From positions 1 through 64,000 of IMG/VR virus record IMGVR_UViG_3300028024_000006: a stretch of DNA of 64,000 nt, one strand, 5' to 3'. The stretch is from a virus. Numbering within the stretch: the stretch's first letter is position 1; each line of letters opens with the position of its first letter. A program made the position numbers and the translations under genes. A model generated the notes under the pieces. It did not search any database, was not told the DNA's origin, and worked only from the letters and a program-made list of their open reading frames with translations. Shown here piece by piece: positions 1 through 64,000 of this stretch.

Positions 1-1170
1 ACATACCAAGCCCGCCGCCAATCAGCGCGCCGATGCCAGACCCCGCGCCAGTGAACTTGTCAGTACGGTTTTGATCCGCGCTCTTGTTCGGGTCATCGCC
101 ACCAAAAATAGACGCTAGGGCAGAGCCGCCCGCGAACAGCGCGCCAAGCAGCGGCAGGCGCTTGAACAGTCCCTTGCCGCCCTTGGCGAGCAGGCCCAGC
201 AGGCCACCACCTTTGCCGAGCAGACCGCCGAACAGGTTGCCCACGCCGCCCGCAAGCGAGCCCAGGAGCCCGCCGTCGCCCTTGCCGCCTGCGCCGCCAC
301 CCGTCTTGCGTTCAATGTCCTTCAGTACACGCGTTTCAGTCAGGCCGAAAACGCTCGCCTGCGTGCGCGTCAGGTGCAACTCCTTCAGGATGCGCCGAAA
401 CCACGAGACGGACGCGTTTTTAGCCCCGCCAAAGCCCCGCCCGATCACGGCCTTGCCGACGGTGCCTACAGCATTGAGCGGGCCGCTCACGATGCGGCCC
501 AGTTCCTTCGAGGCTTCGACGGTCGGGTCTACCTTGTCGAAATCGCCCATGCCGACGGTCGGCGTCTTCAGACCGGTGAAGAAGTTTTTCATGCGCGCAA
601 AAAGACTCTCGCCGCCACCGACGCGCCTTGATGAACCGCCGCCCGCGCCTGCGCCACTGTCACCGCTACCGCTACCGCCGCCGACGAAGCGCCCGCGCGA
701 GTCGCGGACCTGATCGGCGGTCGGAGCCGCGCGGCTAGTACCGGACTGCGTTTTTTTCTCGCGTATTTTCAGCGCATGCTCTGCGGCCTGCTGGCGAGTC
801 ATTGAGTTGATCGCCTTGGCGACTTCCGTCAGTTCTGCCTTCGGCCCAGCCATGAAGCGCCCGCGCTCGTCGCGATCCCGCGCGAGGGCGTTGGCGATAC
901 GCGCAAGGCTCTTGCCGTCGTCGGTCTTCTCAGGGGCGGGTAGGGGCGCAGCAGCGCCGCGCGAGCCGGGCAGTCCGCTAACGGCCTGCGCGCGTCCTCT
1001 TGACGCGTTGCTGGTCACGCGCTGGCGGGCCTGCACAGCCTGCCGCGCACCACTCTTCAGGATCGAGAGAATCGCGCCCGTATCCGCGCGCACGCCATTA
1101 ATGCCGCGCGTGAGCAGTTCAGCGTTTACCGGTTTGTCGGTAATCAGAAACCCGTTTGCATCCGCTTTCA
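1..1170 (-). CDS. Tape-measure / tail-lysozyme-like virion protein, N-terminal part (runs off left edge)
   Basis: The frame is open from an ATG at 1170 to the window edge, giving 390 residues without a stop. Two copies of a D-x-RGRF-(M/V)-(A/G)-G motif lie at roughly residues 90 and 145. Long Gly/Ser-rich linkers follow, and later glycine-rich hydrophobic segments (GGLLGSLAGG, GALFAGSALAS) resemble membrane-seeking parts of tail proteins. Phage tape-measure and tail-lysozyme proteins commonly show RGRF repeats with glycine-rich hydrophobic stretches. No catalytic domain is visible in the part present, so the exact role is open. It follows the tail-tube-like gene with a 7-nt gap, which fits a tail operon. 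Confidence 0.5.
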
Positions 1171-1177
1171 TAGTGGC

Positions 1178-2026
1178 CTAGCTCTGATTGAACATGAACG
1201 TATCGAACTGGGAAAATGCCATCTGGATTTCCTGCAAGCCGTTCTCACCACGGCTCAGTTCAGTTTCGAGTGATACCGGGCGCACGATATATGTGTCCTC
1301 ATAGCCGCCGTATAGCGCCATGACTTCATCGTTCAGCGCCGCGTGCAGGATGCGGATTTGCAGCAGGTAGTCGGCGGGCACGCCGAACGTACCATCAGGC
1401 TTCACGATGAAGTTCTTGCGCAGGTTGAACCAGCGTTTCATCTGGCCGCTCGCGTCATCGAGCGTCGTGAGCCGGATTTCGTCGCGCTCGCCACCGATAA
1501 CGGCATCGATTGCGCCGGAGCCCACGGAGTACGCTTCGCCGATGACGTTCCCGCCACCGATGGACACGCTCGTGCAAAACAGATTGAAAAGCCCCGACGA
1601 TGGTGCCGCGCCGCCGCCCGGTGTGAAGTCGACAATCTCAATGAAATAGAGGTTTTTCTTCGCGTAGTTCGTGCTCTGCACCTCTTCCACGATCTGCGCG
1701 GCTTCAAACGGCGTGATACCACCGAGTAGCGGATTGCGCAGGCCATTGAACAGCACATTGGTTGCGAGGTCGCCGGTCAGCAGGCTATTGAGCTTGCGCC
1801 CGATTTCGGTCTGTCTTGCGGCATCGAGCCCTGCACCCACAAGGTCCCCGCGCAAAGCCTTGTCGAGCGCGCCAGACGCCTGCGGCGCAATTCTGCCGAC
1901 GGCGTTCTTAACGAGTGCCGTACCCGCGCCCATGACAGAAAAGCCCTTCACTGCGCCAGTAATCTGGCCTAACCGGTTGTTCGTCGTGGTCGTGATGCGC
2001 TGCGTCACTTCGTCAAAGATCGGCAT
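1178..2026 (-). CDS. Tail-tube / baseplate-tube-like structural protein
   Basis: 282 residues. The N-terminal third is Ala/Gly/Asn-rich and helical. The C-terminal half (from about residue 120) has alternating beta strands: YFIEIVDFTP, LFNLFCTSVSIGGG, RDEIRLTTLDDASGQMKRWFNLRKNF, then DYLLQIRILHA and a closing strand EIQMAFSQFDTFMF. That pattern suits the tail-tube or tube-initiator fold (T4 gp19/gp54 type), in which the protein builds the inner tube of a contractile tail. It is located between the portal and a tape-measure-like gene. Its start codon overlaps the stop of the portal gene. The fold assignment is inferred from strand pattern and context, not from a recognised signature. Confidence 0.5.
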   Translation of the reverse strand: MPIFDEVTQRITTTTNNRLGQITGAVKGFSVMGAGTALVKNAVGRIAPQASGALDKALRGDLVGAGLDAARQTEIGRKLNSLLTGDLATNVLFNGLRNPLLGGITPFEAAQIVEEVQSTNYAKKNLYFIEIVDFTPGGGAAPSSGLFNLFCTSVSIGGGNVIGEAYSVGSGAIDAVIGGERDEIRLTTLDDASGQMKRWFNLRKNFIVKPDGTFGVPADYLLQIRILHAALNDEVMALYGGYEDTYIVRPVSLETELSRGENGLQEIQMAFSQFDTFMFNQS

Positions 2027-3702
2027 TACGCATCCTCCTGGTCATCGAGCGGTGGAGTAGTCTTTGCCGGTTTTCCCCCAAAGCCACCGCCGCCGCCGCC
2101 ACCGCCGCCGTCATCGGCCTGTTCCTGTCCGTCGGCGATGGCTTCGAGCAGCGCCTTGGCGATGAGCTTCGCCTGATCCTCGTCAAGCAGCATGATTTTG
2201 GCGAGGATTTCGATGATGGCTTTCTCGTTCTTAAGCCCAAGGTTTTTCAGGCCATCGAGGGTCTGCACGAGTTGCGCGGCAGTATTCTGCGCTTCAGTTT
2301 TGGTCTTCTGACGCTCGCTTTCGAGCGCGGAAATCGTGCCGTAGAAGTTCAGTTCCCAAGGACGCTCGTCGGCGGGGAATACGACGTTGTACTTGTGGAA
2401 GGTATGGACGTCGATAATCTGATTGAAGAAGTCGGCGAGGCCCACGCGGATAAGCCGCGAACGTTCCGCCGCCTGCGCGCTTGTGCGGAAAAAACCGCCG
2501 TCGCCCAGGCCACCGGAGAGCAGTTCGGAAAAGCCGAGCATCGAGAGGTCTACGCCGAGCGCCCCAGCGAGCAGCTTCGCGTAGAACAGCACGTCTTCAA
2601 TCGAGAGCGTTCCCGACTGGCCGCGCCCGCCCCCCGTGGCGAGTGAGCCATTCAGGGCGGTCATCTGTTTGTCGCCCCATGTCGGAATCAGGTGATAGAT
2701 GCGTTCGAGCACCGGGCGGCCCATCTTGATCGCGTCTTCAGCCCGTTGCTTGCTCGCGCGCAGGATCGCCTTCATGTTGTCCATGAACGCGCCGCGCTGT
2801 TCCTTCGTCATGCCGTCCATGTTGACGGTCATCATGGATTCGTCAATCGAATCCAGAACCCGCTGGCCGACTAGCCCGGTCATGGCCGACGTCAGCGCCT
2901 CATAGGGCGTTTCCGCTGCGTCGAGAAACGATCCGCCCACCAGCGAGGGCAGAAGGGGCAGGGCGTTGATATCGTCCGTGTCGAGCGCGGTCCTGATCGC
3001 CTTTTCAAGCGCGCGCACCTGCGGCAGATACACCATGCGCGGCATTTTCATGCGCGCCATCTGATTCAGGTTCAGCGGTACGGTCGATTTCGGGCCGGAA
3101 GCCACCACAAAGCCGACGGTCTGATTACCGCGTTCGTAGCTCGTCACCATAGAGGGATGGACAAGCTCGTCGGCGTAGACGTCCACCACGCCGTTTTTGC
3201 CATCGGTATAGATGCGCGCGTAGGCATCGCCAAATCCCGCGCCGTTGAATGCGACCGTATATGCGATCCTGTTGAACAGCGGCGCGAGGTCTTTGGAAAT
3301 CTCTTCAGCCATTTTCTTTCTGGCCTTGTCATTCTTTCCGTCGTTGGTCGATTCAATGAAAACCGTATCACCGGACGTTTCATGTCCGCCGAGTGCCGCC
3401 GTCACATGCAGGCGGAGTGCGGTCGAAATGATCGGATCGCCGACCATTTCAATGTACTTCATGTAAATCTGCATCCGATTGCGGGCGGTCTTCTTACCGG
3501 AACCGAGCAGCATCGAGACGGTCAGGCCGTCGGTGAGCGCGTCCTGCTGTTCCGTCGCCCCGACGCCTTCGATACCAGTGCCCTTCCCAAAACCGAGTGC
3601 TTTGAGAAAGCCCTTGAATTTGCTGTTTTCTTGCGTCGTGGTTGGCATGGCGAGAGGCGAGGTAGGAACAGCATCCATGATCGCCGCGCCTTTGCCGCTC
3701 AC
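2026..3702 (-). CDS. Portal protein (T4 gp20-like)
   Basis: 558 residues from a GTG at 3702; an ATG at 3678 is an alternative start. Visible features are an N-terminal disordered segment, then NRMQIYMKYIEMVGDPIISTAL, a typical portal opening in which the chain alternates between helices and strands. The middle contains a long helical region with LERIYHLIPTWGDKQ, and a Gly-rich tail (GGGGGGGGG near residue 540) closes the chain. The portal forms the dodecameric DNA gate of the head and docks the terminase. TAAGGAAAACGC lies just upstream, with its AAGGA in reach of the GTG as a ribosome binding site. Overlaps the following tail gene by one base. Confidence 0.75.
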   Translation of the reverse strand: MSGKGAAIMDAVPTSPLAMPTTTQENSKFKGFLKALGFGKGTGIEGVGATEQQDALTDGLTVSMLLGSGKKTARNRMQIYMKYIEMVGDPIISTALRLHVTAALGGHETSGDTVFIESTNDGKNDKARKKMAEEISKDLAPLFNRIAYTVAFNGAGFGDAYARIYTDGKNGVVDVYADELVHPSMVTSYERGNQTVGFVVASGPKSTVPLNLNQMARMKMPRMVYLPQVRALEKAIRTALDTDDINALPLLPSLVGGSFLDAAETPYEALTSAMTGLVGQRVLDSIDESMMTVNMDGMTKEQRGAFMDNMKAILRASKQRAEDAIKMGRPVLERIYHLIPTWGDKQMTALNGSLATGGGRGQSGTLSIEDVLFYAKLLAGALGVDLSMLGFSELLSGGLGDGGFFRTSAQAAERSRLIRVGLADFFNQIIDVHTFHKYNVVFPADERPWELNFYGTISALESERQKTKTEAQNTAAQLVQTLDGLKNLGLKNEKAIIEILAKIMLLDEDQAKLIAKALLEAIADGQEQADDGGGGGGGGGFGGKPAKTTPPLDDQEDA

Positions 3703-3708
3703 TGGCCT

Positions 3709-3720
3709 GCGTTTTCCTTA
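3709..3720 (-). promoter_or_regulatory. Late-gene leader motif (T)AAGGAAAACGC upstream of portal
   Basis: Minus strand reads TAAGGAAAACGC, a one-base variant of TAGGAAAACGC seen before many minus-strand late genes. Here it ends 6 nt before the GTG start of the portal gene, so its AAGGA may double as ribosome binding site. Confidence 0.4.
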
Positions 3721-3810
3721 GCCATTCACGTTCTCGTAAGGGTACTGTCAAGTCTTGTACAATTGCTTCGCGCGGCACGGGGCCGCCGACCAACACAGAC
3801 AGAACCTCAT

Positions 3811-4176
3811 ATGAAAAAAATGAGCATCGCCGCCGCGCTCGTCGCGGCCCTGAGCGTCGCCGCGCCCGCGCACGCCGATCTGTCGCCGAACGTATTCCGG
3901 CAACTATCGAGCGGCAGCAAAACGGATCGATTCGGCGCGGAAATGTATGCGGGCGGCGTCGTCAAAGGGTATCTGAACGCGAACGGATACCTTGCTGCGG
4001 CAAAGCAGCCGCTTCTGTTCTGCTACAACGGGGACATGACGACGGGCGATGCGTACAAGCTCACCACGCAGGTCGTAAATGAGCACCTGGCGCAGAAGCC
4101 GGGCGACGGCAATGAAGAAATTGTTGAGGTGTTGCTGTTGATGAAGTTACGCGCGAAGTATCCCTGCGCCGGATAA
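3811..4176 (+). CDS. Secreted Rap1a/Tai immunity-like protein
   Basis: 121 residues starting MKKMSIAAALVAALSVAAPAHA, a clear Sec signal peptide with an Ala-x-Ala cleavage site near residue 22. The mature part has GGVVKGYLNAN, a Cys in LLFCYNG, DAYKLTTQVVNEHLAQKP and a closing KYPCAG. This is the pattern of the Rap1a/Tai family: G-Y motif, first Cys, helix, long helix and final (F/Y)PC. Characterised members are periplasmic immunity proteins that bind amidase effectors of type VI secretion. In a phage it could block a peptidoglycan amidase in the periplasm. Single gene on the plus strand between minus-strand operons, with TACAAT at 3758-3763 as a possible -10. Family match is fairly firm; the partner is unknown. 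Confidence 0.65.
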   Translation: MKKMSIAAALVAALSVAAPAHADLSPNVFRQLSSGSKTDRFGAEMYAGGVVKGYLNANGYLAAAKQPLLFCYNGDMTTGDAYKLTTQVVNEHLAQKPGDGNEEIVEVLLLMKLRAKYPCAG

Positions 4177-4231
4177 GGAAAAAGCCGCGAATGAGTCAGG
4201 CTCTTCGGGGCTCTTTCGATTGGGCAGACGG

Positions 4232-4483
4232 TCAGGCGACGGCGGCTTCGCTTGCGAACGCGGGTGTCATGAAAACAATGTGGTGCGGTTCCACGAAGCA
4301 TAGCGCGGCGAACTTGCCACCCGACAGGCGTAGGGCTGGTTCGAGCGGCGCGCCGTCCCATTCTTCCCATTGTGGCTCGTAGCGCGTGATGCGGTGCATC
4401 GAGTCGTCGTGCGGGCTGCGCCAGTAGACCGGCTTTTTCTCCCTGATCCATTGGCACAGGGCTGCAAGTTGAGCGTTGGTCAT
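4232..4483 (-). CDS. Small protein of unknown function (83 aa)
   Basis: Last gene of the short minus operon driven from 5497-5469. The chain starts MTNAQLAALCQWIREKKPVYWRSP and has a Trp-rich centre (YEPQWEEWDGAPLEPALRLSGGKFAAL), suggesting a small globular domain. A ribosome binding site GAAGG lies 6 nt before the ATG, and the stop of the preceding gene is 2 nt upstream. No family is recognised. Confidence 0.6.
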   Translation of the reverse strand: MTNAQLAALCQWIREKKPVYWRSPHDDSMHRITRYEPQWEEWDGAPLEPALRLSGGKFAALCFVEPHHIVFMTPAFASEAAVA

Positions 4484-4485
4484 TA

Positions 4486-4710
4486 TCAGCCTTCCAGTTG
4501 GAGCCGCGCGGCTTCAATCAAGTCCTGCGCGAATTTCAGGGCTTCGAGCGGCGTCAGGTGCAGTCTGAGTGTACGGCGGTCGTCACTGCCCGGCGCAGTG
4601 TAAAACTCAACGGACATGCCGAGCGCAAAGCGCGGCCCGCGCTTTACATACGGTTGCTGCACTTCGACAAGCTGCGCTGACTTCAGATTAAACTTTTCGT
4701 CGATTTTCAC
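4486..4710 (-). CDS. Small protein of unknown function (74 aa)
   Basis: Starts at GTG 4710, preceded by AAGGGGA at 8-nt spacing. An ATG at 4752 in the same frame would overlap the upstream gene by 38 nt. Contains FALGMSVEFYTAPGSDDRRTL followed by a helix LTPLEALKFAQDLIEAARLQLEG. The strand-then-helix layout is common for small phage regulators, but no family is recognised. Tightly packed in the operon. Confidence 0.55.
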   Translation of the reverse strand: MKIDEKFNLKSAQLVEVQQPYVKRGPRFALGMSVEFYTAPGSDDRRTLRLHLTPLEALKFAQDLIEAARLQLEG

Positions 4711-4714
4711 GCCG

Positions 4715-4861
4715 TCATTCCCCTTCGCAGTATTGGCACTTGTACTGTACATGGCGCGGGCTTCCGCAGGTCTTGCACGGCACGATGGCGGGCGCATACG
4801 TCTCGCGTAGTTCGCGCTCGCGCTTGCGGTACAGACGGCCGTTTTGTTTGATCTTTTTCAT
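4715..4861 (-). CDS. 48-aa zinc-ribbon protein
   Basis: Starts MKKIKQNGRLYRKRERELRE, then ends in a compact zinc-ribbon pattern: C-K-T-C-G, 10 residues, C-Q-Y-C-E. The paired CxxC motifs resemble rubredoxin-type knuckles or the L32 ribosomal protein finger. The basic N-terminus suggests nucleic-acid contact, which is inference. It is preceded by an intercistronic hairpin (4877-4894) and lies within the small minus operon. Confidence 0.55.
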   Translation of the reverse strand: MKKIKQNGRLYRKRERELRETYAPAIVPCKTCGSPRHVQYKCQYCEGE

Positions 4862-4876
4862 AGTGGCATGGATGAA

Positions 4877-4894
4877 GCCCGGCGCGGGCCGGGC
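4877..4894 (-). other. Intercistronic hairpin
   Basis: GCCCGG/CCGGGC stem of 6 bp with a 6-nt loop lies in the 37-nt gap between two small genes. A near-identical hairpin stands in the next gap upstream (5204-5221). There is no T-run, so it is not an intrinsic terminator; mRNA stabilisation or processing is possible. Confidence 0.5.
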
Positions 4895-4898
4895 GATG

Positions 4899-5171
4899 TT
4901 ATCGGGAACCGTAGCCGGGCGAGAGGCAGCGTTCGGCGCGGCCTTCTGCGCGCACGTCGGCGGCAGCTTGCCAGTCGGCGCGAATCTCACTCGCGGCGTC
5001 TTCCGGCGTTGCGCCATCGAGAAAGAGGTCGTGACACAGACCTTCCGACGTCGAGCCGTCTTCGAGGTCGCAGCCGAGAATCCGCTCGACCGCACGAGCG
5101 TAGCGAATGAAGGAACGCTCGCCGCTCGTCGTCGCCGCTTCAGCGCGGGCCATCGTTGCCATGTTTTCCAT
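4899..5171 (-). CDS. Small protein of unknown function (90 aa)
   Basis: Starts MENMATMARAEA with GGGAG nine bases upstream. The body (SFIRYARAVERILGCDLEDG, LCHDLFLDGATPEDAASEIRADWQAA) is helical and acidic, and the C-terminus is basic. No family recognised. Flanked on both sides by GCCCGG hairpins in the early minus operon. Confidence 0.6.
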   Translation of the reverse strand: MENMATMARAEAATTSGERSFIRYARAVERILGCDLEDGSTSEGLCHDLFLDGATPEDAASEIRADWQAAADVRAEGRAERCLSPGYGSR

Positions 5172-5203
5172 GCTGTTGCTCCCTACGTGGTGGATATTGA
5201 GAA

Positions 5204-5221
5204 GCCCGGCGCGAACCGGGC
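5204..5221 (-). other. Intercistronic hairpin
   Basis: GCCCGG/CCGGGC, 6-bp stem with a 6-nt loop, between the first and second genes of the minus operon. Sister of the hairpin at 4877-4894. Confidence 0.5.
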
Positions 5222-5231
5222 GCAGTGCGCT

Positions 5232-5441
5232 TTACCAACCCCACTTCTGAATGCGAAAAACAACGTCCTGCGCGTCTTCCAGGCTGTATGCGTAGCGGTA
5301 GTGATAGCCGTGCGGGTCGATCACCTGAAACTGTTGTCCCTTGCGGGCATTCTCCCATTCCACGATTTTGACGCCGTTGAATTCGTGAACTGCCTTTTTT
5401 GTCTTCGGCGGCTTGACTGCGGTCGGCTTCTTCGTGGTCAT
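5232..5441 (-). CDS. Small basic protein of unknown function (69 aa)
   Basis: First gene of the operon from the 5497-5469 promoter. The N-terminus is Lys/Pro/Thr-rich (MTTKKPTAVKPPKTKKAVH). The rest is a small domain EFNGVKIVEWENARKGQQFQVIDPHGYHYRYAYSLEDAQDVV, strand-rich with a closing helix. AGGA in CAGGAAAACGC lies 9 nt before the ATG, so the late-leader motif serves here as ribosome binding site. No family recognised. Confidence 0.65.
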   Translation of the reverse strand: MTTKKPTAVKPPKTKKAVHEFNGVKIVEWENARKGQQFQVIDPHGYHYRYAYSLEDAQDVVFRIQKWGW

Positions 5442-5468
5442 GGTGCGTTTTCCTGTGTCTGAGCCTCA

Positions 5469-5497
5469 ATAGTATGCGCTCACAAATAGAAGTGCAA
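5469..5497 (-). promoter_or_regulatory. Early promoter with GTGAGCGCA box (minus)
   Basis: On the minus strand: TTGCAC, 17-bp spacer, TACTAT. The last nine spacer bases are GTGAGCGCA. Same architecture as the promoters at 18.1, 19.3, 34.0 and 39.0 kb. Predicted start lies about 20 nt before the 5441 ATG. Confidence 0.8.
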
Positions 5498-5533
5498 GTG
5501 GTTCACTAAACTTTTTGTTGTTACGGAAAGTCG

Positions 5534-5562
5534 TTGCGCTCCCGACATTTTGTTACTACACT
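5534..5562 (+). promoter_or_regulatory. brnTA promoter with probable operator repeats
   Basis: TTGCGC, 17 bp, TACACT; it lacks the GTGAGCGCA box. Transcription should begin at or within a few bases of the brnT ATG (5569), so the mRNA may be leaderless. TTGTTAC occurs twice nearby (5517, 5550), and TTCACT (5502-5507) mirrors AGTGAA (5564-5569). These are candidate BrnA operator parts, since BrnA represses its own promoter in studied systems. Confidence 0.6.
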
Positions 5563-5568
5563 AAGTGA

Positions 5569-5835
5569 ATGGAAATCACCTTCGACCCGGCGAAAGACGC
5601 CTCTAACCAGTCCAAGCATGGCGTATCGCTCGCCGATGCCGCGCGACTGGACTGGAATGGCATGCACGTCAAGCCCGATACGCGCCACGACTATGGCGAG
5701 GATCGTTACCGGGGCATCGCCTTGCTAGGCGGTCGCCTATACAGCGTGATTTACACGCCGCGCGGCGAGACGCTGCGCATTATCAGCCTGCGTAGGGCAA
5801 GCAATAAGGAGATGGACGAATATGAGCAAGACTAA
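5569..5835 (+). CDS. brnT: BrnT-family toxin (ribonuclease)
   Basis: 88 residues. The sequence opens MEITFDPAKDASNQSKHGVS, the hallmark (F-D-x-x-K-x-x-x-N-x-x-K-H-G-V/I) of BrnT toxins. It continues with DTRHDYGEDRYRGIALL, RLYSVIYTPRG and LRIISLRRASNKEMDEYEQ, matching the family's R, Y and ASxxE positions. BrnT folds like RelE and is described as cutting RNA and halting growth. The gene overlaps the antitoxin by 14 nt, as usual for brnTA. The -10 element lies so close that the start codon may be at the mRNA 5' end. Full-length and intact, so probably functional. Confidence 0.9.
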   Translation: MEITFDPAKDASNQSKHGVSLADAARLDWNGMHVKPDTRHDYGEDRYRGIALLGGRLYSVIYTPRGETLRIISLRRASNKEMDEYEQD

Positions 5836-6121
5836 ACTGATTCGGAACACGCCCGAGGAAGAGGCCGCAATTCAACGCGGCATCGCCGCCGACCCGGATA
5901 ACCCGGAGTGGACGAAGGAGGATTTCGCGCAAGCGCGTCCGTTCGCCGAAGTCATGGCAGAGCGCAAGCGCATGGGTCGTCCGCCGAAAGAGACGCCGAA
6001 AGTGTCGGTCACGGCGCGCTATGACGCGGACATTGTTGAACGATTCCGCGCGACCGGCGACGGCTGGCAAACCCGCATGAACGATGCCCTGCGGACCTAC
6101 CTGAAAGAGCACGCGCTGTGA
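5822..6121 (+). CDS. brnA: BrnA-family antitoxin
   Basis: 99 residues. The N-terminal half is acidic and binds the toxin in known systems (NTPEEEAAIQRGIAADPDNPEWT). The C-terminal half after GRPPKETPKVSVTARYDADIVERFRATGDGWQTRMNDALRTYL is the ribbon-helix-helix DNA-binding domain typical of BrnA, with the (G/T)xGWQTRxN signature. It neutralises BrnT and should repress the operon by binding repeats around 5500-5570. In a phage the pair could stabilise a lysogen or plasmid state, or act against rival phages; neither is shown here. Confidence 0.9.
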   Translation: MSKTKLIRNTPEEEAAIQRGIAADPDNPEWTKEDFAQARPFAEVMAERKRMGRPPKETPKVSVTARYDADIVERFRATGDGWQTRMNDALRTYLKEHAL

Positions 6122-6309
6122 GAAAGCCCGCGACGCGCCCGGCGCGGCCCGCACCTGAGCCGCGCCCGCGACGCTTCACGCTCGCCGAGGAAATCGCGAT
6201 CATGCGGGTTGCCGTGGAGGGCATGCGGCAGGCGCACGCCGCGCATGAAGCCGATACGGCCATCGAGCGCGCGCGAAAAAAAGCCCGGCAGAAGCCGGGC
6301 AGCAGGTGA
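6118..6309 (+). CDS. Possible third gene of the brn operon (63 aa)
   Basis: Starts at a GTG that overlaps the brnA stop (GTGA). Sequence is Pro/Arg-rich at first (RPARPAPEPRPRR), then a helix FTLAEEIAIMRVAVEGMRQAHAAHEADTAIERARKKA. The 3' end runs through a terminator stem of the opposite strand, so the last residues may be incidental. No family is known and it may not be expressed. Confidence 0.35.
   Translation: MRKPATRPARPAPEPRPRRFTLAEEIAIMRVAVEGMRQAHAAHEADTAIERARKKARQKPGSR
6275..6300 (-). terminator. Rho-independent terminator for the DarB-like operon
   Basis: On the minus strand a 7-bp stem GCCCGGC/GCCGGGC with TTCT loop is followed by eight T residues. It lies about 70 nt beyond the stop of the 6372-6773 gene and closes the minus transcript coming from 18 kb. 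Confidence 0.75.
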
Positions 6310-6371
6310 TGCTTTATAGCCACCGCGAATCGCGCGGCTTGAGATATGACCACCCCCTTTCGCGTTGCAAT

Positions 6372-6773
6372 TCAGCCTTGCTCTTCCATGTCCGGGTCGT
6401 ACAGCAGGAACGTGACGCCATCGAGGTCATACTCGCGCGTCATAACGCCGAACTGGCCCCGGTCGTCACCAAACGCCCACGCCGCAATCAGCGTCAGTTC
6501 GTCGTCAGCGGCGGCGTATTCATCCGCCCACATGGGCTCCATGTAAGCACCCGCGCCTACGTCCGCGCCCTGTAGCACGCGCTTGACGGCCCACCAGTAC
6601 GGCCCGTATCGCAGATAGGCGAGCTTGTCGCCCGCCAGTACCTTGACCGTCTGGCCGACGAAGAGCGGCAGCAGGGGCGTGTCTGCGCCGAACTTCGCGG
6701 CGACCTGCGCGGCGTACTCCTGGCGCTTCTCTTCGAGCCACGCCGGGTCCATCTTGTAAGCGGTAATCGTCAT
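6372..6773 (-). CDS. Unknown protein downstream of the DarB-like gene (133 aa)
   Basis: Starts MTITAYKMDPAWLEEKRQEYAAQ; GGA sits 7 nt before this ATG, and an in-frame ATG at 6785 is an alternative. Middle part LFVGQTVKVLAGDKLAYLRYGPYWWAVKRVL looks like a small beta-barrel, followed by EYAAADDELTLIAAWAFGDDRGQFGVMTREYDLDGVTFLLYD. It is the last gene before the terminator at 6275-6300 and probably belongs to the same transcript as the helicase-methylase. No family recognised. Confidence 0.6.
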   Translation of the reverse strand: MTITAYKMDPAWLEEKRQEYAAQVAAKFGADTPLLPLFVGQTVKVLAGDKLAYLRYGPYWWAVKRVLQGADVGAGAYMEPMWADEYAAADDELTLIAAWAFGDDRGQFGVMTREYDLDGVTFLLYDPDMEEQG

Positions 6774-6818
6774 GTCTGGTTCCATGCCACCGCCCGGCAT
6801 CGAGCGGCGGCGTGAGGG

Positions 6819-9800
6819 TTAGAGTTGGTAATCGGCCATGTCCAGACCAAGGTGAGCGAAGAGGCTCGCGAGGGATGCCACTTCGGCCCCGTTGCTGAAC
6901 TTCTGGCCCGGCTCAGTCGTCACGCGGAACGCCTTCAGGCTGTTATCGAACGTGCGGCCTGCCAGACCCCCCGCGCCCGCTACCGCGACCTTGTTGTACG
7001 TCACGCCATCGCGCACGAGTTGCAGGTTAACGTACTTTCCAGCTTCGAACACGAAAGAACCCTTGACGTACTTCGTCGGCGTAAAGCGCTCGTCAGTCGT
7101 GCCGACAAACGCGTCGATCACACCCGGTTGCGCGCGCAGCACCTTCAGGATGCCGGGAATATCGACGCCCGCCGAGTCCGCCGCATGCAGGGCCTTGGCT
7201 TTCTTCGCCCAGCCGACCATGTTCGCCCACAGGGTTGAATAGACGCCCGACACGGTAGCCGCAGCATCGCCCCAGTTGTCCACGTACAGGCGCACGTTGT
7301 TCGACACGCCCATCGAGGCCCGCGTACGTTCCGCGCCGGTCTTCAGTTCGATATGATCGCCCTCCTGCGCGAACACCAGTTCAGCCATTTTCCGACCGTT
7401 GCCGGATGCGAGGAAACCCGACGGCATGGCCGCGTACGGGTAATTGTTGCCCCCGTTTGTGTCGAGAATTTCCGACATAAGGAAGCCGCCTTCGATGGCT
7501 GTTTGCAGTGCCTTGATCGCGTCATCCTTGATCGTCCACTGGATATTGTCCTGAATCAGCACCCAGCGCTCGCGACCGTCGTCAATCTTTGCCTGCGCGC
7601 GCCGGTACGTCGAGATTTCATAGCCCAGTACCGATTCGAGGTTCTTTACTTCGAGCCAGTCGGTTTTGTCCGCGAACCATTGCAGCGCCCACACGTCGAG
7701 GTCTTCCGGCGACTTGCACGCCGCGATACCTTCAGGCAGCACCTTGAAAAAATCGCTCTTGAGGTTCGACTGTTCCACGATGTTACGCAGCGACAGACCG
7801 CTCGAAATTGAGGCGAGGTCTTGCGCACCGGCACGCAGCTTGTGCGCAATGCAGTATTCGCGGATCGCGGCAATCCGGGCCGTCGGATCGGTCAGCGCAG
7901 GGGCAAGGTTGCGCATGTCGCGCGGCTTGACCGCGTTGTAACGCGAGGTCGGTTCGAGCAGCTTTTCCTGTTCGGCAAGGATGCGGTCAATTAGCGGGCC
8001 GCCCGTCGCGTTCTCTTCGAGCGCGAGCGGGAAGTAAGGGCGCTTGAACGAGAACGAATTGCGGCTCAGGGCATCCGACGGGACCGGCACGGTGATGGCT
8101 TCGCGCACGTCCGACACATACGACATGTACAGGCGCGCATCGTCGGCATAGAAGCCGTTCTCCGCGTTCTCCGCGATCACCGACTCGTCAGCACGCGCGG
8201 CCTGTTGCACGAGCGACGTCCAGCGAGCCGTGCCGCGTTCGGTGAAAACCGGCTTCGGCATGCGCAGCAGTTCATAGTCCTTCTGCGTGGCCGGATCGTA
8301 GCCGTACAGCAGGCCCGTCGTGCCGCCGCGCTTGCTACCCTTCGTGACGACAAGCAGCTTGTTCTCGTGCTCGACAAACGAGCCGATAGCGACCAGCGCG
8401 CCCGTCACGATCTGCGCTTCGCCGCGCTTGAACGCTTCGAGTGAATCCGCTGAATAGCCGTCTTCGGCAATCGTCAGGAACCCGCGTTCCGACTCTTCGC
8501 GCATCCGCGACTGGATATTGAAGTCCTTTTTCCAGTTCGCAAAGGCGACCGTCTTGCGTTCGTCGTCGGTCAGCGGTGCCCACACGTTGCGCGGGGAGGG
8601 GACGCGCCCGTTCGTTGCGAGCCCGGCAATCACGCCGAGGGCCGTATCGAATTGCGCGCTCAGTTCGCCGATCTGTTTGCCCAGGCGCGTGCGCATGAGA
8701 TCCGATTCGGTTTCATCGCGGCGGCGGTTCAGTTCGGCGATTTTCGCGGTCGTGATGTTGAGCGAGGAAATCTTCGTATTGACCCACTGGTTAAAGCCTT
8801 TACGCTCGTCGCCGTCGCTATCAATGCCGAACTTGCCAAGCCATTGTGCGGCGGCTTCAATCGTGCGCACGTTCTGCAACTGGCGCACCTTCGCGGCGGC
8901 GACCTTCTCGCGCTTGTTGCGGTTTGCGATTTCGTCATTGATGCGATCCATCGCCCCGGCGTCGCCGACCGCGCTCGCGAGCAGTTCGTAATCGGCGGCG
9001 GTCATGTCGCCTTCGATCTTGATCTTGCTCGAATCGCCCTTCATGAGCGCGCCGATCCAGTCGGCCTTGATGCCGACCAGCTTGCGCTTGTAGGCGTCGA
9101 ACGTGCCGTCGGCGTCATAGTGGTATTCCATGACGCGATCAATCGGGTTGCCCTGACGCACGCCGCGCCCGTTGCGCTGATGGATCGAGTCCGGCGTCCA
9201 TCCAATCGTCATATGGTGGATTGCCTGCGTGCCTTTTTGCAGGTTGATGCCGACTTCGGCCTTTTTGTTGGCGATGATGTATTCATACTTGTTGTCTTCG
9301 CCGTCGGCGTTAAAGCCGTCCTGCACGTCCTGCATACCGGCCACGTCCACCGATACGGCATTCACGATCTTGATTTTCGACGGGGAGATACCGACGCCCT
9401 GCGCGATGGCCAGGCGGATTTTGTGATGCAGGCCCAGTTCGTCACAGAAAATGATCTGTTTCGCGTGCCCCATATGGCGCGGGTAGGCGGCTTCCTTCTT
9501 TACGTTGTCGAGCACCGCCGCGAGCTTCGGGCTCACATTGATGCCCGGCGAAATGCCGTTCGCGTCGAGCAGCTTGAGCAGCACGTCCTGCGTCTCGAAG
9601 TCGGTAGAGAGCAGTTCAATCGCGCTACCGCTCGCGGCCCGGCGCGCGCGGATCGTGATGATGAACTTGCTGATCGCTTCGCCCGTTTCCGTGTCCTTGA
9701 CGACCTTCACCGTCACGTCTTCCGGCGCAGCGTTCGGGTCTTCGTAGTCGCGCAGTTCCTTGATGTTCTTTTTGTTGAACACGTCGATAGCCTTGACCGC

Positions 9801-12800
9801 TGCGGCTTCGTCGGCGCGCTCGAACTTGAACGTCAAGATGCCCGCATCGAGTTCCGGGTCGTTGATGACCTTCGTCATCTTGCGAATCAGGTTGAACGGG
9901 GAGGCCGCGAGCTTTTCTTCGGGGCTCGCACCGCCGCCCGCCTTCAGCACCGCCACCGCATCAAGGTACTGATCCTTGTAGTCGATGATTTTGGCGTAGG
10001 AGTCCGCGCCGATATCGACGCCGGTCGCAATCAGTTCGCTTTCCGGCACGCTGATATTGATGCCATCCGCCTTGACGTCTTCGGCGGTCTTGATGACGGC
10101 GGACGTTTGCAGCAGGCGGCGCAGGAGCCCGGCATTTTGCAGACCGGTAAAGACGCGTACCGGGCGCAGGATGCCAACGATGTTTTCCTCTTCGCGCTCG
10201 TCAATATCGCAGGCAGCGGCCATGAATGAGTCCGCGCCGGTCACGCCGTACATGGCATTCACTTCGGCTTCGCCCAGCGCCAGCGTGAGCATCGAATAGA
10301 CTTCGAGCGGCGAATTGGTGACAGGCGTCGCGGTCAGCGAAATCACGCCGTCATTGCGCGCGGTCAGGCCCCGGACGTACCAGGCTTTCGCCTGCATATC
10401 CATGCCGCGCTGCGACTTGGCCGGATCGGCGAGGTACTTCGCGCCCTTGAATTCCGAAGACGTGAGCTTCGAATTCTTGTAGTTGTGCGCTTCGTCAAGC
10501 ACGAGCGAATCGACGCCGAGGTCTTCAAAGAAGGGCAGCGCGCCCGACTTCACACCCAAATCCTTGACCTTGCCCGCCTGCGCGTCGGCGGCGATGTTCG
10601 CGCGCTTGCTCTGCGCTTCCTCTTCGGCGAGTGCGTAGGCGTCGTCGTTTTCCGTCAGGTACGCAATATACGACTCCATCGTTTCATCGCGCAGCGGAAT
10701 CAGCTTGAACGCTTCGAGCGTCATGAAAATCTTGCTATGACGGTTCTCGCGGATCACATTCAGGTCGATCTTGACCTGCGCGTTATCCACCTTGTCCTTG
10801 CCGTTTTTTCCCGCCACCACGCCCACGAACAGGCAGTCGGACGTGTCGAGGTACGCCTTGCCCGCTTCTTTCTTCCAGTTCGTGAGGGTCGCATTCGGGA
10901 CCACGAAAAACGTTTTCTTTTTCGCACCGATGGACTGGACATAGGCGGTCGTGGCGAGGGCCGTCAGGGTCTTGCCGAGCCCGACGTCAAAACCGAGCAC
11001 GCCGCCGAACGAGCGCCCGTAGCGGCGCGCCGCCGCGTACTGGTACGCATGCGGCTTGAACGTTTCCGTATTCAGGTTCGGGATATCGAGCGGCGTGCCG
11101 TCCGGCTCTTCGATAAAGCGAAGCGCGTTCGGGTCATTGAGCTTCTGATGTAGTGCCGCCTGCACTTCCTCATTGGCGCGCGCCCACGAATCGAATTGCG
11201 CCTTGGCCTTGTCGGCAATTTCCTTGATACGGCGCAGCAGGGCGGCTTCGGCGGCCGGATCGGATTCGACGTCCGCCGACTTGCTCATGGTCGTGATGTT
11301 CTGGTTCTTCAGGTAGCCCTTGACAAACCGTTGCATCGCCTTGTGCGCGGCGCGGTCTTCCGCGCTCGCATACTTCGGAACCGACCCCTGCTTGATATCG
11401 AATTCGTCGCCCGAAATGATGATATCCGGCGATACATAGGTGCGCAGGAATTCGAGCTTCTGAAGCATCGAGACGTGCGGCGTGAAGAGGTTGAACGTCA
11501 TGGTGGAGACGTCCACCACGTTGATACGCTCTTTCGCGCGGTCCATCTGGCGCACGATCTTTGCCCGGACGTCCGGGTCCGTCGCCGCTTCGAGGTCGGC
11601 TTGCGACTGCTTCAGGAACCCGCCATATGTGCCCATGTAATAGTCGTTCGCGTGAATGACGCTCTGCCCATCCGCACCGATACACCACTCTTCCGATTCG
11701 AGCGGGTCGAAGTCCGTCAGCGCTTCGCGCAGCTTCGAGACCGGCACATAGCCGGTTTCGTCTTCGCTCTCGTAGCGGATCTTTTCGTAGAGTTGCGTCG
11801 GCGTGAGGGCCTTCGTCTCGACGTTGGCGCGGATTTCGCCGAGCCAGAAGGGCGTGAATTCGCCCTTGATGCGCGCGTTGCGGATCGACAGCAGCGCGTC
11901 CTTGACGAGTCGAGAGCCTTTCGCGATGGTCTTGTTGCCGTATGCCTGGCACTTGGCGAGTTGCGTCGAGAGCAGCGGGTAGGCGGACTTGTAGTCAAAC
12001 GGTTCCGACGAATCCGCCGCCTGCATCAAGTCCATTGCGGCCATGCCCGCCGTGATGGCTTCCCACCACGGTTGCATGTCGCCTTCGCCGAGCGTTTTGA
12101 CGGCCTTGCTTGTCGCGGTGAGCCACGGCTGAACGTCGGCATACTTGCCCATTTTCAGGGTGTAGTCGATATACGCATCGGCCTGCGCCCACGTCACACC
12201 CGCATTGACGGCATCGAGCGGGCTATTGACCTTCTGCCCAAGGTCGAGCATGGCGCGGTCGTCGGCGACCTGCGAATCGAGCGCGTGCCACTCGCCATCG
12301 CGGTATTCGAGCGTCTGGCCGCCCTGATGGATCACGTCGCCATCGGCGTAGACAATCGGCGCGGTTTCGGTCGCGTTCAGCAGTTCCCAGTCGATATGCG
12401 AGTGCGGGAAGCGCTTGAGCAGCTTCGCGATGTTGCCGATGGAGTCGTCATTGATGACCTTCTCGACTTCGCCGAACTTGCTCATGCCCATCGCGGTTTC
12501 GCCGAGCACGTACTTGCGGCCTTCGCCCTTGAAGTACTGGCCGTCGAGGAATTCCGGCCACAGCACACGCGCTTCAGTGAGCACAGCGGGGTTCTGTTCC
12601 TGCAATTCGGTGATGCGCTGCGCGGTCGCGCGCGAGAACTTGCGGAACACGATCACGTCGGTAATCGTGTCGGCGGCAGCGGACTCGGTAAAAATCTTGT
12701 TCGGCAGGCGGTACGCGCCGACGAATTCGGCCATGAGTGACGCTTCGAGCCGCAGCTTGCACGACTTCGCGCCCTTGCCGCCCACGATGGACGGCGGCAC

Positions 12801-13658
12801 GATGAACGCGGCGAGCCCGTTAGGCTTGAGCTTTTGCAGCGAGCGCAGGATGAAATATTCCTGAAGGTTCCGCTTCTGGAAACGCTTGTCTTTCTGCGCG
12901 TTATCACCCCGCATGGCGAGGTCGCCGAACGGGACGTTGGTGACGACCGCATCATAGATTTCGTCCGGCGTCGCGGCGGCAATGGCTTCGAACGGCGAGA
13001 CGGTTGTATTGACGGTCGGGCCGTCATTGATGGCCGCGTTGATCGCGCCGCTCGTTTCGTCCAGTTCGATCTGCGTCATAACCGCGGTCTTCGGGCGCGT
13101 GGCTGTAAAGATTCCGCTACCCGCCGACGGGTCGAGCACAGAGCCGCCCGCAAAGCCCAGTTCGCCGAGCAGCCCCCACACGCCTTCGGCGATAGGCTTC
13201 GGGGTGTAGTACTCATGCGGGGAGCCCGTGAGGCCGTCAGCGCCCGTAAGACCCCCGCCGTTGCCGCTGTACTTCGCGAGGATGGCGCGCTCTTCGTCGG
13301 TCACTTCGACGTCGCCCGCCTGAATCCGGCGCAGCAGGGCAATCGCGGCGTTGTTGTCTTTCTGCCGTTGCGTGACAGTCTTGCGGCCTTCGTCCGGGTA
13401 AAACTCTGCGGTTGGTTCCGCGCGCACGGCAGGCGCGGCAGCGGGGGCGGCGACAGATTGAGCGGGAGGGCGATTGCCCAGTTCGATGGCGATTTCGCGG
13501 ATGCGCTTGCCGATCTTCAACGCGCGGATCATGTCCGCCGTGTCGGCAGTGAGCGATGCACGCTCTTTGACGAGCATCTTGCCTTCGCGCGCGAGACGCA
13601 TACGCGCGAGGTCGGACGCCATCATATTCGTGGCGTCATCAAGGATTAGAGTGGTCAT
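6819..13658 (-). CDS. DarB-like adenine methylase / SNF2 helicase fusion
   Basis: 2279 residues. An N-terminal N6-methyltransferase domain has HEYYTPK (about residue 150), SAM motif DPSAGSGIF (about 175) and the catalytic-type motif NVPFG (about 240). A SNF2 helicase follows: FDVGLGKT (Walker A, about 890), VLDEAHNYKNS (about 1052), SLTATPVTNSP (about 1109), and motif VI GRGVRQGNPID (about 1497). Several hundred further residues have no clear domain. The order and size match P1 DarB (about 2250 aa), which travels in the virion and protects incoming DNA from type I restriction; related proteins are widespread in phages and conjugative elements. Downstream of a gene for another polyvalent protein, from which it is split by a hairpin and a TAGGAAAACGC motif. 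Intact reading frame. Confidence 0.85.
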   Translation of the reverse strand: MTTLILDDATNMMASDLARMRLAREGKMLVKERASLTADTADMIRALKIGKRIREIAIELGNRPPAQSVAAPAAAPAVRAEPTAEFYPDEGRKTVTQRQKDNNAAIALLRRIQAGDVEVTDEERAILAKYSGNGGGLTGADGLTGSPHEYYTPKPIAEGVWGLLGELGFAGGSVLDPSAGSGIFTATRPKTAVMTQIELDETSGAINAAINDGPTVNTTVSPFEAIAAATPDEIYDAVVTNVPFGDLAMRGDNAQKDKRFQKRNLQEYFILRSLQKLKPNGLAAFIVPPSIVGGKGAKSCKLRLEASLMAEFVGAYRLPNKIFTESAAADTITDVIVFRKFSRATAQRITELQEQNPAVLTEARVLWPEFLDGQYFKGEGRKYVLGETAMGMSKFGEVEKVINDDSIGNIAKLLKRFPHSHIDWELLNATETAPIVYADGDVIHQGGQTLEYRDGEWHALDSQVADDRAMLDLGQKVNSPLDAVNAGVTWAQADAYIDYTLKMGKYADVQPWLTATSKAVKTLGEGDMQPWWEAITAGMAAMDLMQAADSSEPFDYKSAYPLLSTQLAKCQAYGNKTIAKGSRLVKDALLSIRNARIKGEFTPFWLGEIRANVETKALTPTQLYEKIRYESEDETGYVPVSKLREALTDFDPLESEEWCIGADGQSVIHANDYYMGTYGGFLKQSQADLEAATDPDVRAKIVRQMDRAKERINVVDVSTMTFNLFTPHVSMLQKLEFLRTYVSPDIIISGDEFDIKQGSVPKYASAEDRAAHKAMQRFVKGYLKNQNITTMSKSADVESDPAAEAALLRRIKEIADKAKAQFDSWARANEEVQAALHQKLNDPNALRFIEEPDGTPLDIPNLNTETFKPHAYQYAAARRYGRSFGGVLGFDVGLGKTLTALATTAYVQSIGAKKKTFFVVPNATLTNWKKEAGKAYLDTSDCLFVGVVAGKNGKDKVDNAQVKIDLNVIRENRHSKIFMTLEAFKLIPLRDETMESYIAYLTENDDAYALAEEEAQSKRANIAADAQAGKVKDLGVKSGALPFFEDLGVDSLVLDEAHNYKNSKLTSSEFKGAKYLADPAKSQRGMDMQAKAWYVRGLTARNDGVISLTATPVTNSPLEVYSMLTLALGEAEVNAMYGVTGADSFMAAACDIDEREEENIVGILRPVRVFTGLQNAGLLRRLLQTSAVIKTAEDVKADGINISVPESELIATGVDIGADSYAKIIDYKDQYLDAVAVLKAGGGASPEEKLAASPFNLIRKMTKVINDPELDAGILTFKFERADEAAAVKAIDVFNKKNIKELRDYEDPNAAPEDVTVKVVKDTETGEAISKFIITIRARRAASGSAIELLSTDFETQDVLLKLLDANGISPGINVSPKLAAVLDNVKKEAAYPRHMGHAKQIIFCDELGLHHKIRLAIAQGVGISPSKIKIVNAVSVDVAGMQDVQDGFNADGEDNKYEYIIANKKAEVGINLQKGTQAIHHMTIGWTPDSIHQRNGRGVRQGNPIDRVMEYHYDADGTFDAYKRKLVGIKADWIGALMKGDSSKIKIEGDMTAADYELLASAVGDAGAMDRINDEIANRNKREKVAAAKVRQLQNVRTIEAAAQWLGKFGIDSDGDERKGFNQWVNTKISSLNITTAKIAELNRRRDETESDLMRTRLGKQIGELSAQFDTALGVIAGLATNGRVPSPRNVWAPLTDDERKTVAFANWKKDFNIQSRMREESERGFLTIAEDGYSADSLEAFKRGEAQIVTGALVAIGSFVEHENKLLVVTKGSKRGGTTGLLYGYDPATQKDYELLRMPKPVFTERGTARWTSLVQQAARADESVIAENAENGFYADDARLYMSYVSDVREAITVPVPSDALSRNSFSFKRPYFPLALEENATGGPLIDRILAEQEKLLEPTSRYNAVKPRDMRNLAPALTDPTARIAAIREYCIAHKLRAGAQDLASISSGLSLRNIVEQSNLKSDFFKVLPEGIAACKSPEDLDVWALQWFADKTDWLEVKNLESVLGYEISTYRRAQAKIDDGRERWVLIQDNIQWTIKDDAIKALQTAIEGGFLMSEILDTNGGNNYPYAAMPSGFLASGNGRKMAELVFAQEGDHIELKTGAERTRASMGVSNNVRLYVDNWGDAAATVSGVYSTLWANMVGWAKKAKALHAADSAGVDIPGILKVLRAQPGVIDAFVGTTDERFTPTKYVKGSFVFEAGKYVNLQLVRDGVTYNKVAVAGAGGLAGRTFDNSLKAFRVTTEPGQKFSNGAEVASLASLFAHLGLDMADYQL

Positions 13659-13681
13659 TTATCGCCGGGGAAAGAGTTAGG

Positions 13682-13709
13682 CCGCACTCTGATTTTCGAG
13701 TGCGGTTTT
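13682..13709. other. Strong hairpin between the two giant genes
   Basis: CCGCACTC/GAGTGCGG, 8-bp stem with an 8-nt loop. On the plus strand it is followed by TTTTG, so it could stop antisense transcription. On the minus strand it lies in the 5' leader of the DarB-like gene without a T-run, where it could mark an mRNA 5' end. Confidence 0.5.
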
Positions 13710-13723
13710 GCTCTTCTTGCCCG

Positions 13724-13735
13724 GCGTTTTCCTAG
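13724..13735 (-). promoter_or_regulatory. Late-gene motif CTAGGAAAACGC upstream of DarB-like gene
   Basis: Exact copy of the shared motif, about 65 nt before the ATG at 13658 and within the gap after the polyvalent gene. Confidence 0.5.
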
Positions 13736-13769
13736 CTCTGACGGGCCTTGCAGCCCGCATGGAGCCCGC

Positions 13770-16700
13770 TTAATTCAGCGACTTGGACATTTCATCAACG
13801 TAGGCATTGATCGCAGCACGGGCCGCGTCCACCACCGCCGCATCGTCGCCGTACTTCTGGACAATCGCTTCGATGCGTTCCGACGGGTCGTTCGTCCACA
13901 TGTCGATACGGCCTTCGGTGACGTCGCTCAGGAACGCGAGGTCAGCGGCGCGCAGCGGGTCGTCACCTTCGCCAGCGGCGGCGGGCACTGCGTTCGTACC
14001 TTCCGGTAGCGGCTGATCGACTGGCACAACCGGATCGACGGCGGTCGAATCGAGTTCACCGGGCCACTCTTCGGCCATGACCGAGGTCACTTCGGCGGTG
14101 AGGTCCGGACGGTTCGCGATGATCCAGTTCGCGAGGGCGGCGCGCGTCACGCCGTCGATGTTGTCGGCGGCGAGCGAGTTGAGCACGCGATAGACGTCCA
14201 CGCGGCGAAGTTCCGCGATGCTATCGGCAGAGACCTTGATGTAGTTTTCCATATCGACAGGGGCGGCAGGTTGTGCGCTTGCAGGCGCGGGTTCAGGGAT
14301 TGGCTCAGGTGCGGGTTCCGGCGCAGCAGCAGGCACGAGTGGGGCGGCTTCCGGCTCGTCGGTTTCGGGTTGCCAGTCCGGGTCTTTCAGATAGCCAATC
14401 GGTGCGGCTTCCCAGTACAGGTCGAGTTCGACACCGTTGCGCACGAGTTCATCAATGCTGATATAGCCAATTTCGGCATCGTCGCGGCGTCCATTCAGGA
14501 CCGCGAGGCCAAAAGCCTGCTTAGTCCCGTTGCCGGTCTTGTCCTTTTCCGTGATGTAGAAGTCAGAGCCGCCACTGAAATAGTGCAGGTATGCGACAGC
14601 GGAGAGGCCCTTGCCGTCCTGTTCGTAGGTCTTCGGCATCATGTCGATAACGCCCGCCCACTCAATGGCCTTGTCGATGAAATGCTGGCCTTCCTCGCCC
14701 GCCATCATTTGCCCGATCACGCGGCGTTGCGCGCTTGGCATGAATGCGGTGAGGCGTTCGAGTGCTTTCATGCCCTTGCCGCGCGATGCCTGGCTGACCG
14801 GCTCCGGCTTCGCGTTGATGGCCGCCTGCCAGCTTTCGGCGCGGTCTATGTATTCCTGCGGGCTCGCTTCGAAAGCACGCATGGCAATGCCGACAGCGCC
14901 CGCGTTGGTCGAGCGCTTCGCATTCTTGAACGCGATTACGTCTTCGTCGGAATATAGCTTCCAGCCCTTTGCGAGCGGCTGATATCCATTGTTTTCCGTG
15001 ACGACCTTTCCATCGTGAACAAAGCCGGTATAAGGCCCGAGTTGCGCGAATTGCAGCTTGGGCGGCGCGGCTTCCGGCGCGATGCGCGCGTTGGCGGCGT
15101 TGGCCGTGTGCCATGCCTTCGTGTAAGCCGTCAGTATGTCGTTGGTGCCGCCGCCCACCGGCAGGCCCGCAATCAACGGCATAACAGCGGGGTTGAGGGC
15201 AGGGGCCGAGCCAAGGCCGTCGGCGAATGCCTGCGCGCCCATTTCGGCGGCGCGCGCGATGCGCTCTTCGACGCTCAGGCCCGGCGCGGCTTCGGGTTCC
15301 GGCGTCGGCGCTTGGTACGCCGTGCTTGCCGCCCATTCCATCGTGCGGGTATTGAACGCGAGCGCAAGGTCATGCGCCGTGCCGTCGCGCGTGTCGATAT
15401 CGAACACCGTATCAAAGCCGGACATGAGCGCGAGGTAACGCGCAGTGTCATCGAACTGCGCGAACACGTAGCGATTGCCTTCCGGGTTAAGTTCGCCAGA
15501 CGTGTCGCCGCCGCCTACGTCCTTTTTCACAGTGCCGTGTTCGGTCTTGATCCAGCCCAGGTCAGCCAGCGCGTCGAGCACCTGTTCGGACTTATGGGGC
15601 GGCTCGACGTAGACCGGCGCGGCCCCTTCCGGCATACCCTTGGCGGCGAGCGCTTTCAGTTCGCCGTAGGTCTTGCCCTTGTTCAAATCTGCGAGTTGCG
15701 AGCCAATGCTTTCGTCGCGTTCCTGCGCGGACATTTCGAGGTAGGCAGGCAGGTACTCTGCGTCGATAGTTTGCAGAGCCATCGCGATTTGAGTCGCCTT
15801 GTCGGCGGCGAACACAGCCACCGCGCCGTTACTGCGGTTTTCAGTGATCGCTTGCGCCGCGCCTGCGTCGGACAGGTCGATAAGTGCGTAGAAGCGGCCT
15901 TCGAGCATTGGGCCATTGTCGAGCACCGTATCGCCGACGAGCGGGCGCGGGGCGTTCATTACGAGCCAGCGAGAGGTATCGGCTATGCCATCGAAGGGCA
16001 CTTCGGCAGATACCACGCCGGGCAGCGAATCGATGTCTACGGCGGCGGGCGCAGCAGCTTCCGGCTCTGCGGCAACTGCGACGACGGCGGCTGCATCCGG
16101 CTCTGCAAGCGCGGCGAAAAGGTCGTCAGCGGACGCGGCCACGGGGGCAGGCGCTTCGGCGACCGTATAGCCTGCCTCGCGCAGTTGTTGAATCGTGCCT
16201 TCTACCTGCGCATGAAGCACCTTGCCGGTGCCGTCTGTCTGTTCCGCAATGCTCTTCCATGCTTCCTGACCGGCAGCGGTCTCCGGGTAGAACGCCGTGA
16301 ACATGTCATCCACCGCGCGATAGGTGATATCCGGCGCTCCATCGGCAGCAGGTACGGCAGCGACCGCTTCCGGGTCGATACCGACAGGCGTTTCGATGAC
16401 CGGCTCAGGTTGCGGCACGACGACGGCGACCGGTTCGAGCGGCAGTTCCGGTTGCGCGGCGGCGGCAGCGGCGCGGGCGGCTTCTTCGGCGGCAATGCTC
16501 TCGCGCAGTGTCGCGAGGTAGCCGAGGCTCGTCTGAATGTCGTCCGGGTGCATCTGCTTGAGCTTCGCGCGCAGGTCGTATTCATCGAGCTTGTCGCCGC
16601 CAGCAATGGAGGTCGGCTCATAGATCGCCATCTGACGCAGGTCTTCGAGGGAGAGTGCGTCAATCTGCGCATCGAGCGCGGCCTGAATGGCGTCGAGCGT

Positions 16701-18038
16701 GGCGTTGTCCTGATTGTCGATAGCGGTTTGCGCGACGGTCTTCTCGTCCGGCTCCATCGCAGCGGCAACCTGCGTTGCCAGCGGCACTTCCGGCTCTGCG
16801 GCAGCTTGCGGTTCCGGGTCTGCGGCCTTCGGCGGCTTCGTGGCGACCTTCACTTCGAGGTCTGCGATTTCAGACAGCAAGCCATTAAGGGTTTCGGTCT
16901 TCGTCTCGAATTCGCCCTTCAGCGTATCAATGGCTTCCATGACGGCGGCGCGCTTGGCGTTGGCCGTCTGGAATCGAGCGCTGTTCTTCTTCGCCAGCAT
17001 CATGACGCGCGCGGCGACGCTGCGAACGTTGAGGTCGCGCCCGCGTTCCGGCGCAACAACAATCGTCACGTCCTTTTTGTTGAGCATCCATTTCCACGAT
17101 ACAAGCTCGTCGCTGGGCATGATCTTGCCTGGCGTCACGTCCGGGTTATGGAAAAAGATGGTCAGGGTTTGCCCGTCGGACAGCTCGAAAATCGCCGCGA
17201 TGTTGGTCGTGCCGTTGCGCTTGAACGGGTCCGTCACCTGCATCGCGAGTACGGACAGGTCGCCGCCCACGCGATTGAGCAGCTTTTGCAGGATCGCCAT
17301 CTGACGTTCGAGCTTCCGGTAGGGCAGCACGAGCGCATCGAGTTGGATCACGCCGTCCGAGTCTTCGAGAATATCGGCCATCGTCACGGCGTCAAAAATC
17401 AGCACGTCATCCTTGTCGTGCTCGCGAATGGCGTACAGCACTTGTGCGAGGGTTGCGCCCTTCGGTTGCGGTTGTTCCGCGCTATCCCAAAGTACCTTTT
17501 CCATAGCCTTGCGTTCCTCGTTGGGGAGTTGTTCCGGCGTGAGGGGCTTCGACAGGTCGCCGTTCGCCATCCACCACTTGAGTTGATCGACGGTGCAGGC
17601 CACGCAGCTATTGAGGCCCGGCCATCCCGGTTTGAAGTTGCTTAGATAGACCGATTCCGCCGTGCGCCGGTCTGGAAATCCGATCATGACCTTGTGCTCG
17701 TCCCACGCACCGCGCACGAACTGATTGATGACGAACACCTGATCGATTTCAGGGTAGGGGCCGATGTAGCAATCCAGTTCGTCACCGTCCGCGCCGGTCA
17801 CGCCCGCGAAGCCGCCGTAATGCGCGGTTTGCAGGTTCTCGCCGCTTGTGCCGTCGTCCGCCGACCATTTGCGCATCGAGCCGCGCGGGTTCTCGATCAC
17901 GACCGGGATGCCCTGAAACGAGCCATGACCTTTCGTGTAGTCGTCCGTTTCGCGCTGCGCGCGCGAGGGTTCCGGCAGCGTGTTCATGCCGTATGCGCCC
18001 GCGTGGGCGGCTTCGAAAAGTCGCGTAAAGGAGTCCAT
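13770..18038 (-). CDS. Polyvalent protein with N-terminal pyrophosphatase-like domain
   Basis: 1422 residues from ATG 18038; the frame stays open upstream to 18110, but the TAGGAAAACGC motif lies there. The N-terminal 160 residues contain SFQGIPVVIENPRGSMRKW, GADGDELDCYIGP (about residue 85), DEHKVMIGFPDRRTAESVYLSNF and GLNSCVACTVDQLKWWM. That is the inorganic-pyrophosphatase-like domain found in phage and plasmid polyvalent proteins. Beyond are coiled-coil and Ala/Pro/Glu-rich linkers (EPAPEPIPEPAPAS near residue 1270) joining several unidentified globular parts. Such proteins are thought to enter the cell with the DNA and counter host defences. Lies directly upstream of the DarB-like gene, and the two may be co-packaged. 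The division of functions between its domains is unknown. Confidence 0.7.
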   Translation of the reverse strand: MDSFTRLFEAAHAGAYGMNTLPEPSRAQRETDDYTKGHGSFQGIPVVIENPRGSMRKWSADDGTSGENLQTAHYGGFAGVTGADGDELDCYIGPYPEIDQVFVINQFVRGAWDEHKVMIGFPDRRTAESVYLSNFKPGWPGLNSCVACTVDQLKWWMANGDLSKPLTPEQLPNEERKAMEKVLWDSAEQPQPKGATLAQVLYAIREHDKDDVLIFDAVTMADILEDSDGVIQLDALVLPYRKLERQMAILQKLLNRVGGDLSVLAMQVTDPFKRNGTTNIAAIFELSDGQTLTIFFHNPDVTPGKIMPSDELVSWKWMLNKKDVTIVVAPERGRDLNVRSVAARVMMLAKKNSARFQTANAKRAAVMEAIDTLKGEFETKTETLNGLLSEIADLEVKVATKPPKAADPEPQAAAEPEVPLATQVAAAMEPDEKTVAQTAIDNQDNATLDAIQAALDAQIDALSLEDLRQMAIYEPTSIAGGDKLDEYDLRAKLKQMHPDDIQTSLGYLATLRESIAAEEAARAAAAAAQPELPLEPVAVVVPQPEPVIETPVGIDPEAVAAVPAADGAPDITYRAVDDMFTAFYPETAAGQEAWKSIAEQTDGTGKVLHAQVEGTIQQLREAGYTVAEAPAPVAASADDLFAALAEPDAAAVVAVAAEPEAAAPAAVDIDSLPGVVSAEVPFDGIADTSRWLVMNAPRPLVGDTVLDNGPMLEGRFYALIDLSDAGAAQAITENRSNGAVAVFAADKATQIAMALQTIDAEYLPAYLEMSAQERDESIGSQLADLNKGKTYGELKALAAKGMPEGAAPVYVEPPHKSEQVLDALADLGWIKTEHGTVKKDVGGGDTSGELNPEGNRYVFAQFDDTARYLALMSGFDTVFDIDTRDGTAHDLALAFNTRTMEWAASTAYQAPTPEPEAAPGLSVEERIARAAEMGAQAFADGLGSAPALNPAVMPLIAGLPVGGGTNDILTAYTKAWHTANAANARIAPEAAPPKLQFAQLGPYTGFVHDGKVVTENNGYQPLAKGWKLYSDEDVIAFKNAKRSTNAGAVGIAMRAFEASPQEYIDRAESWQAAINAKPEPVSQASRGKGMKALERLTAFMPSAQRRVIGQMMAGEEGQHFIDKAIEWAGVIDMMPKTYEQDGKGLSAVAYLHYFSGGSDFYITEKDKTGNGTKQAFGLAVLNGRRDDAEIGYISIDELVRNGVELDLYWEAAPIGYLKDPDWQPETDEPEAAPLVPAAAPEPAPEPIPEPAPASAQPAAPVDMENYIKVSADSIAELRRVDVYRVLNSLAADNIDGVTRAALANWIIANRPDLTAEVTSVMAEEWPGELDSTAVDPVVPVDQPLPEGTNAVPAAAGEGDDPLRAADLAFLSDVTEGRIDMWTNDPSERIEAIVQKYGDDAAVVDAARAAINAYVDEMSKSLN

Positions 18039-18076
18039 ACGGCCATTGTCGGGGGCGGGCCGCGCGCGCCGGTCAC

Positions 18077-18087
18077 GCGTTTTCCTA
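18077..18087 (-). promoter_or_regulatory. Late-gene motif TAGGAAAACGC upstream of polyvalent gene
   Basis: Exact copy on the minus strand, 38 nt before the ATG at 18038. Only 15 bp separate it from the plus-strand early promoter at 18103-18131, so this gap is a divergent early/late control point. Confidence 0.5.
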
Positions 18088-18102
18088 TCGAATAAATATC
18101 GC

Positions 18103-18131
18103 TTGCGCACTCATTCGTGAGCGCATACTAT
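18103..18131 (+). promoter_or_regulatory. Early promoter with GTGAGCGCA box
   Basis: TTGCGC, 17-bp spacer ending GTGAGCGCA, TACTAT. Drives the small-gene operon starting at 18167; leader about 29 nt. Confidence 0.8.
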
Positions 18132-18166
18132 TCATGTCAAGGCGATATCAACAACGGGGTAATGAC

Positions 18167-18535
18167 ATGGCAACCGCAAAAGCAGTGATCGACGCAATGA
18201 CTATCGAGGGCAGTCTCGACTACTCGAATGCAAAGTTGCTCACACCCACCGAGCTTGAACAGTCCATCAAGTTCAAGGAACGCGGTTTCAAGGTCATGAT
18301 CGCTATCCGGCTTGATGCCGGTATCGAGGGCGACCAGGAGCGTTGCTACAGCGATGCAATTGTTGGCGCAATCCAGATCACGCAGGCCGATGCGCTTGAC
18401 TTTGCACGCCGCGCCCTGAGCGACACCCTCGTTGCGAAGGGCGCGCGCTTCCGCTGCTACGTGACCACGGGCAAGGGTTACGACCGCAAGACCATGACGG
18501 ATTTCGTCCGGCGCACGCTCTGGATTTCGCAGTAA
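18167..18535 (+). CDS. Early protein of unknown function (122 aa)
   Basis: Starts at ATG 18167 with GGGGT six bases upstream; an ATG at 18134 in frame lacks a good site. Body: MTIEGSLDYSNAKLLTPTELEQSIKFKERGFKVMIAIRLDAG, later ALDFARRALSDTLVAKGARFRCYVTTGKGYDRKTMTDFVRRTLWIS. Alternating strands and helices indicate a folded domain, but no family is recognised. First gene of the early plus operon and therefore likely among the earliest expressed proteins. Confidence 0.7.
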   Translation: MATAKAVIDAMTIEGSLDYSNAKLLTPTELEQSIKFKERGFKVMIAIRLDAGIEGDQERCYSDAIVGAIQITQADALDFARRALSDTLVAKGARFRCYVTTGKGYDRKTMTDFVRRTLWISQ

Positions 18536-18542
18536 CAACCGC

Positions 18543-18558
18543 GCCCGCTTCGGCGGGC
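18543..18558 (+). other. Intercistronic hairpin with TTCG tetraloop
   Basis: GCCCGC-TTCG-GCGGGC: a 6-bp stem capped by a stable UUCG loop, placed just before the ribosome binding site of the next gene. Companion hairpin at 18923-18938. Confidence 0.55.
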
Positions 18559-18581
18559 AATCATGATGGAATGAGGAAACC

Positions 18582-18917
18582 ATGCCAGAAAGATTCATCG
18601 GCTATAAACGCCTGACGTTCAAGTACAGCGAGGGCTATAAGCATCTGGACCGCAGCGAATACCTTGGCACGTTCAAGGTGTTAGGCGGTGAGCGGCTACG
18701 CTGGAGTGACGATGGTGAGTCGCGTGATCGCAGGCTTACCGTGGTCGCGCCGCGTGGCGTTGCCCCGCGTGATGCCGTCGCAGCAATCGAAGACGCCATG
18801 AGCTACGGATGCCAGTGCGAGCACGACTGTTGCGGTCACTGGCAATCGCGGGCGCGGGCACGCAGGACGAAGGGCCGTGATTACGCAGTCGAAATTCACG
18901 AGTATCCGAACGTATGA
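18582..18917 (+). CDS. Early protein of unknown function (111 aa)
   Basis: Starts MPERFIGYKRLTFKYSEGYKH after GAGGAAACC. Strand-rich N-terminal part (YLGTFKVLGGERLRWSDDGESRDRRLTVV). Then a Cys/His cluster YGCQCEHDCCGHWQSRARARRTKGRD that may bind zinc. Ends in YAVEIHEYPNV. No family recognised. Shares the hairpin-plus-GAGGAAACC leader with the gene that follows. Confidence 0.65.
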   Translation: MPERFIGYKRLTFKYSEGYKHLDRSEYLGTFKVLGGERLRWSDDGESRDRRLTVVAPRGVAPRDAVAAIEDAMSYGCQCEHDCCGHWQSRARARRTKGRDYAVEIHEYPNV

Positions 18918-18922
18918 CCATC

Positions 18923-18938
18923 GCCCGCGCAGGCGGGC
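18923..18938 (+). other. Intercistronic hairpin
   Basis: GCCCGC-GCAG-GCGGGC upstream of the 18956 gene; same stem as at 18543-18558 with a different loop, again followed by GCGAGGAAACC and ATG. Confidence 0.5.
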
Positions 18939-18955
18939 ACTTAAGCGAGGAAACC

Positions 18956-19297
18956 ATGAAACTGAAAATCAGCAAAAAGATGCAATCGATCATCATGCCG
19001 GGCGAGCAGGACGGTGCGCCCTATGCTGGCCTGTCAGGTTGCGACACGATCCGCGATACCCTGCGCACCGCGTGGGCCGCTGGCGGGCTCGCGAAAGACG
19101 GCTCGACCGTGATTGAAGTCACCGAGGCCGAGGCGCATATCCTCACCGAGCACGGCAAGCTGGCTATCGCCGAGTGCGAACTGAAGCTCGCCGAGTGCCA
19201 GACCGACGAGGAAAAGAAGCCGTTTTTCGGGCGTAATTCGGCGTGGTCCGCGCTTCTACGGAGCATCGAAAAAGAGCGCGCGCCGCTGGCCGCTTGA
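18956..19297 (+). CDS. Early protein of unknown function (113 aa)
   Basis: ATG 18956 follows GCGAGGAAACC. The chain begins MKLKISKKMQSIIMPGEQDG, then DTIRDTLRTAWAAGGLAKDGSTVIEVTEAEAHILTEHGKLAIAECELKLAECQTDEEKK and a helical end. It is acidic and helix-rich, with three Cys. No family recognised. Last gene before the next early promoter at 19304. Confidence 0.65.
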   Translation: MKLKISKKMQSIIMPGEQDGAPYAGLSGCDTIRDTLRTAWAAGGLAKDGSTVIEVTEAEAHILTEHGKLAIAECELKLAECQTDEEKKPFFGRNSAWSALLRSIEKERAPLAA

Positions 19298-19303
19298 AGG
19301 GAC

Positions 19304-19332
19304 TTGCACAATAATTCGTGAGCGCATACTAT
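19304..19332 (+). promoter_or_regulatory. Early promoter with GTGAGCGCA box
   Basis: TTGCAC, 17-bp spacer ending GTGAGCGCA, TACTAT. A start near 19339 would coincide with an ATG; the ATG at 19366 leaves a leader of length like those of the sister operons. Confidence 0.8.
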
Positions 19333-19365
19333 TGAGTCATGTTCAACGAACGCAGCGAGCGCGCT

Positions 19366-19905
19366 ATGTACCTTAAATCGAACGCACCGGAAATCAAGTG
19401 GATCATCGCCCATTCGGCAACGAACGATTTCGCGCGCTCCTGCGACGAATACCTGTTGAAGACTGGCACGCTCACGCAGCCGATGTTTGACGCCGTACGG
19501 CGCGGCCTGAGCCCCGCTGCTGCGCCGGTTGACGTGTCCGGCGTGTCGCGCGTAGTCGAAGCGTTCGCGAACGCCACAGCGAGCGGCCTGAAAAAGCCGA
19601 AAATGTACCTGGGCGATTTCCTGTTCAAGCTCGCGCCGGCGACGGGCCGTAACAAGGGCGCGATTTACGTGACGGAAGAGGGCGCGTACCTTGGCAAGAT
19701 CGCCGAGGGCAAGTTCCACGCCGCGCGCGAATGCACCGAAGCGCAGAGGGCCGCGATTGTGGCCGTGTGCGCCGCCCCGAAGAAAGCCGCCGAGGCATTC
19801 GGGCAGGAAACGGGCCGTTGCTCATGCTGCGGGCTCGAACTGACGGACCCGGTAAGCATCGCAAACAGCATCGGGCCGATTTGTGCGGGCCGATATGGCT
19901 TTTAG
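19366..19905 (+). CDS. DUF6011-like zinc protein
   Basis: 179 residues from ATG 19366 (an in-frame ATG at 19339 is an alternative but falls on the predicted mRNA start). The N-terminal part is helical (EIKWIIAHSATNDFARSCDEYLLKTG). The middle is a strand-rich segment, KMYLGDFLFKLAPATGRNKGAIYVTEEGAYLGKIAEGKFHAA. The C-terminal end is GRCSCCGLELTDPVSIANSIGPICAGRYGF, the metal-binding signature of DUF6011 (RCxxCGxxLTxxxSxxxGIGPxC). This domain is common in phage and actinobacterial proteins, often as a tail on DNA-handling enzymes. Function unknown. Confidence 0.75.
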   Translation: MYLKSNAPEIKWIIAHSATNDFARSCDEYLLKTGTLTQPMFDAVRRGLSPAAAPVDVSGVSRVVEAFANATASGLKKPKMYLGDFLFKLAPATGRNKGAIYVTEEGAYLGKIAEGKFHAARECTEAQRAAIVAVCAAPKKAAEAFGQETGRCSCCGLELTDPVSIANSIGPICAGRYGF

Positions 19906-19922
19906 ACAGCAGGGGAGAATGA

Positions 19923-20090
19923 GTGGCAACACGAACCAAAGAGCCGCCGCTTTCCATCGTGAAGCGGCACAAGACAGTGCTCGCAGCAGCCAAGGCCGCG
20001 AAGAGCACGACGACCGCAACCCCGCGCACGAGCGCGCCGGAACCGAAGTTCCGCACTGTGCTCGCGCCTAATGCGAACTGGCCGACATGA
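19923..20090 (+). CDS. 55-aa basic protein
   Basis: Starts at GTG 19923 after AGGGGAG and stops at 20088-20090, where TGA overlaps the ATG of the next gene (ATGA). Sequence is VATRTKEPPLSIVKRHKTVL followed by an Ala/Lys/Thr-rich part and FRTVLAPNANWPT. Highly basic. The ribosome binding site and translational coupling support it as a real gene; no family is known. Confidence 0.6.
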   Translation: MATRTKEPPLSIVKRHKTVLAAAKAAKSTTTATPRTSAPEPKFRTVLAPNANWPT

Positions 20091-20323
20091 GCGAAAAGAA
20101 ACTGACTGTTGACGAAGTGATGGCGAAGACGTTTGCACCGGAAACCGGTCGCGAGCCCCGCAGCAATGCTTACAGGGCGGGCGTTCGCGCCATGCTGGCG
20201 CTTCATATCGACGGCATTCAGCCGAGCATCCCCTACTGGGTCGGAAGTGCGGAGTTCGATGCGTACTTCGCTGGCCGCGAGGAAGGCAAGGCGATTGTGA
20301 AAACCTTGGAAGCCGACAAATGA
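20087..20323 (+). CDS. Early protein of unknown function (78 aa)
   Basis: MSEKKLTVDEVMAKTFAPETGREPRSNAYRAGVRAMLALHIDGIQ, then YWVGSAEFDAYFAGREEGKAIVKTL. The pattern (predicted helices, A-Y-R-x-G-V, FDAYFAGREEG) recurs in small early proteins that count residues of a helical bundle, but no named family fits. Coupled by ATGA overlaps on both sides. Confidence 0.65.
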   Translation: MSEKKLTVDEVMAKTFAPETGREPRSNAYRAGVRAMLALHIDGIQPSIPYWVGSAEFDAYFAGREEGKAIVKTLEADK

Positions 20324-20553
20324 CACCGCAGGAACTATTCGACTTCGCAAGCGGCTTTAGGCATCCGACCCGGAGCTATCCGACGGTGCGCGAAGCCGCG
20401 AAGCATTTCCGCACCACGCAGAGAGCCGTGATTGATGCGTGCGAAGACTGGCAGGGCGACGGCTACATGAAGCCCGCGACCGGCATCAAGGTCGGCAGCG
20501 GAATCGGCTCTTTTGATCGGCAAGGCGATTATCTTGTGGAGGCATACAAGTGA
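20320..20553 (+). CDS. Small helix-turn-helix-like protein (77 aa)
   Basis: Contains SYPTVREAAKHFRTTQRAVIDACEDW, which reads as a helix-turn-helix (helix, TT turn, recognition helix), then a short strand end GIGSFDRQGDYLVEAYK. A DNA-binding regulator is likely, but its target is unknown. Overlaps both neighbours by 4 nt in the early operon. Confidence 0.6.
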   Translation: MTPQELFDFASGFRHPTRSYPTVREAAKHFRTTQRAVIDACEDWQGDGYMKPATGIKVGSGIGSFDRQGDYLVEAYK

Positions 20554-20873
20554 GTGATTCAGAGAGCGGCCTTGTCCTGCTGGACGACGGCGAATACTTC
20601 GTGCAGCACAACATCAACTATCCGCCGACGGCTGGCAATGGCTTTCTCATGCGCCGCTGCGAACTTTCGCTGACCTCGCCAGAAGGCGCGGAGTGCGTCG
20701 GCGGCTATGAATTGAAGGTGGACGGAAAGTGGCTCTCGGATATTCACACGTACCACGACCCCCGCACCGATTCGGATTGCAGGGTTCTCGGTAGGTTTGA
20801 CAGCCGCAATGACGCGATTCACTCGCTCTGGCAGCACCGGCACGAGGCGCTAACCCGCCACCCGCGACACTGA
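20550..20873 (+). CDS. Early protein of unknown function (107 aa)
   Basis: GTG start overlapping the preceding stop. Sequence ESGLVLLDDGEYFVQHNINYPPTAGNGFLMRRCELSLTS and CVGGYELKVDGKWLSDIHTYHDPRTDSD is strand-rich, ending with a helix NDAIHSLWQHRHEAL. No family recognised. A short hairpin (20881-20898) separates it from the next gene. Confidence 0.6.
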   Translation: MSDSESGLVLLDDGEYFVQHNINYPPTAGNGFLMRRCELSLTSPEGAECVGGYELKVDGKWLSDIHTYHDPRTDSDCRVLGRFDSRNDAIHSLWQHRHEALTRHPRH

Positions 20874-20880
20874 CATAAGG

Positions 20881-20898
20881 CGGCCTGCCAGCGGGCCG
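20881..20898 (+). other. Intercistronic hairpin
   Basis: CGGCC/GGCCG stem with an 8-nt loop in the 42-nt gap before the 20916 gene. Weaker than the hairpins at 18.5 and 18.9 kb. Confidence 0.35.
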
Positions 20899-20915
20899 TT
20901 CGCACGAGAACTGAC

Positions 20916-21272
20916 ATGCATGCACACTTCGACACCATCGAGCGCGAGCTACGCGCCGCCATCGAGAGCGCCACGGACCAGGGCGAACTGATGGACCGGC
21001 TCGAACGCCTCATAAACGACGCCAAGGGCGCGCGGTTCATCGCGGGCATGGCCGTGTTCGGCAAGCAGTTCAAGCCGGGCGGCGAGCCCGCGCCCGTGCT
21101 CGAAGGCGTCGAGCCGCCGCCGCGCCGCTTCGAAGAGGGCGACAAGGTACGCACGAAAGAGGGGTATCTCGCGCACGTCGGATACTATGACGGCAAGGAT
21201 AACGTCGTGGTAAATGTCGTGTTCCAGGCGGCAGAATACAAGGAGCAGGACTTGAGTCCGTCACCGCTATGA
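20916..21272 (+). CDS. Early protein of unknown function (118 aa)
   Basis: N-terminal helices MHAHFDTIERELRAAIESATDQGELMDRLERLINDAKGARF, then GGEPAPVLEGVEPPPRRFEEGDKVRTKEGYLAHVGYYDGKDNVVVNVVF. The latter resembles a small KOW/SH3-like barrel (E-G-D-x-V-R-T). This pairing could contact nucleic acid, but the function is unknown. Overlaps the next gene by 4 nt. Confidence 0.6.
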   Translation: MHAHFDTIERELRAAIESATDQGELMDRLERLINDAKGARFIAGMAVFGKQFKPGGEPAPVLEGVEPPPRRFEEGDKVRTKEGYLAHVGYYDGKDNVVVNVVFQAAEYKEQDLSPSPL

Positions 21273-21451
21273 GCTATCGCCTGAACAAGAATGCTCAACG
21301 GATGCTAGAAAAAGTCTGCGGCGCGGATGCCGTGGGCGAAGACTGGGTTTCGTTCGAGTGCATAACCATCCCCCTTTCTAGCCGCGCGTGCAAGGAATTG
21401 AACGAGCAGGCGAAGGAACATTACCCCGAGTTGAGCAACAAAGAGGATTGA
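21269..21451 (+). CDS. Early protein of unknown function (60 aa)
   Basis: MSYRLNKNAQRMLEKVCGADAVGEDWVSFECITIPLSSRACKELNEQAKEHYPELSNKED. Two helices flank a short strand; three Cys. ATGA overlap with the gene before and a 3-nt gap to the gene after. No family recognised. Confidence 0.55.
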   Translation: MSYRLNKNAQRMLEKVCGADAVGEDWVSFECITIPLSSRACKELNEQAKEHYPELSNKED

Positions 21452-21454
21452 AGG

Positions 21455-21676
21455 ATGGTCAGGCTACGAATCAATGATGAACCGATGACGCCCGCCGAAC
21501 GCCGCCGTCGCAGCGACGCCGAGCGCGCCGCGCGTGGCGAGCAGCGCGTAACGGCCTGGCTCACCGCCGAGGCATCCGCTGCACTCGACGCTATGGTCGG
21601 CCCGAAGAAAGCGCGCGCAGAACTGGCGAAGGTCTTGAGTGAGGCCGTCATCTACTACCAACGGAAGAAACGCTGA
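21455..21676 (+). CDS. Small ribbon-helix-helix-like protein (73 aa)
   Basis: Arg-rich start (TPAERRRRSDAERAARGEQR) followed by VTAWLTAEASAALDAMVGPKKARAELAKVLSEAVIYYQRKKR. The strand V-T-A-W-L then helix, turn and helix resembles plasmid-type ribbon-helix-helix or MobC-like accessory DNA-binding proteins. A regulator is plausible; no target known. Confidence 0.5.
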   Translation: MVRLRINDEPMTPAERRRRSDAERAARGEQRVTAWLTAEASAALDAMVGPKKARAELAKVLSEAVIYYQRKKR

Positions 21677-22008
21677 TGCTGCGCTATAACACCTTCGCCG
21701 GGGCAACGGCGACCGTCGGCCCCGCCGAGAATGTGAAAGTGCCCACGCTTGCGGAGTTCAAGCGCGCCATTGCGGCGGTATCCGGGCAGTTTTCATCGTG
21801 GGAAGCGCAGTTCCAGTCGTTTGCCGAGCAGCACGGCTGCGACCTTGAAGCGGGCAGCGTCATGATTCTGCCGACCGGCTTTGACGTGCGGGACATTCCG
21901 CCGCGCTACCGGAACAGGCAGGTGTTGATTGCCGAGCAGCCCACCGATGGCGTCATCTTTCTGCGCAATCCGCACGGCGAGCCGCCGACTATCCCGCCCA
22001 CGGACTAA
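21676..22008 (+). CDS. Early protein of unknown function (110 aa)
   Basis: MLRYNTFAGATATVGPAENVKVPTLAEFKRAIAAVSGQFSSWEAQFQSFAEQHGCDLEAGSVMILPTGFDVRDIPPRYRNRQVLIAEQP. Mixed helix and strand. Final gene of the early operon; its 3' end overlaps the convergent structural gene 21989-22486 by 20 nt, so the two transcripts collide. No family recognised. Confidence 0.6.
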   Translation: MLRYNTFAGATATVGPAENVKVPTLAEFKRAIAAVSGQFSSWEAQFQSFAEQHGCDLEAGSVMILPTGFDVRDIPPRYRNRQVLIAEQPTDGVIFLRNPHGEPPTIPPTD

Positions 22009-22486
22009 GGCTGTGCAGGTCGTCGCGCGGCGCGATGACGTATTTCGTCGTGTACGGGAAAATCGAGACGGTCGTCGGCAGCTTCAGGATTTCGAACGCA
22101 ATCACGACCCCGCCGCCCGGCATCGCGGCCACAAGGTCATACTTCTTGATTTCGACAGGCGGGGAGGCGACTGATGCAATCAGCGCTTCCTGCATGTCCG
22201 AGCCCGGCACGAACGAATCCTCGCGGTCGGTCGTATCAAGCTCCCCATCAAAGCGGCTCACAATCAGCAGCTTCACTTCGCCGACTTCCTGATACTCGTA
22301 CTGGTCTTCGTCTTCCGGCGTGAGCACGCCCAGCCCGCCGAGCGTGGGCGCGCCGCCCATCATTTCGCCGGTCGTATTCGTGCGCTTGAATACCTTGCGA
22401 TAGATCGTCGCATCCATTGACTGCGGATGCTTGAGCGCGACCGTGTTGGCCGCTTCCATGACCTTGCGCGGAATCTCGTTAATCAT
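21989..22486 (-). CDS. Probable virion protein of unknown role (165 aa)
   Basis: Sequence MINEIPRKVMEAANTVALKHPQSMDATIYRKVFKR, then GGAPTLGGLGVLTPEDEDQYEYQEVGEVKLLIVSRFDG, and EIKKYDLVAAMPGGGVVIAFEILKLPTTVSIFPYTTKYVIAPRDD. The long strands and lack of catalytic residues suit a head-tail connector or minor capsid protein, in keeping with its place at the end of the head/baseplate operon. Stop codon lies inside the end of the convergent early operon. Confidence 0.5.
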   Translation of the reverse strand: MINEIPRKVMEAANTVALKHPQSMDATIYRKVFKRTNTTGEMMGGAPTLGGLGVLTPEDEDQYEYQEVGEVKLLIVSRFDGELDTTDREDSFVPGSDMQEALIASVASPPVEIKKYDLVAAMPGGGVVIAFEILKLPTTVSIFPYTTKYVIAPRDDLHSLSPWAG

Positions 22487-23559
22487 TTGACTTTACCCAG
22501 GTTGGCAATGGCTGTATCGAACATGGTCTGCGTGATCGCGCCCAGTTGCAGGGCCGCTTGCAGGCCCGCGATGGCCTTCTTTGTCGCCGCCGATACCTGT
22601 GCAGGCGTCGGGTTATTCGGCAGCTTCTCTGCGGCCTTCTTAGCCATCTTATTGCGCGCCTTGACCTTGGCTGTCTGTTCGGCCTTCACTGCCTTCGAGC
22701 TTCGCCGCAGGTTCGTGCTTTGGGTACTCTTCGCCGCCTGTTCGTCGGCATGTGCGCGCAGCTCTGCCGCCTTCACTCGCTCGACCTTCAGCAGCTTTTT
22801 GTCGAGCACGGCACGCGCTTTGACGACCTGATCGGCGATGCGATTGTGTATTGCCGCGTCTCTCAGGATGACGTGCATCGTCCGCAGGACATGTTTGCAC
22901 GCGACGCCCTGCAACTTGGGGTTCCTGATCTTCGGATAGCCGGTTTCCGGTCGGGAATAATTGTAGTGTCCGATGGTGGCGATGTACCGGAACCAGTAGC
23001 GATGTCTGCCGCAGTCGCAATTGAACTTCAGTTTGCCTTTCGCGACGGCCTTGCCGATTTTCTTAGGGTCGAGCTTCGATGCTGCGACCTCACTCTCAAA
23101 GTCCATGAATTCGACGTGGACATGGTGCCGGGAAACGTCAGAATCCGGCCCACTGTTGGTGACGAAGTGGAACACATCGGCTTTGACCGCGACGGGGACT
23201 GACGTACGAATTTCCGCATTCGCGCGCTTACGGTCGGTATCAAGCGACAGGTCGATGACGTCCTGTGCCGTGATGCCGCCCGTAAAGCGGCGATCCTTTT
23301 TCAGCCGCGCTATGTTCTGCTGGAACGCGCGTATATCCGCATGCGTGATCGGGCGCAGAGTGCCGCGCCGAGTCGTCATGAGAAGCCGCCCGGCGTCGTA
23401 TTCGCCCGAGACCTCGTTCGGCTTCAGGATCGTATTCGCCGCCTGCCGCTGTTCGAGGTCCGCGCTCTCGCGCTCGCGGGCTTCCTTTGCCGCCGAGGTC
23501 GGGCGGGCCGTAGCCCGCCTTCTCAGCATGTCATGCAGCAGATTCGAATCGATGGGCAT
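22483..23559 (-). CDS. SWIM-type zinc-finger protein in the structural operon (358 aa)
   Basis: Residues about 175-235 contain FNCDCGRHRYWFRYIATIGHYNYSRPE and PKLQGVACKHVLRTMHVIL, giving a C-x-C-x(n)-C-x-H pattern with all four ligands of a SWIM zinc finger. Upstream is a strand-rich region (EIRTSVPVAVKADVFHFVTNSGPDSDVSRHHVHVEFMDF), downstream a long Lys/Ala coiled segment. SWIM fingers bind DNA or proteins in transposases and bacterial ATPases. Within a tail/head operon the role is not clear; it could be a minor head protein that contacts DNA. Confidence 0.6.
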   Translation of the reverse strand: MPIDSNLLHDMLRRRATARPTSAAKEARERESADLEQRQAANTILKPNEVSGEYDAGRLLMTTRRGTLRPITHADIRAFQQNIARLKKDRRFTGGITAQDVIDLSLDTDRKRANAEIRTSVPVAVKADVFHFVTNSGPDSDVSRHHVHVEFMDFESEVAASKLDPKKIGKAVAKGKLKFNCDCGRHRYWFRYIATIGHYNYSRPETGYPKIRNPKLQGVACKHVLRTMHVILRDAAIHNRIADQVVKARAVLDKKLLKVERVKAAELRAHADEQAAKSTQSTNLRRSSKAVKAEQTAKVKARNKMAKKAAEKLPNNPTPAQVSAATKKAIAGLQAALQLGAITQTMFDTAIANLGKVK

Positions 23560-23563
23560 TCGC

Positions 23564-23881
23564 TTAATCCAGTGACGCGTAAGCCGAGCTTTCTGCGTCG
23601 CTCAGATACCCGGTCTGCTTTTTTATGGTCGCCAGTTGCGCGGTCGTCGGCATAACGAGCAGTTGTTCGGGCAATACCTGTTCGAGCGTATCGAGCCCCG
23701 CCGCCGCGAAGGGCACGAGATAGAGCGAGCGGTCGCCATATACCCGCTGCGCGACAAGCGTCAGGTCAAGACGCTCGTCAGGCTTCGAGTGATAGCGAAC
23801 GGCATCCGACCAAACCGGCGTTTGCACGGCGAATTTGCGGATCGCGCGAACGAACGCGGCGGTAGCGGTTTCCGAAGGCAT
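23564..23881 (-). CDS. Baseplate wedge gp53 / LysM-like protein
   Basis: 105 residues. DLTLVAQRVYGDRSLYLVPFAAAGLDTLEQVLPEQLLVMPTTAQL has the shape of the LysM-like part of T4 gp53 and related proteins: L-x-x-x-A-x-x-(V/Y)-Y-G-D, helix, L-x-x-G-x-x-L-x-x-P. In T4 this wedge protein links adjacent baseplate sectors. Placed between the fibre genes and the SWIM gene in the same operon, which fits a baseplate role. Confidence 0.55.
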   Translation of the reverse strand: MPSETATAAFVRAIRKFAVQTPVWSDAVRYHSKPDERLDLTLVAQRVYGDRSLYLVPFAAAGLDTLEQVLPEQLLVMPTTAQLATIKKQTGYLSDAESSAYASLD

Positions 23882-24624
23882 TACGCGCCCGGTTGTTCGT
23901 CAGCGGACGCCTCACCGCTACCGCCAGAGGCAGTGAGTGCGTCTTGCGCGCTCTGCGCCTGTGCGTCGATAGCAGCCTGTTGTTCGGCGGCGATGCGCGC
24001 CCGCTCTGCGTCGGCGACGCGCTGCGCCTCCTGTTCGGCTTCGACCTGCGCAGTCACGGCGGCTTCGTCCGGTTCCGTCGGCCATTCGCGCACGTTCGGG
24101 AAGTCCGGGCCTTGCGTGATGCGCACAAGCTCCAACTGATACGCGGCCCATGCCCTGAACAATCCAGCTTCGAGCGGAGTGAGCATTCCCATAGCGTGCG
24201 CGTCTGACTTGCCCCAGTTCTTTTCGCGCGCCGCGTTCATGCGCGTATCGAATTCGCTCATTGCCTCTTTGCGAACCCGTGCGGCGACCGCAGCCGGATC
24301 AATCTCCCACGCACCATTAACCCAGTGGTATTCATCCGATGGCCGGGGCTCTGCCGTGAGCCCGGCTTCTTCGAGGCCGATACCGGCAATCAGGATTTCC
24401 GCTGCATCGCCGTTGTCCGTGCGATAGAGCATCAAGCCCCGGAAATCCGGGCGCATGACCCACCCGCCATTGATGAAAAATGGCCACTCGCCGCGCTGGC
24501 GTTCGGGGACGGGAACCGGCGTGCTGAATGCCGGAATCAGCCAGCCGTCGGTACGCGGGTCGGGGGTAGCGAGAACGCTGTTCGTGTACTGGCCCGTCAG
24601 GGAATCGTATTGGTGGATGAACAT
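23881..24624 (-). CDS. Tail fibre assembly protein (247 aa)
   Basis: Begins MFIHQYDSLTGQYTNSVLATPDPRTDGWLIPAFSTP, a typical opening of tail-fibre assembly chaperones. It continues with PSDEYHWVNGAWEIDPAAVAARVRKEAMSEFDTRMN and LTPLEAGLFRAWAAYQLELVRITQGPDFPNVREWPTEP, the W-x-x-Y...L..W...P..P.W.P pattern of the family. The Ala/Gln-rich tail is a helix. It should fold or attach the tail fibre encoded immediately upstream (24637-26148). Confidence 0.8.
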   Translation of the reverse strand: MFIHQYDSLTGQYTNSVLATPDPRTDGWLIPAFSTPVPVPERQRGEWPFFINGGWVMRPDFRGLMLYRTDNGDAAEILIAGIGLEEAGLTAEPRPSDEYHWVNGAWEIDPAAVAARVRKEAMSEFDTRMNAAREKNWGKSDAHAMGMLTPLEAGLFRAWAAYQLELVRITQGPDFPNVREWPTEPDEAAVTAQVEAEQEAQRVADAERARIAAEQQAAIDAQAQSAQDALTASGGSGEASADEQPGA

Positions 24625-24636
24625 GATGGTCGGTCC

Positions 24637-26148
24637 TTAGTAAGCCCGGATCATTGCTGAAAGGGCGATATTTCGCGGGCGTGATTCGTTGCCGCCGTCA
24701 GCGTTGATATAGATGGTGTGCGCATGATTACCCGCGCCGCCGATACCGACGTTATGGCCGTGCGACCCGGCACCATCGGTATCAAACGAGTGGGCGTGGT
24801 CGCCCACGCCCACAATGTCAGCCGAGTCGCCAGCGCCGACGGCCTGTTCACTGCCTGATCCGTTCTGATCGCTACCCGTCAGTGAGCCACCGTAGGGTGG
24901 ACGGAACAGCCGGGAAAATATCCCGTTGTTATGGTTGTGCCCGCCCGCGCCATAGGTATTGCCGTGATGACCGTGCCAGCCCTGTGCATCGGTCCATGCG
25001 CTATGAACGTGGTCGCCGACGGCGGCAGACGATGCGACGTGCGCATGCGAGAGGTTCTGCGTAGCCTGGAACGATCCGATACCGCGCCCGGAATCCACAC
25101 CGCGACCGCCATCCCAGCAGCGCGGGAACTCGCCGCGCGCTTCGGGAATACGGAAAGTTGTCGATCCATCGCCCGTCGAGAAGCAGCCCCAGTTCCCCCC
25201 GGCCCATTGCGCCTCGGTCACGAGTGCGCTGCTTGTCTGCGCGTAGGCCCAGAGGTCGGGATAGGCGGCGCGGCTCAGTAGCGCACCGTTGAGCATGAGA
25301 TAGCCTGCGCGCGGCGTGGTGCGAGGCTCGAACGCGACCTGACCGACAAGCGCGGTCCTGATTGCAGCGGTCACGAATGCCGTATTCGAAAGGCGCAGAT
25401 CATTTGCACCCAGCGGCGCAGTCGGCGCAGTCGGCGCACCGCTAAAGCCGGGGCTATTCAGGAATGCGACTGCGCCCAGGTCAGTCGAATCGACCGTCAC
25501 CTTTAACTGTCCGCCAGCGGACCATCCGACATAGACCTTGTTTGTTGCCTGCCCGATGCCGCCGCCTTGCTGGACTGGCGTGAAACCAAGGTTCGGCTGC
25601 TTGCCGTTGACGACGGTTTCGAGCGCCGCGACACGCGTCTTCGTTTCATACTGCGGATGCGGGTCGTTCTTCGCTTCGTGTTGCAGAATCAGCGCGGCCA
25701 TACCTGCCGGATCGGGAGTCGTCACGACAGTGACAGAACCAGCGGGCAGCACAGAGATATCGAGCGTGTACGCAAAAGGAACATCGAATGCTGCCGACTT
25801 GACGAATAGCGGCGTCGCGGGCTGGCTCCATACGGCAAAGAGCGTGCTTCCTGCATAGAAGCCGATTTCCCCGATAGCCAGACCATTTGGCGAGCGCCCC
25901 TGCGGGTCCGTGTCGGTGATCGTCGTGCCGATCTGAAGAGACGTGGGCGTCGGTGTCGTACCGCTGGAAATCGCGTAGCGCGCGACCTCACTGCGAAGCG
26001 AAAAGTCATCGTTCGTAGGGTTATAGAGGCCCGTCCCGATAGCGATATGGGTCAGCTTGACCGACAGGCCCGGAGTGCTTCCGCTAGGCACAAGCGCAAG
26101 CCCGGCCTTGGTGATTACTGGATTCAGGACAGGGGTAGCCACAGTCAT
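24637..26148 (-). CDS. Tail fibre with collar domain and His-rich receptor tip (503 aa)
   Basis: The N-terminal about 150 residues (KAGLALVPSGSTPGLSVKLTHIAIGTGLY, GLAIGEIGFYAGSTLFAVWSQP) match the P2 gpH-type fibre attachment domain. A shaft follows, then a collar region AGYLMLNGALLSRAAYPDLWAYA and STGDGSTTFRIPEARGEFPRCWD. The tip has H-x-H pairs (SHAHVAS, GDHVHS, HGHHGN, GHNHNN, DHAHSF, SHGHNV, NHAHTIY), as in the iron-binding tip of T4 gp37. Gene order (fibre, then assembly protein) supports the call. TAGGAAAACGC lies 53 nt before the ATG. Confidence 0.85.
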   Translation of the reverse strand: MTVATPVLNPVITKAGLALVPSGSTPGLSVKLTHIAIGTGLYNPTNDDFSLRSEVARYAISSGTTPTPTSLQIGTTITDTDPQGRSPNGLAIGEIGFYAGSTLFAVWSQPATPLFVKSAAFDVPFAYTLDISVLPAGSVTVVTTPDPAGMAALILQHEAKNDPHPQYETKTRVAALETVVNGKQPNLGFTPVQQGGGIGQATNKVYVGWSAGGQLKVTVDSTDLGAVAFLNSPGFSGAPTAPTAPLGANDLRLSNTAFVTAAIRTALVGQVAFEPRTTPRAGYLMLNGALLSRAAYPDLWAYAQTSSALVTEAQWAGGNWGCFSTGDGSTTFRIPEARGEFPRCWDGGRGVDSGRGIGSFQATQNLSHAHVASSAAVGDHVHSAWTDAQGWHGHHGNTYGAGGHNHNNGIFSRLFRPPYGGSLTGSDQNGSGSEQAVGAGDSADIVGVGDHAHSFDTDGAGSHGHNVGIGGAGNHAHTIYINADGGNESRPRNIALSAMIRAY

Positions 26149-26201
26149 TCCTTGAATTCGATCCTCTGAATTCTCGGTGTGGATTTACCCCGTCAGGCGG
26201 C

Positions 26202-26212
26202 GCGTTTTCCTA
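26202..26212 (-). promoter_or_regulatory. Late-gene motif TAGGAAAACGC upstream of tail fibre
   Basis: Exact copy on the minus strand between the stop of the 26215 gene and the fibre start, 53 nt before the ATG. Confidence 0.5.
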
Positions 26213-26214
26213 GC

Positions 26215-26667
26215 CTAAATGGACAGGAACATGTCGCGCATTTCAGCGGCCATATCGGTTGCATCGCTCGCGTTGAGCGTGAGATTGGCCGCATTAACGA
26301 GCGCGAGCACGGCAACATTGCCATTCGTCGTCTCGGACGAAAGCTCGTAGCGCGTGCCGTTTTCGGTCATGGTCGCGACCTGTAGCCGGTGCGTCGGATC
26401 ATGCTTCGTGACAGCCGGGAGCAGTTCGAGCAGCTTGCCCGCCTGCGCGCGGTACAGTTGCCGGATCGCGTCGGAGAGGTCGTCTTCGGTAAAGAGCCGG
26501 TCACGCTCGCCGCGTGAGTTGTTGGTGACGACGAGCGCGCCGCCGATTCGCTCTCCTGGCGGCAGTTCCTTCGAGACGATCATGTAGCCGCTTGCCGGAT
26601 CGAGCAGGGCGCGTAGGTTGATCGGAGGGCCGAAGTAGCCAGAGATTTCCGCCTGAATATGGATCAC
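26215..26667 (-). CDS. Probable tail or baseplate protein (150 aa)
   Basis: MIHIQAEISGYFGPPINLRALLDPASGYMIVSKELPPGERIGGALVVTNNSRGERDRLF, then DLSDAIRQLYRAQAGKLLELLPAVTKHDPTHRLQVATM and an acidic helical end. Mixed fold with no signature. Overlaps the upstream gene by 4 nt within the baseplate operon; a virion role is inferred from position only. Confidence 0.5.
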   Translation of the reverse strand: MIHIQAEISGYFGPPINLRALLDPASGYMIVSKELPPGERIGGALVVTNNSRGERDRLFTEDDLSDAIRQLYRAQAGKLLELLPAVTKHDPTHRLQVATMTENGTRYELSSETTNGNVAVLALVNAANLTLNASDATDMAAEMRDMFLSI

Positions 26668-27452
26668 GAGCGCACCTGGGTGATGTTGCCGTCGGCGTCG
26701 ATTTTCGTATTGATCGTCGTGCCGGGCTGTACGCCCATCGCGCCCGCGAACGTCTCGACGGATTCGACTTCGATCACCACCGGGTAGCCAGCAGGTGCGG
26801 CCTTGCCGTCGTTCGCTTCGCCGTCAGCGGGAGCCCTGAAAATGGGCACGGTCGCGCGGATAGTCATGTCCACCACGAGAATCGTGAGGTTCGTCTGATC
26901 GAGGTTCGACGCCACGCCGCCATAGTCGATAGCTTCGAACACGGCGGGAAACTTCTGCTTGAACCCAGCAAACTCATATTCCGTAGCGAATCGCCGCCCG
27001 GCAGGCCCCTGCGTCGTCCAGTGGTTAAATTGGAGAATCAGACTGTGCGCGGTCGCCGCTTCCGGCGCGATGAACACGAGCTGCGCCTTGTACTCATTGC
27101 AGGTAGTCGAGCAGCTATAGACGCGGCCTAGCTCGTCGTCGGGAAACACAATGGGCATGTCCGGCACGGCCACGCCGAATTCGGGCAGCACCGGCAGGAA
27201 GTTCTTGTCGAGCGCGAGGAACGCCACCGGCAGCATGGACGACAGACCCGGCCCGGCGTTGTTCTCGTTCTTGCGCCATTCGGCCAGCATCTTTTCCACA
27301 TCGTCAATCATGCGGCCCGGCACCCACACGATGGACTTTGCCACCTCGCGCGCGGCGTATTCCTGCATGGCCTGCGTGTCGGCCACCAGCGAGCCGTGAA
27401 AGCCCACCATGTACTGTGCGAGGCCGAGTTCAATAGGGGTGCGCAGACTCAT
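26664..27452 (-). CDS. Probable virion protein of unknown role (262 aa)
   Basis: MSLRTPIELGLAQYMVGFHGSLVADTQAMQEYAAREVAKSIVWVPGRMIDDVEKML, then strand-rich PDDELGRVYSCSTTCNEYKAQLVFIAPEAATAHSLILQFNHWT and LDQTNLTILVVDMTIRATVPIFRAPADG, ending VIEVESVETFAGAMGVQPGTTINTKID. The beta-rich centre suggests a structural subunit such as a tail terminator or neck protein. No family recognised. Immediately downstream of the protease-like gene. Confidence 0.5.
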   Translation of the reverse strand: MSLRTPIELGLAQYMVGFHGSLVADTQAMQEYAAREVAKSIVWVPGRMIDDVEKMLAEWRKNENNAGPGLSSMLPVAFLALDKNFLPVLPEFGVAVPDMPIVFPDDELGRVYSCSTTCNEYKAQLVFIAPEAATAHSLILQFNHWTTQGPAGRRFATEYEFAGFKQKFPAVFEAIDYGGVASNLDQTNLTILVVDMTIRATVPIFRAPADGEANDGKAAPAGYPVVIEVESVETFAGAMGVQPGTTINTKIDADGNITQVRS

Positions 27453-28328
27453 TTAGACCCCGTACCGTTGCTTGGCCGCGTCGAGCACGGCATCGCCTTT
27501 CGTCTCTTCGGCGGGCAGCTTCTCGAAGCCGACGCACTTCGCCGCGCTGAATGCGTTCGCGCGTGCCATAAAGGCGCGCGTGGCGGACTTGCTCACGACC
27601 ATCGGGCGGGTCTGTTCGTCGCCGGTCGAGTCGAGCACGATCACACCGTTTTCGTTGGCCGTGCCGCGCGAGGAAAGCATCGAGAGCATTTCCTCGTTCT
27701 CTTCGCGAAGCCGTGCCATCGTCGCGAGTGCGAGGTCGTGATCGCGCATGATCGAGTCGTACATCGTTTTCATCGCGGCCATGCCGTGCGTCCAGTCGGC
27801 CATGACCGCATCGAGCATCATGCCGTCGAAGCCCTCGCCGGTCGAGTCGAGCATATAGCCGCGATTGGTCGTGAAGTTCGGCTCAAACACGAAATCGAAC
27901 CCGGCGAAGATGATCGGCACGTCCACCGGGCCATTGGGTTTGGCGAAAATCGCGCTAGAAAAGCCGCCCTTTCGGCTGTTGAAACAGCGTTCGGCAAGCT
28001 CGCCGGCAGCGGTATCCAGAAACTCTGCCTCATGCTCAATGTTGCCGTCGTCGTCCGCCTTCAGGTGCGTGGTGACGAGAGCCGGTTCGATGTACACCGG
28101 CTTGCCGGTTTCCTTGTCCACCACCATTTCGGGCGGCTGGATGCCGTACTTCATGCGCACGATATGCCCATAGAAGCCGTGCAGGTCGCGGTTTTTCACG
28201 CGCTCCTGTACTTCGTTGCCGTTCACGATGGAAGCAAGGGCGCGCGTATCAAGATTGCGGTCCTTGCCGATGAACTTACGCCCGCGCTCGCGCACGTTGT
28301 AAGTGATTTTGCCGGTCTTCTTGCCCAT
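27453..28328 (-). CDS. Prohead protease-like protein (291 aa)
   Basis: Pattern of the T4 gp21/herpes-assemblin-like protease: NRDLHGFYGHIVRMKYG (candidate catalytic His), PALVTTHLKADDDGNIEHEAEFLDTAAGELAERCFN, RKGGFSSAIFAK (candidate Ser, aligning with GISS in other phage proteases), then AGFDFVFEPNFTTNRGYML where the family has F-D-x-V-x-x-P-S. A coiled-coil, scaffold-like segment follows (MRDHDLALATMARLREENEEMLSML). Such enzymes trim the scaffold and capsid during head maturation. The motif match is by eye and the gene sits beside baseplate genes, so a tail role remains possible. Confidence 0.5.
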   Translation of the reverse strand: MGKKTGKITYNVRERGRKFIGKDRNLDTRALASIVNGNEVQERVKNRDLHGFYGHIVRMKYGIQPPEMVVDKETGKPVYIEPALVTTHLKADDDGNIEHEAEFLDTAAGELAERCFNSRKGGFSSAIFAKPNGPVDVPIIFAGFDFVFEPNFTTNRGYMLDSTGEGFDGMMLDAVMADWTHGMAAMKTMYDSIMRDHDLALATMARLREENEEMLSMLSSRGTANENGVIVLDSTGDEQTRPMVVSKSATRAFMARANAFSAAKCVGFEKLPAEETKGDAVLDAAKQRYGV

Positions 28329-28337
28329 GTGAATTCC

Positions 28338-29669
28338 TTACTTCGTGAGAGTGCCGATAGCCATGAAGGGCATGATGCCCGTAGCCGCGTTCGCGAGTGC
28401 CAGCCCGCCGTCGTTTCCCGTATTTTCGAAGACCGTCGAGAGTTGCAGTTCGAGCATCAGGCGTGCCGCGAGCGTCGGGCGAAACGCCTTGGCGATTTCC
28501 ACCAGCCCAAGGCCGTTGTCAATCGAGGCGGGTAGTGTCACGCGCACGCGACCGGTACGGAAATAGGTCAGCGGCGTAGGTGCAGGAGCCCCGCCGCTGA
28601 AAGTCGCGAGGCCATTCGCATCGACGGTGTAGTCAGCCAGCGCAGATTCCGGCGTGTCAAGCGTTTCAATTTCGTAAGTTGCGAGCGGCCCCGGTTCCTC
28701 CTGCGCGATACAGGCGTAGAAGACGAATTGCTTGCGCGGCGTCTGACCGTTCGGATAGATGCGCAATTCGACCGAATCGCGATCTGCTGCGAGCGTGGCC
28801 GTGCTCGACACCCGCGTCCATTGATCGAGCGTGCTGTACAGCAGGCCGTTGCCCGCCTCAACGTTGCCCCACGCGGCGGCAAAGCCATATTTCCAGACGT
28901 CCTGACCGGATGGCACATACACCCATAGCGAGGCAGTCCGCTTCCCGGCAGGGGCGCTGATGCCATCCTGCCGGGAAAACACATAGTGCGGTTTGTCGGT
29001 TGCCACGAACCGCGTGACGCCATCGATTCTCCCCTCTGATGCGTCAGGGGGCGAGACGTTGGTCGTTGTCCCGCTGGTCCAGAAGCCACCGATGTTTTGC
29101 GCCCAAGGGGCAATCGACAGGTTACGGCTTTGCCGCAGCGAATTGCTGCGTGGATCGGTCGTGAGTAACTGCTGGCCATGCCATGTAGTGCGGTAAAGGG
29201 TCGGCAGCTCGTCGCCGTTATCCGTGTCATAGACCGCCGTGACGTCATTGCCAAGGTCGAGCCGAATGAGGGGCGTGACGTGTGCTGGATACGCGTCGGC
29301 AGTCGCCACCGGATGCCAGAGTTGCTCGACCTTCCACATGCCGGGCCATACTGATTGCAGATACTGCCGCAGGAAAATCATTCCCCTGCGCGGGTTGCGC
29401 GCGCGCGCGGCCTTCAGCAGAAAGGCCGTGCGGGTCGCATCGCGCCGCACGATGGCGAGGCCGTAATCCTTCAGCGTGCGCTCAATGAGTTCCGTGTCGC
29501 CCAGGTGCGGCATACCGTGTAGGTTGACCTGCCGCTCTGCCGGGCGGATATACGCGTTGAACACGGCCATGAAAGCGTCCTTCAGGTCCGCTTCGAGTTG
29601 GTCATATTCGAACGAGTTGCGCAGCGGTTGCAAGTCCGGTGCGTCGATAGGTCGAAGGCTCGTCGTCAT
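28338..29669 (-). CDS. Baseplate protein I-like with inserted jelly-roll domain (443 aa)
   Basis: The N-terminal 120 residues (LGDTELIERTLKDYGLAIVRRDATRTAFLLKAARARNPRRGMIFLRQYL) and the C-terminus (YFRTGRVRVTLPASIDNGLGLVEIAKAFRPTLAARLMLELQLS) look like one baseplate protein of the gpI class. Between them (about 165-320) is a strand-rich module with YVFSRQDGISAPAGKRTASLWVYVPSG and TRVSSTATLAADRDSVELRIYPNG, resembling a carbohydrate-binding jelly roll. It follows the gpJ-like gene, the usual order J-I in baseplates. The inserted module could decorate the baseplate and touch cell-surface sugar. Confidence 0.6.
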   Translation of the reverse strand: MTTSLRPIDAPDLQPLRNSFEYDQLEADLKDAFMAVFNAYIRPAERQVNLHGMPHLGDTELIERTLKDYGLAIVRRDATRTAFLLKAARARNPRRGMIFLRQYLQSVWPGMWKVEQLWHPVATADAYPAHVTPLIRLDLGNDVTAVYDTDNGDELPTLYRTTWHGQQLLTTDPRSNSLRQSRNLSIAPWAQNIGGFWTSGTTTNVSPPDASEGRIDGVTRFVATDKPHYVFSRQDGISAPAGKRTASLWVYVPSGQDVWKYGFAAAWGNVEAGNGLLYSTLDQWTRVSSTATLAADRDSVELRIYPNGQTPRKQFVFYACIAQEEPGPLATYEIETLDTPESALADYTVDANGLATFSGGAPAPTPLTYFRTGRVRVTLPASIDNGLGLVEIAKAFRPTLAARLMLELQLSTVFENTGNDGGLALANAATGIMPFMAIGTLTK

Positions 29670-29672
29670 CGC

Positions 29673-31103
29673 TCAATGGCTCCACTGGCCATCGTTGTAG
29701 GTCGCCTGCGTCACATTCACAGTGAGCGAGTCCGCCGACACGTAGCGGAACTGTTCAGGCTTGGGCGTCGATTGGTCGCCAATCGTGACCGTGTAGTCGC
29801 TCCCGTCGTCCTGAAGCGCGGGGATATTCGCTTTCAGGGCTTCGGAAATACGCTTGCTGTTCAGACGCAGCATGCCCTGCCGCACGGCGATGGCATCGCG
29901 CCCATATAGCTTCATGACCTGATCCTGAATCTGCGCCTTGACGTCACCCGGATCATGGACGACGGATACTTCGGCATTGATCGTGAGGCCGAGCGGTGTC
30001 TCCACTACCGGAACGAATTTGACCCCGTATGAATCATCCGCAGCCGCAACAATGCGCCTGATTTCGTTCTGCATCCACGTCGTATCCACGCCATCTATGA
30101 GCGCCGCGATGAACTGCTTGTTGATGTTCGAGACGCTGGGGCCGCGCACCGCCTCTTCGAGTTGTTCGTTCCAGACCGACAGGAAACGGAAGGGAAAGAG
30201 GTTGCGGCGAATCAGGAAGTCGAAGTTGCCGAGATACACCGCCGATGAGTCATAACCGGACGGGTAGCGCGCCCACTCGCGCAGCGTCTCAATGTCAACC
30301 GGGTCCGCGCCAGGGTAAATCATCGAGGCGAGCTTCATTGTCAGAAGCCGGTCGTTTTGCGAGGTCGTCGTCTCAAACGTGAAAGCAGCGTTGACAGTGA
30401 GGTCCGACGCGCCGAACGTCTCTTCAATAGTGAAGTCGATCTGCGTGCCATTGTCCGGCTGCGCGCCGAAGGTGGAGGCCCAGCCAAATTTCACTAGCAG
30501 TTGGCGAAGCTCGTTTGTCTCAATGGTGAAACCCGGTTGGTCGGCGGCGAGGTTCGCGAATTCGGTCGTGAAGGGATATTGCACCCCCGCGATGGAGACG
30601 TAAATTCCGCTGATGTTCTGTTCCGCGTCATCGTTCGGCGGAATCGGCACAGCATAGAACGGTTGCGAACCCGAGACCGTATGCGAGAACGTGCGCGCGG
30701 TCATCTGCTTGACCGTGATCGATCCGGTAGCGCCTGCGGCAATGGTCGTTCCCACTTCGGCGGTATAGACCCGTCCGAAGGCGTCGAGCACCCGCCGCCC
30801 GCTCTCGACCGGCACCGCCACACCTGACGCGTTCGCGACGGCGAGCGTCATGCGCGGCGGGCGTGCAAACGGCAGGATGCCTTTCATGGTCGCGTCCGCC
30901 AGCACCGTCGTATCGCGCGTCTTCTGGAACGACTCGACCCCCGCGACGTCCACCTGTGAGGAAATCATCGAGAGCATGGTCGCCTGCGCGGCGATCTGCG
31001 CGAGCAGGCGCGGGTCGCCCGCCTGATAGTAGAGCGCGGCAGTCGGGCGGCTCTGTACTTCAGCCTGAAGCGCGGCTAACAGGTCGTCGCGGGTATATGC
31101 CAT
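29673..31103 (-). CDS. Baseplate J-like protein (476 aa)
   Basis: Starts MAYTRDDLLAALQAEVQSRP at ATG 31103, overlapping the stop of the upstream gene (TAATG). Features: GILPFARPPRMTLAVANASGVAVPVESGRRVLDAFGRVYTAEVGTTIAAGATGSITV (early beta domain), EEAVRGPSVSNINKQFIAALIDGVDTTWMQNEIRRIVAAADD (central helices), and LRLNSKRISEALKANIPALQDDGSDYTVTI near the end. These match the gpJ / T4 gp6 baseplate wedge family that forms the ring around the tail hub. Neighbours gp25-like and gpI-like genes strengthen the call. Confidence 0.8.
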   Translation of the reverse strand: MAYTRDDLLAALQAEVQSRPTAALYYQAGDPRLLAQIAAQATMLSMISSQVDVAGVESFQKTRDTTVLADATMKGILPFARPPRMTLAVANASGVAVPVESGRRVLDAFGRVYTAEVGTTIAAGATGSITVKQMTARTFSHTVSGSQPFYAVPIPPNDDAEQNISGIYVSIAGVQYPFTTEFANLAADQPGFTIETNELRQLLVKFGWASTFGAQPDNGTQIDFTIEETFGASDLTVNAAFTFETTTSQNDRLLTMKLASMIYPGADPVDIETLREWARYPSGYDSSAVYLGNFDFLIRRNLFPFRFLSVWNEQLEEAVRGPSVSNINKQFIAALIDGVDTTWMQNEIRRIVAAADDSYGVKFVPVVETPLGLTINAEVSVVHDPGDVKAQIQDQVMKLYGRDAIAVRQGMLRLNSKRISEALKANIPALQDDGSDYTVTIGDQSTPKPEQFRYVSADSLTVNVTQATYNDGQWSH

Positions 31104-31396
31104 TACGAAGTCGTTCCTACGTCGATTTTCGAGCCGTTCACGTCGATATAAATACGCAGCTTGTCCACGCCGTCCGGTTCCGAGTACAGATTGATCGCAC
31201 CGCGCGGAAGCGCGCCAAGGATCGGCACGTCGGCGCGCAACTTGGCAATGACAGCATCGGCCAGCCCCGCGCGCAGCGGCGTTTGCAGCAGGTCCGTCAC
31301 GGTCTGCCCGTAGCCACTGCCGAGATAGCCATTCAGCGGCGTCGCAAGCCAGTGCGAAACCATGCTTTGAATGTCGGTGGACGAGATTTTTCCCAT
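31103..31396 (-). CDS. Baseplate wedge gp25-like protein (97 aa)
   Basis: Starts MGKISSTDIQSMVSHWLATPLNGYLGSGYGQTVTDLLQTPLRAGLADAVIAKLRADVPILGALPRGAINLYSEPD and ends in a strand LRIYIDVNGSKID. The G-Y-G turn followed by L-L-x-x-P and a helix is the gp25/gpW lysozyme-like baseplate pattern, although conservation is modest. Position directly before gpJ matches the conserved W-J-I order of contractile tails. One-base overlap with gpJ-like gene. Confidence 0.6.
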   Translation of the reverse strand: MGKISSTDIQSMVSHWLATPLNGYLGSGYGQTVTDLLQTPLRAGLADAVIAKLRADVPILGALPRGAINLYSEPDGVDKLRIYIDVNGSKIDVGTTS

Positions 31397-31434
31397 GGCC
31401 TGATGGTAAATGCGGATCAACGCCTATCAGCGCC

Positions 31435-31444
31435 GCGTTTTCCT
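31435..31444 (-). promoter_or_regulatory. Late-gene motif CAGGAAAACGC upstream of baseplate operon
   Basis: Variant with C for T at the first base, 38 nt before the ATG at 31396 and 25 bp from the divergent plus-strand promoter at 31469-31497. Confidence 0.45.
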
Positions 31445-31468
31445 GATGCATATTTATTGCCCTGCCTA

Positions 31469-31497
31469 TTGTTTTTGTCGCATTATGCTATTACTAT
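31469..31497 (+). promoter_or_regulatory. Sigma-70-like early promoter without the GTGAGCGCA box
   Basis: TTGTTT, 17-bp spacer, TACTAT. Same -10 as the boxed promoters but a different spacer. Leader of about 24 nt to the ATG at 31529. Confidence 0.6.
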
Positions 31498-31528
31498 CCC
31501 TATATTCCTTACGGATGGACGCCGGGCG

Positions 31529-31738
31529 ATGAAGAAAAAACGACCGCTCTTTTTGTGCTCGAAGTGCTCGACGCCGCACCCGCGCCGCAATCTCGCGGTC
31601 GAGTGCTGTTCGCAGGGCGAGACATTGACGCCCGCAGAACTGGAAGCCATCGGGCAGGCCCGGCTGTTTGACGAAGACGCGGCGGGGCAGCTTGTGCCGG
31701 AGGTCGATCCACTCACCAGGCAGTTGCGCATTTTCTGA
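31529..31738 (+). CDS. Zinc-knuckle protein with QARLF motif (69 aa)
   Basis: MKKKRPLFLCSKCSTPHPRRNLAVECCSQGETLTPAELEAIGQARLFDEDAAGQLVPEVDPLTRQLRIF. CSKC and a later CC give four thiols for zinc. The segment ELEAIGQARLF is repeated almost exactly at the C-terminus of the next gene (ELERQGQTRLF), so the two are paralogues. QARLF fits the Q-x-x-L-F sliding-clamp-binding pattern. First gene of the plus operon from 31469. Confidence 0.65.
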   Translation: MKKKRPLFLCSKCSTPHPRRNLAVECCSQGETLTPAELEAIGQARLFDEDAAGQLVPEVDPLTRQLRIF

Positions 31739-31745
31739 GGCCAGC

Positions 31746-31988
31746 ATGGCATTACCGGATAGTTGCTACAAGTGGCGTTGTGAGGAGTGCAAAGAGCTTC
31801 ACGACGACGAAGACGACGCGCGCGATTGTTGTCGTCCGAGCATCAGGGAGGTCTTTGTGTGCCCGGTCTGCGCCAGCGTGTGCGATGACGAAGACGATGC
31901 GCTTGACTGTTGCCAGTTTGACGACAGCGAACCGCCGCGCGTCAGTGCAGCAGAGCTAGAGCGGCAAGGCCAGACACGTTTGTTTTGA
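31746..31988 (+). CDS. Double zinc-knuckle protein with C-terminal QTRLF (80 aa)
   Basis: Two internal repeats: WRCEECKELHDDEDDARDCC and FVCPVCASVCDDEDDALDCC, each CxxC, acidic DDEDDA, then CC. The chain ends AAELERQGQTRLF. The repeat pair probably binds two metal ions. The C-terminal QTRLF resembles the beta-clamp pentapeptide, and with the free C-terminus it could be accessible. Seven nt after the paralogue at 31529-31738. Function unknown. Confidence 0.7.
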   Translation: MALPDSCYKWRCEECKELHDDEDDARDCCRPSIREVFVCPVCASVCDDEDDALDCCQFDDSEPPRVSAAELERQGQTRLF

Positions 31989-32000
31989 AGGGAGAAGGGT

Positions 32001-32171
32001 ATGGGAGCACGTAAATCGTCGGAGGTCGCACGCGCCGTTGCGCTCGTCACGTCCGGCAGGTGCGGCGTCCACAAGGCAGCGCAGCAAGTGGGCGTGTCGC
32101 CGTCATCAATTTACCGCGATGCCGGATACAAGGCATGGATCGCAGCAAAGAGCGAGGAAAACAAGGCATGA
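32001..32171 (+). CDS. 56-aa helix-turn-helix protein
   Basis: MGARKSSEVARAVALVTSGR then GVHKAAQQVGVSPSSIYRDAGYKAW, a compact homeodomain/resolvase-like helix-turn-helix (AAQQVGVSPSSIYR). The start is backed by AGAAGGGT. Its TGA overlaps the ATG of the ParB-like gene (ATGA), so the two are translationally coupled. A small DNA-binding partner or autoregulator of that gene is likely. Confidence 0.7.
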   Translation: MGARKSSEVARAVALVTSGRCGVHKAAQQVGVSPSSIYRDAGYKAWIAAKSEENKA

Positions 32172-32992
32172 CCATCAAGCAATCGACCGAACTGATTACG
32201 CCGCAGATGGCGGCGAAATACCTTGGCTTCAATATCCAGAACCGCAAGGCGAGCAACGGCACAATCAGCAAGTACGCGTCCGACATGATCGCGGGGCGCT
32301 GGACGGTCTGCCCGATGCCGATCTGCTTCTACGAAGACGGCACGGTCGCCGACGGACAGCACCGCCTGATGGCGATTGTCGAGTCCGGCAAGCCGCAGAC
32401 CTTCTTTGTGCTGCGCGGCCTGCCGAAAAGCGCGGGCCTGAATATCGACACGGGCAAGGGCCGTACGCTTGTCGATAACGCGACCCTGAGCGGGTCGGAC
32501 CCGGAACTGAGCAACACGCTCATTAGCACCGCACGCGCCTATGAATACGGCGCGCGGGGTGACGGCAATATCTCGAACGCGCTGCGGCTCGCCATCATTG
32601 CGCAACACCGCATCGCCTGCGAATGGGCGGTCAAGCACGGGCCGCACGGTCGCAGCATCCGCAATGCAATGGTGTTGGGGGCAATCGCACGGGCTTATAG
32701 CCACGAGAACGACGAAGAGCGGCTGAAGCGTTACTGCGAGGTCATCGGCACCGGGTTCGGTGAGGGCGCGGCGGATTCGGCGGCAATCGCGATGCGCAAT
32801 TACCTTCTCGAAAAGGGCAGCGTTCTCGCAAGTAGCGGCCTGTGGCGCGATACGTTCCTGCGCGTGCAGCACTCGATTTCGATGTTCATGCGCTCGAAGC
32901 CCCTGAAGCTCGTGCGCGCGGTACAGGAAGAGGTCTATCCGAACCCGTATGAACCGGTTGCCAAGCAATTGCTGGCGACTGCGGACGAGTAA
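32168..32992 (+). CDS. ParB-like nuclease-fold protein (274 aa)
   Basis: The N-terminal third has SELITPQMAAKYLGF-like spacing, PMPICFYEDGTVADGQHRLMAIVESGKPQTFFVLRGL, the D-G-x-H-R-L core of the ParB/sulfiredoxin fold. The remainder is helical (ANTLISTARAYEYGARGDGNISNALRL, HGPHGRSIRNAMVLGAIARAYSHENDEERL). Phages use such proteins as regulators, nucleases or partition factors. No ParA is next to it. Upstream coupled partner is a helix-turn-helix mini-protein. Role unknown beyond the fold. Confidence 0.7.
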   Translation: MTIKQSTELITPQMAAKYLGFNIQNRKASNGTISKYASDMIAGRWTVCPMPICFYEDGTVADGQHRLMAIVESGKPQTFFVLRGLPKSAGLNIDTGKGRTLVDNATLSGSDPELSNTLISTARAYEYGARGDGNISNALRLAIIAQHRIACEWAVKHGPHGRSIRNAMVLGAIARAYSHENDEERLKRYCEVIGTGFGEGAADSAAIAMRNYLLEKGSVLASSGLWRDTFLRVQHSISMFMRSKPLKLVRAVQEEVYPNPYEPVAKQLLATADE

Positions 32993-32995
32993 GCC

Positions 32996-33364
32996 ATGAA
33001 TTTCGACCTGTGCGCGCCGTGCGCGAACTGTCCCTTTCGGACTGATATCACGTTCTATCTCGACACGTCGCGCGTGGTCGAAATCTGCGACGCAATCACG
33101 CGCAAGCAGCAGACCTTCGCCTGCCACAAGACGACGCACCACGACGACGACACCAGCCAGTATGTGCCGAGTCGCAAAGAGCAGCACTGCGCGGGCGCGA
33201 TGATCCTGCTTGAGAAGCAGGGCGAGGGCGGCAGTCCGAACCAGATGATGCGCATAGCTGAACGCCTGCGCTATTACGACCGGACCAAGCTGCGCATGGA
33301 TTCACCGGTCTTCGAAACCCCCGCCGCGATGATCGCGCACTACCGGAAACTGAACCATGACTAA
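32996..33364 (+). CDS. DUF6283-like Cys-rich protein (122 aa)
   Basis: Starts MNFDLCAPCANCPFRTDITFYLDTSRVVEICDAITRKQQTFACHKTTHHDDD, the C-x-x-C-x-x-C-P-F-R-x-D opening of DUF6283, with a further CH and a later HC pair that complete a metal site. Ends with a helix PAAMIAHYRKLNHD. The family is common in phages and actinobacteria, and its function is not established. Overlaps the next gene by 8 nt. Confidence 0.65.
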   Translation: MNFDLCAPCANCPFRTDITFYLDTSRVVEICDAITRKQQTFACHKTTHHDDDTSQYVPSRKEQHCAGAMILLEKQGEGGSPNQMMRIAERLRYYDRTKLRMDSPVFETPAAMIAHYRKLNHD

Positions 33365-33989
33365 GCCCCTGAAGGCGTATCAGGTTGACCATTGGGAAGG
33401 CCCCTGCGAGGGCTCTGTGATCGTGTTTGCCGTGTCGAACGCGCCCGCTCGTCGGGAGGGGGCGTCAGAGCTTGGCCTTGACTGGGATAGCGTTGAAGGT
33501 TGCCGCCGTGCGCCCCAGTTCGACGCCTACGCGCCCGGCCCGGTCCCGGTCGATGTGCTGATCGAGAGCGGCTGGCACTTCACCTGCGACCGCTGGGAGT
33601 GTCAGCAGGTGATCGACCGCGCCCACATTGACGACGACGGGGAGGAAGTCGACACGGCAGGCACCTATGTCGTGCGCGCCAGGAAGGTGTTCTGTTCGCC
33701 GGAATGCATTGCGCGCCACGACGCATCAAAGCGCGCTAAGGTCGCCGCCGAGGCCGCGCTGATGGAACTGATGGATACGCGCTTTCCGGGTTGCACAGTC
33801 ACGCGCATCCACATTTACCACGACCGACTCGAACGCAGCGAACCGGGCGAAGGCATCAAGACGTCGGCATGCTTCACGTTCCCCGGTGCGAAGTACGGCG
33901 GAACCTATCACTTCGGCGACGAGGGGCACGCCTACGTGTCCGCTATCGATGTGCCCGCGTTCGAATCCCTGTATCGCTGCAAGATCTGA
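33357..33989 (+). CDS. Zinc-binding protein of unknown function (210 aa)
   Basis: Central cluster HFTCDRWECQQVI and RKVFCSPECIARHD forms a CxxxxC...CxxxC zinc knuckle. The N-terminal part resembles a small beta domain (YQVDHWEGPCEGSVIVFAVSNAPARREGASEL). The C-terminal part, LMELMDTRFPGCTVTRIHIYHDRLERSEPGEGIKTSACFTFPGAKYGGTYHF, is strand-rich. Typical of host-takeover proteins of unknown role. Last gene before the next early promoter. Confidence 0.6.
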   Translation: MTKPLKAYQVDHWEGPCEGSVIVFAVSNAPARREGASELGLDWDSVEGCRRAPQFDAYAPGPVPVDVLIESGWHFTCDRWECQQVIDRAHIDDDGEEVDTAGTYVVRARKVFCSPECIARHDASKRAKVAAEAALMELMDTRFPGCTVTRIHIYHDRLERSEPGEGIKTSACFTFPGAKYGGTYHFGDEGHAYVSAIDVPAFESLYRCKI

Positions 33990-34000
33990 AGTTTTCCTCA

Positions 34001-34029
34001 TTTACTTTTCAATTGTGAGCGCATACTAT
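34001..34029 (+). promoter_or_regulatory. Early promoter with GTGAGCGCA box
   Basis: TTTACT, 17-bp spacer ending GTGAGCGCA, TACTAT. Weakest -35 of the set. Leader about 27 nt to the MazG-like gene at 34064. Confidence 0.7.
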
Positions 34030-34063
34030 TGATGCTCACCGACGAACCACGCCCGGAGCCCGC

Positions 34064-35149
34064 ATGCACCCGACCAAAGTAGAGCCGCCCATCGCCGTCG
34101 CCACCATCATTTGCCATAACAGCAGGACAAGCCGCCCCGTGACGTGGTTGATCCCATCGTTTCAGGAACGCGTCACACCGTGGATGGACGAGTGTTTTGG
34201 CCCGCGCATTTCCGCTGACACGAGCGAGCGCAATCACCGTTTCATTGAAGAGGCGCTGGAGCTTGTGCAGGCGGGCGGAATGGATCGCAGCGAAGCACAC
34301 CAGCTTGTCGATTACGTCTATGACCGCCCGAAAGGTGAGCTTAAACAGGAGGTCGGCGGTGTAATGGTGACGCTTGCCGCCTTGTGTCTGGCGCAAGGCG
34401 TGGACATGCACGACTGCGGCGAAACCGAACTGGCGCGCGTGTGGACGAAGGTCGAAGCCATCCGCGCCAAGCAGGCTGCAAAGCCGAAGCATTCTCCGTT
34501 GCCCGCGCGCATCCCGTTCCGCGAGGCCGTAGAGAACATGGTCATCATGCTCGAAGAGCGCGAGTGGGCCGAGCACGTCTCGACGTTCAAAGCGCCCGGC
34601 GACCCGCTCGCGGCACGGCTCGAATCGGCTATCACCGACCTGCATAACGAAGCACGCCGCGAAGGATCGCGCGCCGCCGACTACCTGCGCCGTGCGCTCG
34701 ACTGGATTGACGCCATCCCGTCAGACGTCGTAAGCACACTCCCCGCGATGCCAGGATTTAACCGGGATGAAGCCGAGCAGGCTATCGAGGCTGAATCGGA
34801 TAGTGGCTCGAAGTTCCGCCATAACCTTGAAGGGGTTGCCGATGCGTTGCTCGCGCCGCGCGTGATGAAGCGCAACGAAGATGGCGCGCTCTACCACCCG
34901 GATTTCCCGATTTTTGACGAGGGTGTGCGAGCCGATCTATTCCTCACCGCACTTGGACTCGAATCGGCGTTCGTCAGCATGGAACAGGATGCGCCGCACC
35001 TTTGGAACGACGAAAACGAATACGACCTGAATGCCTGGACGCCGACGCCCCCGGCCAGTGACTGGGTTTTGCTCGAAGTCTACGACACAGAGAACGGGCC
35101 TTATGCCATGTTTGCGCGCCAGGCCAAGCCAGAAAAGGCGAGCGCGTGA
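34064..35149 (+). CDS. MazG-like pyrophosphohydrolase with extra C-terminal domain (361 aa)
   Basis: Residues about 25-145 carry RNHRFIEEALELVQAGGMDRSEAHQLVDYVYDRPKGELKQEVGGVMVTLAALCLAQGVDM and GETELARVWTKVEAIRAKQ, the E-E-x-x-E/E-x-x-x-D pattern of MazG-like NTP pyrophosphohydrolases with the phage-specific KQAAKPKHSPLP end. They hydrolyse nucleoside triphosphates to monophosphates and may adjust nucleotide or alarmone pools. A second part of about 200 residues (FREAVENMVIMLEEREWAEHVSTFKAPGDP) has no known family. First gene of the second large early operon. Confidence 0.8.
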   Translation: MHPTKVEPPIAVATIICHNSRTSRPVTWLIPSFQERVTPWMDECFGPRISADTSERNHRFIEEALELVQAGGMDRSEAHQLVDYVYDRPKGELKQEVGGVMVTLAALCLAQGVDMHDCGETELARVWTKVEAIRAKQAAKPKHSPLPARIPFREAVENMVIMLEEREWAEHVSTFKAPGDPLAARLESAITDLHNEARREGSRAADYLRRALDWIDAIPSDVVSTLPAMPGFNRDEAEQAIEAESDSGSKFRHNLEGVADALLAPRVMKRNEDGALYHPDFPIFDEGVRADLFLTALGLESAFVSMEQDAPHLWNDENEYDLNAWTPTPPASDWVLLEVYDTENGPYAMFARQAKPEKASA

Positions 35150-35442
35150 TGCGATCGACGCATCCCGACTACGCCCGCTATAACGCGACGCATGACTACC
35201 GCTGGATGCGGCGTGGCGCGGACGGGAATCTGAATTACGACGACCGTCTGACGTGGAAAGAAACGCTCGCGGCTATGTGTGCGTCCTACGGCAAACATGC
35301 AGGCCGATGGCACGAAAACGACTTCTGGAAGGCGACCGCAGCCGAGGTTGATGGCATGACGGAAACCGAGTGCGAAACCAAGGTCCGCAAGATCGAGCGC
35401 GATGCAGACGCCGCGCTCGCCTTGTGGGACAGCTACCAGTAA
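35149..35442 (+). CDS. Early protein of unknown function (97 aa)
   Basis: Starts at ATG 35149, whose A is the last base of the preceding stop. MRSTHPDYARYNATHDYRWMRRGADGNLNYDDRLTWKETLAAMCASYGKHAGRWHENDFWKATAAEVDGMTETECETKVRKIERDADAALALWDSYQ. Helical and charged; no family recognised. Confidence 0.6.
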   Translation: MRSTHPDYARYNATHDYRWMRRGADGNLNYDDRLTWKETLAAMCASYGKHAGRWHENDFWKATAAEVDGMTETECETKVRKIERDADAALALWDSYQ

Positions 35443-35464
35443 CCATTAACCCAAGGGGAACGAA

Positions 35465-35998
35465 ATGGGATGGAAAGCGGTGAAAGAGAAGTTCTGTATC
35501 AAACACAATGTTCAGGTGACGGACGGACTGGTGTGCATCGGCTCAGGGTATGTCCACAACCTGTTGACCATCAACGCACAGACGGGCGTCGTTCACGAGA
35601 ACCCAACGTTCCGCAATTTCGGTCGCGAAAAGTATCCCGAACTGATGGACGCCAAGCCGGATGACATAGCCGCGCTTATCGCCGCACCGGACACCTTCGA
35701 ACGCTCGATTACGGTCTATACCTACGAAGGCAGCGAAATCATCGAGAAGCTGTGCGAAGAACCGGGTTGGCCGAATGCCACCCATGACGGCCTGATGATG
35801 TTCGAGAACACGTTTTCCACTGATCTGGCTACAACCGTCCGACGGGCCAAGCGCAATGCTGCATGCGCCATCGAAATCACGCGTGAAAGCATCGAGAGAA
35901 CCGAGAAAGGATTAGCGCAGGAGCGCGTGCGGCTTGCTACCTTCGAGGCGGAACAAGCCAAGCTTGACGCGGCCTATCCGGCCATTGTTGCGGAATAG
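35465..35998 (+). CDS. Early protein of unknown function (177 aa)
   Basis: MGWKAVKEKFCIKHNVQVTDGLVCIGSGYVHNLLTINAQTGVVHENPTFRNFGREKYPELMDAKPDDIAALIAAPDTF is a strand-rich domain. It is followed by a coiled segment (VRRAKRNAACAIEITRESIERTEKGLAQERVRLATFEAEQAKLD). AAGGGGAACGAA gives a good ribosome binding site. No family recognised. Confidence 0.65.
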   Translation: MGWKAVKEKFCIKHNVQVTDGLVCIGSGYVHNLLTINAQTGVVHENPTFRNFGREKYPELMDAKPDDIAALIAAPDTFERSITVYTYEGSEIIEKLCEEPGWPNATHDGLMMFENTFSTDLATTVRRAKRNAACAIEITRESIERTEKGLAQERVRLATFEAEQAKLDAAYPAIVAE

Positions 35999-36000
35999 TC

Positions 36001-36288
36001 ATGGCAATCATCCACGAACACGACACCGGTAAGGGCTTCAAAATCCGGCGCGGCGGCGCGTATCGCGGCAGCACGGGCGAGGTCAGGTACGTCCACATGA
36101 TCCACAAGCCCGGCAGCGGCTACGGCGTGACGTGGGATAGCGTGAGCTATGAAGCCTACTACGCGCAAGGCAATGGGGCCGCATTCTACAGCGAGCGCGA
36201 CAAGCGCCGACACGGTTACATGACGATGAAGGATTTCAAGGATTGGGCCGTACGCGACGTGACACAACGGGTAGCAGTCGACAAATGA
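36001..36288 (+). CDS. Early protein of unknown function (95 aa)
   Basis: MAIIHEHDTGKGFKIRRGGAYRGSTGEVRYVHMIHKPGSGYGVTWDSVSYEAYYAQGNGAAFYSERDKRRHGYMTMKDFKDWAVRDVTQRVAVDK. Beta-rich with several aromatic strands and a helical end. Two nt after the preceding stop. No family recognised. Confidence 0.6.
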   Translation: MAIIHEHDTGKGFKIRRGGAYRGSTGEVRYVHMIHKPGSGYGVTWDSVSYEAYYAQGNGAAFYSERDKRRHGYMTMKDFKDWAVRDVTQRVAVDK

Positions 36289-36299
36289 GTGAGGACACC

Positions 36300-36695
36300 A
36301 TGACCAATAATGTAGACGCAGTGCCAAGCGACGAACGCAAACTTGAGGTCCAACGTCTGATGAACCGCTTCGGCAAGCGCCGCGTATGGGGTTGGGAAGT
36401 TGCCAACACCGAAGCCGCGCAACTCGCCGATGTGATCGCGAATTCAAGCGTATTCGACGCGAAGACGCTTTGCGTCCGCGCGCCGGACGCGGCGCAAGAC
36501 TTCAAGTCAAACGAACGCGAGTTTGCATCGATATTGATCGAGCAACTTTGCGAACTGACCGACCGTAACAATCCTGCATGCAAGCCTGACGAGATGGTCG
36601 CGACCCCGGCAGAATTGCGCTGTTGCGTCGAGAGAGCGCTCGACAAATACTGCTTTGTCATTGCAGGCGCGGGCGATTGCGAGGTGCAATCGTGA
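36300..36695 (+). CDS. Early protein of unknown function (131 aa)
   Basis: ATG 36300 follows GAGGACACC. Helical chain: LEVQRLMNRFGKRRVWGWEVANTEAAQLADVIANSSVFDAKTLCVRAPDAAQDFKSNEREFASILIEQLCELTDRNNPACKPDEMVATPAELRCCVERALDKYCFVI. No signature. Overlaps the next gene (GTGA). Confidence 0.6.
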   Translation: MTNNVDAVPSDERKLEVQRLMNRFGKRRVWGWEVANTEAAQLADVIANSSVFDAKTLCVRAPDAAQDFKSNEREFASILIEQLCELTDRNNPACKPDEMVATPAELRCCVERALDKYCFVIAGAGDCEVQS

Positions 36696-37621
36696 GCGCG
36701 AAACTGCAACTGACCGCACAAGACATTATCGAATCCTGCGAGGTTCACGGCTTTCCCTTGGATCCAGACCAACTGGACGTAGTGGCCGCTGTTGTCAACC
36801 AGGTGCTGCTATCTGCAAGCAAGCCTGCCGCGCCCGATGGGTGGAAGCTGGTGCCGGTTGAGCCGGTCAGCGGCATGGCGGGGGCTGGTGGGCTTCTGCC
36901 GCGTGGCGAGCGGCTCTTTTCATCGCCATCCAACGATGCAGATCGAGTCGAGGTGATCGGCTTCGCCAAAGCGTGCGAAGTGTGGAGAGCCATGCTCGCC
37001 GCATCCCCTGCCGCGCCAGCGCAATCGGTGGAACTGGTTGGCATCGCTATGACGGATGAAGACGTATTCGCGCTGCAAGACACCCTGAAGACTCTTGAGC
37101 TAATTGCCAAGGGCGAAACATACAGCAAGGATCACGACTTGGACGGGGCGATGCAGAAAGCCACGATCAGGCATGCGATGCAGCATGCCAGCTACGTTCT
37201 CAAGCGGTTCAAGCCCGCGTATTTCCGCCTAACCGACGCCTTTCACGGACGGTCGCGCGCACCGCAGCCCTCTCCGACTGCCGTGGTGCAGGACGATGAG
37301 CGGGCGGCGTTTGATGAATGGTGCAATAGCATCCCGGCCAATCGATCAATGGGGCCGTGGGAGATTTGGCAAGCCGCCCGCGCCGCATCCCCACAACCAG
37401 TCGCGCAACCAGTGGAGCAGACTGCGCGCACGTACACCACGAAAGCGGGGGAGGCCGTCGCGGGTATCGCGCTGCGTCAGTGCGGCAACGAAAAGGAATG
37501 GCGGCACATCCTCGCGTGCAATCCGCAATTCGCAGACCTGTTGCCGAGCGACTATTTTCCAGTCGGCACGGTATTGACATTGCCACCCGTTGCTGCGGTT
37601 GAGCGCTTGCTGAAGAATTGA
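36692..37621 (+). CDS. Modular early protein with C-terminal LysM-like domain (309 aa)
   Basis: GTG 36692 overlaps the preceding stop. The N-terminal part ends in PDGWKLVPVEPVSGMAG, a linker phrase common in phage early proteins. A middle helical region follows (FALQDTLKTLELIAKGETYSKDHDLDGAMQKATIRHAMQHASYV), then DEWCNSIPANRSMGPWEIWQAARAASP. The last 60 residues, TYTTKAGEAVAGIALRQCGNEKEWRHILACNPQFADLLPSDYFPVGTVLTLPP, form a LysM-like fold. There is no signal peptide, so this module probably acts in the cytoplasm or is vestigial. The function is unknown. Confidence 0.6.
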   Translation: MSAKLQLTAQDIIESCEVHGFPLDPDQLDVVAAVVNQVLLSASKPAAPDGWKLVPVEPVSGMAGAGGLLPRGERLFSSPSNDADRVEVIGFAKACEVWRAMLAASPAAPAQSVELVGIAMTDEDVFALQDTLKTLELIAKGETYSKDHDLDGAMQKATIRHAMQHASYVLKRFKPAYFRLTDAFHGRSRAPQPSPTAVVQDDERAAFDEWCNSIPANRSMGPWEIWQAARAASPQPVAQPVEQTARTYTTKAGEAVAGIALRQCGNEKEWRHILACNPQFADLLPSDYFPVGTVLTLPPVAAVERLLKN

Positions 37622-37626
37622 ACGCC

Positions 37627-38424
37627 ATGAATGACACTCAAGAAGCCTATTTCCCAATGACCGGTCTGGCCCGCGATGCGCTGATTGCATCATTCAACCG
37701 CGCGCACGAGCACGGCGACATTCCGGTTCTCTTTCCCGCCGACCCGGACCCGCGCCCGTCCACTCACGAGGTCACGCAGACCACGCACAACCGGGCGGCG
37801 CGCGTGATCGAGCGTTGCGGCTACCACGTCACCGGTTACGTGTTGACCGACAAATGGGGTATGCGCAAGGCCATCGTGGAAGAGGGCGACGTCCGCTGGC
37901 TTCCGAACGTTTCCGACTTCACGCGCGTCATGAAGTGGCAGGACGTCAAAGGCCCGAATACGCCGCCCGATGAAGCGATTGGGGACGACCTGTTGACAGG
38001 CACGCCGCAGGCCGTCACCGCCCCGCCCGTAGCGCTCGCTGCGCCCGCGCCGTCGCGCCCGGTCCTGACCGCGCCGCCGTCGGCCCGCTTGCTCGAATCG
38101 ACCGAAGAGGCGTTAGGTGCGCTCGCGCGCGAGCTTGGGTGTGCGTGGAACGACGTGATCCCGCATAACGCGGGTTGGTTCGTGCCCGGCAAGCCCACGG
38201 CCTACGCGAGCGCGCTCGACGCCATCAAGGGGCTATTCGCGAGCTTGAGCAACGGCGGCACCGTGTACACGCCCAAGCAGGACGTGAAAATCGAAGGCGA
38301 AACAGTGAATGTGCTCGACGTCGAGGCGATAGAACGGATTGCGGTAAGCGTGGGCATTACCGTCGAGCGGAAACGAAAGCCCGTACCGGAGCCGGAAACG
38401 GTCCCGCAATTGGGTCTGTTCTAA
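37627..38424 (+). CDS. Early protein with C-terminal clamp-binding-like QLGLF (265 aa)
   Basis: N-terminal segment THEVTQTTHNRAARVIERCGYHVTGYVLTDKWGMRKAIVEEGDVRWL looks like a compact alpha/beta domain. A Pro/Ala linker (APPVALAAPAPSRPVLTAPPSARL) follows. A C-terminal helical-strand domain ends ISVGITVERKRKPVPEPETVPQLGLF-like, with the last five residues QLGLF. These match the bacterial sliding-clamp-binding pentapeptide QL(S/D)LF at four of five positions and stand on a flexible tail. Replication-linked function is inferred. No enzyme motif is visible. Confidence 0.65.
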   Translation: MNDTQEAYFPMTGLARDALIASFNRAHEHGDIPVLFPADPDPRPSTHEVTQTTHNRAARVIERCGYHVTGYVLTDKWGMRKAIVEEGDVRWLPNVSDFTRVMKWQDVKGPNTPPDEAIGDDLLTGTPQAVTAPPVALAAPAPSRPVLTAPPSARLLESTEEALGALARELGCAWNDVIPHNAGWFVPGKPTAYASALDAIKGLFASLSNGGTVYTPKQDVKIEGETVNVLDVEAIERIAVSVGITVERKRKPVPEPETVPQLGLF

Positions 38425-38454
38425 GATACAGTTTTCCCAATGGAAGGAGGCGTG

Positions 38455-38706
38455 ATGGACGAAGACGACGACGGCCCGTTCGCGGCGAGAATCGGCGAGC
38501 ACTCGAACTGGACGATTGAGGCGACACCCGCAAAGATCGGCGGCACATGGCGGGCGAACGCCATCGCGACGCGCGAGCCGACCGAAGACGGAGACGACAT
38601 GGGCGACCGTTTCGAGTTTCACGACCTTGGCGAGTTCGATACGCAGGTCGAAGCGGCAAACCGCGCGGTGCGCTGGGTCACGCACTGGATCGAGATTAAC
38701 TTCTAA
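38455..38706 (+). CDS. Early acidic protein of unknown function (83 aa)
   Basis: Starts MDEDDDGPFAARIGEHSNWTIEATPAKIGGTWRANAIATREPTEDGDD; GGAGG five nt before ATG 38455 picks this start. Ends in EFHDLGEFDTQVEAANRAVRWVTHWIEINF. Small beta domain with a closing amphipathic helix. No family recognised. Final gene before the terminator at 38712-38746. Confidence 0.6.
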   Translation: MDEDDDGPFAARIGEHSNWTIEATPAKIGGTWRANAIATREPTEDGDDMGDRFEFHDLGEFDTQVEAANRAVRWVTHWIEINF

Positions 38707-38711
38707 AGGGA

Positions 38712-38746
38712 AAGAGCCCCGCGAGGCTGAAGTCTGCGGGGCTCTT
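38712..38746 (+). terminator. Terminator-like hairpin after the MazG-like operon
   Basis: AAGAGCCCCGC/GCGGGGCTCTT, 11-bp stem, 13-nt loop, then TTGTGGGG. Stem and loop resemble the hairpin at 45462-45496, but the T-run is poor, so termination may be partial. Confidence 0.6.
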
Positions 38747-39033
38747 GTGGGGTGATCGACGTTCGCCATCCGTTAGGATTCCTACGCGATTTTACATAAT
38801 AAAAGTTATCCACCAATTTGCCGCACGGCCTGAAAGCCGCGCCAGCAAAGGAATTGAGGGGTGCGCGAATCCGGCTATCGGGGAATGCACTAGGCAATCA
38901 GGCACCGGGTAAATGCCTGCCCCGACTTCGCGCTGCGGTGTGAGCCATCCATGTTGCGAACCACTTTAACGGCAGTTTCTCGCGCGGCCCGCGTGCGTTT
39001 TCCGATCTGAATACAGGGAGACCAATATTTCGC
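38747..39033 (+). other. Non-coding gap with DnaA-box-like site and nested hairpins
   Basis: No gene seen. AT-rich stretch at about 38788-38810 is followed by TTATCCACC (38806-38814), one base off the DnaA box. At 38878-38925 TCGGGG pairs with CCCCGA around an inner AGGCA/TGCCT stem (38900-38904 / 38914-38918), a small branched structure. The early promoter follows at 39034. Confidence 0.4.
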
Positions 39034-39062
39034 TTGCGCTCTCAATCGTGAGCGCATACTAT
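39034..39062 (+). promoter_or_regulatory. Early promoter with GTGAGCGCA box
   Basis: TTGCGC, 17-bp spacer ending GTGAGCGCA, TACTAT. Drives the long small-gene operon to 45.4 kb; leader about 33 nt. Confidence 0.8.
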
Positions 39063-39101
39063 TGAGCCTGTAGCAGGAACGAACCGAACGGGATGAGGAC
39101 C

Positions 39102-39320
39102 ATGCGGCAAACGACTACCGAACTGAAAGACGCCACAGCCGCGTACCTGCGTGCAATCAAGCCGACGACGGCCCTGATCCACCGTCTCATCGCGGCTGTC
39201 GCACAAGACACAGCAATCTGTCTTGGCGGCGCGGTGCGCATCATCCTGCCCGGCAACATCGTGATCGAGCGGAACGACAAGTCAGATAGGACCAAGCCCG
39301 TGCGCATTGCACGGCGATAA
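39102..39320 (+). CDS. Early protein of unknown function (72 aa)
   Basis: ATG 39102 after GATGAGGACC. MRQTTTELKDATAAYLRAIKPTTALIHRLIAAVAQDTAICLGGAVRIILPGNIVIERNDKSDRTKPVRIARR. Two helices, then short strands with a basic C-terminus. No family recognised. First gene of the operon. Confidence 0.6.
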   Translation: MRQTTTELKDATAAYLRAIKPTTALIHRLIAAVAQDTAICLGGAVRIILPGNIVIERNDKSDRTKPVRIARR

Positions 39321-39348
39321 CCACCGCTTCATAGCCAAGGAGTCCAAC

Positions 39349-39486
39349 ATGCTTTCAACCATTGCATCGCACGCGGTAACCCTCATGATCGGCGCGTCGT
39401 TTGGCTGTTTGATCGCGGCTTCCTTGCGCGGCCTTGCACGCCGCAACGGTGAATACGACCGCGCCCTGAACGGCGACACGAAGTAA
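39349..39486 (+). CDS. 45-aa membrane protein
   Basis: AAGGAG seven nt upstream gives a strong start. MLSTIASHAVTLMIGASFGCLIAASLRGLARRNGEYDRALNGDTK: one hydrophobic helix of about 20 residues (TIASHAVTLMIGASFGCLIA), then a basic and acidic tail. It would sit in the inner membrane with its tail in the cytoplasm by the positive-inside rule. Role unknown; superinfection exclusion or lysis control are possibilities. Confidence 0.6.
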   Translation: MLSTIASHAVTLMIGASFGCLIAASLRGLARRNGEYDRALNGDTK

Positions 39487-39524
39487 TCCCCTAATCCACC
39501 ACTACCACCATAAGGAACAGAACC

Positions 39525-40157
39525 GTGACGAAAGCATGCACATGGCCTACCATTGAATCCGCACCGCGCGATGGCTCGACCATCCTTTTACGCTTCGGTC
39601 AGGATGGCGTCTCGCAAGGCCGCTACAACTTCAGCCACGACCGTGCAGGGCATCCGTGGGAGTTCATCGACGGGGACAACGCCAAGTGGATCGTCAATCA
39701 CGCCGTCGATGGTCCTGGCGGGCCGTCGCACTGGATGCCGATGCAGACGGCAGCGCAGGTGGATGACATTGCGCTCCAATATGCGCGAGACGTTATTGCC
39801 CTGACCGTCCGCAGCTTTGGCGCGGCGGCTATCCACTATCCGCAGTGCTGGGATACTGCCGCCTATCCGACTGTTGAGTCGGCATTGAGCGAGGTCTACG
39901 CGGGTTTCAGGTGCAGCGCGGGTCACTGTGGCGAATCGGTCGCGTCGGACGCCGTACCACTGCCTGGAAATACGGTTGCGGAGATTGCCGAATGGCAACG
40001 CGCCGCCGACCGTATCGGGCACTTCCTGAAGGCGTGGGATTGGAAAGGCTTCGGCAACCGGACCATCGCAACGTGCGCCGACAGCCCGGATAGTATCGTG
40101 TCGATTGAGCCGAAGGATTTGCAGGCGCTTCTCAACCGCGCCGGGGCGACGACATGA
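39525..40157 (+). CDS. DUF551-like early protein (210 aa)
   Basis: GTG start. The opening WPTIESAPRDGSTILLRFGQDGVSQGRYNFSHDRAGHPWEFIDGD and GPSHWMPM match the small phage domain with W-x-x-I-E-(T/S)-A-P-(R/K)-D-G and a closing W-x-P/M. A helical region follows (IALQYARDVIALTVRSFGAAAIHYPQCW), then EWQRAADRIGHFLKAWDWKG. Role unknown; these proteins occur widely in phage early regions and differ greatly between phages. Confidence 0.55.
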   Translation: MTKACTWPTIESAPRDGSTILLRFGQDGVSQGRYNFSHDRAGHPWEFIDGDNAKWIVNHAVDGPGGPSHWMPMQTAAQVDDIALQYARDVIALTVRSFGAAAIHYPQCWDTAAYPTVESALSEVYAGFRCSAGHCGESVASDAVPLPGNTVAEIAEWQRAADRIGHFLKAWDWKGFGNRTIATCADSPDSIVSIEPKDLQALLNRAGATT

Positions 40158-40690
40158 CACGCGAAGTTCTGATCCCTCATCCGGGCAAGCCTGACTGTCG
40201 GTGTGCGACGTGCCGACCAATCACGCTTGACGACATGCGCATGATCGTTTGCCCGACGTGCGGCAATAAGCGCTGTCCGAAAGCAGCGTCACACGAGAAC
40301 GCCTGCACTGGCAGTAACGAGGTCGGTCAGCCGGGCAGTTCGTGGGCGAACTTCAAGCCGCACCCATACCAGCTTGCCGCCATCCGCGCATTGACAGGCG
40401 CGTTCGCAAACCAGCCCGTTACGCCACCACACAGCGCATGGATTCGGGTCTCTGACGGCCTACCGGTCATCCCCGAAGGGCAGTACCGCACTGAAGTCCT
40501 CACGACCCGCCTGCGCGACGATGAACGCCTTCGCGCGGTCGCGTTCTATGGCGGATCATCGGAAGGTAATGAGCGGCGCGGCTTCTATATCGTCACGGCG
40601 GATCGGGACGAATTCGGCGACAGGTCGATCACGCACAACTACATCGAGCCGACGCACTGGCAGGCGTTGCCCGATAACCCCGAGGATTGA
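40154..40690 (+). CDS. DUF551-like protein with zinc knuckle (178 aa)
   Basis: N-terminal CRCATCRP and MIVCPTCGNKRCPKAASHENAC give Cys pairs for zinc. The second half reads WIRVSDGLPVIPEGQYRTEVLTTRLRDDERLRAVAFYGGSSE, then IEPTHWQALPDNPED, the DUF551 pattern (W-I-x-V-x-x-x-L-P ... T-H-W-x-x-L-P). ATGA overlap with its neighbours. Function unknown. Confidence 0.65.
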   Translation: MTREVLIPHPGKPDCRCATCRPITLDDMRMIVCPTCGNKRCPKAASHENACTGSNEVGQPGSSWANFKPHPYQLAAIRALTGAFANQPVTPPHSAWIRVSDGLPVIPEGQYRTEVLTTRLRDDERLRAVAFYGGSSEGNERRGFYIVTADRDEFGDRSITHNYIEPTHWQALPDNPED

Positions 40691-40692
40691 AC

Positions 40693-41067
40693 ATGAGTTC
40701 AGTGACCGTCGAGCAGCTTGACGAGATTCTAAAAATGAAGCCGCCGCGCCGCCGCCCTATTCCCTACAAGGATACGAAGGCGGCACCCGGCTCGCAGCTA
40801 TATGCAGCGCTCGAAGCTGGCAACAAGACGCTCGCCGAACGCATCTATCAGCAGTGCGAGCACGACGCCCGCGAGCTTATACGCATCGCAAACGAGCGCG
40901 CGATGCTTGCTGTGCTAGTTCGTGAGGCCCCGTTTCAGGGCTACCTGCCGCGTGGCGATCGGCACTGTCAGACCGGATGGGCCGATTTCTGCCTTGCCGG
41001 GCGGCGCGATGGTGTGACGTGCCCGGAAGAGTCGTGCGACATTGAAGATGGAGTGAGAAAGGCATGA
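40693..41067 (+). CDS. Early protein of unknown function (124 aa)
   Basis: ATG 40693. MSSVTVEQLDEILKMKPPRRRPIPYKDTKAAPGSQLYAALEAGNKTLAERIYQQCEHDARELIRIANERAMLAVLVREAPFQGYLPRGDRHCQTGWADFCLAGRRDGVTCPEESCDIEDGVRKA. Helical body with a C-terminal Cys-rich stretch that may bind metal. Overlaps the next gene. No family recognised. Confidence 0.6.
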   Translation: MSSVTVEQLDEILKMKPPRRRPIPYKDTKAAPGSQLYAALEAGNKTLAERIYQQCEHDARELIRIANERAMLAVLVREAPFQGYLPRGDRHCQTGWADFCLAGRRDGVTCPEESCDIEDGVRKA

Positions 41068-41495
41068 GCAAGGCATTTGCTTTCCCACGTTTCGACGTGA
41101 GTTCCGACAGGCCGATTGAGGAAGTGATTCAACCCAATCCGAAAGGCGTGTGCATGCTCGCTAGTGATGCAATCAATCGCGAGGCGGTCAATGCCGGGGA
41201 GATTCGCACGCTGAAAGTGCAGTTGATCGATGCGAAAAAGACCATCGCCGCCCTGCGCGGCGCATGGGTCCGGCTTCCCGGTGACCTGCCTGCGGAACCG
41301 GGTTCCTGTCTCGCGATGTTCAAGCCCGATAACGACTTCGGTATAACGACGAAATACGCCGTGCAGGTTGAGTTTGGGGAATTCACTACCGGCCCGCGCG
41401 AGTTCACGATGTTTATCGACTACGAGAATCGCGTCGTCACGGATCAAATTACGCACTGGCGCCATTTGCCAGCAACCCCCGAGGATTTAGCATGA
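41064..41495 (+). CDS. DUF551-like early protein (143 aa)
   Basis: After a helical start (ASDAINREAVNAGEIRTLKVQLIDAKKTIAAL) the chain reads AWVRLPGDLPAEPGSCLAMFKPDNDFGITTKYAVQVEFGEFTTGPREFTMFIDYENRVVTDQITHWRHLPATPEDLA. The end (ITHWRHLP-x-x-P) matches DUF551. Third protein with this type of domain in the operon. Confidence 0.6.
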   Translation: MSKAFAFPRFDVSSDRPIEEVIQPNPKGVCMLASDAINREAVNAGEIRTLKVQLIDAKKTIAALRGAWVRLPGDLPAEPGSCLAMFKPDNDFGITTKYAVQVEFGEFTTGPREFTMFIDYENRVVTDQITHWRHLPATPEDLA

Positions 41496-41989
41496 CGACT
41501 AAACCTGATGCTGCGCGCGCCACCGCCCCGCAGTTGCCGCCCTTCCCTACGATGCTTCGCAAAATGTGGAGTGGCCGCGAAGTGCAGCAATGGATTGATG
41601 AGAATATCAAGCCGGTCGCCCAACCCAGCGACGACTATAAGGCGATGTTCGAAGACGCCGTTCGCGACCTTGCCGCGATCACCGCAGCGCTCGATATCCA
41701 CCCGGATCAATCGGGCGGCGCGGGGCCGGTTCTCAAAGCCATCGAGGCCCTGAAGAAAGGCGGCGGTGGTGAAGCGGCCATGCAGCGCGCCTGCGGCGAG
41801 TTGCCCGATGGTTTCAAGTTGCATGTATGCCTTGAAGCCGGGGCCGGTTGGGTCGAGCTTTTCGGCCCCGACAATGAGCGAATCGAGTTTGACGAAGACA
41901 CCAACGATGGCATGACGGGGCGCATTCACGCGGCTATCGACCTCGTTGTGAAGGCCGATAAGGAATTCGAGGATTTGAACCGTGAGTGA
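41492..41989 (+). CDS. Early protein of unknown function (165 aa)
   Basis: MTTKPDAARATAPQLPPFPTMLRKMWSGREVQQWIDENIKPVAQPSDDYKAMFEDAVRDLAAITAALDIHPDQSGGAGPVLKAIEALKKGGGGEAAMQRACGELPDGFKLHVCLEAGAGWVELFGPDNERIEFDEDTNDG. Helical first half, strand-rich second half; closing helix IHAAIDLVVKADKEF. No family recognised. Confidence 0.6.
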   Translation: MTTKPDAARATAPQLPPFPTMLRKMWSGREVQQWIDENIKPVAQPSDDYKAMFEDAVRDLAAITAALDIHPDQSGGAGPVLKAIEALKKGGGGEAAMQRACGELPDGFKLHVCLEAGAGWVELFGPDNERIEFDEDTNDGMTGRIHAAIDLVVKADKEFEDLNRE

Positions 41990-42449
41990 CAAAGCCAGAA
42001 CTACCGCCCCGGATGAAATCTACCTGCAAGGGTATGTCGGTTCGTTCCATGACCGCGACGTGACGTGGTGCGACCATCCGATTGACGACGACGATAAGGA
42101 CGGTGATACGCGCTACCTGCGCGCGCCCGCATCCGGGTTAGAGCCTGTTCCCTGCCCTGCGTGCGGATCACACGACGTGGGCGGCGGCAGCGGAATCGTG
42201 CATTGCTACAGATGCCAGTTGAAAGTGCAGCGCGAGACAACCGCACTGGCGACGCTCGCATGGAATGAGCGTGCGCCGCTGATCGCGCAGGTGATGTTTG
42301 ACGCGATGGCAACGAAACGCCTCACGGTCACTCTTGGCGGGGGGCCGGTAGGAACGATTCACGCGCCCGCCGACATGCCCGCCAGCGAGCCGGATGATGT
42401 TTCCCGGCTCTTCCCGGTCGTGAATGCGCAGACGTTGGAGAAAAAGTGA
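41982..42449 (+). CDS. lar: Lar-like restriction alleviation protein (155 aa)
   Basis: Middle part PVPCPACGSHDVGGGSGIVHCYRCQLKVQRETTALATLAWNERA is the Lar signature: C-P-x-C-G, a second C-x-x-C and the closing helix with W-N-x-R. The upstream segment (YLQGYVGSFHDRDVTWCDHPIDDDDKDGDTRYLRA) is typical of phage proteins that carry this domain. In the Rac prophage, Lar lowers type I restriction by changing the balance of modification and cleavage. It may act with the DarB-like protein. GTG start overlapping the preceding gene. Confidence 0.75.
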   Translation: MSDKARTTAPDEIYLQGYVGSFHDRDVTWCDHPIDDDDKDGDTRYLRAPASGLEPVPCPACGSHDVGGGSGIVHCYRCQLKVQRETTALATLAWNERAPLIAQVMFDAMATKRLTVTLGGGPVGTIHAPADMPASEPDDVSRLFPVVNAQTLEKK

Positions 42450-42658
42450 AGGGGGCGACGAGCGAGCGCGCCTGGCATATCCGCATGGCGCGAACCTTTC
42501 TCGCGCAGGCGATGGCCGTTCGCCCGTTCCCGCAGCACTCAGGATGGCATGCCACGCTACTGACGTGGGCCGCTAACCGCCGACTGAAGGCGGCAGCTAT
42601 CATGCCGGATATACCAGCAATCGAACCCGCCAAGCCCGTGCAGGGTGAGCTTTTTTGA
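42446..42658 (+). CDS. 70-aa protein with C-terminal QGELF
   Basis: GTG start. TSERAWHIRMARTFLAQAMAVRPFPQHSGWHATLLTWAANRRLKAA reads as two helices, and the tail ends AIEPAKPVQGELF. QGELF at the free C-terminus resembles the sliding-clamp-binding pentapeptide and follows a Pro-rich linker. It is one of four early proteins with this kind of motif. No enzyme domain visible. Confidence 0.55.
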   Translation: MKGATSERAWHIRMARTFLAQAMAVRPFPQHSGWHATLLTWAANRRLKAAAIMPDIPAIEPAKPVQGELF

Positions 42659-42666
42659 GGTTGAAA

Positions 42667-43152
42667 ATGAGTGCAATCCTGAGTGCCTGCGGCACGTTCC
42701 GCTACCGGCTCGAACGCGAAGTTCAACCAGACGGCATCGTCTTCGCCTACTTCGGCGTGAATTGCTCGACGGCGGACCACACGCTGAACGATCAGACGGT
42801 GCGTAAGTGGATCGGCTTTACGCGCGGCAACGGAGGCCGCCGATTCATCGTCGGCAACGTGTTCGCGTTCCGCTCGCCGTATGTCACGGACCTTGGCCGC
42901 GTAGTTGATCCTATTGGGCCGGAAAACGATGCGCACATTGCGGGCATCATTCGAGACGCTGACGTGCTCGTGCCGTGCTGGGGTCCGCGTAGCAAAGCCC
43001 CCGCCAAGCTGCGTTCGCGCTATGACGCGGTAGAGGCGCTGCTGTTGGCAAGCGGAAAGCCAGTCAAGACGTTCGGCCTATCGAAGTCCGGTGATCCGTT
43101 GCACGTTCTGACGCTGGCCTATGCCACCGAGCTTGTGGACTGGATGCGCTAA
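42667..43152 (+). CDS. DUF1643 family protein (161 aa)
   Basis: Contains FAYFGVNCSTADHTLNDQTVRKWIGFTRGNGGRRFIVGNVFAFRSPYVTDLGRVVDPIGPENDAHIAGIIRDADVLVPCWGPRSK and KTFGLSKSGDPLHVL. The family hallmarks are N-x-S-T-A-D, D-x-T, G-x-x-x-x-x-N-x-F-A-x-R, DPIGPxND, W-G and SKSGxPLHxL; all are present. DUF1643 proteins occur in phages and bacteria. A nucleotide- or DNA-modifying role is suspected from folds of relatives, but not established. Confidence 0.8.
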   Translation: MSAILSACGTFRYRLEREVQPDGIVFAYFGVNCSTADHTLNDQTVRKWIGFTRGNGGRRFIVGNVFAFRSPYVTDLGRVVDPIGPENDAHIAGIIRDADVLVPCWGPRSKAPAKLRSRYDAVEALLLASGKPVKTFGLSKSGDPLHVLTLAYATELVDWMR

Positions 43153-43457
43153 TGCCAGGCTACATCGCAGAGTTCGGCGGCAAGTACTGCATGTGGAGCA
43201 CCGTCGTGGATGCGCCGACCACGCGCCTGATGGACGAAACTGAACTGCGCGAGCACCTGCGCGGCGATAACCCGGATTGGTCTTTCGAGTTGCACGAAAT
43301 GCGCATGGAGCGCGTGCGCCAGTACGGTTGCAGCGGCGGCAAGTATGGTTTCACAAAGGCCGATCTGCTGGCGTTCAATCGAGCGGGGCCGAACGAATCG
43401 CACGTCGCAACCGAGGATGAAATGGTGCGACTCTACACGCGGACGAAAAGCGAATGA
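43152..43457 (+). CDS. Early protein of unknown function (101 aa)
   Basis: MPGYIAEFGGKYCMWSTVVDAPTTRLMDETELREHLRGDNPDWSFELHEMRMERVRQYGCSGGKYGFTKADLLAFNRAGPNESHVATEDEMVRLYTRTKSE. TAATG overlap with the preceding stop. Mixed helix/strand. No family recognised. Confidence 0.6.
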   Translation: MPGYIAEFGGKYCMWSTVVDAPTTRLMDETELREHLRGDNPDWSFELHEMRMERVRQYGCSGGKYGFTKADLLAFNRAGPNESHVATEDEMVRLYTRTKSE

Positions 43458-43660
43458 GCATCGTCTATACAGCCGACGTGTTCTGCGACGGCAACGATTG
43501 CAGCCAGTGGACGAATGGCGTCACTGGCGCGAAGCCACCCGAAAAGTGGCGCGTCCGCATGCAGGCGCGCGCGGGGCGCTGGGTTCGGGTCGGCGGCAAA
43601 GACTACTGCCCGGCCTGCGCCAAAGCGCAAGCCATCGAGCGCGCTCAGGAGAAAGCATGA
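43454..43660 (+). CDS. Zinc-ribbon-like early protein (68 aa)
   Basis: MSIVYTADVFCDGNDCSQWTNGVTGAKPPEKWRVRMQARAGRWVRVGGKDYCPACAKAQAIERAQEKA. C-x4-C at the start and Y-C-x-x-C near the end can form one zinc site; the arrangement is common in small phage proteins. Overlaps both neighbours by 4 nt. Confidence 0.6.
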   Translation: MSIVYTADVFCDGNDCSQWTNGVTGAKPPEKWRVRMQARAGRWVRVGGKDYCPACAKAQAIERAQEKA

Positions 43661-43845
43661 CTTACCGCTGTGCGAAGTGCAGGGGCATCATTCGACCGAA
43701 TGAGGAATGCCTGATTGACGACAACGGCGAAGATATCCACGCCGCTTGCCCGACGCTGTTCGGTGAGCCTGAGAGCGCCCGGTACGCCGTGCGTCGCGGC
43801 TTGTTCGACCCGCTCGAACTCGGACCCGACAAGGGCGCTCGATGA
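43657..43845 (+). CDS. LIM-like zinc-finger early protein (62 aa)
   Basis: MTYRCAKCRGIIRPNEECLIDDNGEDIHAACPTLFGEPESARYAVRRGLFDPLELGPDKGAR. C-x-x-C ... C ... H-x-x-C is a half-LIM or treble-clef type metal site. ATGA overlaps at both ends. No family recognised beyond the knuckle. Confidence 0.6.
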   Translation: MTYRCAKCRGIIRPNEECLIDDNGEDIHAACPTLFGEPESARYAVRRGLFDPLELGPDKGAR

Positions 43846-44021
43846 CCCGAGAACCCGTCATCGAGCGCGGCAAGGTGATCGGCCATAACGTGACACGCGA
43901 GGCGTTCTATATCCGCACGCGCGACGCGCGCGGGTATGAGTCCATCCAATTGCTGCACTGGCCGACGACCGTTTTCGAGCCGGTCAAGCGCCAGCGCGGC
44001 ATGTTTGAAGACGAGGATTGA
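43842..44021 (+). CDS. 59-aa early protein of unknown function
   Basis: MTREPVIERGKVIGHNVTREAFYIRTRDARGYESIQLLHWPTTVFEPVKRQRGMFEDED. Starts in an ATGA overlap and stops one base before the next ATG, so the operon context strongly supports it. Strand-rich with an acidic end. No family recognised. Confidence 0.6.
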   Translation: MTREPVIERGKVIGHNVTREAFYIRTRDARGYESIQLLHWPTTVFEPVKRQRGMFEDED

Positions 44022-44312
44022 ATGAGCACCATCCACGAGATAGCGGCATACAACGGCTCGCGCGACTATGCGCGGCTTGCCGAGCTTGCGAAGACCGCGA
44101 GCATTATCTGTATCGTCAACTACGCAGACCGCGAACAGTTCGTGGTGCGCGACGTGGCGCACACGTTCTATTCGAATTACACGAGCACGGGCAACTTCTG
44201 GCAAATCAATGCGCGCGGAACCGGCTATGTGTGGGCGGACACGCTCGACAAGTTCGTGACCCAGTGTGAAAAATACGGCGTCGAGTTTATCGATCCGCCC
44301 CAAAAAGGTTGA
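44022..44312 (+). CDS. Early protein of unknown function (96 aa)
   Basis: MSTIHEIAAYNGSRDYARLAELAKTASIICIVNYADREQFVVRDVAHTFYSNYTSTGNFWQINARGTGYVWADTLDKFVTQCEKYGVEFIDPPQKG. Helix-strand-strand with aromatic residues. No family recognised. Directly abuts the preceding gene. Confidence 0.6.
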   Translation: MSTIHEIAAYNGSRDYARLAELAKTASIICIVNYADREQFVVRDVAHTFYSNYTSTGNFWQINARGTGYVWADTLDKFVTQCEKYGVEFIDPPQKG

Positions 44313-44315
44313 CCT

Positions 44316-44687
44316 ATGCGCGTTGAAAACATGGAAGGCGGCGTGCTCGATTTGTGGGTCGCCCTTGCCCTTGGCGAGAAGCGCTCGACCAAGCACGAGG
44401 CCACGAACGAATGCGGCCTGTACTGGCTGAAACAGGGCGACTACGGCAGCGTGAAACTGTGCCCGCGCTACTCGACCCGGCCCGGCGACGGACAGCCGAT
44501 TATCGAAAGCGAGTACATCTCGACCTTGTATCTCGAATCATTCGGCGAGTGGCGCGCAAGTCACCGATTGATGCGAGGCAATAAGAGCGTGTGCGGAAAT
44601 ACCGCCCTACAGGCCGCAATGCGCGCGTTCGTGGCGGCGCGGTTTGGCGATAACGTACAACTTGACACAGAGGATGAACCAACATGA
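44316..44687 (+). CDS. NinX / DUF2591-like protein (123 aa)
   Basis: GGVLDLWVALALGEKRSTKHEATNECGLYWLKQGDYGSVKLCPRYSTRPGDGQPIIESEYIS, then FGEWRASHRLM and CGNTALQAAMRAFVAARFGDNVQLDTED. This corresponds to the DUF2591 (NinX) pattern: L-D-x-W-V-A-x-A at the start, a P-x-Y-S-T...G-x-P-I-I-E centre and a closing A-M-R-x-(F/Y)-V-A-x-x-F-G-D-x-V. NinX proteins are lambdoid early-region products of unknown role. Confidence 0.65.
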   Translation: MRVENMEGGVLDLWVALALGEKRSTKHEATNECGLYWLKQGDYGSVKLCPRYSTRPGDGQPIIESEYISTLYLESFGEWRASHRLMRGNKSVCGNTALQAAMRAFVAARFGDNVQLDTEDEPT

Positions 44688-45394
44688 GTGATGCAGAAAA
44701 GCGCTATGTGATTCTTGAACTGTCAGATGCGAAGGCACTGGCCGCATCCGCTGTCGGCGCGTTGCCGGACGCTATCCGGGCCGTGGTGACCCGCATCGAG
44801 AGCGAGACAGGCGCAGATATCCCCGATATCGTGCAGCGGCTTAAACGGCTCGATTTCTGCCCGGCCTGCGTGATCGAAGGCCAGCAACGCTCGTGCAGTT
44901 GTCTTGCCGCGCAGAAGCTAGGCCGTCGCCTGTCGCGCCTGGTGGATCGCGCCGACGGCAAGCCCGGCTATGAGGAACCCGCCGACGAGCCTAGCCCACT
45001 CCCGCGCACCGCCGAAAACGTGCTTGGACATGCCCAGCCGGAAGACCCCGAAGCCGCCGCTTACCGCGAAGCCGTGCGCCAGTGTCAGATGGAGGCCGCG
45101 CGAGATATTCAGGATGCAGTGGTGCGCGCGGTAAGCGTCTCAAACGTTCTGAACAAGGAAATGAACAGTCACCTGATGGACGAATTGAACCAGCTCATTG
45201 CGCGAGAAATAGACGCGTGGCGAACACGCTATTCCGACGTGGCCGAATTCGCCAGCACCGAATACAGTGCGACGGCAGTAGACAGCCCGGAGGATAACCG
45301 GATCACCGTTGTATGGTCCCCGGAATTCGAGGCGCTATCGCGAGGCCGCGCCCGCGTGCGCATGAACCCGCTTCCGAAACACTTCCGCACCTGA
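44684..45394 (+). CDS. Early protein of unknown function (236 aa)
   Basis: MSDAEKRYVILELSDAKALAASAVGALPDAIRAVVTRIESETGADIPDIVQRLKRLDFCPACVIEGQQRSCSCLAAQKLGRRLSRLVDR. The FCPACVIEGQQRSCSC stretch may bind metal. C-terminal part is helical (REAVRQCQMEAARDIQDAVVRAVSVSNVLNKEMNSHLMDELNQLIAREIDAW). Last gene of the operon before the bidirectional terminator. Confidence 0.6.
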   Translation: MSDAEKRYVILELSDAKALAASAVGALPDAIRAVVTRIESETGADIPDIVQRLKRLDFCPACVIEGQQRSCSCLAAQKLGRRLSRLVDRADGKPGYEEPADEPSPLPRTAENVLGHAQPEDPEAAAYREAVRQCQMEAARDIQDAVVRAVSVSNVLNKEMNSHLMDELNQLIAREIDAWRTRYSDVAEFASTEYSATAVDSPEDNRITVVWSPEFEALSRGRARVRMNPLPKHFRT

Positions 45395-45461
45395 GCTTCA
45401 CCCCGCGCGCTCCCGCCACTCAGACACGAGCGGCGCGAACAGGGAGCGTGCGGACCAATTG

Positions 45462-45496
45462 AAAAGCCCCGCAAGGCCGAAACCTGCGGGGCTTTT
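45462..45496. terminator. Bidirectional terminator between converging operons
   Basis: AAAAGCCCCGCA/TGCGGGGCTTTT, 12-bp stem with an 11-nt loop and T-runs on both strands. Ends the plus early operon (45394) and the minus fibre operon (45538). Confidence 0.85.
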
Positions 45497-45537
45497 GCTA
45501 TGCGCCTATCGAATACGACCGACCACGTACCGGGCCG

Positions 45538-46362
45538 TTATATCGTCAGGCCAACCTTCGACCCTACCCACGTCTCGATTTGCCCTTGCAGTGACGAAAT
45601 GTCCTGTTCGGATGCGAGCAGAATTCCGCCGTAGAAATTCATGTTTGAATAGTCTGTCGATGCGTAATCACCGAGATATATGCCGGACGAATTGAGACCG
45701 TCGGTGTTACCAGCGGTGGATAACGAGCCGTTGCTGCTAGCAACAGTCTTGTCACGCGTGAGTGTGGTGACGCCCGTCGCATATTTCGCATAGGCGGTCC
45801 ATACGTGCGCGCCGGTTGGCTTTGCCAACGTTGCAGGGACATCCGTCTCAGTCGCATACGTGGTCCGGTGGGCATCGAACTGAAGTGTGCCGGCCGACGC
45901 CTGTGTGCTCAACCCGAAGCGGTCTGCATTCGACCCGTCGTTAAAACGAAGGATGAATCGGTAGGTGCTTATGGAGTCGAGCAGTAGTCCCAGCGTGGAC
46001 ATGCAATACCCGCTGAAGGAGAACATGCCGTTGGCGGCAGCAACAAATTGACCGTTTGTCGAGACACCATTAAACGCGATCCAGTAGAGCGTGCCGTTCG
46101 AGCCGAGCGTCGCGTTGCTGAACGTGATGTGGTTTCCGTTGCCAGACTTGTCCTTCATCAAGCCGACCGCCTGCCCTGCCGCCGTTACCGGCGTGGTGCC
46201 TGCTGTGTCTTGAAACAATGTCGTCAGATCGGAGACGTCGAACCACGCGCCCCGGTATGCGAGCTTGTCGAGAAACAGACTCGCAGGTGTCCACGCCTGC
46301 GGAATGGCTCCGATCACATTTGAAAATGCCTTGCCTGCTGCGACGAGAGATGCGCCAGCCAT
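45538..46362 (-). CDS. Lectin-like tail protein (274 aa)
   Basis: Starts MAGASLVAAGKAFSNVIGAIPQ after AAGGAAC. The middle, GAWFDVSDLTTLFQDTAGTTPVTAAGQAVGLMKDKSGNGNHITFSNATLGSNGTLYWIAFNG, and the later strands (RFILRFNDGSNADRFGL) resemble the concanavalin A-like/LamG fold of phage fibre and depolymerase accessories (A-W-x-D-x-S-D-x-x-T-L-F-Q-D). C-terminal helix ASEQDISSLQGQIETWVGSKVGLTI is typical of that class. Likely a receptor-binding or decorating protein of the fibre cluster. Confidence 0.65.
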   Translation of the reverse strand: MAGASLVAAGKAFSNVIGAIPQAWTPASLFLDKLAYRGAWFDVSDLTTLFQDTAGTTPVTAAGQAVGLMKDKSGNGNHITFSNATLGSNGTLYWIAFNGVSTNGQFVAAANGMFSFSGYCMSTLGLLLDSISTYRFILRFNDGSNADRFGLSTQASAGTLQFDAHRTTYATETDVPATLAKPTGAHVWTAYAKYATGVTTLTRDKTVASSNGSLSTAGNTDGLNSSGIYLGDYASTDYSNMNFYGGILLASEQDISSLQGQIETWVGSKVGLTI

Positions 46363-46379
46363 GATGTTTTTGTTCCTTG

Positions 46380-48479
46380 TTAAGCGTTCGGTTGCGGAAT
46401 CGCGCCAGCGATACGGCCAGCGAACTGCCCTGCACTGTTGCGAATGAGCGGAATCTTGTTGACCACGCACCAGTTATGCATTGGAACCGGCGTAGAGGAA
46501 CCCGGTGGCGTATAGGTCACCGTGTTGCCCTGGCTATCGCGCAGATTAATAAGACTGCCGATGTAGTTCCCCTTCAGACCGGTCGCGACGCCTTTCCCGC
46601 CCATCCAGAAAACGGAGCCTTCAGGCGGCACGGAGGCCAACGCGAATTCAACGGTTGTTGGGTCAACAACGGTAGCCGAATTGATCGCGATTTCCGACCC
46701 TCCCGGCGTCAGACAGTTCATGCCGTACTGCGGGGCCGCTGGCACGGTCGGGTACGTCGTGTCGAGGACAAGGCCACTTCGGTTGAACTGCACGCGCAGT
46801 ACAGTGCCCTGAAGGTTCCACCGCATTGGCCGCAGCGGCTGAAAAGGACGCTTCAGCAGACATACCTGATTGATCGCGAGACCCACATATGCACCCCACA
46901 CGTTCCGCGAAATCGAGTCGCCGTGTTGAATGTCAGACCCGAAATTCCACCAATATGACGGCGCAGCCATGACAAACATATCCGGGCGTACGTCCGTTGC
47001 CTGAAGCTGGGCAAGCGCGACAGACTTAACATAGTCCGGACCCCACGAGTTCATCTGATACAGGAACATCATGCGGGTTTCGTCCTGACCGGTGATCGAA
47101 CGAGCAATAGCGTCTTTCGCAACACCGTAGCCGATCAATTGTTCCCGGTAATAGTCCTGCGAATTCTGGTAGTCGGCTTCCCCTTGCGGCCACGACTCGC
47201 CAGCATCTTTGATCGTGGCCCCCTGCGCCTGCGCGATGGTATATGCCGCCTGAAGCTGGGTCTGCCACGCAATGAAGTTCGGGGTGCCAGGGCCAAGCTG
47301 GGCGATTGACTGTCCGCCTTGTGCGTTGTTCAGGCAGACGGGGATGAACTTTTGCTGCGTGTAGCTAATCCCGTGGCGCGACTGGATGATCTGCTTCAGG
47401 TAGTTCAAGGCCCCGAACATCGGGATTTCACCAGTGCCGCCACCAGTCAATGCTTGCGCGCAATTCGCCGACGTCATCGGCAAAAAGGATGCGAGGCCGG
47501 TTGTGGCGTTCGGCGGGAAACCAACACAATCGAACGGTTGTGCGGTGGTGATTCCCGGCGTCCCCTGACCGGACGCACCATTGCTCTGGCCGCCATTCTG
47601 GAACACCGCATATGACGATCCAAAATGAGGGAAATCCGCCCCGGTGATAAGGCGATCAACGGGGCGGCCATTCAGGGTAGTGACGACTGCCTTGGCCGTT
47701 TCGAATATGCCGTCATCGCGGACCCCTACACTGAATGCCCCGGTTCCGTCAGCCAGCACATGAGCATATCCGGGGAATCCATCTGCAATAGACAGGTTCT
47801 TGACCGCCAACGCCTGAAGGACGGCCTTGGCGACGTTCCACGTACCGTCGTTCATGATGCCGCCAGCAGCATTGCCCGCGCCATCCAGAAACGTAAACGC
47901 ATATCCCGCGAGCGTCGTAAGCGGAAGGGCCGCGAGATTCGGCAGAGTCACGATGAACTGCGCGACGCCGCCATTGTTCAGATAGAGATCGAGCGTGCCG
48001 TTCGTCGTGGCCGAAGGGGTGAAAAAATACTTCCCCTGCGCAATGGCCGCAAGTCCTGCTGCGGTCGTGGCATAGATCAATTGGGCGGCTACAGCAACTC
48101 CCGCCTGCTGTGTCGTGACTGCGGCAGATTGCGACGCCGCTGTCGCCGCAGCCGCAGCCGCAGCCGCCTGAGCCGTAGCTACCCCAGCTTGCGTTCCAAT
48201 CGCTGTGGCGCTTGCGGCTGCGGCAGAGGCGCTTTGCGCCGCCGCTGCTTGCGACGTACCGATTGCTCCTATGGCATTGGATACCGCCTGCGCCGCCGCC
48301 GTCGCCGCCGAGGTTCCTGCCGCCGACAGGGCTTGCGCCGCCGACGTTCCCGCCGCCGTCGCGGAGCTATCCGCCTGGTTCTTTTGCGTGTTCGCCTGCT
48401 GTAGCAGGAATTGATTGTTGGAGTCGATTTCGTCGGGGGTGAGCGCACGCCCGACGTCAGTGCTCAGTATCAGGGCCAT
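46380..48479 (-). CDS. Tail fibre with sialate-O-acetylesterase-like SGNH domain (699 aa)
   Basis: Residues 20-130 are Ala/Ser/Thr-rich pseudo-repeats (AAGTSAAQALSAAGTSAATAAAQ), the usual fibre coiled-coil anchor. A shaft with G-x-(I/V)-x-x-D-G-x-(W/F) motifs follows (to about 265). The C-terminal domain has NGGQSNGASGQG (block I, catalytic Ser), a G-E-S-W-P-Q-G-E-A-D motif in place of GEQGEAD, and SDIQHGD with a candidate His. That combination matches the carbohydrate esterase group of sialate O-acetylesterase. It probably removes acetyl groups from O-antigen or capsule during adsorption. Confidence 0.75.
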   Translation of the reverse strand: MALILSTDVGRALTPDEIDSNNQFLLQQANTQKNQADSSATAAGTSAAQALSAAGTSAATAAAQAVSNAIGAIGTSQAAAAQSASAAAASATAIGTQAGVATAQAAAAAAAATAASQSAAVTTQQAGVAVAAQLIYATTAAGLAAIAQGKYFFTPSATTNGTLDLYLNNGGVAQFIVTLPNLAALPLTTLAGYAFTFLDGAGNAAGGIMNDGTWNVAKAVLQALAVKNLSIADGFPGYAHVLADGTGAFSVGVRDDGIFETAKAVVTTLNGRPVDRLITGADFPHFGSSYAVFQNGGQSNGASGQGTPGITTAQPFDCVGFPPNATTGLASFLPMTSANCAQALTGGGTGEIPMFGALNYLKQIIQSRHGISYTQQKFIPVCLNNAQGGQSIAQLGPGTPNFIAWQTQLQAAYTIAQAQGATIKDAGESWPQGEADYQNSQDYYREQLIGYGVAKDAIARSITGQDETRMMFLYQMNSWGPDYVKSVALAQLQATDVRPDMFVMAAPSYWWNFGSDIQHGDSISRNVWGAYVGLAINQVCLLKRPFQPLRPMRWNLQGTVLRVQFNRSGLVLDTTYPTVPAAPQYGMNCLTPGGSEIAINSATVVDPTTVEFALASVPPEGSVFWMGGKGVATGLKGNYIGSLINLRDSQGNTVTYTPPGSSTPVPMHNWCVVNKIPLIRNSAGQFAGRIAGAIPQPNA

Positions 48480-48494
48480 TGATGAAGTGCCTTA

Positions 48495-49355
48495 TTAGCT
48501 GAATACGCCACGCGCGATAGTGCGATTCCAGTCAGCATCCAGCACAGTTACTGGATCGCGACCGCTGATTGCGAGGTTTTCAATCCAGCAGCGATATGCC
48601 TTCCACTTCTTGTCAGCCGTAGTACCCGACAGGCCGAAAGCGGAAGTCGGACCAAAACCTGCCTGTGCTGCACTGAAGTTAACAGTGTTGTTTGCACCCC
48701 CTGAAATCAGCCCCGAATAGCGGCGACCGCTGGCCGTTCGAATGGATGCCTGGAAGCCTGCCGCCGTGCGATAGCAGGAAATCTGTGCGAGCATGCCGTA
48801 GTCGCTCGCTATCGTATTGATATTGGCCTGCTCCGTAGCGTTGAGTGCAGTCTGTCGGCGCATCGTGAAGTTAGGGCTACCGCTGCCGGACATACCCATC
48901 AGTGCGACTTCGGGGGAAGTGGTATAGGTAGATGCAGGGCATGCGCTAAATAGCGGTGAAATCCCTGCGAAGCTGGCAAAGTCGGCTTGAGCCGGAACCT
49001 TGATGTAGCAGCACTCAATGAAATACTGATTCGCTGCGGCCCACAGACTCGCGAAGACAGTAGCGGGAAGCCCCAGCCACATGTTCTTATCCGTTACAGG
49101 CGTGAAGTCCACGCCGTTCCCACCCCACCCCAGCGTTTGCCCAGCCGGGACAATCCACGCCGCATCCGCCGCCCGCTTGGATACGTCGAGCACATGGGTT
49201 CCGTTCACCGGAGCCGCAGCCGTCGGATACGAATATGAATTCGCGAAGTCAGCAATGAATTGCACGCCCCCGTTATCCCCGAACAGAAGTTGATCGTTCA
49301 TAAGAACCGGAAGCGATGCATCCGAAGCCGCGCGGTCAAGTTTGATTTTAAGCAT
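48495..49355 (-). CDS. Lectin-like tail protein (286 aa)
   Basis: MLKIKLDRAASDASLPVLMNDQLLFGDNGGVQFIADFANSYSYPTAAAPVNGTHVLDVSKRAADAAWIVPAG, then QYFIECCYIKVPAQADFASFAG, GFQASIRTASGRRYSG and KKWKAYRCWIENLAISGRDPVTVLDADWNRTIAR. The beta-sandwich pattern with a closing D-x-x-x-D-W-x-R is common in LamG-like fibre accessories. Lies between the two esterase fibres, so it probably contributes to the same adhesin complex. Confidence 0.55.
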   Translation of the reverse strand: MLKIKLDRAASDASLPVLMNDQLLFGDNGGVQFIADFANSYSYPTAAAPVNGTHVLDVSKRAADAAWIVPAGQTLGWGGNGVDFTPVTDKNMWLGLPATVFASLWAAANQYFIECCYIKVPAQADFASFAGISPLFSACPASTYTTSPEVALMGMSGSGSPNFTMRRQTALNATEQANINTIASDYGMLAQISCYRTAAGFQASIRTASGRRYSGLISGGANNTVNFSAAQAGFGPTSAFGLSGTTADKKWKAYRCWIENLAISGRDPVTVLDADWNRTIARGVFS

Positions 49356-49364
49356 GTTGCTTCC

Positions 49365-51812
49365 TTAGAGATTGATGAGAGTGCGATAGATCGCGTCTAC
49401 CATTGCGCGTCCACCAGTAGGAGGATCGGGGTGGGTGTTATCGGAGTTGAACCACGGGCGACCGCTGGTAGACCCATAGCTTTGTGGATTGTTGGCGGGG
49501 CCGAACACGTACTGAAGGTCAAGAAACGCGCAGTTTTTCGCCTGCGCGACCTGATACATGGCGTCGGCATATTGCGGCATCGGCGTCGCCCTGCCGAGCA
49601 GGTTCTCAGGCGGGCAAATCATCATGATGTCGGTGTACGGCAGGACGCTCTGGATGTTCGTGACGAGCGTAGTCAGGTTCGCCAGAAACCCGGATGGGGC
49701 CATCGCTGCCTGGTCGTTGGTGCCGAACATGATCGTGATGAGGTTGGGCGCGAGCTTCACTAGCCCGGCAAGCCACTGGGTGGTGTTCGCGTTGTTCCAG
49801 TTGATCGTGCTACTGCCCGACGCGCCCAGCTTGTGAAAGCGGATGCCGTCGGTCGTCTTCTGGATATCCACACCGAATAGCGTGACCGTACCCGATACGA
49901 CTGCGAATTCAAGCCGGAATGGGTTGGTCGGCTGCCCTACCAGATCGGCTGTGTTCAGCAGGCCATCGCTCGCCAGATTCAATGTCGTCAGGCCGCTCCA
50001 GGTGCCAAGCGTCAGGTCTTTCCACCGGTAGCTTATAACGCCGCCTGTGCCAAGGTAGAACAGGCGCACCAGCGACACGTTCGCCACACTCGTTACGTCA
50101 ATCAGGTCGCCTGCCGCACTGGACGTCACTTGCCCAAGGTCCGGCGAGTACTGCCCGAAGTAGACCGAGATATCCCATGATCCCGTCTTCGTGTAGCTCG
50201 CGTTTCCGCTGTTCGCGTTTCCGTTGGGCAGGTTGCCGCCGAGGTTGCCGAAGCCGCACCAGCCTGGCCCTGCGTCGCCGTAGACCGGTGCCAGAATCTG
50301 CTGCATGACGCCGGTCCAGCGTGCTGGATTCTGCGAGTAGGAGTCGCCGATGGCCGCGATGATGTGCTGCACACCCGTGTCACCGTAGGAGCGCTTACGC
50401 AGGCGCATACGGGTTTCACGCAGGAACCATTCACCCCAGTGGTAGTGAACGGGCAGGCCATAAGGCTTGAGCGACTGGCTGAGTCGCTGGTCAACGCTGT
50501 TCTTTGTACCGCGCGCATCGACCAACTCCTGCGGCGTCGCGAGCTTGCCGTACAGAGTACCGTCGTAACCCACCGCGAAAAGCAGCCGGTCGTTCGCGTC
50601 GGAAATCTCGAACAGGTAGTCGGTTGAGACGGCTGTCGAATCGAGCGTCACGCTACCGATAGACTGCGTGGCGGGGCCGCTACCGGGCGCGAGCCCGATT
50701 GAATAGGTGCCGTCGGGGTTCCTGGCAATCTGAATCCCATTACCTTGTACGAGCGGAAGTTTCGCAAAGAGCGTCCCATCATTGCCGATGGCACAAAGCA
50801 TCTTGTCGAGCGAATCGACTACCGCATACAGGTAGTCCTGGTAAGAGCCGTTTCCGTCCACGCTAGACGCGTTCAGCGACAGCGGTGCCGACAGCGACAG
50901 CGGTGCGGTAACGGCCAGCGGCGTGCTCACCGTGCCCAGCGAAAACGAGTACGTCCCGTCGGCATTCCGGTTGACGTTCACACCGCTCCCGCCGCTCAGG
51001 CCAAGTTTAGCGAGGAACGTTCCGTCATTGGTGATGCTGCAAAGCAGCTTTTCCGCTGAATCAACGATTGCCCACAGCAAATCCTGAGCGCTACCATTTC
51101 CATCTATCGAAGACGAATTCAGCGTCAGCGGCGTAGTCAGCTTGCCAAGGGATAGCGTGTACGTGCCGTCCGCGTTCGGAGTGACATTAACCCCATTACT
51201 GCCAGACAGGCCGAGCTTCGCAAGGAAGGTGCCGTCCTGCGTGATATACCAAAGCGCACGGCCCAGCGAGTCCACCAACGAACCGAGAACCGGGTTGCCG
51301 TTGATGAAATTGTCGCCCGAAGCAAAGCTCTGGATCATCGCGTCGAGATAGGCCTGCTGCGTCATGGATGCGATCTGAACCCCAGCGCCCGCTTGCCGCT
51401 GATAGGCGATGACCGATTTCCCATCCACCGACGGCGCACTGAAGTTTTGGCCGTCCACGCTTGCGGCCAACCCCGCCGCCAAGGTCGGATACAGTCGGGC
51501 ATAAGCCGTCGCCACACCGGATGCGGCGCTTGCGAGACCGGCTTGAGCGGCTGCGAGAACTGCCTGTTGACCTGCCGCGTTGGCGAACGTCTGAGCGGCG
51601 TCACGCGCAGCCTCTGCGGGCGCTACTGCGGCCTGAGCGGTGTTCGCGTTCTCCGTTGTCGTGACGACTGCGCCGTTCGTTTGATCGAGCGCATCCTGTG
51701 CAGCTTCGACGGATGCGGCGGCAGCATCAGAGATGACTTTGGCAAAAGCATCCGCAGGACGCCCCTGGATACCCGCGAGTTGCGCATCCTTCAACCATTC
51801 AGCTAGGCTCAT
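49365..51812 (-). CDS. Tail fibre with repeat shaft and SGNH/GDSL hydrolase tip (815 aa)
   Basis: ATG 51812 follows GGTGAAGCA. Residues 20-130 are an Ala-rich anchor. The shaft (about 190-430) holds four imperfect repeats of about 60-80 residues, each with a D-x-x-x-x-L-x-x-(A/V) segment, (T/N)-x-D-G-T-(F/L) and N-x-D-G-T-Y-(S/T)-(I/F/L). The tip has HIIAAIGDSYSQNPARW (GDSY: Ser nucleophile), ITIMFGTNDQAAM (Asn block) and a final DNTHPDPPTGG (D-x-x-H dyad). All blocks of a GDSL-type esterase are present. A second deacylase, distinct in type from the one at 46380-48479. Confidence 0.8.
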   Translation of the reverse strand: MSLAEWLKDAQLAGIQGRPADAFAKVISDAAAASVEAAQDALDQTNGAVVTTTENANTAQAAVAPAEAARDAAQTFANAAGQQAVLAAAQAGLASAASGVATAYARLYPTLAAGLAASVDGQNFSAPSVDGKSVIAYQRQAGAGVQIASMTQQAYLDAMIQSFASGDNFINGNPVLGSLVDSLGRALWYITQDGTFLAKLGLSGSNGVNVTPNADGTYTLSLGKLTTPLTLNSSSIDGNGSAQDLLWAIVDSAEKLLCSITNDGTFLAKLGLSGGSGVNVNRNADGTYSFSLGTVSTPLAVTAPLSLSAPLSLNASSVDGNGSYQDYLYAVVDSLDKMLCAIGNDGTLFAKLPLVQGNGIQIARNPDGTYSIGLAPGSGPATQSIGSVTLDSTAVSTDYLFEISDANDRLLFAVGYDGTLYGKLATPQELVDARGTKNSVDQRLSQSLKPYGLPVHYHWGEWFLRETRMRLRKRSYGDTGVQHIIAAIGDSYSQNPARWTGVMQQILAPVYGDAGPGWCGFGNLGGNLPNGNANSGNASYTKTGSWDISVYFGQYSPDLGQVTSSAAGDLIDVTSVANVSLVRLFYLGTGGVISYRWKDLTLGTWSGLTTLNLASDGLLNTADLVGQPTNPFRLEFAVVSGTVTLFGVDIQKTTDGIRFHKLGASGSSTINWNNANTTQWLAGLVKLAPNLITIMFGTNDQAAMAPSGFLANLTTLVTNIQSVLPYTDIMMICPPENLLGRATPMPQYADAMYQVAQAKNCAFLDLQYVFGPANNPQSYGSTSGRPWFNSDNTHPDPPTGGRAMVDAIYRTLINL

Positions 51813-52003
51813 TGCTTCACCCACTTACTTTCAATGATGATGTTGTTCTGGTAGTAGGTGAACGTCCGCTTGAACAACGTCACCCCGTCATTCGCCACGC
51901 AGGTTTCGCTATCCATCGCGCCGTTCGGCCCGTTGTACGTGAAACGGTGTTCGCACAGGTCGGTATCAACGAACCCGACCGTCGCGTCATAGATGATTGC
52001 CAT
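51809..52003 (-). CDS. Small protein upstream of fibre genes (64 aa)
   Basis: MAIIYDATVGFVDTDLCEHRFTYNGPNGAMDSETCVANDGVTLFKRTFTYYQNNIIIESKWVKQ. Beta-strand rich. AAGGAGTGGGGCCGCT before ATG 52003 supplies the start. Overlaps the fibre gene by 4 nt, so it is translated with it. No family known; perhaps a fibre connector. CTAGGAAAAGCC is 61 nt upstream. Confidence 0.55.
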   Translation of the reverse strand: MAIIYDATVGFVDTDLCEHRFTYNGPNGAMDSETCVANDGVTLFKRTFTYYQNNIIIESKWVKQ

Positions 52004-52063
52004 AGCGGCCCCACTCCTTTTGTCATCGGCAATTCTCGCCGCCGTCTCGCGCGCGACGCGTGA

Positions 52064-52075
52064 GGCTTTTCCTAG
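52064..52075 (-). promoter_or_regulatory. Late-gene motif CTAGGAAAAGCC upstream of fibre operon
   Basis: Variant of TAGGAAAACGC with GCC for CGC at the end. Starts the minus fibre operon (52003 to 45538) and borders the structured RNA on the other strand. Confidence 0.45.
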
Positions 52076-52078
52076 TGG

Positions 52079-52735
52079 CGTTGGCGCAACGGTTTGACTC
52101 AGGATCGGCGGCGCGGAGAAAAATCCTTGCGATCCGGAGCGCGAGCGTTGAGCAAAATCTGGTTGCAGAAACGCACGAAAGTTTGCGGGCTTTCTCTCAT
52201 TGCATTAGGAGAACTTAACGCGCCGCCGAGTTCTCCTAATGCGCTTCGCGTGTCAGCCTGCTAAACTGGCATCGCTTTCAGACAATGCGCATCGGCCCGC
52301 GTGAGTGGCGAGAGACTTCGGCCCGCAGCCAAGCGACTCAACCATCGCCCGTCGAGTCGGGGAACGTCCCGCGCGATGCGCGTCTGAAAGCCGCTCCCAT
52401 ACGGTCCAGTTAGCGAGTCGCTTTCCTTAAGCCGCTCGTTCGCATCGCCGCAATGGGAGCACTCTCACGCATGGCGACCTTCCGTTGCGGACACGCGGCG
52501 GTAAATTGACCTGGCCGGGTAGGGTCGCCAGTCGTGAGAGTTGAATGCGCAGGCTGATGCGCGCGAAAGGAGTGACGCTCAGGGCTTTACATTGCGCCGG
52601 GAAACCGGAGATACGATCTGGCCTGATCGCGGCGACCGCCCCCTGATGGTTGGCCGTCTAGCATAAGGAACGCCGGAACTTCAGCACCGGCCACTCTCAA
52701 AACGAAAAGGCCCGTCATTGCGTACGGGCCTTTTC
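52079..52735 (+). ncRNA. Large structured non-coding RNA (about 650 nt), family not recognised
   Basis: No gene fits this 866-bp gap. Seen directly: GCATTAGGAGAACT/its complement, 14 bp (52202-52215 / 52229-52242); a 10+8 bp helix with one 3-nt bulge (52274-52283 / 52382-52391 and 52287-52294 / 52374-52381) enclosing a 6-bp hairpin (52334-52339 / 52354-52359); one base later an 8-bp helix (52393-52400 / 52453-52460); with no gap a 9+7 bp helix with a 3x3 internal loop (52461-52469 / 52533-52541 and 52473-52479 / 52523-52529). More helices lie at 52102-52107 / 52130-52135, 52145-52149 / 52170-52174, CCGG-GAAA-CCGG at 52597-52608, 52614-52618 / 52625-52629 and 52651-52656 / 52688-52693. G-U pairs at 52412-52417 / 52435-52440 and 52482-52487 / 52496-52501 and the terminator favour the plus strand. 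No promoter was found, so the 5' end is a guess. The size and shape recall giant phage RNAs (GOLLD, ROOL); this is not shown to be either. Confidence 0.7.
52705..52734. terminator. Bidirectional terminator at the end of the structured RNA
   Basis: AAAAGGCCCGT/ACGGGCCTTTT, 11-bp stem with an 8-nt loop and T-runs on both strands. On plus it closes the structured RNA; on minus it shields that region from the operon that ends at 52870. The next 135 nt (52735-52869) show nothing recognisable. Confidence 0.8.
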
Positions 52736-52869
52736 ACCTTCTGCCGTCCAAAATCATCAAAGTCGTCGACCATACTCAAAGCCACGCCAGCCGGGGATTT
52801 CGGCAGCTTCCACCCCCCGAAAATGGCATAGTTGTCGATCATGCCAGATCGGCTCAAATCTGAGCCGGT

Positions 52870-53217
52870 CTACCGCCTGCCGATACCGCGCGCCGCCTTC
52901 CTTCTGCGCCGGTCGGCATTCGCGCGGACGTTGAACATCGCGCGGTTGCGCTTCTCCCGCCACTGGTTATCCCGCCGCAGTTGCGCGACTTCGTGCTCTG
53001 CGTAGTCCGCCGCGCGCTCGACGGTGTATTCGGGATAGTGCGGAAGCGCCCGCGTGAGGGCTTCGAGGTCGAGCTTGGGCGGCGCGTCATCGGCAGTCAC
53101 AATGCGCTCATCGCGCTGCACGATGACGACGCCCTGCGCCCTACTGGCAAGCGCGATGGCGAGGGCGCGGGTCACGCGTTCCGCGCCCACCACGAGCAGC
53201 ACCAGCCCCGACCTCAT
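52870..53217 (-). CDS. Small basic protein (115 aa)
   Basis: ATG 53217 overlaps the preceding stop. MRSGLVLLVVGAERVTRALAIALASRAQGVVIVQRDERIVTADDAPPKLDLEALTRALPHYPEYTVERAADYAEHEVAQLRRDNQWREKRNRAMFNVRANADRRRRKAARGIGRR. Begins with two hydrophobic strands or helices and ends in an Arg-rich tail. No family recognised. Last gene of the minus operon from the terminase side. Confidence 0.55.
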   Translation of the reverse strand: MRSGLVLLVVGAERVTRALAIALASRAQGVVIVQRDERIVTADDAPPKLDLEALTRALPHYPEYTVERAADYAEHEVAQLRRDNQWREKRNRAMFNVRANADRRRRKAARGIGRR

Positions 53218-53621
53218 GCGCCCGCCGTATGGTCGTCGTCCTGCGGGTCGTCCGGCTTCTTCATACCGCACCCATGAAGGAACGTCTTCACCTTCACACC
53301 CGCCGCCTGCGCCGCCAGCACGTCGTCAATCATGGTCTTGTTCATGTCGAGCATGTGGCGGTACTGTGCGCGCGAGTGCGTAAGTGCCTCTTCCAATCGC
53401 CGGATGCGCGGCTTGCACCATTCGCGGCCAGCGCTGTGCGCACAGTGCAGGATCACGAGAAAAAACGCCCCGCCGCCGATTGCGTCCCTCCATGTCCATA
53501 CCTTCGCCGGGCGGATTTCATCAATGCCCGATAGCACGCCATAGAACAGGATCGCAGAAAACGCGGCGAGCCAAAGGTGATTGCAGCAGAACACCCGCCA
53601 GAGGGTTTTAAGGATATTCAT
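53214..53621 (-). CDS. Membrane protein with two helices (135 aa)
   Basis: Two predicted transmembrane helices, HLWLAAFSAILFYGVLSGI (about 15-33) and AIGGGAFFLVILHCAHSAG (about 47-65), followed by a charged coiled region (RRLEEALTHSRAQYRHMLDMNKTMIDDVLAAQAAGVKVKTF) and an Asp-rich tail. Two-helix topology with a cytoplasmic coil would fit a holin or a superinfection protein, but no lysin lies next to it. Function open. Confidence 0.55.
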   Translation of the reverse strand: MNILKTLWRVFCCNHLWLAAFSAILFYGVLSGIDEIRPAKVWTWRDAIGGGAFFLVILHCAHSAGREWCKPRIRRLEEALTHSRAQYRHMLDMNKTMIDDVLAAQAAGVKVKTFLHGCGMKKPDDPQDDDHTAGA

Positions 53622-54139
53622 TGCGCGGCATCCTTCTTAACGCCCTTGTAGCGGTTGACCTTGGCTTGCGCAAGGCTATCCCCGCCGTAGTAGTCAACGA
53701 ACGCCTGTACGCCCGCTGGCGTGGCCCCGTAGCGCCAATAACCGATGGCATCCATGACCTGCATCGCGAGCCCGGCATCGAGCAGCGTCGCGCGTCCTGC
53801 CTTGCTGGGGATGGACTCGGACAGCAGCGGCCCGAACATGACCATCTTGACGAGCGTATCGAACGCGCCGCCGTCACGGTCCAGAAGCCCGCGCACGAGG
53901 TCCGAAGCGAGCAAGGGATACTCAGGCTCACACGAACGCGCGTAAGCCGCGATAGCGGGCACAGCGTGCGGATCACGGGTCAGGTTCAGAACGAAGTGTT
54001 CGTCGCCGTGGCGGTCTTCGCCTGGCTGATCGCGCCCGTCCACGCGGCGCACTTCGTATTTGCGGAACACGCCCTGCAATTTCTCGGGCATGGTGAGGTC
54101 GCGCTCAGGCAGACCGGCATTGTTCTGTGCTGTGCTCAT
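53618..54139 (-). CDS. Protein of unknown function (173 aa)
   Basis: AAGGA eight nt before ATG 54139. LTMPEKLQGVFRKYEVRRVDGRDQPGEDRHGDEHFVLNLTRDPHAVPAIAAYARSCEPEYPLLASDLVRGLLDRDGGAFDTLVKMVMFGPLLSESIPSKAGRATL. Helical. Other phages encode similar-looking proteins in their late regions, but no family name is recognised. Overlaps the HNH gene by 35 nt. Confidence 0.6.
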   Translation of the reverse strand: MSTAQNNAGLPERDLTMPEKLQGVFRKYEVRRVDGRDQPGEDRHGDEHFVLNLTRDPHAVPAIAAYARSCEPEYPLLASDLVRGLLDRDGGAFDTLVKMVMFGPLLSESIPSKAGRATLLDAGLAMQVMDAIGYWRYGATPAGVQAFVDYYGGDSLAQAKVNRYKGVKKDAAQ

Positions 54140-54545
54140 TGGTCAGTTCCTTTTCGACTCGTTCGAAATAGAAGGTGATCGGATGGTTGGTTTCCTGCAC
54201 CAGTCCAAAGCGGACGGCGTGCCGGAAGGTCGGGTAGTTGCGGTTCAGCACTTCGAGCGTTCGGGCCAGCTTCTCGCGCCACGATTGAAGCGACATGGCG
54301 TGCTTATCGATGTTGCAAGGCGGGCACGATGGCATGTGATTCGCCGCCACGTCACGCTCAGGACGGGTTGGCGGGCCGCTCTTCCAGTAAGCGCGGCCAT
54401 CCTTGCGAGCGATTTCCGTGCGGCGCAAGACAGGCTCGAAATGGTCGGCATGCCACCGCGCCTGTAACGGCTCGCCGCAGTAGGCGCAGCGCCCGCCGTA
54501 CTTCTGGCGGACCTGTTCGCGTTCGGCTTTGGTCAGTCGGCTCAT
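54105..54545 (-). CDS. HNH endonuclease (146 aa)
   Basis: MSRLTKAEREQVRQKYGGRCAYCGEPLQARWHADHFEPVLRR has C-x-x-C and H-A-D-H, and MPSCPPCNIDKHAMSL has C-x-x-C-N. These are the zinc ligands and histidines of an HNH/5-methylcytosine-type nuclease domain. HNH proteins near terminase genes often help packaging by nicking at the pac or cos site, or act as free-standing homing enzymes. No intron or split target is seen here. Confidence 0.8.
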   Translation of the reverse strand: MSRLTKAEREQVRQKYGGRCAYCGEPLQARWHADHFEPVLRRTEIARKDGRAYWKSGPPTRPERDVAANHMPSCPPCNIDKHAMSLQSWREKLARTLEVLNRNYPTFRHAVRFGLVQETNHPITFYFERVEKELTNEHSTEQCRSA

Positions 54546-54781
54546 GTCAATGCGTCGCCGATGTAATACGGCACGCCATCGAGCAGGTTGACGTCGATAA
54601 GGAATTGACACGCGACCATGCAGGCCGTGATCCACGCTTCAGTAGGGATGAACTTCGCGGCGACGGCAGGCTCTATGCCAACGTCGCCGACCCACACCGG
54701 CACGCCGAACAGGTAGCCGGTATGGGTTGCCCCTGCTGCGACGGCTTCAGCCTCAGTCACGAACAGGGGCGACAGGTTCAC
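54542..54781 (-). CDS. Small protein of unknown function (79 aa)
   Basis: GTG 54781 overlaps the stop of the upstream gene (GTGA). VNLSPLFVTEAEAVAAGATHTGYLFGVPVWVGDVGIEPAVAAKFIPTEAWITACMVACQFLIDVNLLDGVPYYIGDALT. Hydrophobic stretch IPTEAWITACMVACQFLIDV may contact a membrane. No family recognised. Confidence 0.55.
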   Translation of the reverse strand: MNLSPLFVTEAEAVAAGATHTGYLFGVPVWVGDVGIEPAVAAKFIPTEAWITACMVACQFLIDVNLLDGVPYYIGDALT

Positions 54782-55350
54782 GATTCCCCCGCCTGCCGAC
54801 TGACACGGATTGCATGCTCGACTTCCTCGCTCAGGATCGAGAACGCCAGAAACGTGCTTTCGCCGGTCCATAAACCATTTCTCAGCGGCGCACGCGCACG
54901 CGTTATGCAGGCTTCGAGTTCATTCGTGCGGTAACGCTTGCTCACGCTATCGTTCGCGATCATGTGCTCGACCTGATCGGCCAGCACACCGAAGAAGAAG
55001 CGCACGAGTGCGCGTTCGCCGTTCCCGGATGCGACCAGAAAGCCGCCGTAGCGGATCGCTTCCTGAAGCGTCGGCACGGTGTTCACGAGAACCCGGCGCT
55101 TGAGTGCGTGCTGAAACTCCGTATCGCGTATCCGGCGCATGGCATCGCGCAGGCGAGACGAGTCATATGCCGTGCCATTGCGGTCGCCCGCGAACGTCTG
55201 CATGTTTTCGAGCAGCAGGCACACGTCAGCAAATTCAGCCAGCCAGCGATTGGCATCAGCCATTTGCAGGCGGTACGATTCGAGCGCGCAGGCGTCGGCG
55301 CGCTTCTTCTCGCGTCGGTCGCCCCATGCCTTCAGGGCGCGGCGGATCAT
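54778..55350 (-). CDS. Helical protein of unknown function (190 aa)
   Basis: MIRRALKAWGDRREKKRADACALESYRLQMADANRWLAEFADVCLLLENMQTFAGDRNGTAYDSSRLRDAMRRIRDTEFQHALKRRVLVNTVPTLQEAIRYGGFLVASGNGERALVRFFFGVLADQVEHMIAND. Almost all helix, with many Arg. No family recognised. Overlaps neighbours by 4 nt on each side. Confidence 0.6.
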   Translation of the reverse strand: MIRRALKAWGDRREKKRADACALESYRLQMADANRWLAEFADVCLLLENMQTFAGDRNGTAYDSSRLRDAMRRIRDTEFQHALKRRVLVNTVPTLQEAIRYGGFLVASGNGERALVRFFFGVLADQVEHMIANDSVSKRYRTNELEACITRARAPLRNGLWTGESTFLAFSILSEEVEHAIRVSRQAGES

Positions 55351-55793
55351 GCCGGACCCCCGACCTTCGCGAGCGCCGCCGCGATCACGCGCCGCCCGTA
55401 GGCTTCGAGAATCGCATTGCCGTGGTCGCCGGGCTCGACATTCGCGAGCACGTCTTCGCTCTTCATCGCGTCATAGATCGCGATCATTTCCGGGCCGGTC
55501 ATGGCGTTGGCCGCGTCGCGAATATGACGATCGGTCTGCAATGAGCGAATCACGAACAGCGCGAGCGCATCGGCGTCGGGGAATCCCTCGCTCACGTTGA
55601 GCGTCACCCCGCTTTGATCGATGCTCAGGCGCAGCACAACGCCGGGCGCGCCGCCATCGCTATAGTTCAGCGTCATTACCACGTCCGGCAGGTCCATCAT
55701 GGCCGCGTACTTCGCGAGGCTATCGGTCAGTTCCGTTGCGAAGCTGATCGGCGCGGGCTCAGGCGCGGGCGGCTCGCCCGATACGAATTCCAT
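55347..55793 (-). CDS. Protein of unknown function (148 aa)
   Basis: Pro/Glu-rich start (GEPPAPEPAPISFATELTDSLAKYAAMMDLPDVVMTLNYSDG), then DALALFVIRSLQTDRHIRDAANAMTGPEMIAIYDAMKSEDVLANVEPGDHGNAILEAYGRRVIAAALAKVG. Helical; no family. Its start overlaps the end of the next upstream gene by 35 nt, so translation may be coupled. Confidence 0.55.
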   Translation of the reverse strand: MEFVSGEPPAPEPAPISFATELTDSLAKYAAMMDLPDVVMTLNYSDGGAPGVVLRLSIDQSGVTLNVSEGFPDADALALFVIRSLQTDRHIRDAANAMTGPEMIAIYDAMKSEDVLANVEPGDHGNAILEAYGRRVIAAALAKVGGPA

Positions 55794-56220
55794 CGGGCAC
55801 GGACCACGGCTGCACTCGATAGCTTCGCCCCCCGGTGCACGTCTTCCCGCAGCGCTTGCAGGCGTAATGCCCGACAGGCGACGGCGGGAAGTCGCCCGGC
55901 TCGCTTGCGGCCCGGATCATGGAGATGAGGGCAGGCTCCGAGGGGAACAGTACTTCGGGCGCGATGACCGGCTGAACCTTGCCCTCAACAATACGCAGCT
56001 TGCCGTTAGCCCACGAGTCTTCCATGTCGAGCGAGTCAGGCTTGCCGGTCATAACAGCATGGTCTTTGACGTCCGCCCAGTTCATGTCGTTACGCGCCCA
56101 GTCAACGAGAGCATCGTCGTCCGCCTCTTCGCCGTAGTGCGCCTGATAGGACATGGCGACAGCTAAAATCGGAATGGCCCACGTCGAGCCGTCCAGTGCT
56201 TCGAGTTCGAGATATCTCAT
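55759..56220 (-). CDS. Protein with C-terminal zinc knuckle (153 aa)
   Basis: MRYLELEALDGSTWAIPILAVAMSYQAHYGEEADDDALVDWARNDMNWADVKDHAVMTG, a strand-helix domain, then EPALISMIRAASEPGDFPPSPVGHYACKRCGKTCTGG with C-x-x-C and a further Cys. Tail is basic. Unknown function; probably regulates or binds nucleic acid, as zinc tails of this type often do. Confidence 0.55.
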   Translation of the reverse strand: MRYLELEALDGSTWAIPILAVAMSYQAHYGEEADDDALVDWARNDMNWADVKDHAVMTGKPDSLDMEDSWANGKLRIVEGKVQPVIAPEVLFPSEPALISMIRAASEPGDFPPSPVGHYACKRCGKTCTGGRSYRVQPWSVPDGIRIGRAARA

Positions 56221-56474
56221 TGCTTCGGCTCCTGAAGTGCGAGGGTCTGTTCAACGGCGCGGCGGATGCCTTCGAGCAGCATCCGGCGTTCGGGAGTGGT
56301 TTCCACGCTCAGGCCGTCTTCGGCAATCGCCTGGATGACGAGCAGGTGATCGGCATCCGCGCCGAGCACGATGGACGTTTCAATGCCTTTCACAAGGCCC
56401 GCGCGCTTGAACAGTCCGCCGAGCGCGTCAGAGGGCGTAGCGTTGCGCGTGATCGGGATAGCCTTCGTGTTCAT
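56217..56474 (-). CDS. Small protein of unknown function (85 aa)
   Basis: MNTKAIPITRNATPSDALGGLFKRAGLVKGIETSIVLGADADHLLVIQAIAEDGLSVETTPERRMLLEGIRRAVEQTLALQEPKQ. Alternating strands and helices, last helix amphipathic. Overlaps both neighbours by 4 nt. No family recognised. Confidence 0.55.
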   Translation of the reverse strand: MNTKAIPITRNATPSDALGGLFKRAGLVKGIETSIVLGADADHLLVIQAIAEDGLSVETTPERRMLLEGIRRAVEQTLALQEPKQ

Positions 56475-56851
56475 GCTGCGAGCCCCTTGGCAGCGTCCTG
56501 CACGGCCTGCTGGGCGGCGGCAGCAGTTACGGCATTACGCACGACTTCGAGGCCCACGCCGGGCGGCAGGAGCACCACGCGCGGCATGGCGACGCCATTC
56601 GCAGCCGTATCCTTCGCGAACACGTCGCGCAGGACATCGGAGTACTTCTTGAAAATGTCATACGACGTGTCCGGTGAAGAGATGAACGCGACCGTATTGC
56701 CGTCAGCGGCATGCACCTTCACGGCGGCGAGCACCTGTTCAAGCGTGGTGGCGACCGTATCGACGGTTTCGACTGCGACTTCGGCCTTCTTCTGGCCGGT
56801 GATCGCGAGCGCGGCCTTGACGGCAGCGAGGATGGCGTGGATGGCTTTCAT
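56471..56851 (-). CDS. Helical Ala/Val-rich protein (126 aa)
   Basis: MKAIHAILAAVKAALAITGQKKAEVAVETVDTVATTLEQVLAAVKVHAADGNTVAFISSPDTSYDIFKKYSDVLRDVFAKDTAANGVAMPRVVLLPPGVGLEVVRNAVTAAAAQQAVQDAAKGLAA. N-terminal helix could be membrane-associated but has polar breaks. Perhaps a small virion or scaffold-like subunit; no family recognised. Confidence 0.5.
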   Translation of the reverse strand: MKAIHAILAAVKAALAITGQKKAEVAVETVDTVATTLEQVLAAVKVHAADGNTVAFISSPDTSYDIFKKYSDVLRDVFAKDTAANGVAMPRVVLLPPGVGLEVVRNAVTAAAAQQAVQDAAKGLAA

Positions 56852-56860
56852 GGGTTCCTG

Positions 56861-57232
56861 TTACGGTTGACTTGCGGTGGCCTTCGCTTCGGCCTTCTTT
56901 GCCTCACGGCGAGCCCTGCTTTTCGCTTTGAGCTTTTCCTGATTGCGCATGTAGTACTCGCGCTTCTTTTCGAGAATCGCGGCCCGGTTGCGCTTGTAAT
57001 GCCGCCGTACTGCTTCACTCACGACGGCCCGATATCCAGCCGGGTCGCGCTCCTGCGCCTTGGCGGCGTGCTTCTCCTTGTAGGCCGGTGCGCACTCGAC
57101 GCATGTCCCATTCAGGTGACGCTTTGCTACATGGCCGCGCTTGCACGCCCGGCCCGTGAAATAGAACTTCAGGTCGCGCGCTTTTGCGTCAGCACGGCTG
57201 ATTATTTCGTGTGTTTCTTCAGGGAGTGACAT
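56861..57232 (-). CDS. Treble-clef HNH-like protein (123 aa)
   Basis: Starts MSLPEETHEIISRADAKARDLKFYFTGRACKRGHVAKRHLNGTCVECAPAYKEKHAAKAQERDP. The pattern F-x-T-G-x-x-C-x-x-G-H-x-x-x-R...G-x-C-x-x-C is a phage zinc module that precedes or replaces endonuclease VII/HNH domains. The remainder is a Lys/Arg/Glu helix (RRHYKRNRAAILEKKREYYMRNQEKLKAKSRARREAKKAEAKA). The ATG stands one base after TAGGAAAACGC, so that motif may be its ribosome binding site. Confidence 0.6.
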   Translation of the reverse strand: MSLPEETHEIISRADAKARDLKFYFTGRACKRGHVAKRHLNGTCVECAPAYKEKHAAKAQERDPAGYRAVVSEAVRRHYKRNRAAILEKKREYYMRNQEKLKAKSRARREAKKAEAKATASQP

Positions 57233-57243
57233 GCGTTTTCCTA
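57233..57243 (-). promoter_or_regulatory. Motif TAGGAAAACGC abutting a start codon
   Basis: Exact copy. Its TAG is also the stop codon of the large terminase gene, and the next base after CGC begins the ATG of the zinc-module gene. Confidence 0.4.
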
Positions 57244-58776
57244 AGCGTTTTCGCCCAATTCTTCGAGCATCTTCCGGCGCGTCTCGTCCATATCGGAGCC
57301 GCCGACGACGGGCGCGGATGCATCGCCCGATACCGAGTAGTGCGCGCTTTCGAGGAACGGGAACGAGCACGAATCCCATATGTCCGGCGACGGGATGCCC
57401 TCTGTTTTCATGTCCTCTTTTTTCATAATCACGCGACGGCCTTTCTCGTCGTAGTGGTAGGGGATTCGCGAACCTTGTAGAACCAGACGCTTGAGAAAAC
57501 CGGGCTCAATGTCGGCGTCAATGCCGAAGCGGCCCGTCTCGACCGCACGGGCGATGCCGCACATGGCCTGCGCACGCTGGTTTAGATAACGCTCCTTGTA
57601 TTCACGGGCGAAGTTGGGCGCACCCCACTTGACCTTGATGTAGTTAGAAAAGCCGTCGAGATCGAGTTGCTTGCACACGACGAGGCCCAAGCCCAGCGCG
57701 TCGATGATCGGCGTGCTGTTGTCGTGCTCGCCCCACTGGTGCAGGACGTGCCCGTGTACCTGCGCGGGGTCGATGCCGCCCGACGCGAGAATGACTTTCT
57801 TCAGTTGCACGCGGCGCGGGTCTTCGCCGTACTCGCCCATGCCGGTGACCTGCATACCGACCATGACCGTTTCATCGCGCCAGCCACCGCCGCCGATATC
57901 GAGCGGCAGCATCCAGCCCCATGCGTCTTCCGGTGCGATAACGGTCTTGCCGATGCACCTGCGGATCGCTTCGGGGCCAAGCAGGTACTTCGAACTGTTC
58001 TCAGGGAACCGGCCCTGCACCTTGATCGCGTACTCTTCAGCGGTGTACTGCGCGCGCTTTTCCGCGATGAACGCCGCCGAGACAATCGGGGAGAACTCGC
58101 TGTTGAATACCAGGGCGTTCCACGCGCCGCCCTCTTCCGCCGACAACGCATGGTGCGTATCGAAGAAAAAGCCCGTGTTGCGGGTCGGCTGTGACGCGAG
58201 CGCCATGCGGTTGCGCGAGTCGGTCAGCGAGCCCGTGATAACGGCGAAGTTCGGGTCAGGGATGCCGCTTGCCTCGTCGGCGAGCCATAGCAGCCAGTCG
58301 CGGTGGGTGCCTGCGAGGTTTTCCGGGGAGCCGCGCGGGGCCGACTTCGCCACGCAGAACCAGTTCAGCTTGAATCCCTTGACGAATACCTTCTCGGATT
58401 CAATCTCGAAGTACTGGCGAATCCAGCCCTGCGGCCCGTCGGCGACCTTCTGCGAGAGGTCGGCGAATTCCTTCCATATGCCGTCATGCACCGTCTTGAG
58501 CTTCGGCGCAGTAATGAACGTGTTCGAGAGCTTGAAACAGAGTAGATGCCAAAACGCGATGATCGCGAAGCCTGACGTCTTACCCGTACCGTGGCCGGAC
58601 GATGCCGACGTGCGCGAGCCGGGCGGCGAGACACTATCGAATAGCTCGATCTGCTGATGCGTGGGCGACTCCAGTCCGCACACTTCAATAGCGAAGCGCG
58701 TAATGTCGAACGCATACCGTTGGACGAATCCAAGGTAGCGCCCGTCATCAACCAGCGTGCGGACCTTGTTCGCCAT
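57241..58776 (-). CDS. Terminase large subunit (511 aa)
   Basis: Walker A ASSGHGTGKTSGFAI (about 60-75), Walker B-like DWLLWLADEASGIPDP (about 160-175), coupling motif NRMALASQPTRNTGFFFDT. A nuclease half follows with PLDIGGGGWRDETVMVGMQVTG and LIIDALGLG-like acidic positions (STPIIDALGLGLV). The enzyme drives DNA into the head and cuts it at the end of a headful or site. Overlaps the small subunit by one base. Length fits the PBSX/P1 PacB-type class, but the subtype is inference. Confidence 0.9.
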   Translation of the reverse strand: MANKVRTLVDDGRYLGFVQRYAFDITRFAIEVCGLESPTHQQIELFDSVSPPGSRTSASSGHGTGKTSGFAIIAFWHLLCFKLSNTFITAPKLKTVHDGIWKEFADLSQKVADGPQGWIRQYFEIESEKVFVKGFKLNWFCVAKSAPRGSPENLAGTHRDWLLWLADEASGIPDPNFAVITGSLTDSRNRMALASQPTRNTGFFFDTHHALSAEEGGAWNALVFNSEFSPIVSAAFIAEKRAQYTAEEYAIKVQGRFPENSSKYLLGPEAIRRCIGKTVIAPEDAWGWMLPLDIGGGGWRDETVMVGMQVTGMGEYGEDPRRVQLKKVILASGGIDPAQVHGHVLHQWGEHDNSTPIIDALGLGLVVCKQLDLDGFSNYIKVKWGAPNFAREYKERYLNQRAQAMCGIARAVETGRFGIDADIEPGFLKRLVLQGSRIPYHYDEKGRRVIMKKEDMKTEGIPSPDIWDSCSFPFLESAHYSVSGDASAPVVGGSDMDETRRKMLEELGENA

Positions 58777-59624
58777 TACTCAGCGTCGTCCGGCTTCACC
58801 TGCCCTGCCGTGCCCGGAACAATGCCGGTGAGCTTGCGCGTGAGTGCCGCCTGTTTCGCCGCCGCCGCCGCACGAATACCTTGCTCGTAAATGTCATCGA
58901 GCTTGGCGTTATCGGTGGTTGTGATATCCGCCACAACGGTCTGTTCGATCTGATCCTTCCACCCGGCGATATTCTTCAGCGCAAAGTTGACGACACGCGG
59001 CTCGTAAGTGCCTTCCAGTCCACCCTCCGTTAGGAGAGCAGTCTGAAGGTCTTTCGCGCGCGTATACGTGTATAAAAATTCGGGGTGTACCGGGGTGCCG
59101 TCTTCATTCTTTTCCTCTGCCCAGTTGCTCAGGGTGAGGCGCGTTACCCCGATCTTCGAGGCGAAACGTTCGAGCGTCGGGAACTTGTTCTTCACGACGA
59201 TGGTTTCGAGGATCGGCTGGCCGTCCTTGTCCACGATGGTATTGCCGTCCTTGTCCTTACGGGCGGTCTGTTCAGTGCGTTCGGTTTCGATGTTGAAGTA
59301 GGCGATCATCTGCGGGATGAAGTCGTCCGAGTACTTGGTCGGGCGTCCTACTGCGCGCTTGGCTTCCCCTACGAGGTCCGTAACAGACTGGCCTGCGGAT
59401 GCAGTGGCCTTTGCCTTGTCCTGTGCGGTCGTCTTGCCTTTCCCCTTGGGCGCGGCCTTCTTTGCTGGTACAGGCGTCTTTGCCGCGACCTTGCGCGCCG
59501 CCGTTTTCTTCACGGCGGGTTGCTTGGGTGCGGCTTTCTTCGCGGCATGCTTCGGCACAGGTTTGCGTGCGGGCTTGGGCGCGGTCTTCCGGGCGGGCTT
59601 CTTCGGCGGTTGCTTGTCGGTCAT
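58776..59624 (-). CDS. Terminase small subunit with histone H1-like tail (282 aa)
   Basis: The C-terminal 190 residues start at VGRPTKYSDDFIPQMIAYF. They continue with FPTLERFASKIGVTRLTLSNWAEEKNEDGTPVHPEFLYTYTRAKDLQTALLTEGGLEGTYEPRVVNFALKNIAGWKDQ, the DNA-recognition domain of phage small terminases (helix-turn-helix VTRLTLSNW). The first 80 residues are Lys/Ala/Pro repeats (KKPARKTAPKPARKPVPKHA), like histone H1 or bacterial HctB. This extension is not common in small terminases and would add non-specific DNA binding. CTAGGAAAACCG is 56 nt upstream. Confidence 0.85.
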   Translation of the reverse strand: MTDKQPPKKPARKTAPKPARKPVPKHAAKKAAPKQPAVKKTAARKVAAKTPVPAKKAAPKGKGKTTAQDKAKATASAGQSVTDLVGEAKRAVGRPTKYSDDFIPQMIAYFNIETERTEQTARKDKDGNTIVDKDGQPILETIVVKNKFPTLERFASKIGVTRLTLSNWAEEKNEDGTPVHPEFLYTYTRAKDLQTALLTEGGLEGTYEPRVVNFALKNIAGWKDQIEQTVVADITTTDNAKLDDIYEQGIRAAAAAKQAALTRKLTGIVPGTAGQVKPDDAE

Positions 59625-59680
59625 GGCGTGTGTTCCCTCTCCCTACCGATGGTGAATGACACCGGCAGGGGTTCGAGCTT

Positions 59681-59692
59681 CGGTTTTCCTAG
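59681..59692 (-). promoter_or_regulatory. Late-gene motif CTAGGAAAACCG upstream of terminase operon
   Basis: Variant with CCG for CGC at the end, 56 nt before the small-terminase ATG at 59624. Confidence 0.45.
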
Positions 59693-59701
59693 TGGGATGG
59701 G

Positions 59702-59854
59702 TTACAGCGGGGCGTGGCTTGCGAGCAATCCGCCGACGGTGAACGTCATTGCGATGGTGGCGAGGGTCCACCATGCGCGGTGGGGAATGTAGGCTGGCAC
59801 GGTCACGAGCAGCATGCCGAGCCCGATTCCCAAGAACAGGAATAACGCGGTCAT
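59702..59854 (-). CDS. 50-aa two-helix membrane protein
   Basis: MTALFLFLGIGLGMLLVTVPAYIPHRAWWTLATIAMTFTVGGLLASHAPL. Two hydrophobic helices separated by PAYIPHRA. Its ATG overlaps the stop of the 38-aa gene (CTATGA), so the two are translated together. Pair could be holin and antiholin, or membrane anchors. No lysin gene lies close by. Confidence 0.6.
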   Translation of the reverse strand: MTALFLFLGIGLGMLLVTVPAYIPHRAWWTLATIAMTFTVGGLLASHAPL

Positions 59855-59967
59855 AGCCCTGCCCTGATTGCGAACACACAGAGCGAGATAGCCAGCACGG
59901 CAGACATGCCGCCCATGATCGACGCCGACGCCACGAGAATGAACGGATCATCGAGCCAGTGATTCAT
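59851..59967 (-). CDS. 38-aa single-helix membrane protein
   Basis: MNHWLDDPFILVASASIMGGMSAVLAISLCVFAIRAGL: one hydrophobic helix after a short polar start. Coupled by ATGA overlap to the 50-aa membrane gene that follows. Too short for similarity calls; the tight pairing supports both. Confidence 0.55.
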   Translation of the reverse strand: MNHWLDDPFILVASASIMGGMSAVLAISLCVFAIRAGL

Positions 59968-59996
59968 GCGCGCGAGTACACGCCGGGATATAGCGA

Positions 59997-60791
59997 TCAC
60001 AGGTCGAGCCCCAGTTCGCGTTGCGAATAGCGGTCGGTCAGGTAGTCAATCGGCGGGAGCGTGCCGCGCTTGACTTCATCCATGTACGATTCGATGCCCC
60101 GGAACTTCTTCAGCTTCAGGCGCAGCGGTGCGACGTCGGTCGCGAGGCGTTGCAGCGCAGCGAGAACAGGCGCGCCGCCCGGCACGTCTTCGAACGCTGC
60201 GTGCGCGGAGAACTTCTCGAAGCGCGCCGCCGCGTTGTCTACCGACGTGAGCACGCGCTCCAGTTCATCGGCCACCGGTTGCGTTTCATGTGCGGTGCGG
60301 ATCAATGCCGTCGTGATCTGCGCGACGAGCCCGCCGACGATGCCCTCAGTCGTGCGCAGCAGCGCGTATTCGTGGACGACCTTCGAATCCGGCTCCATGT
60401 TCGGCGACAGACCGAGCAGCCAGTCCACCGAAACGCCATAGACTTCGGCGGCCTGCTTGAGAAAGCGCCAGTCGTTCGGCGTCTTGCGCTCGCCGGACTC
60501 GATCTGACTGAGTTGCGAGCTATTCGAGTAGCCGAATTTTTCCGCCGCTTCGACTGCGAGCATCCCCTGCATGACGCGGGCCTGAATCAGCTTGTAGCGC
60601 AGGTCTTCCAGTTCGCCGGGCAGGTTGCGATTACGCTTGAAGCGCGTGAGCGCCTGTTTAACGAACAGGTCGCGCTGTGTGTCGGTCATGGCCGCGCGCG
60701 TCTCCTTACCCGTGAGGGGCGGCTCCTTGCGCTGGCGGGTCGTGCCGAAGGTCTTCGACAGAGAACGGGCTTTTCTTGATGTTTTGGTCAC
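59997..60791 (-). CDS. XRE-family transcriptional regulator (264 aa)
   Basis: Residues about 65-135: LIQARVMQGMLAVEAAEKFGYSNSSQLSQIESGERKTPNDWRFLKQAAEVYGVSVDWLLGLSPN, a complete XRE helix-turn-helix with the typical V-S-V-D-W-L-L-G ending. Basic N-terminal extension. A C-terminal helical domain (LVAQITTALIRTAHETQPVADELERVLTSVDNAAARFEKFSAHAAF) is likely for oligomerisation. It could control the switch between early and late genes; candidate targets are the GTGAGCGCA promoters. Inference only. Confidence 0.75.
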   Translation of the reverse strand: MTKTSRKARSLSKTFGTTRQRKEPPLTGKETRAAMTDTQRDLFVKQALTRFKRNRNLPGELEDLRYKLIQARVMQGMLAVEAAEKFGYSNSSQLSQIESGERKTPNDWRFLKQAAEVYGVSVDWLLGLSPNMEPDSKVVHEYALLRTTEGIVGGLVAQITTALIRTAHETQPVADELERVLTSVDNAAARFEKFSAHAAFEDVPGGAPVLAALQRLATDVAPLRLKLKKFRGIESYMDEVKRGTLPPIDYLTDRYSQRELGLDL

Positions 60792-61244
60792 TCAGAACCC
60801 CACGATACGATTGACTACAGCGTCGAGGTCCGCCCGCGTGTAGCGCGTGAGAACCTTTTGCAGCAGCACGTTCGCCACTGCGTTGTAAAGCGATTCAAAT
60901 TCGTCTTGGTCCATGCTGGCGAAGCTGATCGACTTCGGGCGCAGGCGTGCCGTGCCGTCGAGACGCATGGTCGCGATGAAGTACCCAGCCATGATCGTGA
61001 CGTCATCGCGGAACGCGTCGAAGTTCTTTTCAATGGCATGACCCTTGTATTCGGCGACGGGTTCGAACGCCTGAAAGCCCACGGTCACGAGCGCGAAGAA
61101 TTTGCGGTGAAAGCGTGGCGAGCGCACGCGGGACAGCTTGCAGCGCACCACCGTATCCGTCGGCCAGTGCTTCAGCATGTCCGCCTGACCTTCGTCCATT
61201 GCGCAGAGCGCGCCGCCCGGCAGTTTCGTAAGCAGAATTTCCAT
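60792..61244 (-). CDS. DUF1367 family protein (150 aa)
   Basis: MEILLTKLPGGALCAMDEGQADMLKHWPTDTVVRCKLSRVRSPRFHRKFFALVTVGFQAFEP matches the DUF1367 pattern (M-x-x-x-L-x-K ... R-x-P-x-F-H-R-K-F-F-A-L). The rest is FDAFRDDVTIMAGYFIATMRLDG and LYNAVANVLLQKVL. Family members lie in phage early or recombination regions; the role is not settled. Start at ATG 61244 overlaps the upstream HNH gene stop. Confidence 0.7.
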   Translation of the reverse strand: MEILLTKLPGGALCAMDEGQADMLKHWPTDTVVRCKLSRVRSPRFHRKFFALVTVGFQAFEPVAEYKGHAIEKNFDAFRDDVTIMAGYFIATMRLDGTARLRPKSISFASMDQDEFESLYNAVANVLLQKVLTRYTRADLDAVVNRIVGF

Positions 61245-61948
61245 CAGAGCAAAAACCCCTTTTCCTGCATGAACTTCAGTGGGTCTTTCGTCGCCTTTTT
61301 CATGTTGCAGGGGAAGCACAGCAGTTGCAGGTTCGTCCGGTGATTGCTTCCACCGTTCTTCAATGCGATGACGTGATCGACGTTGTATCTGCGCCGGATA
61401 CAAACGCGACAGGCGGCGCACTTTCCGCGTTGCAGAAGAAACAGGCGACGCACGTCTTCCGCCGTGTATCGACCGCCTGCCTGGCGCTTGCGAGCACGGC
61501 GCGCGGCTGCATGGGCGCGGGCTGCTTCCGGGTTGGCTTCGTGCCAGCGCTTGATCGCGGCGCGCATGCGTTCAGGGTTTCGGCGATTCCACTCGACCCA
61601 CCTGGCGATTTCCTTGTCACGGTTCCGCGCGCTGTGTACGCGGTTCAATTCGCGAACCTTTTCCGGGTTCCTAGCCTTGTAAGTGGCCACGCATGCGCGG
61701 ATTTCGTCGCCCTTTTCGGCATAGCGCTGAGCGTCATACGCCGTCTTCTTTTCGGTGAATTCCGGGCGCGCACGGTATTCCAACTGTTGCGCCTTGATTG
61801 CTTCCTTGTTCTTCGCGCGATACGCGGCTTGATAGACCCGCTCACATTCTTTGCAGCGCGAGCTCAAGCCGTCCTTATAGGTTTTCTTCTTTGAGAAGCA
61901 TTCGAGCCGCAGGTCGAGCTTGCACGCGGTGCATTGTTTCGTGTTCAT
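61244..61948 (-). CDS. HNH endonuclease with N-terminal zinc module (234 aa)
   Basis: N-terminal CTACKLDLRLECFSKKKTYKDGLSSRCKECE is a treble-clef C-x-x-C...C-x-x-C. A long basic helical spacer follows (YRARPEFTEKKTAYDAQRYAEKGDEIRACV). The HNH core is GKCAACRVCIRRRYNVDHVIALKNGGSNHRTNLQLLCFPCNMKKATKDP. All of C-x-x-C, D-H and N-L-Q-x-L-C-x-x-C-N are intact. Such proteins are usually free-standing homing endonucleases. A GTG six nt upstream is an alternative start. Confidence 0.8.
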   Translation of the reverse strand: MNTKQCTACKLDLRLECFSKKKTYKDGLSSRCKECERVYQAAYRAKNKEAIKAQQLEYRARPEFTEKKTAYDAQRYAEKGDEIRACVATYKARNPEKVRELNRVHSARNRDKEIARWVEWNRRNPERMRAAIKRWHEANPEAARAHAAARRARKRQAGGRYTAEDVRRLFLLQRGKCAACRVCIRRRYNVDHVIALKNGGSNHRTNLQLLCFPCNMKKATKDPLKFMQEKGFLL

Positions 61949-61950
61949 AC

Positions 61951-62145
61951 TCACGCCCCGTTGCCATCAGGTTGCGCCAGGCGCGCCGCCGCTTTGGCCT
62001 TGCGCGCCTGGTAACGGTTGCACTGGCAGAACTTGCATTCCGGTTGCAGGCCGTCCTTACGCGTGCGGTGTTTCGAAAAGAACTTGCGTTTGCGCTCGAT
62101 CCCGCACTTCGGGCAGAGCTTCATTTCGTCCGGGATCACGTTCAT
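61951..62145 (-). CDS. 64-aa treble-clef zinc protein, paralogue of the HNH N-terminus
   Basis: MNVIPDEMKLCPKCGIERKRKFFSKHRTRKDGLQPECKFCQCNRYQARKAKAAARLAQPDGNGA. C-x-x-C, FSK, K-D-G-L-x-x-x-C-K-x-C mirror residues 8-38 of the HNH protein encoded next. Either the front half of a split homing endonuclease or a duplicated zinc module. Overlaps its neighbours by a few bases. Confidence 0.65.
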   Translation of the reverse strand: MNVIPDEMKLCPKCGIERKRKFFSKHRTRKDGLQPECKFCQCNRYQARKAKAAARLAQPDGNGA

Positions 62146-62594
62146 ACCTCGCGAATTACGATGCCGTGAACGCTTGCCATCAAGTGCTTGCGGTCGCGGT
62201 ACTGCGGAGTCTGGAAACCTTTCGCGTCTTCAACGATGGTTTCGCCTGTCTCGACGTCCACATAGACGAAGTCAGCCACGTATCGCATGGCAGGCTTCTT
62301 ACGCTTCTCGCCGAGGTCTACCTTGGGAGCCAGCTCGAACGGAACCTGCCGTTGCAGGTCACGAATCAGCCCCAGTTGTTGACGCTGCACGAGCTTCAGC
62401 CAGTGACGAAGCTCACGCTTCGAGTCGAACTTCATGCCGTCGTGATAGACCTTCTCGTTGCCGAACTTGCCCTTTCCCTTCACCGGCATATTCGTCACCG
62501 CGCTGCCCTCGCGTTTCGCAACGTGAATGGCGTACTCGATTTCGGTCATGCGCCGATGGGCGCGCTTGCGGGACTTTTGGGCGTAACTGCGCAT
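62142..62594 (-). CDS. DUF1064 family endonuclease-like protein (150 aa)
   Basis: ATG 62594 follows AAGGG at 7 nt; a GTG at 62624 is in frame. GNEKVYHDGMKFDSKRELRHWLKLVQRQQLGLIRDLQRQVPFELAP then MRYVADFVYVDVETGETIVEDAKGFQTPQYRDRKHLM. E-x-x...D-(F)-x-Y...x-E-D-x-K fits the D-(n)-(E/D)-x-K nuclease core of DUF1064, a phage family thought to resolve recombination junctions or cut DNA like T7 endonuclease I. Position among other nucleases agrees. Confidence 0.75.
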   Translation of the reverse strand: MRSYAQKSRKRAHRRMTEIEYAIHVAKREGSAVTNMPVKGKGKFGNEKVYHDGMKFDSKRELRHWLKLVQRQQLGLIRDLQRQVPFELAPKVDLGEKRKKPAMRYVADFVYVDVETGETIVEDAKGFQTPQYRDRKHLMASVHGIVIREV

Positions 62595-62654
62595 CGAGTG
62601 GCCCTTAACAGAGGTTTTCTTCACCGACGTAAGAATATCAGTTTCCCTTTATTT

Positions 62655-62691
62655 TAGGAAAACAAACCCCGCTATTTAATTACTTTTCCTA
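62655..62691. promoter_or_regulatory. AT-rich gap with inverted TAGGAAAA pair
   Basis: TAGGAAAA on plus (62655-62662) faces TAGGAAAA on minus (62684-62691) across 21 bp of A+T-rich sequence. Lies in front of the minus DUF1064 gene. The pair resembles the core of the late-gene motif and may be a regulatory site. Confidence 0.35.
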
Positions 62692-62695
62692 TATC

Positions 62696-62920
62696 TCAGG
62701 GCAAAAAAAGGGAGGCTCGGTATTCTTTCCAGCGGGCGTGCTCTTCTTTCACCAGTTCATGCAGTCGGTCACGGGCAGCATCGCCGCGCTTCTCGCGCAC
62801 CGCTGCGAACGCCTGCGCCTGACGATGCAGCGGCATGAGCGCGATAAGCCGGACCTGACAGCAGCGCCGGGTTGAGTTGTAGACGCCTGCGTACGTCAGG
62901 CAGTGTTCGCAGAGGGTCAT
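62696..62920 (-). CDS. Small Cys-rich protein (74 aa)
   Basis: MTLCEHCLTYAGVYNSTRRCCQVRLIALMPLHRQAQAFAAVREKRGDAARDRLHELVKEEHARWKEYRASLFLP. C-x-x-C and CC form a candidate metal site at the N-terminus; the rest is a helix. Overlaps the 41-aa membrane gene by 4 nt. No family recognised. Confidence 0.6.
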   Translation of the reverse strand: MTLCEHCLTYAGVYNSTRRCCQVRLIALMPLHRQAQAFAAVREKRGDAARDRLHELVKEEHARWKEYRASLFLP

Positions 62921-63042
62921 TGGAGGCTACGCCGCCGCGATGCAAACGCCGCTGCGATGCCCGGCACGATCACTTCGAACAGGATTGCCGCTGCGCAGAA
63001 GCCGCCCACAGCCCCGATTACCATGTTCCCAATGAATCCCAT
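62917..63042 (-). CDS. 41-aa membrane protein
   Basis: MGFIGNMVIGAVGGFCAAAILFEVIVPGIAAAFASRRRSLQ. One long hydrophobic helix (about 5-33) with a basic C-terminus. ATGA and TAATG overlaps with both neighbours make it part of the operon. Role unknown. Confidence 0.6.
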   Translation of the reverse strand: MGFIGNMVIGAVGGFCAAAILFEVIVPGIAAAFASRRRSLQ

Positions 63043-63464
63043 TACGCAGCCTCCTGCATCGGTTGTGCGACGGCTTGCGATGGCGTCACGACGAAGCCCG
63101 CGCGCGACACGAACACTTCGCAGTCGGTTCGCGTGAGTCCACGGTCGGCGAGCACAGACAGCACCGGCACGCCGTCATGCGCGGCCATGAACGCGTCATA
63201 GCGGCCTTGCTCTTCGACCGGCACACCGATCACATGCACGTCGCCATGCAGGCGGTACAGTTCGGCCTTGCAGGGGCTTGCGGCGACCGCGGGCATATCG
63301 AGCCAGCCGAGGGCGGCTTCGAGATAGGCCGTATCGATCCTCTTGTCGACCACCACCACGAGCGGCAGCGGGTCAGCTTCGCACCTGTTCTCACGAATCG
63401 CGAGCTTGGTTGCAGCGAGGGAAGCCGGGTCTTGCGTAAGCCAACATACGATACGACGGGTCAC
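63042..63464 (-). CDS. Truncated PAPS-reductase-like protein (140 aa)
   Basis: MTRRIVCWLTQDPASLAATKLAIRENRCEADPLPLVVVVDKRIDTAYLEAALGWLDMP corresponds to the start of phage PAPS reductase-type proteins, where S-G-G-x-x-S is the PP-loop. Here TQDPAS replaces it. The end, LADRGLTRTDCEVFVSRAGF, parallels G-L-T-x-x-D-C-x-x-x-x-x-x-A-G-I in the same family, but the Cys cluster expected beyond is missing. AGGAGAACGACC before GTG 63464 gives the start. Probably an inactive or reassigned remnant; call is tentative. Confidence 0.4.
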   Translation of the reverse strand: MTRRIVCWLTQDPASLAATKLAIRENRCEADPLPLVVVVDKRIDTAYLEAALGWLDMPAVAASPCKAELYRLHGDVHVIGVPVEEQGRYDAFMAAHDGVPVLSVLADRGLTRTDCEVFVSRAGFVVTPSQAVAQPMQEAA

Positions 63465-63474
63465 GGTCGTTCTC

Positions 63475-63819
63475 CTAGTTGTGACTGATACGGGTCATTT
63501 CGCCGCAGTGCTGGCACTTCGTGCGGCTACGTTCGGCGAGGCGCTTCATTTCCCCCTGGTAGCGCGCGAAGTGCGCGAACCAGCGGCTTTCCTTCTGCAC
63601 GAGTTGCTTGAGCACCCACATTGGGTTGAGCTTCTGCTTGCACTGCCCGCAAGTGACTTCCGCAAGCGTGTCGTCCACGAGAAACGGCCCATTGAAGTGC
63701 AGGCACTCAGCCACCGGCACGACGAGAAAGCGTTCTTCGGGAACAGGGGCCTTGAACGTCGCATTGAGCTTCACGACCTTATCGGCATCGGGGTCAACGT
63801 CAATCGGCGGCAGCATCAT
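63475..63819 (-). CDS. Zinc-ribbon protein of unknown function (114 aa)
   Basis: LAEVTCGQCKQKLNPMWVLKQLVQKESRWFAHFARYQGEMKRLAERSRTKCQHCGEMTRISHN: C-x-x-C, about 45 residues, C-x-x-C. N-terminal half strand-rich (ERFLVVPVAECLHFNGPFLVDDT). Common type of small phage zinc protein. MM at the start leaves two possible ATGs (63819 or 63816). Confidence 0.65.
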   Translation of the reverse strand: MMLPPIDVDPDADKVVKLNATFKAPVPEERFLVVPVAECLHFNGPFLVDDTLAEVTCGQCKQKLNPMWVLKQLVQKESRWFAHFARYQGEMKRLAERSRTKCQHCGEMTRISHN

Positions 63820-64000
63820 GGTTGGTCTCCAAGGTGACGGGTAGCGCCTGCCTTCTTTGCGGCATCGAGCAGCGCGGCGCGGTTGGCTTCCGACACGGCA
63901 GCACGGGGCTCGATCTTCGCCGGGCCTGCCGTGGGCGTGGGGGTGTGCTGGCGCGGCGCGGGCGGCTTGCCGCCGTTGTCGATAGCGGCCCGGATGCGGG
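63816..64000 (-). CDS. C-terminal part of a gene running off the right edge
   Basis: Open frame from the edge to TGA at 63816-63818, which overlaps the ATG of the zinc-ribbon gene (ATGA). Last residues: RIRAAIDNGGKPPAPRQHTP, a Pro-rich linker, then EANRAALLDAAKKAGATRHLGDQP. Only about 60 residues are visible and no domain is recognised. Confidence 0.5.
   Translation of the reverse strand, partial: RIRAAIDNGGKPPAPRQHTPTPTAGPAKIEPRAAVSEANRAALLDAAKKAGATRHLGDQP

What the first reader, a model, noticed from the sequence alone, without database searches (positions are those of the whole stretch)
6819..18038. DarB-like protein beside a pyrophosphatase-domain polyvalent protein
Seen: a 2279-residue methylase-SNF2 fusion with all key motifs and, upstream, a 1422-residue protein starting with a pyrophosphatase-like domain. 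Known: polyvalent proteins of phages and conjugative elements combine such domains and are thought to enter the cell with the DNA; P1 DarB protects against type I restriction. Together with Lar at 41982 the phage appears to have layered anti-restriction. Most of the polyvalent protein remains unassigned and may hide new anti-defence domains.
Basis: partly seen in the sequence, partly recalled or inferred. Interest (0 to 1): 0.62.

Follow-up and report, generated by a model that had tools for sequence, protein, structure and literature searches.

The report
P1-type antirestriction head-protein module, dual start
This phage carries a relative of phage P1's set of proteins that are packed inside the virus head and injected to shield its DNA; here the core head protein is fused to a pyrophosphatase enzyme, and the gene family appears to use a second, internal start so that the head protein is made both with and without the enzyme.

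Summary
6819-13658(-) is a full-length DarB homologue (N6-adenine methylase plus SNF2 ATPase, all motifs kept). 13770-18038(-) starts with an inorganic-pyrophosphatase (InPase) domain. Ulx lies downstream, Pro and portal elsewhere in the window, and Hdf and the major capsid protein in the rest of the 94 kb record. It is a P1-type Dar module; relatives include Xanthomonas phage Rb1 and Burkholderia plasmid pBVIE05.

New here: (1) in all 53 InPase-DarA genes examined a Met sits at the InPase/DarA junction, where InPase-less DarA genes start. It has a Shine-Dalgarno-like site (42/49; 13% at other Mets) and a sharp third-position GC drop (z=-15; 19/20 clusters), so the gene probably makes DarA with and without InPase. 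(2) InPase hops between positions in the module but keeps its active site. (3) A two-helix N-terminal motif on DarB recurs on other cargo, and a 54-residue C-terminal domain on DarA and neighbours; both are candidate packaging or docking signals. Packaging and function are inferred. The Lar claim is weak.

The parts
13770..18038 (-). InPase-DarA fusion gene (1422 aa), DarA-type internal head protein
   Evidence: Pfam InPase 2.2e-38 and DarA_N 2.2e-43; NCBIfam DarA 5.7e-25, below equivalog cut-off
17568..17960 (-). InPase domain (aa 27-157); DGDELD and DEHK motifs, E49, R56
   Evidence: catalytic residues invariant in relatives; Foldseek to family-I pyrophosphatases
17514..17519 (-). Shine-Dalgarno-like GAGGAA, -15 to -10 of internal ATG
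17502..17504 (-). proposed internal in-frame start codon (Met179) for InPase-less DarA
   Evidence: conserved Met, GC3 depletion z=-15 in the family, aligned with true starts of InPase-less DarA genes
16980..17345 (-). DarA_N domain (aa 232-353)
   Evidence: PDB 9ukm_I P1 DarA by sequence 2e-22 and by fold 4.5e-10
16839..17027 (-). long helix after DarA_N (aa 338-400), counterpart of the capsid-bound alpha-helical domain of P1 DarA
   Evidence: AlphaFold model; P1 structure described in PMC12810830
16509..16745 (-). recurrent segment M1 (aa 432-510)
   Evidence: 9 distinct members in Dar-module proteins
16155..16331 (-). recurrent segment M2 (aa 570-628)
   Evidence: 15 distinct members
15639..16019 (-). 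domain M3 (aa 674-800), no PDB fold match
   Evidence: 8 members incl. separate cargo genes; AF2 pLDDT 91 for M3+M4; best PDB E 0.2
15327..15599 (-). domain M4 (aa 814-904), no PDB fold match
   Evidence: 11 members
14394..14699 (-). DUF2958-like domain (aa 1114-1215)
   Evidence: phrog_5203 4e-20; its homologues L016 and L032 hit PF11171 above cut-off
14058..14234 (-). small helical 'Tail' domain (aa 1269-1327)
   Evidence: phrog_20105 1e-12
13797..13952 (-). C-terminal tag domain (aa 1363-1414)
   Evidence: 7e-15 to family model; 76 of 77 members end within 15 aa of the C-terminus
13679..13708 (.). stem-loop in the 111-bp gap between DarA and DarB
   Evidence: fold z -2.2; listed as a terminator-like match
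6819..13658 (-). DarB homologue, N6-adenine methylase + SNF2 ATPase, 2279 aa
13476..13610 (-). two-helix N-terminal motif of DarB (aa 17-61), candidate packaging/docking tag
   Evidence: only hit in the 94 kb record, E 1.5e-15; shared with other module proteins
12618..13214 (-). DarB N6 methylase domain (DPSAGSG, NVPF)
9090..11024 (-). DarB SNF2 ATPase (GLGKT, DEAH, TATP, QRNGRGVRQG)
6372..6800 (-). Ulx homologue
   Evidence: PHROG Ulx-like 7.5e-27
6283..6300 (-). terminator after Ulx
   Evidence: 7 G-C-pair stem plus T run
27453..28328 (-). Pro (prohead protease) homologue
   Evidence: P1 Pro 1.2e-18
2026..3702 (-). portal homologue
   Evidence: P1 Prt 2e-42

Best explanation
A P1-type Dar module. 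By homology to P1, DarA (here with an N-terminal InPase) and Hdf line the inside of the capsid and are ejected with the DNA, while DarB (helped by Ulx) is loaded into the head and, after injection, moves on and methylates or occupies the incoming DNA in cis so that type I restriction enzymes cannot cut it. In this branch the DarA gene is probably a dual-start gene. Ribosomes starting at ATG 18038 make InPase-DarA; ribosomes starting at the internal ATG 17504 make plain DarA. The head can then carry many structural DarA copies and fewer enzyme-bearing ones. The InPase most likely hydrolyses pyrophosphate or a related phosphoanhydride in the freshly infected cell. The DarB N-terminal helix pair probably plays the part that the N-terminal capsid-targeting sequence plays in P1 DarB. 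Shown here: domain identities, module composition, intact catalytic motifs, family-level signature of internal initiation, sharing of the terminal motifs. Inferred: packaging, injection, protection against restriction, the two products, their ratio, the substrate of InPase, the role of the motifs.
For: DarA_N and InPase; P1 DarA by sequence 2e-22 and fold 4.5e-10, then pyrophosphatases. DarB 28% identical to P1 over 1600 aa, 1e-130, all motifs. Ulx 7.5e-27; Hdf, Pro and portal. Same module in pBVIE05, a Paraburkholderia contig and Rb1. Internal start: Met present in all 53 genes (by regular expression or by eye), nearly invariant in the alignment; GC3 at codons -11..+4 0.438 against 0.675 expected, z=-15, 48/49 genes, 16 shifted controls between -4.4 and +6.8, 19/20 clusters at 65% identity; SD-like 4-mer 42/49 against 12.9% of other Mets; Gly(-4) codon GGA 27/36 against 10% elsewhere; same position as the real start of InPase-less DarA genes. 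InPase catalytic residues invariant even when relocated. N-terminal motif: 35 hits in 37 whole records, 34 in the Dar module. P1 facts from PMC12810830 and PMC9024508.
Against: No expression or virion data. SD duplex energy at the internal ATG is better than at other Mets but no better than synonymous shuffles allow, because the encoded Glu-Gly itself gives an SD. In the window gene alone the GC3 dip is weak (8/15 against 9.6 expected); the claim rests on the family. P1 DarB has no detectable helix pair although its N-terminus targets the capsid. P1 DarA lacks InPase and the C-terminal tag. The NCBIfam DarA equivalog cut-off is not reached (88 of 350 bits).
Confidence: 0.75

Rival explanations
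1. The internal Met and its codon signature are a fossil of an old gene fusion and are no longer used; only the full-length InPase-DarA is made, perhaps cut later by the Pro protease near residues 160-185 as P1 DarA is cut near residue 70.
For: InPase-less DarA genes start exactly there; Pro is encoded; P1 DarA loses about 70-90 N-terminal residues (PMC12810830). In the window alone the codon signature is weak.
Against: Synonymous sites are expected to be saturated at 40-60% protein identity, yet 19 of 20 clusters keep the GC3 dip and 42 of 49 genes keep an SD-like site; a fossil should have decayed.
Confidence: 0.2
2. The Dar genes are mainly head-morphogenesis factors (size and stability), and restriction protection by DarB is minor or host-specific in this phage.
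For: P1 DarA and Hdf act in head morphogenesis and capsid stability (PMC12810830, PMC9024508).
Against: DarB keeps every catalytic motif and InPase keeps its catalytic residues, which a purely structural role would not need.
Confidence: 0.2
3. InPase does not act on PPi but on a nucleotide alarm signal or modified nucleotide made by host defence.
For: Iyer et al. 2017 (PMC5512222) propose this from neighbourhoods with NUDIX, GNAT and TmrB; the polyvalent InPase lacks the beta-hairpin of cellular enzymes (same paper).
Against: The acidic metal-site motifs of PPase are fully kept; no direct data either way.
Confidence: 0.35
4. The shared N-terminal helix pair and the C-terminal tag are not packaging signals but dimerisation or scaffold-protein contacts spread by recombination, or in the case of the helix pair partly convergent amphipathic helices.
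For: Short, Leu/Lys/Arg-rich, found by iterative search; one outlier in Rb1 far from the module (L005 7196-7570).
Against: 34 of 35 hits lie in the module across whole records; all 35 DarB copies with the motif follow a gene that ends in the C-terminal tag; [quoted passage not shown]
Confidence: 0.4

Closest known systems
Phage P1 Dar system (DarA, Hdf, DdrA, DdrB, DarB, Ulx)
   Same: DarA_N protein, Hdf, DarB and Ulx homologues plus Pro and portal; darB followed by ulx
   Different: DarA carries InPase, DUF2958-like and tag domains; DarA directly precedes DarB; no ddrA or ddrB gene between them; internal start in darA; DarB N-terminus not alignable with P1's
Polyvalent proteins of Iyer et al. 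2017 (InPase, DarA-N, ddrB-ParB, LPD domains)
   Same: multi-domain phage proteins combining these named domains
   Different: here the same domains are seen moving between DarA, Hdf and separate genes of one module; internal start and shared terminal motifs: a term search of that paper for 'internal start', 'capsid targeting' and 'packaging signal' found nothing
Xanthomonas phage Rb1 (PQ569993) 'internal head protein' and 'chromatin remodeling complex ATPase'
   Same: orthologous InPase-DarA (49% over 416 aa), DarB (38%), Ulx
   Different: Rb1 has a 154-aa helix-pair protein and a DdrB-like peptidase gene between DarA and DarB; the window has none
Burkholderia vietnamiensis G4 plasmid pBVIE05
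   Same: DarB 67% identical over its full length, InPase-DarA, Ulx, helix pair and C-terminal tag
   Different: keeps a separate ParB + Tail + tag gene (774 aa) between DarA and DarB
In-frame internal starts in phage capsid genes such as lambda C/Nu3 (own knowledge, not looked up)
   Same: one gene, two products with a common C-terminus in head assembly
   Different: here the longer product adds an enzyme, not a protease

Membership tests
P1-type DarA (internal head protein) | DarA_N domain followed by long helix | tested here: met
P1-type DarA (internal head protein) | NCBIfam DarA equivalog cut-off | tested here: not met
   88 of 350 bits: a homologue and working analogue, not the P1 equivalog
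P1-type DarA (internal head protein) | present inside the virion and ejected | not testable with these tools
   needs virion proteomics
DarB | N6-adenine methylase and SNF2 ATPase in one chain with all motifs | tested here: met
   P1 DarB 1e-130
DarB | followed by ulx | tested here: met
   PHROG Ulx-like 7.5e-27 at 6372-6800
DarB | N-terminal capsid-targeting sequence | tested here: inconclusive
   conserved N-terminal helix pair present but not alignable with P1 DarB
DarB | protects against type I restriction in cis | not testable with these tools
   plating assay needed
P1 Dar module | Hdf, Pro, portal and capsid in the same genome | tested here: met
   Hdf 9e-39, Pro and portal, capsid homologous to P1 gp23 1e-17
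P1 Dar module | ddrA and ddrB genes | tested here: not met
   no ParB- or peptidase-family hit in the 94 kb record; only the DUF2958-like domain fused to DarA
Family-I inorganic pyrophosphatase (polyvalent InPase, PF18823) | acidic metal-site motif DxDxxD and DEHK | tested here: met
Family-I inorganic pyrophosphatase (polyvalent InPase, PF18823) | PPi hydrolysis | not testable with these tools
   enzyme assay needed
Lar restriction alleviation (41982-42449) | curated Lar score | tested here: not met

The most novel reading that the evidence does not exclude
In a large branch of P1-like phages the head protein DarA is a dual-start gene that sets how many capsid-lining DarA copies carry a pyrophosphatase. 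Payload proteins (methylase-ATPase, peptidase, DUF2958, LPD1 and PBECR1 proteins) are plugged into the head through two interchangeable terminal modules, an N-terminal helix pair and a C-terminal 54-residue domain, making the Dar module a general cargo-loading system.
Probability: 0.45. Interest if true: 0.78.

Novelty: new variant of a known kind. Interest (0 to 1): 0.58.

Why it matters
It turns 'a DarB next to a mystery protein' into a complete, widespread cargo system with a testable loading logic. If the internal start is used, it explains how a structural head protein can be joined to an enzyme without filling the capsid with it. If the terminal motifs are loading signals, new injected anti-defence proteins can be found by the tag rather than by similarity to known inhibitors, which answers a question left open by the P1 work (no common capsid-targeting consensus was found, PMC9024508).

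Tried and rejected
(1) Near-identical phage DNA: none. (2) That InPase replaces the cleaved propeptide of P1 DarA: rejected as a general rule because InPase also sits C-terminal of DarA_N, on Hdf, or in another gene. (3) SD strength by synonymous shuffling: not informative; used codon choice and GC3 instead. (4) L067 as an unfused InPase/DarA pair: on inspection a frame break within a fusion. (5) A Pro cleavage motif shared with the P1 capsid site (E120|S121): P1, Rb1 and window capsid N-termini align too poorly to define one. (6) Fold of M3+M4 against PDB and viral models: nothing convincing. (7) Terminator-like hits overall are at chance level, so only the site after Ulx is used.
Full report
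Identity. The window is the first 64 kb of a 94,463-bp virus record, GC 60%. The 2279-aa product at 6819-13658(-) is a DarB homologue: 28% identical to P1 DarB over 1600 residues (1e-130) and 38% to the Rb1 protein. It has DPSAGSG and NVPF methylase motifs (P1 also has NVPF) and all SNF2 motifs. The 1422-aa product at 13770-18038(-) has InPase at 27-157 and DarA_N at 232-353. Sequence search of the PDB returns P1 DarA (9ukm, 2e-22). The AlphaFold model (mean pLDDT 88) matches P1 DarA (4.5e-10) and next family-I pyrophosphatases (1.6e-3 and weaker).

Module. Ulx follows DarB (7.5e-27) and is followed by a strong terminator at 6300-6283. Pro and portal are in the window. Hdf (8.7e-39 PHROG; DarA_N 2.6e-12) and the capsid protein lie at 89.0-89.5 and 87.3-88.9 kb of the record. 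The same module is on the 88-kb plasmid pBVIE05 of Burkholderia vietnamiensis G4 (DarB 67% identical over its full length), on a 93-kb contig of Paraburkholderia sp. C35, and in Xanthomonas phage Rb1. The group is thus a P1-like phage lineage, partly phage-plasmids, of Pseudomonadota.

Domain traffic. Scans of IMG/VR with the whole protein, DarA_N and Hdf gave 30, 80 and 80 loci. Among 77 distinct DarA clusters, InPase precedes DarA_N in 50, follows it in 5, is fused to Hdf in 2, and sits in another gene in 2; one of these (L067) is only a broken fusion. In 18 no InPase is seen nearby, some of these being truncated. The catalytic motifs are invariant in the 30 members aligned first, apart from rows truncated at a contig end, including relocated copies. 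ParB and peptidase halves of P1 DdrB are likewise separate or fused to DarA or DUF2958 proteins. The window lost any gene between DarA and DarB; its DUF2958-like and Tail domains, separate genes in relatives L010-L014 and L016, are fused to DarA.

Internal start. InPase-less DarA proteins begin M-x(1-8)-W-[D/N] exactly where the fusion proteins have a Met (window Met179). Upstream of that Met the codons are typically GAA GGA (GAG GAA in the window). Gly at -4 is GGA in 27 of 36 genes against 10% elsewhere. An SD-like 4-mer occurs at 42 of 49 sites against 12.9% of other in-frame Mets, and in about two thirds of all predicted genes of the record (61/92). Third-position GC falls to 0.438 (expected 0.675) only over codons -11 to +4 (z -15; 48/49 genes); a conserved Met in DarA_N and 16 shifted positions give -4.4 to +6.8. 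Reduced to 20 clusters at 65% identity the result holds (19/20, z -7.8). The upstream start at 18038 has an SD-like site in only 8 of 46 genes. I read this as active internal initiation. The duplex-energy test against synonymous shuffles did not discriminate, the window gene alone shows only a weak dip, and a second smaller GC3 dip lies near codons -28 to -26.

Terminal motifs. A 46-residue helix pair at the DarB N-terminus (window aa 17-61; E 1.5e-15, the only hit in the record) also begins or interrupts peptidase, DUF2958, LPD1 and PBECR1 proteins of the module. In 37 whole records it hits 35 times, 34 of them inside the module; the only P1 hit is DdrA (6e-4). The 34/35 count was made by converting record positions to the known locus ranges. 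The model was built iteratively from some of the same sequences, so their E-values are partly circular. A 54-residue domain ends 55 DarA proteins and 22 others, within 15 residues of the C-terminus in 76 of 77, and lies in the gene before every one of 35 DarB copies that carry the helix pair. The free-standing small proteins that carry the motifs have no Pfam hit. In P1 the DarB N-terminal 30 residues suffice for capsid targeting, and no shared consensus was found (PMC9024508). The motifs are candidates for that role here, not shown.

Function. P1 DarA and Hdf form 55 pairs on the inner capsid at penton-hexon junctions and touch DNA (PMC12810830); DarB protects DNA in cis against EcoK-like enzymes (cited in PMC5512222). 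I extend this to the window by homology. For InPase, PPi clearance or hydrolysis of a defence nucleotide are both open (PMC5512222).

Verdict. Real, largely explained by the P1 Dar system, with three additions worth testing: the dual start, the mobile but catalytically conserved InPase, and the shared terminal motifs.

Noticed in passing
   Followed up: yes
window 15327-16019: Two domains (M3, M4) model at pLDDT 91 but match no PDB structure better than E 0.2; M3 also occurs in separate cargo genes (L184, L185).
   Followed up: partly
L031 752-1774, L034 8479-9498: Hdf fused at its C-terminus to an intact InPase.
   Followed up: partly
L114 12842-18484: One ORF with InPase, LPD3, ADP-ribosyltransferase, ddrB-ParB, a LAGLIDADG homing-endonuclease domain and a helicase stretch.
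   Followed up: no
window 13679-13708: Stem-loop (fold z -2.2) in the gap between DarA and DarB.
   Followed up: no
L009 12488-19312: DarB of the 93,160-bp contig (same length as the Paraburkholderia sp. C35 contig) is split into two ORFs (599 and 1671 aa).
   Followed up: no
L005 7196-7570 (Rb1): 125-aa protein with the DarB-type helix pair, far from the Dar module and near the terminase genes.
   Followed up: no
window 18039-18062 and relatives: The upstream start of InPase-DarA lacks a Shine-Dalgarno site in 38 of 46 genes; several instead share an ACAATGG or ACCATGC element just before the ATG.
   Followed up: partly
InPase-DarA genes, codons -28 to -26 relative to Met179: A second, smaller GC3 dip of unknown cause.
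   Followed up: no
window 34064-35149: 361-aa protein with a weak MazG-like pyrophosphatase match (1.3e-4).
   Followed up: no
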